A stretch of DNA of 20,175 bases. Origin: a virus. This document shows positions 1 to 20,175 of the stretch, in pieces; position 1 is the first letter of the stretch, and each line of letters starts with the position of its first letter. A program made the translations under genes and the position numbers. The DNA lies in IMG/VR virus record IMGVR_UViG_3300027977_000246, positions 1 through 20,175 of that record. The stretch is one strand, 5' to 3'. The notes beneath the pieces were generated by a model. It ran no database searches. It was not told the DNA's origin and saw only the letters and a list, made by a program, of their open reading frames with translations.

Positions 1-362
1 ATAGGACCTTTTTTAAGGCGTTCCCATTCTTCTTCTGCTTCTCGCATATTATCAAACTTTGCCTTCAGATCTTCACCCAAAGTCAGATCATACTCATCAG
101 CAACTTTACGCATTTCTTCTTGACTACGCATATCACTGAAGGCAAGAGAACAAGCACCTTTCATAATATTGATCTCATCGTGCCCCATACAACGGGCAAT
201 GTCACCAAAGAAACGGAACAGTTGGGTAGAGTTAATGTCTTCGCAGGGAATTTCAAAAGTGTAATGTTGTTCTGGAAGGATCTCATTATCATAGATTCCA
301 GACCCACCATAAGTGGTAGTCCATTCAGTATCAAAATGAACCTTAAGAGTTGCTTTATACAT
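1..362 (-). CDS. Hypothetical protein, C-terminus cut off by window edge
   Basis: The frame opens with ATG at 360-362 and stays open for 120 codons to the window edge, so the stop lies outside. The protein starts MYKATLKVHFDTEW and ends in a charged, probably helical stretch (KVADEYDLTLGEDLKAKF, then a Glu-rich part). There is no signal peptide, membrane segment or recognisable catalytic motif. It resembles the small conserved proteins of unknown function typical of T4-like cyanophages, but I cannot assign a function. It has its own upstream promoter-like cassette (-10 at 387-392), which puts the start about 25 nt below the expected transcript start and suggests early expression separate from the gene upstream. 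Confidence 0.75.
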   Translation of the reverse strand, partial: MYKATLKVHFDTEWTTTYGGSGIYDNEILPEQHYTFEIPCEDINSTQLFRFFGDIARCMGHDEINIMKGACSLAFSDMRSQEEMRKVADEYDLTLGEDLKAKFDNMREAEEEWERLKKGP

Positions 363-371
363 TTTGGATCT

Positions 372-444
372 ATTGTGTATGAAAGTATTATAAGGCAAAA
401 ACCATCCCAGAGCAAGTGAAGTGGTCCAGTTCGTTAAGTGTCCT
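372..444 (-). repeat. Promoter/leader cassette, copy A
   Basis: Read on the minus strand, this block begins AGGACACTT, continues through GAAC, CCACT, GGTTTT and TGC to TATAAT, and ends CATACACAAT. The same order and nearly the same spacing (52 versus 50 nt from AGGACACTT to TATAAT) occur at 4394-4464 upstream of the helicase. Its upstream end overlaps the last codons and TAA stop of the 53-residue gene at 434-595. The similarity is by eye, with two one-base gaps. Confidence 0.6.
387..415 (-). promoter_or_regulatory. Sigma70-type promoter for the gene at 1-362
   Basis: On the minus strand TATAAT (387-392) is preceded after 17 nt by TTGCTC (410-415), a weak -35. The -10 is a perfect consensus. 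The surrounding block (372-444) is shared with the region upstream of the helicase gene, which supports a real regulatory element. The -10 match alone would be modest evidence. Confidence 0.6.
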
Positions 445-595
445 TACTATATCCTGCGAGAGGGTCAATGTTGTTGAGTTCATTATACAGGAGTTTTGCA
501 AAAATAAGATGTGGTTTTTCTCTCGTTTCAATTGCGGAACTGGTCGCCACTGCCCACATAATGTCAAGTTGTAGTTTATCAGGTAGTTCTTTCAT
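434..595 (-). CDS. Small hypothetical protein, 53 residues
   Basis: ATG at 593-595, TAA at 434-436. The protein starts MKELPDKLQLDIMWAVATSS and ends LAGYSKDT; no recognised domain. The start overlaps the stop of the upstream gene in the classic ATGA arrangement (592-595), so translation is probably coupled, and the gene shares the sigma70 promoter at 810-838. The C-terminal codons and stop form part of promoter cassette A for the next gene. It is below the length usually called automatically, but the precise overlap, sense-biased composition and lack of other coding options in the gap make it credible. Function unknown. Confidence 0.7.
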   Translation of the reverse strand: MKELPDKLQLDIMWAVATSSAIETREKPHLIFAKLLYNELNNIDPLAGYSKDT

Positions 596-786
596 TCTTC
601 AAGTTCCTGTGCAAGTTGTAGAATGTCTTGCTTATCAAGCACAATTATATTGTTTTGTGCCTGATAAAATCTCACAGTTTCTGCAGCAGTTTTCAGAATT
701 GCAGCAACCAGTTTCTCTTCTGTATCAGCACCAGCGTTTCGTGCCTCCCATACAGCATTCATAAACTCTTGTGTTCTTTCCGTCAT
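592..786 (-). CDS. Small acidic hypothetical protein, 64 residues
   Basis: ATG at 784-786, stop TGA at 592-594. The protein starts MTERTQEFMNAVWEARNAGA and ends QDILQLAQELEE; it looks all-helical and acidic, with no membrane segment. An in-frame GTG at 805-807 would add seven residues, but it lies at or above the expected transcript start of the consensus promoter at 810-838, so the ATG is preferred. No strong Shine-Dalgarno sequence precedes it and the leader would be only about 17-20 nt. It overlaps the next gene by 4 nt. Likely an early gene; function not recognised. Confidence 0.78.
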   Translation of the reverse strand: MTERTQEFMNAVWEARNAGADTEEKLVAAILKTAAETVRFYQAQNNIIVLDKQDILQLAQELEE

Positions 787-809
787 ACACAAAAACTGGA
801 TACTCACAT

Positions 810-838
810 ATTATAAGACCCCTGACAGGAATTGTCAA
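810..838 (-). promoter_or_regulatory. Perfect sigma70 promoter, TTGACA-N17-TATAAT
   Basis: On the minus strand TTGACA (833-838) is followed by exactly 17 nt and TATAAT (810-815), full consensus in both hexamers and spacing. Transcription should start near 803 and read the genes at 592-786 and 434-595. The TGA stop of the upstream gene (835-837) lies inside the -35 hexamer. Confidence 0.9.
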
Positions 839-1077
839 GGGCGATTGGATTCTAACTCATTCTGCAATTCTTTCGCAATTCTCATAGACCTTCTCCAAAT
901 CATATATTTTACTACAGGATTTCTAGGATTATTCAGCAACCACCATTTACGTTTCTCATATTCTAATTTTATAAGTCTGGTTACATAGTCAAAAGCAGCA
1001 GCAACGCTACTATCAGTTACGATAAAGTATGCCACCACTGCAAATATAATGAACCATATGTAATAAGACATATTCAT
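835..1077 (-). CDS. Small single-pass membrane protein, 80 residues
   Basis: ATG at 1075-1077, TGA at 835-837. The N-terminus (about residues 4-21, YYIWFIIFAVVAYFIVTD) is a strongly hydrophobic segment that should span or anchor in the membrane. The remainder is basic and aromatic (EYEKRKWWLLNN, IWRRSMRIAKEL), so the C-terminal part is probably cytoplasmic. This type of short membrane protein is common in cyanophage early regions, but no function is known to me. An ATG two codons downstream is an alternative start. The stop codon is embedded in the -35 of the next promoter. No clear Shine-Dalgarno sequence. Confidence 0.78.
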   Translation of the reverse strand: MNMSYYIWFIIFAVVAYFIVTDSSVAAAFDYVTRLIKLEYEKRKWWLLNNPRNPVVKYMIWRRSMRIAKELQNELESNRP

Positions 1078-1096
1078 TTTTAAGATAGTATATTAT

Positions 1097-1288
1097 TTAC
1101 TCCTGATATGTTTTAACGTTTCTCACACAAGTCTTAAACTTTTCCCATTGTGCATCTGAAAAATTATCAGAAGCATAAGGAATGCCAACAATTGCAGCAC
1201 AAAGTTTATTCACATTGATTTGATAAACCTCTTGAGCAAATGCTGCTGGAGAAAAGAGAATGACTGTAGAAGCGATTAGAGTTTTCAT
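1097..1288 (-). CDS. Small secreted/periplasmic protein with signal peptide, 63 residues
   Basis: ATG at 1286-1288, TAA at 1097-1099. The N-terminus (MKTLIASTVILFSPAAFA) has the layout of a Sec signal peptide, with lysine, a hydrophobic core and a small-x-small AFA cleavage site before QE at residues 19-20. The mature part would be about 45 residues with two cysteines (30 and 54) that could form a disulphide in the periplasm. The start overlaps the stop of the preceding gene by 4 nt (ATGA), indicating coupled translation. A phage protein exported early in infection might act on the envelope or on superinfection, but that is inference only. Confidence 0.8.
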   Translation of the reverse strand: MKTLIASTVILFSPAAFAQEVYQINVNKLCAAIVGIPYASDNFSDAQWEKFKTCVRNVKTYQE

Positions 1289-1506
1289 AGAAATTGTTGT
1301 AAACTTGAAACGGATTGACCTTTGACTGCCTTTGCAATATAAGACCTTGCAGTCTTGTAGTTGTTAGCAGTGTGAACTTGTTGTCCGTTGTGAATGATAA
1401 TAAACTTTTTTCCAAAAGGAACTGCTGCCCACATTCCATCTTTGGTCACATACCCAGAAGGGTCTCCTGGTATGGGATTCAGGAGACCTTCATTCGGAAT
1501 ATTCAT
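1285..1506 (-). CDS. Conserved-type hypothetical protein, 73 residues
   Basis: ATG at 1504-1506, stop at 1285-1287. The protein starts MNIPNEGLLNPIPGDPSGYV and has a central VPFGKKFIIIHNGQQVHTA stretch followed by an ARSYIAKAVKG segment; it looks like a small beta-rich fold. A TTG one codon upstream could also start it, but the ATG forms a TGATG junction with the upstream gene, which is the usual coupled arrangement. No signal peptide, no catalytic motif. I recall this kind of sequence as a recurrent small cyanophage protein of unknown function, without certainty. Confidence 0.78.
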   Translation of the reverse strand: MNIPNEGLLNPIPGDPSGYVTKDGMWAAVPFGKKFIIIHNGQQVHTANNYKTARSYIAKAVKGQSVSSLQQFL

Positions 1507-1646
1507 CAAAATACAGCAGTCACAGAAATGATTTTTGCACTAGGATTGCGGGCAAGAGCAGTGCGCTTGGCATCATCATAATCCCGTGCCTGAACTTCCT
1601 CATAGAAGACCTTACCGGCAACATAGAGTTGAACTTTGCAACGCAT
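1506..1646 (-). CDS. Very small hypothetical protein, 46 residues
   Basis: ATG at 1644-1646, TGA at 1506-1508. A strong Shine-Dalgarno sequence (AAGGAGGAA) ends about 8 nt before the ATG, the best ribosome binding site in this part of the window. The product starts MRCKVQLYVAGKVFYEEVQA and ends IISVTAVF, with an alternating pattern typical of a small alpha/beta protein (ARDYDDAKRTALARNPSAK would be the helix). It heads the run of short overlapping genes to 835. A near-consensus -10, TATACT, lies at the end of the methyltransferase gene upstream, but I see no matching -35. Function unknown. Confidence 0.78.
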   Translation of the reverse strand: MRCKVQLYVAGKVFYEEVQARDYDDAKRTALARNPSAKIISVTAVF

Positions 1647-1672
1647 TTGAGGATTCCTCCTTCAGAACAGAA

Positions 1673-2509
1673 TTAGTATAGAGCATCTACAAGAGGATTT
1701 TGTATCTCTTGTGACAGTCTAGAAACTGGACTAAGACTTTCCATTCTTTTAATGAAAATTTGACAATATTCTTCGCTAATTTCACATCCGGAAAATTTCC
1801 TATGATTTAATAAGCACATTTTTGCTGTAGTTCCCGAACCTGCAAAAGGATCAATAACAAGATCTCCTTCATTTGTCCAAGTTTTAATTTGATCTTCTGC
1901 CAGTTTTTCTGGCATAATTGCTGGATGATCAAATGCAATTTTATCTTTGGTTGTATGTCCACCGCCAATTATATACTCAAAGATATTTCTTACTTTTGAA
2001 TGTGAATTTCTTTTTGTTGTCTTATAATTTTTTTCACCATCTTTTCCACGATACTTTTGATTTGCCTTTAGATTTCCATATTTACATTCAACCATAATTG
2101 GATTAAATGTAGTTGGTATCCCCTTACTAAAGCAAAAAATATATTCCCATGATTGATGATATCTTTTACCACTACTGGGCATGGGATTCTTTTTTACATA
2201 GATCATCGTGTCATGAAGTTTAAATCCACATTCCATAAAATATAATGCCTGTCTCATAGAAGTTCCAGTTTCACCTCCACCAATAGTTTGATCCGCAACA
2301 TTCCAAATTACAACTCCACCAGGTTTAGTAATTCTATAAAGTTCTTTTGCCGTTGATTCAAAGTCAAAAGAATATCCGTTATAGTCTCTAATGTTATCAT
2401 AAGGGGGTGATGTGAGAGTCATATCAACACTATTATTAGGTAAAGTCTTCATCCACTCCACACAGTCCTGCAAATATAAATCTATATCATTTTTTCTGTA
2501 GTTTAGCAT
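1673..2509 (-). CDS. Beta-class DNA methyltransferase (N4-cytosine or N6-adenine)
   Basis: 278 residues, ATG at 2507-2509. The amino-methyltransferase motifs are in beta-class order: catalytic motif IV TSPPY at residues 33-37, a central variable region that should carry the target-recognition domain (about 100-190), then HPAIMPEKLAEDQI and the AdoMet-binding motif I DPFAGSGTT at 220-228. The SPPY form favours N4-cytosine methylation but does not exclude N6-adenine. Length is normal for a complete enzyme. It overlaps the upstream nuclease candidate by 23 nt (2487-2509), so the two were probably acquired together. Both are more A+T-rich than the helicase and the small genes on either side, a sign of transfer. 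It may protect phage DNA or be the modification half of a phage restriction-modification pair. Confidence 0.9.
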   Translation of the reverse strand: MLNYRKNDIDLYLQDCVEWMKTLPNNSVDMTLTSPPYDNIRDYNGYSFDFESTAKELYRITKPGGVVIWNVADQTIGGGETGTSMRQALYFMECGFKLHDTMIYVKKNPMPSSGKRYHQSWEYIFCFSKGIPTTFNPIMVECKYGNLKANQKYRGKDGEKNYKTTKRNSHSKVRNIFEYIIGGGHTTKDKIAFDHPAIMPEKLAEDQIKTWTNEGDLVIDPFAGSGTTAKMCLLNHRKFSGCEISEEYCQIFIKRMESLSPVSRLSQEIQNPLVDALY

Positions 2510-3155
2510 ATTTTCTTTTTACTTCTTCAACAGATATATTATACTTATTATCGCATTTTACTGAAAAATTTGCAACACAGTTTCTATAATCAAAAACATG
2601 TTTAATAAACAAACAAGTTTGCCACCCACCTTCATTACCTTTATTTCTTTTCATTTTCCATTTACTCTTCCAGTTCTTTTTTGTTTTATCTGGATTTAAA
2701 TATCCATGCCCACCATGCCATTCAAAATCAAAATTTTCATATTTCGGTTGTTCATTTACAAACAAGCGAACATTATAATCATCACCAATTCTATTGTGGA
2801 TAATGACCACATCTAACATTGTATCAAGATTAAATTCTTCAAAACTCTGTTCTCTTTTATCAACTAGAGTTTTTATAATCTCCACACCTATATTATCAGT
2901 TTTATCCAAAGGACAACGACATTGAACAAGATCAAAAGTTTGTGTATATCCTTTAGTAAACTTTTTATTTGAACTTTTTATATTCAAACCAAGTTTAACC
3001 TTTTTTGCGTCTGCCATAAACTTGTCTCCGGGAATATGAGTCCCTCCAGATGCTTCGGAAATAATGATCTCCCAAGTTTTAGGAGTAATAATTCCCTCTT
3101 GAGTTGCATAATGCCAAACAAGAGCCTTCAATCCTTCTAAATCAAAATTAATCAT
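2487..3155 (-). CDS. Putative type II restriction-like endonuclease
   Basis: 222 residues, ATG at 3153-3155, with AGAGG upstream formed by the last codons of the helicase gene. No family is recognised with certainty. Residues 42-60 (PGDKFMAD, then NIK) have the spacing of a degenerate PD-(D/E)xK nuclease site, with Asn replacing the usual acidic residue of the second element. The middle part (LDTMLDVVIIHNRIGDDYNV) looks like core beta-strands, and the C-terminal half is very basic (KNWKSKWKMKRNKGNEGG), fitting DNA binding. The strongest argument is context: it overlaps a stand-alone DNA methyltransferase gene by 23 nt and shares its A+T-rich composition. It could instead be another DNA-binding partner of the methyltransferase. 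Confidence 0.55.
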   Translation of the reverse strand: MINFDLEGLKALVWHYATQEGIITPKTWEIIISEASGGTHIPGDKFMADAKKVKLGLNIKSSNKKFTKGYTQTFDLVQCRCPLDKTDNIGVEIIKTLVDKREQSFEEFNLDTMLDVVIIHNRIGDDYNVRLFVNEQPKYENFDFEWHGGHGYLNPDKTKKNWKSKWKMKRNKGNEGGWQTCLFIKHVFDYRNCVANFSVKCDNKYNISVEEVKRKYAKLQKK

Positions 3156-3158
3156 AAT

Positions 3159-4385
3159 TTACCTCTTAATAATACTCACAGCGACCTCACCGTGCTTGAA
3201 GATGATGTCCGTCACGTTCTGGACTGCCTTCGCAGTGCCCGCAGAAGCACGGTCAAAGACCGGGCAGACTACCAGACCATAGGATTTAGCATACGAACCC
3301 AAATCGCCTGCCTGAAGCGTCCCAGAGCGGATTCCAGCAGCGTCTGCAGGGTGAAGACGCAGAGTCCTGCCGACCGTCTGACCGATGCCCACAACGTCCA
3401 TAGAACGCATAAAGACCACTGCCTCCAGAGCAGAAATGTTGATGCCTTCTGCCAGAATACTGTGATGAAGAACAATGAACTTCTTGTCAGCATTCTTACC
3501 CCAAGCATTCAGAGTATCAAAGAACTGCTCACGATTGACCTTCTGACCGTCAATAAAAGCACCGTGCTTCGCAGTGATATGAAGCACAGAATAACCCTGC
3601 TCGGTAACCTGATTCGCAAAATCAGATTCAGACAACAGAGCAATGATATGCTTGGTTGCCTTCGCACAAATCAGAATCTTGTTAACAGGATGCTCGGCAA
3701 TCGTTTGGAGCAGATACTCACAGTCCCGTTGAGCAATATCCTCACCCTTGACCGAAAGACGCATTTGCTTTGCGACTACTTGAGGAGGAATGATATAACC
3801 ATTCTCCACCAGTTCGGGAGCAGGAACCTTTGCGATGATGTTGCCATAGACAGCAGCATCATTCATACCGGGTTTGGAAATCGTCGCAGAATACTTAGGA
3901 GTTGCAGTAAAGAAATAGCAACGATCTGCTTCTGAAGCAAAATGCTCAACAGCAGGAAAGAAATCACGACGCACTGAATTATGTGCTTCATCCATATAAA
4001 TGGTATTGACAGGAATATCAGCACGAACAATCTGCTGCAGGGAGTTGTAAGTGGTAAAGATCAGTTTGTGACCTTCTACAGCATCATGCCAAGCACGAAT
4101 CACATTTGGACTAGTGCTGCTAAAGTGATGCGTCTCTCCCGTGTGGACATGCATCACGTGAGCGTTAGTGATGAACTCCAAGTATTCTGAAGACAACTGC
4201 TCGGACAAGAGGATGCGTGGGCACACCACTACAATGGTTTGAGGAGTTTCTTTGAGAAACTGATGCATCGCGTCAAAAATTCCCACATTGGTTTTTCCTG
4301 CTCCTGTTGGCATCACTACAATACCTTTAAGATATTGTTGCAGAGCGTCAAGAGTAGATTGTTGGTGAGGACGGAGTTGAATCAC
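3159..4385 (-). CDS. Superfamily 2 DNA/RNA helicase
   Basis: 408 residues with a GTG start at 4383-4385. SF2 motifs in order: Walker A PTGAGKT (26-32), motif Ia region VCPRILLSEQ (55-64), DEAH box (132-135), motif III FTATP (159-163), and motif VI QTVGRTLR (336-343). It is shorter than T4 UvsW (about 500 residues) and resembles the compact type III restriction/DEAD-like helicases, so I do not give it the uvsW symbol. It should unwind or remodel nucleic acid with ATP. A consensus -10 with extended TGn lies 24 nt upstream. The stop is 3 nt before the nuclease candidate and its last codons supply that gene's Shine-Dalgarno. Base composition is clearly richer in G+C than the two genes downstream. 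Confidence 0.88.
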   Translation of the reverse strand: MIQLRPHQQSTLDALQQYLKGIVVMPTGAGKTNVGIFDAMHQFLKETPQTIVVVCPRILLSEQLSSEYLEFITNAHVMHVHTGETHHFSSTSPNVIRAWHDAVEGHKLIFTTYNSLQQIVRADIPVNTIYMDEAHNSVRRDFFPAVEHFASEADRCYFFTATPKYSATISKPGMNDAAVYGNIIAKVPAPELVENGYIIPPQVVAKQMRLSVKGEDIAQRDCEYLLQTIAEHPVNKILICAKATKHIIALLSESDFANQVTEQGYSVLHITAKHGAFIDGQKVNREQFFDTLNAWGKNADKKFIVLHHSILAEGINISALEAVVFMRSMDVVGIGQTVGRTLRLHPADAAGIRSGTLQAGDLGSYAKSYGLVVCPVFDRASAGTAKAVQNVTDIIFKHGEVAVSIIKR

Positions 4386-4393
4386 GGGGTTTC

Positions 4394-4464
4394 ATCGTGT
4401 ATGGAATTATTATAGCAGAAAACCGCCCCTGCTATGACTCAGTGGACGGTTCTTAAAGTGTCCT
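4394..4464 (-). promoter_or_regulatory. Promoter/leader cassette, copy B, before the helicase gene
   Basis: The minus strand has TGCTATAAT (-10 at 4409-4414), an extended -10 with no good -35. Upstream AGGACACTT (4456-4464), GAAC, CCACT and GGTTTT and downstream CATACACGAT match copy A at 372-444 in order and spacing. Transcription would start near 4402, giving a leader of about 17 nt before the GTG start. Confidence 0.65.
4418..4451 (-). terminator. Possible weak terminator hairpin inside cassette B
   Basis: On the minus strand AACCGTCC (4444-4451) can pair with GGGCGGTT (4421-4428), eight pairs including one G-U, around a 15-nt loop, with the T run TTTT at 4419-4422 partly inside the stem. 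It could end transcripts from the promoter at 4504-4532. The pairing is not kept in copy A, so it may be incidental. Confidence 0.3.
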
Positions 4465-4503
4465 ATAGAAGCTTAGATCCTTATCTTCAACAGGAACAAA
4501 CCT

Positions 4504-4532
4504 ATTCTAATGAGATTCTTGAGGTTTGTCAA
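4504..4532 (-). promoter_or_regulatory. Strong sigma70 promoter, TTGACA-N17-TAGAAT
   Basis: On the minus strand TTGACA (4527-4532) is followed by 17 nt and TAGAAT (4504-4509), one mismatch from consensus. It lies between the 115-residue hypothetical gene and the helicase gene, more than 100 nt above the helicase start, and would produce either a long helicase leader or a short RNA ending near 4418. Confidence 0.7.
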
Positions 4533-4540
4533 GAACAAAA

Positions 4541-4888
4541 TTAATCTAATTTAATTTTGTTCATCCTATATGTCGTTGCAATCAGTTCATCACTATTCAT
4601 AACAATGACACGATTTAATTGAGATTGAATATCTACACTTTCAATGACTTCAGATGTTACATTTTGCGGCAAAGTTGGTTCTTCAGATTCTTGTTGCAAA
4701 ATAAGATAAATTCCTGCTCGCATAATGGAGGCAACAAATTGATTATAATCGCCCATATCAATATTGTTACAATTTATTGCTACTGGAGCATATTCGTCAA
4801 TTGATGTTGGCGAATTTTGCCTACAAAATTTCACAATAATTTGGTCCGTTTCTTCAATGTATTCTATAATTTTAAATATTAAATTCAT
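4541..4888 (-). CDS. Conserved-type hypothetical protein, 115 residues
   Basis: ATG at 4886-4888, TAA at 4541-4543. The protein starts MNLIFKIIEYIEETDQIIVK, continues FCRQNSPTSIDEYAPVAINC and has a characteristic LILQQESEEPTLPQNV segment. I recognise this kind of sequence as one that recurs, often in several diverged copies, next to tail-fibre genes of cyanomyoviruses, but no function is known to me. There is no signal peptide or membrane segment. It is the last gene of the A+T-rich fibre block: composition changes just downstream, at about 4500-4540, where the early region begins. It may be virion-associated or a fibre accessory, which is inference from position. Confidence 0.8.
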   Translation of the reverse strand: MNLIFKIIEYIEETDQIIVKFCRQNSPTSIDEYAPVAINCNNIDMGDYNQFVASIMRAGIYLILQQESEEPTLPQNVTSEVIESVDIQSQLNRVIVMNSDELIATTYRMNKIKLD

Positions 4889-4938
4889 AATTGTTAATTT
4901 TTGCGATAATAAACATTATTTAGTTTGACCTATTTAAT

Positions 4939-5496
4939 TTATTCTTGAATTAAACCCCAAGAAGATAAAATATATTTTGTTTGATTTATAGGTGGATTTC
5001 CTCTGTGAGTATGAGTAAATCCTGCAGGAAAAATAATAACTCTACCTGCCTGTGATTTGACTCTCTTATTTAAATATAAGAACTCGGTTTCACCACCTTC
5101 TTCAATTTCATTCAAATACATTTGAACCACAAAAATTCTTGATGCCGAACATAAATTAGCACTTTCATAATGCCAATCGTGAAATCCTCCACCAGCAGGA
5201 ATTTTCTTTGCTTTTACATCATAAATCAAAAACTTTCCTTTTGATAAAATACTGTATGTTGAAATATAATCATTGACACAATTTTGAATTGCTGGAAAAA
5301 AATGCTCTCCAATCCAAGTCCAAGCAGATAAATCATAATTATGAGACATATTATTAAACTTATGATCTATTCTATGACTTTTCTCATCTGCTTGAAAAAT
5401 CATTGTATTTTTTTCTAGTTCTTCAATATAGTTTATAAAGTAATCACACTCTTGATGTGATAAAACATTGTCATAAATTGATAAAAAATCTTTCAT
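4939..5496 (-). CDS. 2-oxoglutarate/Fe(II) oxygenase, prolyl-4-hydroxylase type (HxE)
   Basis: 185 residues, ATG at 5494-5496. The double-stranded beta-helix motifs are visible: iron ligands H109 and E111 (in FHDWHYE), strand region IFVVQMYLNEIEEGGETEF (121-139), GRVIIFPAGF (151-160) and distal histidine 162 or 164 in THTHRG, followed by K174, the likely 2-oxoglutarate anchor. The acidic ligand is Glu rather than the usual Asp (HxE). Length is normal for phage P4Hc-type enzymes. It lies between the 115-residue hypothetical and a glycine-rich fibre gene. Such enzymes hydroxylate proteins or other substrates; here a fibre protein is a reasonable but unproven target. Confidence 0.85.
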   Translation of the reverse strand: MKDFLSIYDNVLSHQECDYFINYIEELEKNTMIFQADEKSHRIDHKFNNMSHNYDLSAWTWIGEHFFPAIQNCVNDYISTYSILSKGKFLIYDVKAKKIPAGGGFHDWHYESANLCSASRIFVVQMYLNEIEEGGETEFLYLNKRVKSQAGRVIIFPAGFTHTHRGNPPINQTKYILSSWGLIQE

Positions 5497-5511
5497 TGAA
5501 ATTAAATTAAG

Positions 5512-6513
5512 TTAAGTTACTGAACCATTATACTGTATTGCACCTTGTAATGTGCCACTTCCGGAAATTGTAACTGATCCGCTGCCAGAAGTTACAATAA
5601 TTCCGTTTCCATTTGAACCTGCAGGTCCTCCTCCTCCACTTGTTACATTTCCACTTCCATTTGCTCCGTTTTGAGCAGCATTGCTTGGATCTCCACCTGC
5701 ACCACCTGCTCCAGCATTCGCTCCGCCACCAGAACCACCACCACCACCTAATCCTCTAACTGTGGCAGTTGAATCATTTCCATCAGCACCTACTCCACCA
5801 AATCCATAATATCCACTAGTAGTAGTAAATCCTTTTGTTCCTATAGAAAGTCCAGCACCACCTCCACCACCTCCACCAGAGGATCCAGCATCTTGTTGGT
5901 TTTTATCTGGGTCATTAGCAGCATTTCCACCCGCGCCACCGCCACCATAACCACATTGAATGTATCCATTATTAATCAAAGTTGCTCCAGAATATTCTAT
6001 TCCTAAAGCACTTGTTCCATTTCCACCTGCACCACCGTTTGCATTTCCTCCCTGACCACCAGCACCAAAAATTTGTCCTGAAGAACCAATATCTAATTGA
6101 AGAGTTGTTCCCGATTCCCAAGATCCAGTTCTTAATGCAACGTTACTTACAGATCCTGATGCAGATCCAAAAGTTTTATTAACATTAATAAAGATTTTTT
6201 TTCCAGATCCACTACCGGGAGCTCCTCTAAATCCTCCTATAACTCTTAAATTATTGTTATTATATTTTGCTCGGGCATTGACCCTAAACTCCGTTGATCC
6301 AGAATAACAATCAACAACAATATTTAATCTTTTACTGTAGAAATCAGTGAATCTAATCTGACCAGATTGGGGAATTCCACTATCAAGTGGTAGATTGCTT
6401 AAAGATCCTACACTTTCAACAACTCTATATGATCCAAGTCTATTGCCACTTGGAACTCCAAATTCATCTGCAATTTGAGAAAAACTTATTTGCCCAGAAC
6501 TTTGAAGTGCCAT
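5512..6513 (-). CDS. Glycine-rich tail fibre / adhesin protein, 333 residues
   Basis: ATG at 6511-6513. The N-terminal part (1-75: GQISFSQIADEFG, SNLPLDSGIPQSGQI, KRLNIVVD) is a domain it shares with the 413-residue protein at 18331-19572. From about residue 150 the chain is dominated by glycine runs (GGAGGNG, GSSGGGGGGGAG, RGLGGGGGSGGG) separated by short aromatic or acidic pieces, like the polyglycine-II sandwich of T-even gp38-type receptor-binding adhesins. It ends SGSGTLQGAIQYNGSVT. The likely role is host-surface recognition at a fibre tip; the gp38-like comparison is by composition, not homology shown here. A perfect late promoter lies 21 nt upstream. The C-terminal half is almost duplicated at the right end of the window. 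Confidence 0.82.
   Translation of the reverse strand: MALQSSGQISFSQIADEFGVPSGNRLGSYRVVESVGSLSNLPLDSGIPQSGQIRFTDFYSKRLNIVVDCYSGSTEFRVNARAKYNNNNLRVIGGFRGAPGSGSGKKIFINVNKTFGSASGSVSNVALRTGSWESGTTLQLDIGSSGQIFGAGGQGGNANGGAGGNGTSALGIEYSGATLINNGYIQCGYGGGGAGGNAANDPDKNQQDAGSSGGGGGGGAGLSIGTKGFTTTSGYYGFGGVGADGNDSTATVRGLGGGGGSGGGANAGAGGAGGDPSNAAQNGANGSGNVTSGGGGPAGSNGNGIIVTSGSGSVTISGSGTLQGAIQYNGSVT
5942..6024 (-). repeat. 83-bp block identical to 18764-18846
   Basis: Within the glycine-rich adhesin gene this stretch, encoding the GTSALGIEYSGATLINNG region, matches the paralogue at 18764-18846 base for base by reading both. The flanks are also similar but diverged. It is a likely site of recombination or gene conversion between the two fibre genes. 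Confidence 0.85.
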
Positions 6514-6532
6514 TTATGACCGACTTTTCTTT

Positions 6533-7228
6533 TTATTTATAGGTTTTCCAGTATTTTTGGGAAATATATCCCATTGAATGAGACAAATATTCTTCCTTTA
6601 AAACTAATGTTACATCACCAATGATTGCCAATCTTTCACCTTCAAAATCAGAACTCATAGCACTTGTCGAATGTGTAATTTTACTTGGAAAAAGAATAAT
6701 ATTTCCTTCATTCGGAACCATAAAAAATGTTTCACAATTTACGTTATTGTAATCTTTAACAAATTGCCTAGAATAATCTTGATGGTCTTTTGTCATCCCA
6801 AGAAATAAACTATTTGGCAAATGTTGATTTGAAAATTTCAATGCATGAGCATTTTGTGGAACATTTACATAATATGCAAAAGAAATGTGACTGGTTGAAT
6901 GAATATGCCAAGGAATCTCATCTTTTGAATTTTGGGATCTCGATAACCAAGTTTTAGTAATAGCAAAATCAAAAACATCTTTCAGCAATAGAACATTTTG
7001 AGCATAATTTTTAATATGCTCAACAATTTCTTCAAATAAAGGATTTAAACTTTCCTCTAAATGTAATAAAGGATTACCAACATTTTCACTGACAGTCGTG
7101 TTAAATTGATCCCTTTCCCAATCATATTTTGGATAAACTTCATAAAATGATTTTTTATAAGTTTTATGATTTTCAATTTCTCCAACATAAGCAGTTGTTG
7201 GAAAAAAATTAATAACTTCAAAATTCAT
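6533..7228 (-). CDS. Putative 2-oxoglutarate/Fe(II) oxygenase, HxH type
   Basis: 231 residues, ATG at 7226-7228. The sequence IPWHIHSTSHISFAYYV (105-121) has the H-x-H arrangement and following strand of the TIGR02466/2OG-FeII_Oxy_5-like family. It is followed by NEGNIILFPSKITHSTS with distal histidine 186, and by R199 in ERLAIIGDV as the likely 2-oxoglutarate anchor. These are the expected four positions, although HxH rather than HxD means the first-site ligand set is atypical. The N-terminal 100 residues are less distinctive (starts MNFEVINFFPTTAYVG, which is typical of this family). It sits between two fibre genes, as such enzymes often do in cyanophages. Substrate unknown; virion proteins are a plausible target. 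Its stop codon forms a late promoter. Confidence 0.75.
   Translation of the reverse strand: MNFEVINFFPTTAYVGEIENHKTYKKSFYEVYPKYDWERDQFNTTVSENVGNPLLHLEESLNPLFEEIVEHIKNYAQNVLLLKDVFDFAITKTWLSRSQNSKDEIPWHIHSTSHISFAYYVNVPQNAHALKFSNQHLPNSLFLGMTKDHQDYSRQFVKDYNNVNCETFFMVPNEGNIILFPSKITHSTSAMSSDFEGERLAIIGDVTLVLKEEYLSHSMGYISQKYWKTYK
6534..6541 (-). promoter_or_regulatory. T4-type late promoter TATAAATA
   Basis: A perfect TATAAATA on the minus strand, 21 nt upstream of the glycine-rich adhesin start. It is made of the last codons and TAA stop of the upstream gene (TAT AAA TAA). T4-like phages read this motif with the gp55 late sigma factor. Confidence 0.75.
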
Positions 7229-7234
7229 AGTGTG

Positions 7235-9220
7235 TTATACCGAAGTGCCGCTAATATATTTCCATCCAGCAGTGGATGCATCATAATATTCTAAACGATT
7301 TAAAGTAGTATTATACACCATAGCACCACCTAACATACCAGTCAAATTATTTCTTTGCGTCGTAGTCACTCTTGGTGGATACATATACATTTTATTTGCA
7401 AACGCACCGGTCAATTCCTTCCCAGCATCTGCAAAATCAACAACAGATCTTAACGAAGTGGTTCCCACCCCAACACTACCAAATATGGCACTTGTTGTTA
7501 AAGCATCAAATCCTATACCATTTGTGATAGAAGATGTTTTAACTCCAACAGATCCTTGTGGATTAACAATAAATCTACTAGTTGGAGATGAATTAATTTC
7601 TAATGGATTATTGTTTGGATTTGTCGTTCCAATTCCAACAGAAAAATCAAATAATGCCCTGTCTGTAACTTGGATATCATTAAAAGTAGAAATTCCAGAT
7701 GAAGCGTTTACATTTCCAGTTAAATTACCAGTTACATTTGCAGTTATAGCACCTAATACAAGAGATCCATTAATAGTTAAATCACCACTTATTTCTACAT
7801 TATTTCCAAAGTAAGCATTGGATGTTATAGTTGATGTTCCAACAACGTGTAAAGTATTGACTGGATTTGTAATCGCAATTCCCAACTTACCATCATAAGT
7901 AAGTGCCATCAATCTAGCAAAATTCTTTCTTCGGTGCCAATAGAAGTTTCCAGTGCCAATTCCAGGAGTTCCTGCTTCCAAATAGAAGTTTAAGTTTCCG
8001 GTAGAATAGTTGATAATGTCAAGAGAGGTTCCATTACTGTATGGAAAAAGACCAGAAGTGTTTCCAAATCTTAAAACACCATTTGAAGTTTCTAAAGAAT
8101 TGCTTCTTCCAATTGAAATTACTGCCGATTGAGTGTCACTTGTAACTAAAATAGAAGCAGCAGTAGCATTTTTAATTTGGAAATCTCCAATTGGGAGATT
8201 AGTTCCAATACCAATGCTAGTTTGAGAAACTAAAGTTGTAGTTGTAGTGAGACCAGAAACGCCAAGAGTTGTTGTAGTTATAATACCACTTGCGTTCAAA
8301 TTAGAAGCAGTTATATTTGCAACCGTAATAGATGGACTTCCAGTAAGAGATTGTGCTGTGCTGGCAGTTCCTGTTACATTACCAACAAATCCTCCAGATG
8401 CCGTAATAATACCAGAAACATTAATATCACTTGGTAATCTAGAGTTTGATAAAGTTCCAGAAGAAATATTAGAAGCATTCAGTTGAGTAATACTAGACCC
8501 AATTCCGTCAAAACTTGAAGCAGTTACAATACCAGAAACATTAATATCATTTGGTAATCTGGAGTTTGATAGTGTTCCAGAAGAAATATTAGAAGCATTG
8601 ATTTGCGTAATGCTAGATCCAACTCCATTAAAACTAGATGCGGTTACAATACCAGAGATACTAATATCACTTGGTAATCTAGAGTTTGATAGTGTTCCAG
8701 AAGAAATATTGGAAGCATCGATTTGCGTAATGCTAGATCCAACTCCATTAAAACTAGATGCAGTTATGATTCCGATATATGTTGCATTTCCATTACTATT
8801 GATTGTGACTGCAACACCAACTTGGAAATTGCCGGTTGGAAGAGTTGTTGCTATTCCAACATTTGATGTTGTAGAAATATTACCACCAGAAACATGCCAT
8901 CCATCAACAGCAATCGCATAAATGTTTGTTAGTCCTGCTGCGTCTCCATAAAAAGTTGTTGCAGTAACGACCCCAGAAGCATTGATATTTGTCGCTGATA
9001 AAACTCCAACTGTGCTAATTCCAGTAACATTTAAATTTCCAATATTTGCACTTGTTGCAGTGACTAGTCCTGTAACTCTAGTGTCTCCGTATACATTCAA
9101 AAGATAAGATTCTGGAATCGTTGTTCCAATTCCAACCAAACCATTTGCATTGACTATGAAATTATCATTATCAACCTGAACACCATTTCTAAAATTAAAG
9201 GACTTATTGTAATTTGCCAT
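7235..9220 (-). CDS. Repeat-rich tail fibre protein, 661 residues
   Basis: ATG at 9218-9220. Low-complexity Ser/Thr/Asn/Gly/Ile sequence with many short beta repeats typical of elongated trimeric fibres (VGIGTTIPESYLLNVYGD, ISTVGVLSATNINASGVVTA). It contains three 40-residue repeats with SSITQINASNISSGTL (8402-8761). The C-terminus (RVTTTQRNNLTGMLGGAMVY followed by NTTLNRLEYYDAST) is the fibre-end motif often seen in cyanophage fibres, and there is no S74 chaperone domain. Expected to be a long or side tail fibre. A near-consensus late promoter (GATAAATA) lies 17 nt upstream. There is only a weak Shine-Dalgarno (AGAAG). The stop is 6 nt before the next gene, so the genes are likely co-transcribed. 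Confidence 0.85.
   Translation of the reverse strand: MANYNKSFNFRNGVQVDNDNFIVNANGLVGIGTTIPESYLLNVYGDTRVTGLVTATSANIGNLNVTGISTVGVLSATNINASGVVTATTFYGDAAGLTNIYAIAVDGWHVSGGNISTTSNVGIATTLPTGNFQVGVAVTINSNGNATYIGIITASSFNGVGSSITQIDASNISSGTLSNSRLPSDISISGIVTASSFNGVGSSITQINASNISSGTLSNSRLPNDINVSGIVTASSFDGIGSSITQLNASNISSGTLSNSRLPSDINVSGIITASGGFVGNVTGTASTAQSLTGSPSITVANITASNLNASGIITTTTLGVSGLTTTTTLVSQTSIGIGTNLPIGDFQIKNATAASILVTSDTQSAVISIGRSNSLETSNGVLRFGNTSGLFPYSNGTSLDIINYSTGNLNFYLEAGTPGIGTGNFYWHRRKNFARLMALTYDGKLGIAITNPVNTLHVVGTSTITSNAYFGNNVEISGDLTINGSLVLGAITANVTGNLTGNVNASSGISTFNDIQVTDRALFDFSVGIGTTNPNNNPLEINSSPTSRFIVNPQGSVGVKTSSITNGIGFDALTTSAIFGSVGVGTTSLRSVVDFADAGKELTGAFANKMYMYPPRVTTTQRNNLTGMLGGAMVYNTTLNRLEYYDASTAGWKYISGTSV
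8402..8761 (-). repeat. Three tandem 120-bp coding repeats
   Basis: Inside the 661-residue fibre gene a unit encoding about 40 residues (GSSITQINASNISSGTLSNS, then RLPSDI and SGIVTASSF) occurs three times with an exact 120-bp period, recognisable at 8461, 8581 and 8701. The second and third copies are the most alike. Such repeats allow length change by recombination. Confidence 0.88.
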
Positions 9221-9236
9221 CTTCTATGGTTTTTAG

Positions 9237-12200
9237 TTATTTATCTTGAAGTTGTTGCTCAAGATTTTCTACTTTACTTGACAACTCTTTGATTGCCTCC
9301 ACAAGAAGTGGAACAAGTTTTTGATAATCTACTGCCAAGTAACCATTGTCTCTTTCAGTAACTGCTTCTGGAAGAACTTCATTTACTTCTTGTGCGATTA
9401 GACCAACATCATGCCCCTCTCTGGATGTCTTTTCATTCCAATCAAAAGTATTACCACTGATTGATAAAACTTTTGCTAGCGAATCACTAATTGGAGTAAT
9501 ATTATCTTTCAGTCTTCTATCAGATGTATAGAATGCAATAATATCTTGAGTAACTCTTAATTCACCATTGACTGTAGTAACATCAGAATTTGAATCGCCC
9601 AGAGTTGTATTTCCATTGACATTTAATGTTCCAGCGACTGTTGCGTTTGATCCAGAAAGACTAATCGCTGCAGCACCTGTAGAGGATTGAATATCATTTC
9701 CATTAATACGAATGTCACCAGCAAATGTGGTTAATGTATTTGAAGTTAAACTGATGTTATTATTACCATCAGATGCTTGAATATCATTACCAGCAATTCT
9801 AATGTCGCCAGCAAATGTAGTTAATGTATTTGAAGTTAATGTGATATTAGTATTTCCGTCAGATGCTTGAATATCATTACCATTAATTCTCAAGTCATTT
9901 GCAACAATTAAATTATTGGCAGTTGTTACATTATTTGCTGAAAGACTAATCGCTGTAGCACCTGTAGAAGATTGAATATCATTACCATTAATTCTCAGGT
10001 CACCAGTAATAGTAAGATTATTCGCAGTCGTTACATCAGTTCCAGAAAGACTAATCGCTACTGATCCACTAGAAGATTGAATATCATTACCATTAACTCT
10101 AATATCACCAGCAAATGTAGTAAGTGTATTTGAAGTTAAGGTAATATTTGTATTACCATCAGATGCTTGAATGTCATTTCCACTGACTCGCAAATCGCTA
10201 CTTATATTTACAATTCCAGTTCCATTTGGAGTAATTGTAATACTACCATTGGTATTTGTGGCACTTAATGTATTTCCATCCAATTTAAGGTTATCAACAT
10301 CGAGTGATGTATTCATATTAACACCACCAGTAAAAGCAGTGTTTCCACCAACATTCAAATTCTCAACAATTCCAACGCCGCCTTTAACAGTTAGAGCACC
10401 CTTACCAACAGAATCTGAAGATGTTGTATTGGTAATTCTAACTTGACCGCTAAATGTTGCAGCATCTTTTGATCTAATTTGCTTGTTAAATGTAACTGGA
10501 CCATCAAACTGAGAAAGAATTGTTCCAGAATCTCCACCTTCTACAAGAAGTCTTTCTTTAACAGTGACTTCATCATAAACTACACTGGACTTGGAAGGAT
10601 CTTCACCAGTAACGGTAGGAGTTGGAATATCATATGACGTAACTTCGCCTGAAGTTGAAGATGTTTTGGTGTTTCCACTGAAGAAATCACCACTATTATT
10701 CATACCAGTATAAACAACTATACCACCTGCCCTTTCTTGAGATTGAGCAAGGAAATCTTCTCTTTCTGTGAGAGATTTAACTTGAACTTGAGGGAGACCT
10801 GTAGAATAGTTTCCGGGACCATATCCAAGATATTCAAATGTATGACCAGAAGCACGAAGAATGGATGGTCTGCGAAACTCAACAGGGATTGGAGTAATCT
10901 TACGAATCAGTGATCCTGCATCATGACTTTCTTTTCTAGTTCCAAGAACACCACGAATTACAGTGAATTGTGAATTATTACTTGAGGAAGTAATTCTCAT
11001 CACCTCACTATCAACTTGAATGTAAGATCCCATTGCGAATCTTGCACCAGTTCCAATACCAGATGTGATTGTCGAATCAACTTGGACTGTCGTTGCAGCA
11101 GAGTCATCAGAAATTGCAGTTGTAAGTCTTACAATTTCATTTCCATAAAAAGATGTTTGACGAACACCGAAGTTTTCTTCTCTAACATCGGAAATTGCAT
11201 CATTTGCAGAAAGGCCGTGTTTTAATACAAAACCATTTACAACACTCAAAGATTTATTTGTTGTTGCTGTGAATGTTGTGATGCCAACTCTTTCTTTTAC
11301 AATGTAATCTCCAACATTATTATTGGAAGAATCAATGATTCTAAATTTATTACCTGCAAGTAATCCGTGAGGAGTTACCGTTGTGAATGTTCCGATTCCA
11401 GTTGCAGAACTATAACTTGTTGCAGTAATTCTTGCAGATGGTCCTACAATAAAGACGTATTCTCCAATAACTGGTTCTGGATCACCAGCAGTTTTAGCAA
11501 TGGAGATTTGAGTTGCGGAACCAACTGCACTGATTCGATGATAAGAATCTGCAGTTGTTCCAATACCAGTAATTTGAACAACATCTCCAACACTTGTAGA
11601 AATACCAGCAGTTGATAGAGTATATCTAGCATTACCATTACCAGATCCAATTCTGGTATTATCAAAGAACAATGCCTCTGCATTTGCATATCCAGAACCT
11701 GATGAAATAATATCAACAGAAGTTACTGCACCACCAGAAACAACAACTTTTGCGGTTGCCCCTTTCCAAGTTCCAACAAGTGGATCTGCATTGCTGTTCA
11801 GAAGTTTAACATCATAATAAGTTCCATCCGTATAAGATGCTCCTGCAGTAATCGCACCAATAGCAATTGCACCTAGTCCGTGCCTTCTACCAAATGTAAG
11901 AGTTGAACTTGTTGATGTTGTCGATGTTGCGGTAATAGATTGTCCAATTCCTAAAGATTTGGTAAATTTATCAATTGTTTCTCTAGTGATACTTTTTTTC
12001 AAATCACTTGTATTTGTATCACCAATTGGAGCACGAAGAGCAAATGTCTTTGCTGCTGGAGGATTTGCCTCAACATTGTCTCTGTCTAACTGTGGATAAA
12101 GATCAACAGGACTTTGAGAATATTCAAGATTGACAAATTCTTCTGGAATTCCATTACTTGCGTTTAAAACATACAAGTGATAAATCCCATCTTGTTGACC

Positions 12201-15053
12201 TTCAACATATGGAGAAATGACCTCATTTCTATAAACATACAGATTTTGTTGAAGATCATTTCTTTCAAATCGTGGTAGATCCCTGACTTGATCATCTGTA
12301 ACTCTCAAATCAATATTGTTGGTGCTTGTTGCTCCCGGAGTATGAACTCTACCACTCAAATCAGTTGTAGAGTATGTAAATGACATATCATTTACGACAG
12401 ATACAACACGGAACCTTCCATTGTATCCACGATTATCTGTTCCAGGTAAATTATTACTATCAGTTACATTCTTAACAACAACAATATCTCCAATATTTAA
12501 ATCATGAGGAAGTTCTGATAAAACCGTAACGGTATTTGAACTTACGGAACAAGTCGTAATGAATCTTTGATTCTTGTTGTAGTTATAATCTGTGCTTGCA
12601 ATACTTGTTCTTGTGAAATCATTCGGTCTTGCACCCGTTGTGCTTGAATCTTGAATGATGAATCCTTGTTCAGGATCTTTTGCAGCAGAAAGTTCTTTTG
12701 GAATTACTGCTCTGATTTTATAAACTCTCTCATCCAAACTTCTCTCATCGACAATTCTCTTAACATAAGTCAGATCTGTTGTTTCACCTAACTCTGCCAC
12801 TCCCAATGCATTCAGTTGATTATAAATCTGATTTGCACTGTTGACTGTGATATACCAGTTTCCTGCTGTTGAGTTAAATTGAATTGGTGATCCAATATCT
12901 CCTGCAATTTTATCAGAAACTCTACTATAAACTTTGAGTTGAGTTCCACCATAAAGAGTCAATGCCTCATTATTCAGAGCATTGGTAAATGATGTTGCAA
13001 GTTTGATTTGAGTTGAATTAACACGAATCGCATAATAAACAATGTGTGGAGTTACGTTTTCTGGAAGATCTCCAGTTTCACTATTGATAATAATCTTTTC
13101 ACCAGTTTGAAGTGTATGAGATCCAAGAGTTAGAATGGAAGATGACACACTAGTTACATTATATGTCTTGACGGAACTTGTGATTCCATCCTGCATATAA
13201 ATGTTTGCAGAATATTCGGTAGATCCAATAGAGAGATATAACTTATCATCAACTCTTGCACCGATTCTATAACCTTGTGTGACACTTACAGGAATACTAT
13301 CAGAAGCGTTCAGACCAAAAAGATACAGATGAGTTGTAATACCAACAGAAGTTGTTAGACCAACGTCAATTGACAACCATTCAATATCTTCTTCTACTGG
13401 ACTAATATCTCTTGGAGTAATGATAGAGGTAATGAAAGCATTATTATCCTTTGTAAATGCTTCTGCCTTATATCCATCAGAGTTAAGTGAGATTTGACCA
13501 AAGTTAGAGTTAGAGTTGGTAATTGAAGCATCACCACCAGACTCAAGGTCAAAGTGTTTGTTGAATCCAATTGCAAAAACTGAAACAACTTGAATGAAGG
13601 AGTCATTAGTCACCTTAATGTGACTCGTCTCCCACCCATGACGATAGATAGCATTTGGATCTAAGTGATAAACCTTTGTTGTATCAGTTTGAGACGCACC
13701 TGTTGGCAGATTTCCACCATAAACTGTGTTATAAATGACACCATTATAAGTTCTCGTTTCCTTATCATACTTTACAAAAGCACGATCATCTTTCTGAAGC
13801 GACACAGCAGTGAACTGTGCGACGACCATAGAACGGAATCCTGACGCTTTACTTCCATCAGCGTGCATTCCGTTCATACCCCAAACCGATCTTAATGAGC
13901 AGTTAAAGATATAAGGAGAAGCACCAGATACTGTATCAGTTTCTACAGTTACAGTTGCTCCCGAAGCACTTGGATTGGCAGGAAGAGTAATCGGGAAAGT
14001 TTCAAGTAGATATGTAAATTGAGTGTCACTAATAACAGATTGAACAATTGAAGCAATGTTATATTCTGGTGCTGAAACTCCTTTAATTTTGATCGGAGTT
14101 CCTAGATTCAGACCATGTGCTTCTGATGTTGTTACCGTTACTTGAGTGCTTGCAGTTGTTCCGTTTCCAGAAATAATGGATGAAATTGAAACAGGGTCTG
14201 AAGCAAAAGCACCAACAATCTGCCATTCTGGATTTCTCTTTGCAAAGTCCTCATTGCTTGCAGGAAACTTTGCAGTCGTTGGAATTGGACGATATGAATT
14301 AAAAGCGTTTGACAGTTTGCTATAATACATATCAAGGTCAGTCAGACCATAAGTGCCAACTTCATTGACACCATCAGCATATTCAAAACAAGTCAGTTTG
14401 TGGTGAGAGAATCTTGGTGTGGATTGGTAGTTACTTGTAAAAAATGATGGGTGAGTATAAACGAGACCTGTGTCATCACCATCAAAGAAAGAAAACTGCC
14501 AGAAGTAACATGCACCAGTAACTCTAAAGATTGCTGATTTTGCAACTAAGTCATCAGTTGGATTGGGAACATATTTTGGCCTAACCTTTGTCTTTCTTAA
14601 GTCTAGACCAACAATCGAAGTTCCTCTTGGAACTACAACACCCCCATTAACACTATTAAACTTATAAAGAATATTGTCTTCTTGTGTGATATCAAAATTT
14701 GAATCTAATTCAAGTGATAAAACTCCTTGTGCTGGAGATCCTATACCACCTGTTGGGGGGACAGTATATGCAGTTCCACCATTATCATAGATTGCATATC
14801 CTGGACGGTTGTCAATTACATGCTCACCAGGCCAAACCAAAATCGTTGTTTTTTCTACTAAATCATTATCGCTCCCATTTACAAAAGAAAATCTTGCTGC
14901 TTCTAACAGTGCCCTTTGAATTGTCTTGAATGGTTGAGCAAGAGAATTGCCAGTATTAGTAATTGAATCAGTGGCATCTAAATCATTCGGATTGACGTAT
15001 AGTGTGCGACCGTCAGTATTCTTAATGAAATTCGATAATTTGTTCAGTGGCAT
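9237..15053 (-). CDS. Giant fibre / virion structural protein with peptidase-S74 chaperone domain, 1938 residues
   Basis: ATG at 15051-15053. The N-terminus (DGRTLYVNPND, AQPFKTIQRALLEAARFS, TTILVWPGEHVIDN) looks like the start of a right-handed parallel beta-helix. The long middle is beta-rich, with many Ser/Thr strands. Near the C-terminus six GNDIQ repeats follow. The last 96 residues are an S74 intramolecular chaperone: SDRRLK carries the Ser-Lys dyad (S1844 and K1849), then AQEVNEVLPEAV and a terminal coiled coil (LVEAIKELSSKVENLEQQL). By analogy with endosialidase and T5 L-shaped fibre, this domain trimerises the fibre and then cuts itself off. It is almost certainly a virion component, probably fibre or baseplate-attached. 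It is the largest gene in the window and has no frameshift. Confidence 0.92.
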   Translation of the reverse strand: MPLNKLSNFIKNTDGRTLYVNPNDLDATDSITNTGNSLAQPFKTIQRALLEAARFSFVNGSDNDLVEKTTILVWPGEHVIDNRPGYAIYDNGGTAYTVPPTGGIGSPAQGVLSLELDSNFDITQEDNILYKFNSVNGGVVVPRGTSIVGLDLRKTKVRPKYVPNPTDDLVAKSAIFRVTGACYFWQFSFFDGDDTGLVYTHPSFFTSNYQSTPRFSHHKLTCFEYADGVNEVGTYGLTDLDMYYSKLSNAFNSYRPIPTTAKFPASNEDFAKRNPEWQIVGAFASDPVSISSIISGNGTTASTQVTVTTSEAHGLNLGTPIKIKGVSAPEYNIASIVQSVISDTQFTYLLETFPITLPANPSASGATVTVETDTVSGASPYIFNCSLRSVWGMNGMHADGSKASGFRSMVVAQFTAVSLQKDDRAFVKYDKETRTYNGVIYNTVYGGNLPTGASQTDTTKVYHLDPNAIYRHGWETSHIKVTNDSFIQVVSVFAIGFNKHFDLESGGDASITNSNSNFGQISLNSDGYKAEAFTKDNNAFITSIITPRDISPVEEDIEWLSIDVGLTTSVGITTHLYLFGLNASDSIPVSVTQGYRIGARVDDKLYLSIGSTEYSANIYMQDGITSSVKTYNVTSVSSSILTLGSHTLQTGEKIIINSETGDLPENVTPHIVYYAIRVNSTQIKLATSFTNALNNEALTLYGGTQLKVYSRVSDKIAGDIGSPIQFNSTAGNWYITVNSANQIYNQLNALGVAELGETTDLTYVKRIVDERSLDERVYKIRAVIPKELSAAKDPEQGFIIQDSSTTGARPNDFTRTSIASTDYNYNKNQRFITTCSVSSNTVTVLSELPHDLNIGDIVVVKNVTDSNNLPGTDNRGYNGRFRVVSVVNDMSFTYSTTDLSGRVHTPGATSTNNIDLRVTDDQVRDLPRFERNDLQQNLYVYRNEVISPYVEGQQDGIYHLYVLNASNGIPEEFVNLEYSQSPVDLYPQLDRDNVEANPPAAKTFALRAPIGDTNTSDLKKSITRETIDKFTKSLGIGQSITATSTTSTSSTLTFGRRHGLGAIAIGAITAGASYTDGTYYDVKLLNSNADPLVGTWKGATAKVVVSGGAVTSVDIISSGSGYANAEALFFDNTRIGSGNGNARYTLSTAGISTSVGDVVQITGIGTTADSYHRISAVGSATQISIAKTAGDPEPVIGEYVFIVGPSARITATSYSSATGIGTFTTVTPHGLLAGNKFRIIDSSNNNVGDYIVKERVGITTFTATTNKSLSVVNGFVLKHGLSANDAISDVREENFGVRQTSFYGNEIVRLTTAISDDSAATTVQVDSTITSGIGTGARFAMGSYIQVDSEVMRITSSSNNSQFTVIRGVLGTRKESHDAGSLIRKITPIPVEFRRPSILRASGHTFEYLGYGPGNYSTGLPQVQVKSLTEREDFLAQSQERAGGIVVYTGMNNSGDFFSGNTKTSSTSGEVTSYDIPTPTVTGEDPSKSSVVYDEVTVKERLLVEGGDSGTILSQFDGPVTFNKQIRSKDAATFSGQVRITNTTSSDSVGKGALTVKGGVGIVENLNVGGNTAFTGGVNMNTSLDVDNLKLDGNTLSATNTNGSITITPNGTGIVNISSDLRVSGNDIQASDGNTNITLTSNTLTTFAGDIRVNGNDIQSSSGSVAISLSGTDVTTANNLTITGDLRINGNDIQSSTGATAISLSANNVTTANNLIVANDLRINGNDIQASDGNTNITLTSNTLTTFAGDIRIAGNDIQASDGNNNISLTSNTLTTFAGDIRINGNDIQSSTGAAAISLSGSNATVAGTLNVNGNTTLGDSNSDVTTVNGELRVTQDIIAFYTSDRRLKDNITPISDSLAKVLSISGNTFDWNEKTSREGHDVGLIAQEVNEVLPEAVTERDNGYLAVDYQKLVPLLVEAIKELSSKVENLEQQLQDK
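9238..9245 (-). promoter_or_regulatory. Near-consensus late promoter GATAAATA
   Basis: Seven of eight bases match TATAAATA. It overlaps the last codons and stop of the 1938-residue fibre gene (GAT AAA TAA) and lies 17 nt before the 661-residue fibre gene. Confidence 0.5.
9640..10200 (-). repeat. Six GNDIQ repeats in the giant fibre gene
   Basis: The codons for the motif (R)(I/V)xGNDIQ recur at about 9687, 9777, 9867, 9972, 10077 and 10167, i.e. spacings of 90, 90, 105, 105 and 90 bp (30- and 35-residue units). Some units are almost identical at DNA level, which indicates recent duplication or conversion. They form the shaft just above the S74 domain. Confidence 0.88.
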
Positions 15054-15089
15054 CGGATTATAACTTCTTAAGATATTGCTATCTTTTAT

Positions 15090-15395
15090 TTAGTTGGTGA
15101 AATCCTCCTCATCTAACTCATATTCAAGATCTTCTGGCAAATCTTCAGGGTTTTCTATCTCCACATTGAAGAAACAAGGATGAGCTTCCTCGTCGATTAA
15201 GTAGAAAGAATTGCGATAAAGATCTTCTGGTTCAAATCTTAATTGCAGATCTGCAAGTTCAATCAATTCCTTATCGTATAGATGACCATCAGGAAGTTCA
15301 TCAAACGTAAAAGGTAGTTGATTTAAAAAATACATCTTCACAATTATACTGCCTTCATTATACCAACAATATGCTTGTGTAATTCTATAAGACAT
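15090..15395 (-). CDS. Acidic hypothetical protein, 101 residues
   Basis: ATG at 15393-15395. The protein starts MSYRITQAYCWYNEGSIIVK and becomes very acidic towards the C-terminus (EIENPEDLPEDLEYELDEED). There is no signal peptide, membrane segment or recognised domain. Strong acidity could suit a DNA mimic or a protein-binding adaptor, but this is speculation. It sits between the HNH endonuclease gene and the giant fibre gene, with a near-consensus late promoter (AATAAATA) about 20 nt upstream. A short hairpin of AAGATA around GCAA (15070-15085) follows the stop but lacks a T run on this strand. Confidence 0.75.
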   Translation of the reverse strand: MSYRITQAYCWYNEGSIIVKMYFLNQLPFTFDELPDGHLYDKELIELADLQLRFEPEDLYRNSFYLIDEEAHPCFFNVEIENPEDLPEDLEYELDEEDFTN

Positions 15396-15414
15396 TGGGG
15401 TTTCCCATATCTTA

Positions 15415-15422
15415 TATTTATT
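15415..15422 (-). promoter_or_regulatory. Weak late promoter AATAAATA
   Basis: Seven of eight bases match TATAAATA on the minus strand, 20 nt upstream of the acidic protein start and directly adjoining the stop of the HNH gene. In an A+T-rich context this could be chance. Confidence 0.4.
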
Positions 15423-15423
15423 T

Positions 15424-15990
15424 TTACTTACAAACTCTACCTTTCCTATATCCTTCTGGTATCATATCATCTTTACTTATTCTATATGATCCATCTTTTG
15501 TTCCATCAGTAATCCACATTTTACCATAATGTGAGTTTTTTTCTCCTTGTTGATGTTTTATTTCTGAAAGAGTTTGTTTTCTTTTTTTGTTAGATTCTGG
15601 AGTTTTTGCTGCCTCCGTTGCTTTTGGTTGATTTATTTTTGCATAAGCAAGCATTTTATCTAGATTCTTTGAATTGTAGTATGCTTTTTTACACTGCTCT
15701 TTATATGCTTTAAGAATCTCTGGATTTTGAAGTTTTTCTTTTACTTTTTGTGCTCCTCTTTTTCCACCAAGTTTCCTTGCCTCCAAATATGCTTCTCCTA
15801 CAGTTATTTGACCACCAAGCATTTTCCAAGCAATTTTATCTTCATCTTTTCCCCAAAGTTGATAATTACAATAATGATACATTGCGTGTTGCGTTATAGT
15901 AATTTCAACAAGATTTTCTGCAACATCCATTCCACCCATATATCTTGGAATAATATGGTGCTTATGGGTTATTTTATCCCCTTTACACAT
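15424..15990 (-). CDS. Free-standing HNH homing endonuclease
   Basis: 188 residues, ATG at 15988-15990. The N-terminus has the HNH core HKHHIIPRYMGG (9-20), NLVEIT and the final histidines HAMYHY. The middle is basic and helical with several Lys/Ala-rich pieces (KLGGKRGAQKVKEKL), like NUMOD/DNA-binding linkers. The end GEKNSHYGKMWITDG followed by IPEGYRKGRV is a motif often found at the C-terminus of phage HNH homing enzymes. It should nick or cut a specific site in related phage genomes and promote its own spread. It is not inside an intron as far as I can see; it stands next to the tRNA genes, within a region bounded by inverted repeats, with a late promoter 26 nt upstream. Confidence 0.87.
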   Translation of the reverse strand: MCKGDKITHKHHIIPRYMGGMDVAENLVEITITQHAMYHYCNYQLWGKDEDKIAWKMLGGQITVGEAYLEARKLGGKRGAQKVKEKLQNPEILKAYKEQCKKAYYNSKNLDKMLAYAKINQPKATEAAKTPESNKKRKQTLSEIKHQQGEKNSHYGKMWITDGTKDGSYRISKDDMIPEGYRKGRVCK

Positions 15991-16015
15991 AGTTCTACTC
16001 TGTAAGTCGCAATAC

Positions 16016-16023
16016 TATTTATA
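16016..16023 (-). promoter_or_regulatory. T4-type late promoter TATAAATA for the HNH gene
   Basis: Perfect TATAAATA on the minus strand, 26 nt upstream of the HNH gene start and immediately after the terminator at 16026-16051. Confidence 0.75.
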
Positions 16024-16025
16024 CA

Positions 16026-16051
16026 AGAAAAGGTGCCGAAGCACCCCTTCT
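16026..16051 (-). terminator. Intrinsic terminator with UUCG tetraloop after the tRNA genes
   Basis: On the minus strand AGAAGGGGTGC (16041-16051) pairs with GCACCTTTTCT (16026-16036) around TTCG (16037-16040): eleven pairs, two of them G-U, closed by the very stable C(UUCG)G loop. The TTTT stretch forms the lower stem and T tail. It ends the tRNA transcript just before the HNH late promoter. Confidence 0.8.
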
Positions 16052-16078
16052 ACCTATAATGCGACTTACAGGTATTAC

Positions 16079-16086
16079 TATTTATA
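16079..16086 (-). promoter_or_regulatory. Second TATAAATA motif, just after tRNA-Leu
   Basis: Perfect TATAAATA on the minus strand, four bases beyond the tRNA-Leu 3' end. Used as a late promoter it would make an RNA of only about 50 nt before the terminator at 16026-16051. It may be a duplicated copy of the HNH promoter or merely the A+T-rich tRNA trailer. Confidence 0.4.
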
Positions 16087-16089
16087 TTA

Positions 16090-16173
16090 TGCTTCGGAGG
16101 AGATTCGAACTCCTAATCCCATACGGGCGCGACATTTTAAGTGTCGAATGTATACCAATTCCATCACCGAAGC
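16090..16173 (-). tRNA. tRNA-Leu (anticodon UAA)
   Basis: 84 nt on the minus strand. Acceptor GCTTCGG (5') pairs with CCGAAGC (3') and the discriminator is A. The anticodon arm is CGACA, loop CTTAAAA, TGTCG, giving anticodon TAA. A long class II variable arm (CGCCCGTATGGG) and the T arm AGGAG-TTCGAAT-CTCCT are visible. CCA is not encoded. It would read UUA, a codon favoured in the A+T-rich genes here. Its own promoter lies directly upstream. Confidence 0.95.
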
Positions 16174-16182
16174 GATAAGACC

Positions 16183-16211
16183 ATAATAACTCATAGAGTC
16201 TTTACGGTCAA
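16183..16211 (-). promoter_or_regulatory. Sigma70-type promoter for tRNA-Leu, TTGACC-N17-TATTAT
   Basis: On the minus strand TTGACC (16206-16211) and TATTAT (16183-16188) are separated by 17 nt, five of six matches in each hexamer. It begins directly after the tRNA-Ile 3' end, and the expected start is a few bases before the mature tRNA-Leu. Confidence 0.65.
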
Positions 16212-16284
16212 TAGGCAGGGAGGGGCACGATCCCTCATAACTCCGTTATAAGCAGAGCATTTTGACCATTTAAATTACCCGCCC
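16212..16284 (-). tRNA. tRNA-Ile (anticodon UAU)
   Basis: 73 nt on the minus strand. Acceptor GGGCGGG pairs with CCTGCCT (two G-U pairs), discriminator A. D stem ATTT/AAAT with GG in the loop; anticodon arm CTCTG, loop CTTATAA, CGGAG, giving anticodon TAT, which reads AUA. T stem GAGGG/CCCTC with the unusual loop ATCGTGC (normally TTC-purine-A). CCA is not encoded. The variable loop is four bases. The unusual T loop lowers certainty about efficiency, not about the gene being a tRNA. AUA is frequent in A+T-rich phage genes and rare in many Synechococcus. Confidence 0.88.
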
Positions 16285-16286
16285 AT

Positions 16287-16318
16287 AAAAACTCCAAATC
16301 ACTTTAACAGATTTGGAG
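16287..16318 (-). terminator. Intrinsic terminator after the antitoxin-like gene
   Basis: On the minus strand CTCCAAATC (16310-16318) and GATTTGGAG (16292-16300) form a perfect nine-pair stem with a nine-base loop, followed by TTTTT (16287-16291). It closes the two-gene unit that starts at the promoter 16724-16752 and ends three bases before tRNA-Ile. Confidence 0.88.
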
Positions 16319-16329
16319 CACCTTGTCAA
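16301..16329 (-). promoter_or_regulatory. Candidate tRNA-Ile promoter overlapping the terminator
   Basis: On the minus strand TTGACA (16324-16329) is followed by 17 nt and TAAAGT (16301-16306; four of six). The -10 sits in the loop and stem of the terminator at 16287-16318; the start would be about 10 nt before tRNA-Ile. The perfect -35 contains the TGA stop of the antitoxin-like gene. Confidence 0.5.
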
Positions 16330-16508
16330 CAACCTTCTTCGTGGTCCCTATGTATTCGCACAAGGTCATCAACTTCCTCTATCACATTCGCAGGAGTCAT
16401 TACGACATCTCCGTGCTCACTGGTAATGATAAAGGATTCGCCAGATTCTACACGATCAAGGTATTCGTCAAAGTTTTCCTGAAGTTGTTCAACGGTGAGT
16501 TTTTTCAT
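16326..16508 (-). CDS. Phd/YefM antitoxin-like small protein, 60 residues
   Basis: ATG at 16506-16508, TGA at 16326-16328. The sequence starts MKKLTVEQLQENFDEYLDRV, continues ESGESFIITSEHGDVVMTP and ends acidic. The pattern helix-GESFIIT-HGDVV matches the N-terminal DNA-binding half of Phd/YefM antitoxins (type II toxin-antitoxin). At 60 residues it covers that half and little of the usual toxin-binding tail. No toxin gene is next to it; the upstream neighbour does not look like a Doc/YoeB toxin. It overlaps that neighbour by 20 nt. It could repress a promoter or neutralise a host toxin. Longer in-frame starts up to 16547 are rejected because they run deeper into the upstream gene. Confidence 0.75.
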   Translation of the reverse strand: MKKLTVEQLQENFDEYLDRVESGESFIITSEHGDVVMTPANVIEEVDDLVRIHRDHEEGC

Positions 16509-16698
16509 AAATCGCAAGATCGGCGTATTCAATCTGTTCGGGGTCAAGATTACTGGTCACAACTTCCAGCACGTTCATAAACTCTTCGGTGGTGTCACAA
16601 TTCACTTCTTTAGTCGTTCCTTGATCACTCAAAAGAAGAAAAGATTTACTACAGACATCAATCACAATGCCTTGAACGGTCTCTTGTGCGGTGCTCAT
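16489..16698 (-). CDS. Small hypothetical protein, 69 residues
   Basis: ATG at 16696-16698, stop at 16489-16491. The protein starts MSTAQETVQGIVIDVCSKSF and ends EQIEYADLAIYEKTHR; beta-strands then an acidic helical end. No recognised domain, signal peptide or membrane segment. It is the first gene after the consensus promoter at 16724-16752 (leader about 20 nt) and overlaps the antitoxin-like gene by 20 nt, so the two form an early operon closed by a terminator. Similar small proteins occur in cyanophage early regions, as far as I recall. It is not evidently a toxin, though the pairing makes that worth testing. Confidence 0.78.
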   Translation of the reverse strand: MSTAQETVQGIVIDVCSKSFLLLSDQGTTKEVNCDTTEEFMNVLEVVTSNLDPEQIEYADLAIYEKTHR

Positions 16699-16723
16699 TC
16701 GGTCGTTTTTTGATTACCCCCAT

Positions 16724-16752
16724 ATTATAGGGCATCTGGGGGCGGGTGTCAA
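16724..16752 (-). promoter_or_regulatory. Perfect sigma70 promoter, TTGACA-N17-TATAAT
   Basis: On the minus strand TTGACA (16747-16752) and TATAAT (16724-16729) have full consensus and a 17-nt spacer. It drives the two-gene antitoxin-like unit. The -35 contains the TGA stop of the upstream oxygenase gene (16749-16751). Confidence 0.9.
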
Positions 16753-17345
16753 GCGTTGTGGTCAATGACATAATACCAAGTCACCGCAACCCGTTTTTTA
16801 CCACTCAAAACTTTCTGACCAGAATGTGGAAAACTCCAATTTGATGGGAAAAATAATCCACATCCTGCAGGTGGTTTAAAAGTTTGATGGGGAAATTCAG
16901 TGCCACCGCCTTCAAAATCACTATTTAAATAAACAACAACAGATATTTGTCGATGATATTCCTTTGAATTTGGATTGTTTGAAACATCATGATGAAACTT
17001 ATATTCCTGATTTGGATGATACTCCAAAACTTGAATTGCTTCTCTATGTGAAGTTGTTCCATATCCACCAGGAACTGGATAATATTCAAACATTGCATTA
17101 ATTTTACAAATTTTTTCTTTATAAACTAAAAGAGACTCATTTATTTTATCATGAAGAAGTTTAGTTGCATCATGATCTTCATTCATAGAAGATCCTAGAC
17201 TTGACCTAACAGAAGTATCAATTCTTGACTTTCCATCAGAATCAAATACTGTAGTTTCTTGAAAATACAAAGAATCAATATATTTGTTTATTATTTTCAA
17301 TTCTTCACTATTAATAACTTCAATAATTTGAATTAAGTCGTTCAT
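16749..17345 (-). CDS. 2-oxoglutarate/Fe(II) oxygenase, prolyl-4-hydroxylase type (HxD)
   Basis: 198 residues from the ATG at 17343-17345. Motifs: iron ligands H118 and D120 (YKFHHD), strands ISVVVYLNSDFEGGGTEF (134-151), GCGLFFPSNW (161-170), distal histidine 174 in FPHSG, and K184 ten residues later, the expected 2-oxoglutarate anchor. This is a complete canonical P4Hc core. An earlier in-frame start at 17393 is rejected because it would overlap the sulfotransferase gene by 35 nt. It is the last gene of the right-hand operon (collagen-like fibre, glycine-rich fibre, sulfotransferase, this enzyme), which suggests the substrate is a fibre protein; the collagen-like Gly-Pro repeats are an obvious candidate. 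This is inference from context. Confidence 0.88.
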   Translation of the reverse strand: MNDLIQIIEVINSEELKIINKYIDSLYFQETTVFDSDGKSRIDTSVRSSLGSSMNEDHDATKLLHDKINESLLVYKEKICKINAMFEYYPVPGGYGTTSHREAIQVLEYHPNQEYKFHHDVSNNPNSKEYHRQISVVVYLNSDFEGGGTEFPHQTFKPPAGCGLFFPSNWSFPHSGQKVLSGKKRVAVTWYYVIDHNA

Positions 17346-17358
17346 AAAAATATAGTAT

Positions 17359-18300
17359 TCAAAAAAGTTCAATCGAATAATCAAACATCTCAAATTCTTC
17401 CAAACATCTTTTTTGTATTGCTTTCATTGATTCTTCAGTATATACATCAGTATAATTTTTTCCAGGAATATCATTAAGTTTATTATCTGACCATTTTACA
17501 CCATTTTGTTCAAAGAAAAATTTAACATCAGTATTCAAATCCTCAAATTTCATAACTTTAAGACGTTCATTTTCCCCCTTAACAAAGAATGTTTGTTTTT
17601 GCATAAAATAATAATGATCATAATTTCCTTCAGATAAAGAAATTGCAAAATCATTGAAATTAGTTTCTACTTCAGGAAATTCTAAATTTCCAGGAAGACC
17701 ATAAACTCTAGACCATTTCCATAGACTATAAATTCTATCATATGGATTTCTAACAACAGCAATAAACTTAATTCTTTCATCAGTTACCAATTCAATATGC
17801 TTTTTTACAAAAGAAATGCTAGGAGCATTTTTAATTGGAGTAGAAAAAATTTTATTATTAACAAAAGGATCTAAAATTTTAGATGTTTCTATAGATTCTT
17901 TAATTCTAGATTTTATAAAGGTGCCAGCAGTTTTAGGAACATGAATATAAATCCATGCTTCTTTGTTTTCATTTTGAGAATTTAAAATATTAGTTAAAAT
18001 TTCATCATTGGTAGAACTACTACTTCCATTTAAAATATATACTTGTTTGGTTTCATCAAAGACTACATCTGGAAAATTTTCTTCGGTGTAAGGTTCTAGT
18101 GCATCAAGATATGGTTGTAAAATTGAAACATCATTAAAAAATGTATCAGTTATAGAACCTTCTTTAAATTGAACAATTCCTTCTCCATCTTGCCATTCTA
18201 TAGATTCTATATGGTTATCATTAAAGTTCCATTCTGGAATATTTAATGATGCCTCATCCGTTTTTATCCACCTCATTGATGGGACAATAGTTATTTTCAT
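17359..18300 (-). CDS. Sulfotransferase with extra N-terminal domain
   Basis: 313 residues, ATG at 18298-18300. Residues 117-313 carry the PAPS-binding signatures of the Sulfotransfer_2 type: the 5' phosphosulphate loop HVPKTAGT (120-127), the 3' phosphate motif RNPYDR (184-189) and the FED segment (252-254), ending in a CLEEFEMFDY helix. It should transfer sulfate from PAPS to a hydroxyl or amino group. Residues 1-80 (MKITIVPS, IESIEWQDGEGIVQF) form a separate domain of a kind I associate with tail-fibre-linked phage proteins that start MKITIVPSD and contain an I..IQW segment; recollection, not a search. The fusion suggests delivery of the enzyme to a fibre or virion partner. Composition is A+T-rich like its neighbours. 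A near-late promoter lies 23 nt upstream. Confidence 0.85.
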   Translation of the reverse strand: MKITIVPSMRWIKTDEASLNIPEWNFNDNHIESIEWQDGEGIVQFKEGSITDTFFNDVSILQPYLDALEPYTEENFPDVVFDETKQVYILNGSSSSTNDEILTNILNSQNENKEAWIYIHVPKTAGTFIKSRIKESIETSKILDPFVNNKIFSTPIKNAPSISFVKKHIELVTDERIKFIAVVRNPYDRIYSLWKWSRVYGLPGNLEFPEVETNFNDFAISLSEGNYDHYYFMQKQTFFVKGENERLKVMKFEDLNTDVKFFFEQNGVKWSDNKLNDIPGKNYTDVYTEESMKAIQKRCLEEFEMFDYSIELF

Positions 18301-18322
18301 AATTACTAATTTATTTCCTGGA

Positions 18323-18330
18323 TATTTAGA
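18323..18330 (-). promoter_or_regulatory. Near-consensus late promoter TCTAAATA
   Basis: Seven of eight bases match TATAAATA, in the gap between the glycine-rich fibre gene and the sulfotransferase gene, 23 nt before the latter's ATG. Confidence 0.45.
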
Positions 18331-19572
18331 TTATGTTACTGAACCATTATACTGTATTGCACCATGTAATGTGCCACTTCCTGAAATTGTAACTGACCCA
18401 CTGGAAGAAGTTACAATGATTCCATTTCCATTTGATCCAGAAGGTCCTCCTGCTCCAAGACCTTGATTGCCAGCAACTCCATTTTGTCCATTTTGCGGAT
18501 TATTGCTGGGATCTCCTCCAGGACCACCTGAACCAGCAACTGCTCCACGACCATTACCACCAGGACCGCCCAATCCTCTAACTGTAGTTGTTGCATCATT
18601 TCCATCAGCACCTCTCCCACCAAAACCATACCTACCATTATCTGACCCAAATCCCTTTGTTCCCACAGGGAGTCCAGCACCTCCTCCACCACCTCCACCG
18701 GAGGATCCAGCATCAGTTTGATTTTTATCTGGATCATTAGCAGCGGTGCCACCTACTCCTCCTCCACCATAACCACATTGAATGTATCCATTATTAATCA
18801 AAGTTGCTCCAGAATATTCTATTCCTAAAGCACTTGTTCCATTTCCTCCAGGATTTAAAGTATATGAACTGAAGGTTGCACTCCAATTTCTACGTGCTTC
18901 ATATCCATTAAATCCACCTTTACCAGCTGGAATAAAAGCAGGATTTCCAGGATACCAACCAGAAGTCCAATCTCCTGCAGGTGGTCCAGGTTCTACCCCC
19001 TTACACCAAATTGGACCAGCCAGACCATATTTCGTTTCTCTGTAATGAATACAATATTCAGCATAAACGACAGTTCCACTTTGAGTTGTTGTGGTTACAC
19101 TATAGTCTCCACCTCTACCACCAGCACCAAATATACTCGCACCTGATCCTAAAAGAACTTCAAGAGATGCTGATGTTCCCCAAGTGCCGGTTCTCAATGC
19201 AACATTACTTATAGGTCCAGTAGCAGATCCTATTCTTTTGTTGACACTGACCAGTATTCTTTTTTGACTTGGATCTGCAGGTTTAGATCTAAATCCCCCA
19301 ATTACAGTAACACCACTATTAGTATCATACTTTGATCTCATATTAACTCTATATTCATCACCACCAGAAATATCTACGACGACATTTAATCTTTTTCCTC
19401 TCAATTGACTAAAACTAATTGGTCCACTTTGAGGAATTCCAGTATCAAGAGGTAAATTTGAATACAATCCAGCGGACTGTGATATTCTATATGACCCCAA
19501 AGATTTGGTGCCATTTCTTCCAAATTCCGATTCGATGTCAGAAAAATTTATAATACCAGTTGGAGTAGGCAT
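18331..19572 (-). CDS. Glycine-rich tail fibre / adhesin protein, 413 residues
   Basis: ATG at 19570-19572, preceded by AAGGAG nine bases away. It is a paralogue of the protein at 5512-6513: similar N-terminal domain (IINFSDIESEFG, LPLDTGIPQSGPISF, KRLNVVVD), diverged middle, and almost the same glycine-rich C-terminus ending SGSGTLHGAIQYNGSVT. Between FGAGGRGG and GGNGTSALG it carries about 85 residues absent from the paralogue, rich in Trp, Tyr, Pro and with two Cys (VVYAEYCIHY, LAGPIWCKG, PPAGDWTSGWYPGNP). The insert probably forms a separate surface loop or small domain at the receptor-binding tip. The likely role is host recognition. It lies 13 nt downstream of the collagen-like fibre gene, so it may be its tip protein. 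Confidence 0.84.
   Translation of the reverse strand: MPTPTGIINFSDIESEFGRNGTKSLGSYRISQSAGLYSNLPLDTGIPQSGPISFSQLRGKRLNVVVDISGGDEYRVNMRSKYDTNSGVTVIGGFRSKPADPSQKRILVSVNKRIGSATGPISNVALRTGTWGTSASLEVLLGSGASIFGAGGRGGDYSVTTTTQSGTVVYAEYCIHYRETKYGLAGPIWCKGVEPGPPAGDWTSGWYPGNPAFIPAGKGGFNGYEARRNWSATFSSYTLNPGGNGTSALGIEYSGATLINNGYIQCGYGGGGVGGTAANDPDKNQTDAGSSGGGGGGGAGLPVGTKGFGSDNGRYGFGGRGADGNDATTTVRGLGGPGGNGRGAVAGSGGPGGDPSNNPQNGQNGVAGNQGLGAGGPSGSNGNGIIVTSSSGSVTISGSGTLHGAIQYNGSVT
18764..18846 (-). repeat. 83-bp block identical to 5942-6024
   Basis: Second copy of the identical block within the paralogous adhesin gene, directly adjoining (on the low side) the region that encodes the unique 85-residue insert (about 18850-19105). 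Identity ends abruptly on both sides. Confidence 0.85.
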
Positions 19573-19585
19573 TAGAAAAATCTCC

Positions 19586-20175
19586 TTACTTTAATTTTTT
19601 TAATTCATCAATTTCACTTTTCAATTCTTTAATTGCTTCAATTAAAAGTGGAACAAGTTTTTCATATTTAACTGTTAAATAATTTTCATCAGATGCTGGA
19701 ACTACAACTTCAGGGAGAACTTTTTGAACTTCTTGTGCCGACACACCAGAGTGTCTTATGTTTCTATCAAATCCAAGTTCTTCACCAATTTCATTAAAAT
19801 TATATGTAAATCCTGTAAGAGAAATAACTTTCGCCAGTGGATTATCTATAATTTCAATATTTTCTTTAAGTCTTTCGTCAGAAGCAAATGCAGTAATATC
19901 TCCAGCAACAACTAAATTTCCACTATTATCAATTGTTCCAATATTAACATCTGCAGCACTTCTCCACTCATAACCGTTTGCAGATCCAAAATAAGTTCTG
20001 CTGTTAGAAGCAAAATAAAATCTATTTCTATTATCGGGCGTTTTTAACCAAACATCATTTTGTAAGAAAGCCGATGCTGAAGGTCCTGGAGGACCAGTAG
20101 GACCAGTAGGACCAGAAGGACCTGTGGGTCCAGTGGGACCTGTGGGACCTGTGGGTCCAGTGGGTCCAGGAGATC
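19586..20175 (-). CDS. Collagen-like tail fibre with peptidase-S74 chaperone domain, N-terminus outside window
   Basis: 195 codons are visible plus TAA at 19586-19588; the frame is open to the window edge. Order: ten consecutive Gly-Pro-X triplets (mostly Gly-Pro-Thr; 20078-20167), a short linker (ASAFLQNDVWLKTPDNRN), a small beta region (SGNLVVAGDITAF), then the S74 domain with SDERLK (Ser-Lys dyad), AQEVQKVLPEVV and a terminal coiled coil (LIEAIKELKSEIDELKKLK). The triplets predict a collagen-type triple helix, consistent with a trimeric fibre shaft; the S74 domain would assemble the trimer and cleave itself off. The S74 part resembles that of the giant fibre at 9237-15053. It is followed 13 nt later by the glycine-rich adhesin gene with a good Shine-Dalgarno. 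Confidence 0.9.
   Translation of the reverse strand, partial: SPGPTGPTGPTGPTGPTGPSGPTGPTGPPGPSASAFLQNDVWLKTPDNRNRFYFASNSRTYFGSANGYEWRSAADVNIGTIDNSGNLVVAGDITAFASDERLKENIEIIDNPLAKVISLTGFTYNFNEIGEELGFDRNIRHSGVSAQEVQKVLPEVVVPASDENYLTVKYEKLVPLLIEAIKELKSEIDELKKLK
20078..20167 (-). repeat. Collagen-like Gly-Pro-X triplet repeat (nine-base units)
   Basis: Ten Gly-Pro-Thr/Ser/Pro triplets encoded by GGN CCN ACN-type codons in a nearly perfect 9-bp tandem repeat that may continue beyond the window. It is a likely site of slippage and length variation. Confidence 0.9.

Follow-up and report, generated by a model that had tools for sequence, protein, structure and literature searches.

Soluble, single-domain prolyl 4-hydroxylases (P4Hs) have been described from Bacillus anthracis (3itq, 5hv0) and from PBCV-1 (P4H/vCPH, 5c5t), and they are the best sequence matches (2e-14 and 4e-7, respectively) of OGc, an oxygenase that has the same 2OG fold and core motifs and is likewise a soluble single domain. 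Unlike these enzymes, to which it is about 20% identical, OGc is encoded inside a phage tail-fibre cluster beside collagen-like fibres, and its substrate and target position are predicted. Mimivirus also modifies its own collagen-like proteins; its L230 protein is a bifunctional collagen lysyl hydroxylase-glucosyltransferase, and it differs in being a eukaryotic giant virus whose bifunctional enzyme targets lysine. The collagen-like side-tail fibres of E. coli prophages (EPcl proteins) are likewise phage fibres with collagen triplets and proline mostly in the X position, but without a prolyl hydroxylase (PMC3368898), and the same 2012 analysis held that bacteria and viruses have no prolyl hydroxylases of the kind that proline in Y requires. 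A 2022 survey found that viral use of prolyl 4-hydroxylase 'remains cryptic' (PMC9301287). In phage Pam3, the structure of the equivalent chaperone shows fibre binding by its N-domain and trimerisation through its C-domain (PMC9608196). Pam3 gp25, phage Mu Tfa and other PF16778 chaperones have their N-domain in common with the sulfotransferase described here, which has a sulfotransferase domain in place of the C-terminal chaperone domain; PF16778 proteins are found in the same gene slot.

The window, the whole 20,175-nucleotide stretch that was analysed, is an IMG/VR fragment from a cyanophage of the Kyanoviridae close to S-SRM01. Four co-directional ORFs on its minus strand encode a fibre, an adhesin, a sulfotransferase and OGc, with gaps of 13 nt, 30 nt and 13 nt (the last from the sulfotransferase stop to the OGc ATG), confirming the tightly spaced same-strand genes of the earlier note; its S74 collagen-like fibre, sulfotransferase and HxD oxygenase are borne out by Pfam matches to S74, Sulfotransfer_1 and 2OG-FeII_Oxy_3. 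That note had overlooked the chaperone domain on the sulfotransferase and a parallel second cassette (4939-9220) composed of a fibre, a PF13759 2OG enzyme, an adhesin and a PF13640 2OG enzyme. The features are as follows.

19586-20175, minus strand: C-terminal part of a collagen-like tail fibre; 195 aa lie on the contig and the 5′ end beyond it (S74 2.2e-15; PHROG tail fibre matches)
20075-20173, minus strand: (GPT)n collagen-like repeat; all 10 visible triplets have Pro in X and one, GPP, also in Y (sequence)
19703-19882, minus strand: S74 domain of the fibre, an intramolecular chaperone, residues 98-157 (Pfam Peptidase_S74 2.2e-15)
18331-19572, minus strand: AdhB, glycine-rich adhesin, 413 aa (paralogue of 5512-6513; 81% relative in contig L004)
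18838-19128, minus strand: AdhB insert missing from AdhA, residues ~149-245 (AdhB/AdhA comparison)
17359-18300, minus strand: 313-aa sulfotransferase with a fused N-domain of tail-fibre-chaperone type (Pfam; N-domain profile)
18076-18300, minus strand: N-domain of the sulfotransferase, residues 1-75 (common to stand-alone ~90 aa proteins and PF16778 tail chaperones)
17920-17937, minus strand: 5′-phosphosulfate-binding motif PKTAGT, residues 122-127 (sequence)
17725-17751, minus strand: 3′-phosphate-binding motif RNPYDRIYS, residues 184-192 (sequence)
16749-17345, minus strand: OGc, prolyl-4-hydroxylase-like 2OG-Fe(II) oxygenase, 198 aa (Pfam 2OG-FeII_Oxy_3 1.7e-15; homologue alignment; structure search)
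17193-17207, minus strand: residues 47-51 of OGc, the motif R-[ST]-S-x-G as in P4Hs (homologue and P4H alignment)
16986-16994, minus strand: HxD iron ligands H118 and D120 of OGc (invariant in homologues)
16794-16826, minus strand: distal His174 and Lys184 (H+10) of OGc (invariant in homologues)
16724-16752, minus strand: 12/12 sigma-70 promoter match (sequence match, directly after the OGc gene)
9237-15053, minus strand: S74 fibre, 1938 aa, the synteny anchor for comparison (Pfam; synteny in relatives)
7235-9220, minus strand: second-cassette fibre, phrog_3269 (PHROG match)
6533-7228, minus strand: second-cassette 2OG oxygenase PF13759 (Pfam; a halogenase at the same place in S-SRM01)
5512-6513, minus strand: second-cassette Gly-rich adhesin AdhA (comparison with AdhB)
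4939-5496, minus strand: second-cassette 2OG oxygenase OGa, PF13640 (Pfam; ortholog neighbourhoods)

We propose that the four-gene cassette is a tail-fibre finishing module, in which OGc hydroxylates fibre proline and the sulfotransferase docks on and sulfates the fibre or adhesin, and we assign this reading a probability of about 0.62. Fibre chains would be made with Gly-Pro-Thr and Gly-Pro-Pro repeats, and OGc would hydroxylate proline in the unfolded chains with 2-oxoglutarate, O2 and Fe(II), most likely at the Y position as with collagen P4Hs, stabilising the triple helix. The chaperone N-domain would dock the sulfotransferase on the fibre as it folds, or on the adhesin at its tip, where sulfate would be moved from PAPS to hydroxyls, altering the charge of the receptor-binding end.

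The visible part of the fibre has 10 uninterrupted, proline-rich Gly-X-Y triplets, and its match to the Pfam Collagen profile (4e-4) misses the cut-off because the contig end truncates the gene. Judged from its sequence, OGc is, residue by residue, a complete prolyl-4-hydroxylase-type 2OG oxygenase. Its reading frame begins at a conserved ATG (17345), the TTG at 17393 in the mechanical ORF not being a conserved start. The HxD...H triad lies in a double-stranded beta-helix (AF2 model, pLDDT 83.8), and H118, D120, H174 and K184 are invariant across 17 homologues. A lysine at distal His+10, as in OGc, contacts the 2OG C5-carboxylate, and PHD2 and PiuC types have arginine there. The R-[TS]-S-x-G and E-G-L-Q-V-L-x-Y-x3-Q-x-Y-x2-H-x-D stretches near the peptide groove were found by alignment to 3itq and 2jig/3gze, and both align to Chlamydomonas P4H-1. 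All nine matches of OGc to PDB sequences are prolyl hydroxylases, with no PiuC structure among them up to E 0.1, and Foldseek placed PHD2, Chlamydomonas P4H-1 and PBCV-1 P4H on top. Such likeness is not specific by itself: the best PDB match of the paralogue OGa is a P4H too, and by VIA Z-score OGc stands level with PHD2, with EF-Tu P4H and with PiuC (9ghl); P4H-only PDB matches were accordingly dropped as proof of specificity.

We compared 83 loci that share the anchor fibre gene and have at least 4 kb upstream, taken from the anchor matches listed. With a collagen threshold set after the data were seen, OGc and Pro-collagen were both present in 24 of these loci, both absent in 59 and discordant in none. 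On the anchor tree of the same listed matches, each changes 12 times, and all six supported independent pairs switch together (sign test, p = 0.031). The motif GP[PTAS]GP[PTAS]G occurs in 17 of 19 contigs picked by OGc alone and, among the anchor matches listed, in none of 50 anchor contigs without OGc; isolates carry it in 5/6 OGc-positive versus 1/19 OGc-negative cases. OGc is present in six of seven anchor-bearing contigs picked by collagen alone, and in the seventh the GPP repeat belongs to a small protein adjoining psbA. The rule is limited by two OGc contigs whose collagen is nearly Pro-free (L009, 6 Pro in 222 triplets; L261, 12 in 172) and by S-PRM1, which has Pro-collagen (30 X, 1 Y) and no OGc. 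As a collagen marker in all viruses, GPPGPPG mostly picked out unrelated phages that lack OGc (strong OGc matches in 2 of the 40 without the anchor), and therefore we claim the association only within this cyanophage group.

This co-variation suggests that the virus may chemically finish its own fibres, as animals do their collagen, and together with the P4H-like sequence it leaves the earlier proposal of fibre hydroxylation well supported by inference. That proposal came with a caution that proline sits in X, which is true of 10/10 visible triplets, but the overlooked GPP triplet places it in Y as well in 1/10 of what the cut-off gene displays. The caution is eased, since nearly all OGc-bearing loci also carry Y-position proline and S-PRM1, practically X-only, is without OGc; a strict 'Y-Pro only' rule is weakened by L261 and L262. 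Going by these predicted hydroxylases, the statement in PMC3368898 on their absence does not hold for OGc-bearing cyanophages. We found no published cyanophage hydroxylase-collagen link in the open-access literature, which does not prove its absence. On co-occurrence in related phages, whose lack the earlier note would have counted against its proposal, the oxygenase and collagen do co-occur, but the exact four-gene set was seen in the window only; contig L004 has the adhesin and sulfotransferase without collagen or OGc.

The sulfotransferase matches Sulfotransfer_1 (PF00685; 1.4e-6, 28.3 bits against a cut-off of 22) and Sulfotransfer_2 (2e-4) over residues ~111-311, and it has both the 5′-PSB and 3′-PB motifs of PAPS-dependent enzymes. 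Its N-terminal part is the fibre-binding N-domain of PF16778-bearing relatives: the A3 profile of this domain, which includes the sulfotransferase itself, matches it at E 3e-35 and finds eight PF16778 proteins, and only the N-domain is in common, Pfam giving no match to the PF16778 C-terminal domain. The gene slot before OGc holds a PF16778 chaperone in P-SSM2 and others and the sulfotransferase in the window. This domain and this slot make the fibre or adhesin the probable destination of the enzyme, a tie to fibres that was not known before, and the fusion would be a new way of aiming a modification at a folding phage fibre. The combination of chaperone fusion, adhesin and sulfotransferase was found in two contigs only (the window and L004); a tblastn search of phage records with the sulfotransferase gave no match, and phmmer against the PDB gave spurious CheA matches only.

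In its closest relative (81%) the same adhesin is present but collagen and OGc are missing, and therefore sulfation would be tied to the fibre or adhesin rather than to collagen and need not be on hydroxyproline; the suggested sulfation of fibre or adhesin is thus less certain than the hydroxylation, although the N-domain does link the enzyme to fibres. Alternatively, the enzyme could act not on a virion protein but on glycans of the host surface, or on a sugar that phage or host makes. Its best profiles are indeed of carbohydrate type (phrog_3347 Galactose-3-O-sulfotransferase, Sulfotransfer_1/2), and it has no protein-tyrosine type motif. A glycan target would leave unexplained the chaperone N-domain and slot, and in five other contigs an unrelated PF13469 sulfotransferase lies between virion-like repeat proteins; we consider such a target rather unlikely. 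AdhB, which has no Pfam match, is 82% identical to AdhA in its Gly-rich C-half. We rejected its Tyr-rich insert as a sulfation site; L007 and L010 have comparable Tyr-rich stretches in their adhesins but no sulfotransferase.

OGc and Pro-collagen fibres could also co-travel during fibre exchange while OGc acts elsewhere, on a metabolite, a host protein or a nucleic acid, or in an iron-related PiuC-like role. The two genes are ~0-5 kb apart, with the Pro-collagen fibre genes just upstream, and joint transfer could yield much of their co-occurrence. The orthologues in P-SSM2 (PSSM2_031, 51%) and ACG-2014f (AIX28586, 44%), which lie in the same synteny, immediately before the anchor fibre, are annotated as PiuC (an iron-uptake factor) or ferrochelatase with no link to collagen fibres, and the Z-score tie with 9ghl agrees with that label. 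Against co-travel alone, 15 C-terminal types occur among the carrier fibres, so that OGc and collagen are not one gene block, and no other tabulated neighbour of OGc is as constant. OGc also retains the R[ST]SxG motif of P4Hs and the H+10 lysine, and its structural alignment identity is 23-24% to P4Hs (24% to 3gze) versus 12-14% to PiuC, which, with no PiuC match among PDB sequences, excludes PiuC as its closest kin. Unlike a host metabolic gene, it was found in only three stray contigs, all with collagen-like genes, when each bacterial and archaeal species was scanned through a single genome. We thus regard an unrelated target as unlikely; under the finishing-module reading, the co-variation suggests a specific substrate for a gene that carries the label PiuC or ferrochelatase in the well-known cultured phages P-SSM2 and ACG-2014f.

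A further possibility is that the 2OG enzymes hydroxylate fibre Thr, Lys or Asn, as sites for later sugar or sulfate, rather than proline. Thr occupies Y in the GPT repeats, OGc loci L128, L134 and L262 have Lys-rich GXK repeats, and the glycosyltransferase and carbamoyltransferase that neighbour OGc in other phages require hydroxyls. The co-variation follows proline content, however, with Thr/Gln-rich GTQ/GLQ collagen in OGc-negative loci, and S-PRM1 has GXK repeats without OGc, making these residues improbable targets. A chance cluster of metabolic genes unconnected to fibres, though 2OG genes are many in cyanophages (up to six OGc-profile matches per isolate genome), is highly improbable given the perfect concordance across the 83 loci from the listed anchor matches and the position of close OGa orthologues, directly behind an AdhA-family adhesin in 16/17.

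More tentatively, the finishing module could be one instance of an exchangeable toolkit that modifies cyanophage receptor-binding organelles, combining a cognate oxygenase for each fibre or adhesin (OGc with Pro-collagen, OGa with the Gly-rich adhesin) and a second-step enzyme (sulfotransferase, glycosyltransferase, carbamoyltransferase or halogenase) that a fibre-chaperone domain could deliver. The attached enzyme would be exchangeable, with a glycosyltransferase, carbamoyltransferase, radical SAM enzyme or halogenase at or near the same place in other phages. If so, these phages would diversify fibre chemistry and not sequence alone. A separate fibre-sulfotransferase-fibre-2OG module was found in other contigs. 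In the window, the sigma-70 match behind the OGc gene is likely the start of the next transcription unit.

The 20,175-bp window, taken from an IMG/VR virus record, has the freshwater Synechococcus phage S-SRM01 (Kyanoviridae) as its nearest named relative. The earlier note had described four consecutive, co-directional genes with short gaps, and this was borne out: they lie on the minus strand with gaps of 13, 30 and 13 nt. A second, similarly built cassette occupies 4939-9220.

4939-9220: second cassette (fibre, PF13759 2-oxoglutarate (2OG) oxygenase, adhesin, PF13640 2OG oxygenase)
4939-5496, minus strand: OGa, the PF13640 oxygenase of that cassette
9237-15053, minus strand: 1938-aa S74 fibre gene, the anchor for comparing related loci
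16090-16285, minus strand: tRNA-Leu(taa) and tRNA-Ile(tat), adjoining the fibre cassette
16724-16752, minus strand: perfect (12/12) sigma-70 promoter match immediately after OGc and ahead of the small ORF at 16698-16489
16749-17345, minus strand: OGc, a prolyl 4-hydroxylase (P4H)-like 2OG oxygenase
Four-gene cassette, minus strand, in order: collagen-like/S74 fibre (truncated ORF), Gly-rich adhesin, sulfotransferase, OGc

We compared loci fetched by OGc, without regard to collagen, with loci fetched by the anchor. Nearly all loci fetched by OGc alone have proline-bearing collagen repeats (Pro-collagen) in fibre genes close upstream; the anchor-fetched loci, among the matches listed, lacked OGc, and their collagen-like repeats, where present, were mostly Pro-poor (GTQ, GLQ or GIQ). 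At the record level, the motif GP[PTAS]GP[PTAS]G was found in 17/19 OGc contigs, compared to 0/50 OGc-lacking anchor contigs among the matches listed. Co-occurrence across related phages held for OGc and Pro-collagen, but the full four-gene set was seen only in the window: contig L004, which matches the window at 81% in the adhesin, 81% in the sulfotransferase and 84% in the anchor, has an Ala-rich fibre without collagen, and OGc is absent, replaced by small proteins including one PF13640 2OG oxygenase. The two OGc contigs without the motif are L009 (GAQ collagen, almost no proline) and L019 (which begins 85 nt before OGc); OGc is likewise accompanied by very scarce proline in L261. In a converse search with a GPPGPPG DNA pattern, blind to OGc, six of the seven selected contigs that bear the anchor encode OGc, and the GPP repeat of the seventh, from a cyanophage lacking OGc, lies in a small GPP-rich collagen-like protein of 214 aa near psbA (L144 3593-4237, G020), outside any fibre locus. 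Beyond this phage group, Pro-collagen without OGc is common.

Among 25 cyanophage records, OGc orthologues (at least 210 bits) were found in P-SSM2, P-SSM5, ACG-2014f, S-CAM7 and two single-cell viral contigs. Where annotated records were inspected, a single small ORF separates OGc from the anchor fibre, which lies closely downstream. The motif is present in 5/6 OGc-bearing records, the sixth (MH319755) having GNPGNDGTPG repeats with proline in the Y position 16 times, and absent from 18/19 records without OGc. The exception, S-PRM1, carries GPKGEKGQKG repeats; its proline occupies X 30 times and Y once, a pattern that fits a Y-directed enzyme. PSSM2_031 (P-SSM2) and AIX28586 (ACG-2014f) are OGc orthologues beside collagen fibres, and the labels 'PiuC' and 'ferrochelatase' given to such genes look wrong.

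Close linkage of OGc and collagen genes could inflate their co-occurrence. On an anchor tree of 83 loci from the matches listed, each with at least 4 kb upstream, 24 loci carry both OGc and Pro-collagen (called by the motif or at least 10 GXP triplets, a rule set after the data were seen, whose triplet criterion decides one locus), 59 carry neither and none is discordant. Each trait requires 12 changes, and in independent pairs on supported branches both switch alike in 6/6 (sign test, p=0.031). The OGc-positive rows are the window itself, 14 contigs and 5 isolate or single-cell records picked by OGc, and 4 picked by the collagen pattern; no row was picked on both together. Collagen-bearing fibres have 15 C-terminal types, and therefore the OGc/collagen set is not a single inherited gene block.

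Sequence and structural modelling both predict a P4H-like enzyme. H118, D120, H174, K184 and the R-S-S-x-G stretch of OGc are conserved across 17 homologues. A PDB profile search returned nine distinct sequences to E 0.1, every one a prolyl hydroxylase (Bacillus P4H at 2e-14; also Chlamydomonas P4H-1, PBCV-1 P4H, human P4HA2 and P3H1), and the residue alignment with P4H spans IRTSxG and EGLQVLxYxxxQxYxxHxD. An AlphaFold model (pLDDT 83.8) matched PHD2, Chlamydomonas P4H-1 and PBCV-1 P4H. By VIA-align, the top rows were tied (Z 16 to 14.5), PiuC among them, with identities of 23-24% to P4Hs compared to 12-14% to PiuC. Since the best matches of OGa are likewise P4Hs, kinship alone leaves the substrate of OGc unfixed. 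OGc and OGa share only 23% identity; the Gly-rich halves of the window's two adhesins are 82% identical by sequence comparison.

Residues 1-75 of the sulfotransferase are homologous to stand-alone proteins of ~90 aa directly after collagen fibres (L005, L009 and L012), and match the N-half of proteins with a Phage_tail_APC (PF16778) C-half (E down to 1e-20). Such a PF16778-type protein immediately precedes OGc in P-SSM2, as PSSM2_030, and at seven further loci, and the window's sulfotransferase occupies this slot, the chaperone's place in relatives. In the cyanophage Pam3 fibre chaperone gp25, the N-domain binds the fibre and the C-domain trimerises (PMC9608196). By analogy, the chaperone-domain fusion, known from two contigs, may deliver the sulfotransferase to a fibre or adhesin as it folds. 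Since L004 has both this enzyme and the adhesin but no collagen, the likelier target would be the adhesin or the tip of the fibre.

In a one-genome-per-species prokaryote collection, OGc was found in three contigs only, binned as a Euryarchaeota MAG or Pelagibacteraceae single cell. These are probably viral contamination, since all three carry collagen-like genes and one carries the anchor. The nearest open-access statements hold, for phage collagens, that viruses are without prolyl hydroxylases (PMC3368898) and describe P4H use by viruses as cryptic (PMC9301287).

Other modifying enzymes occur in these fibre cassettes: ACG-2014f and S-CAM7 have a glycosyltransferase close to OGc, in L020 a carbamoyltransferase precedes OGc by 10 nt, and in L006 the gene for a radical SAM protein (468 aa) overlaps that for OGc. 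In S-SRM01, fibre gp051 and adhesin gp053 flank a tryptophan halogenase (NC_070963 41680-43137; L003 21681-23138) at the position of the window's PF13759 oxygenase, which suggests that cyanophage halogenases target virion protein. An AdhA-family Gly-rich adhesin directly precedes OGa orthologues (> 150 bits) in 16/17 cases, and the two may form a second cognate enzyme-adhesin pair.

OGa-adhesin pairs: window 4939-6513; L019, L020, L023, L026-L028, L050, L057, L062, L078, L079, L082, L083, L095, L097

Five contigs (L254, L256-L259) share a module in which genes for repeat-rich, fibre-like proteins are interspersed with those for a 2OG oxygenase and a sulfotransferase of an unrelated type (PF13469); its order is fibre-like protein, sulfotransferase, 2OG oxygenase, followed in L256 by a carbamoyltransferase-like gene. 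At the L006 fibre locus (2383-5425), a 74-aa peptide ending NCNCNCVCACNC lies near a PF13759-like 2OG oxygenase and the radical SAM protein, a RiPP-like set. A possible further hydroxylase at L012 2948-3541, with a weak JmjC/cupin match (7.5e-4, below cut-off), adjoins a protein bearing the chaperone N-domain and a collagen fibre.
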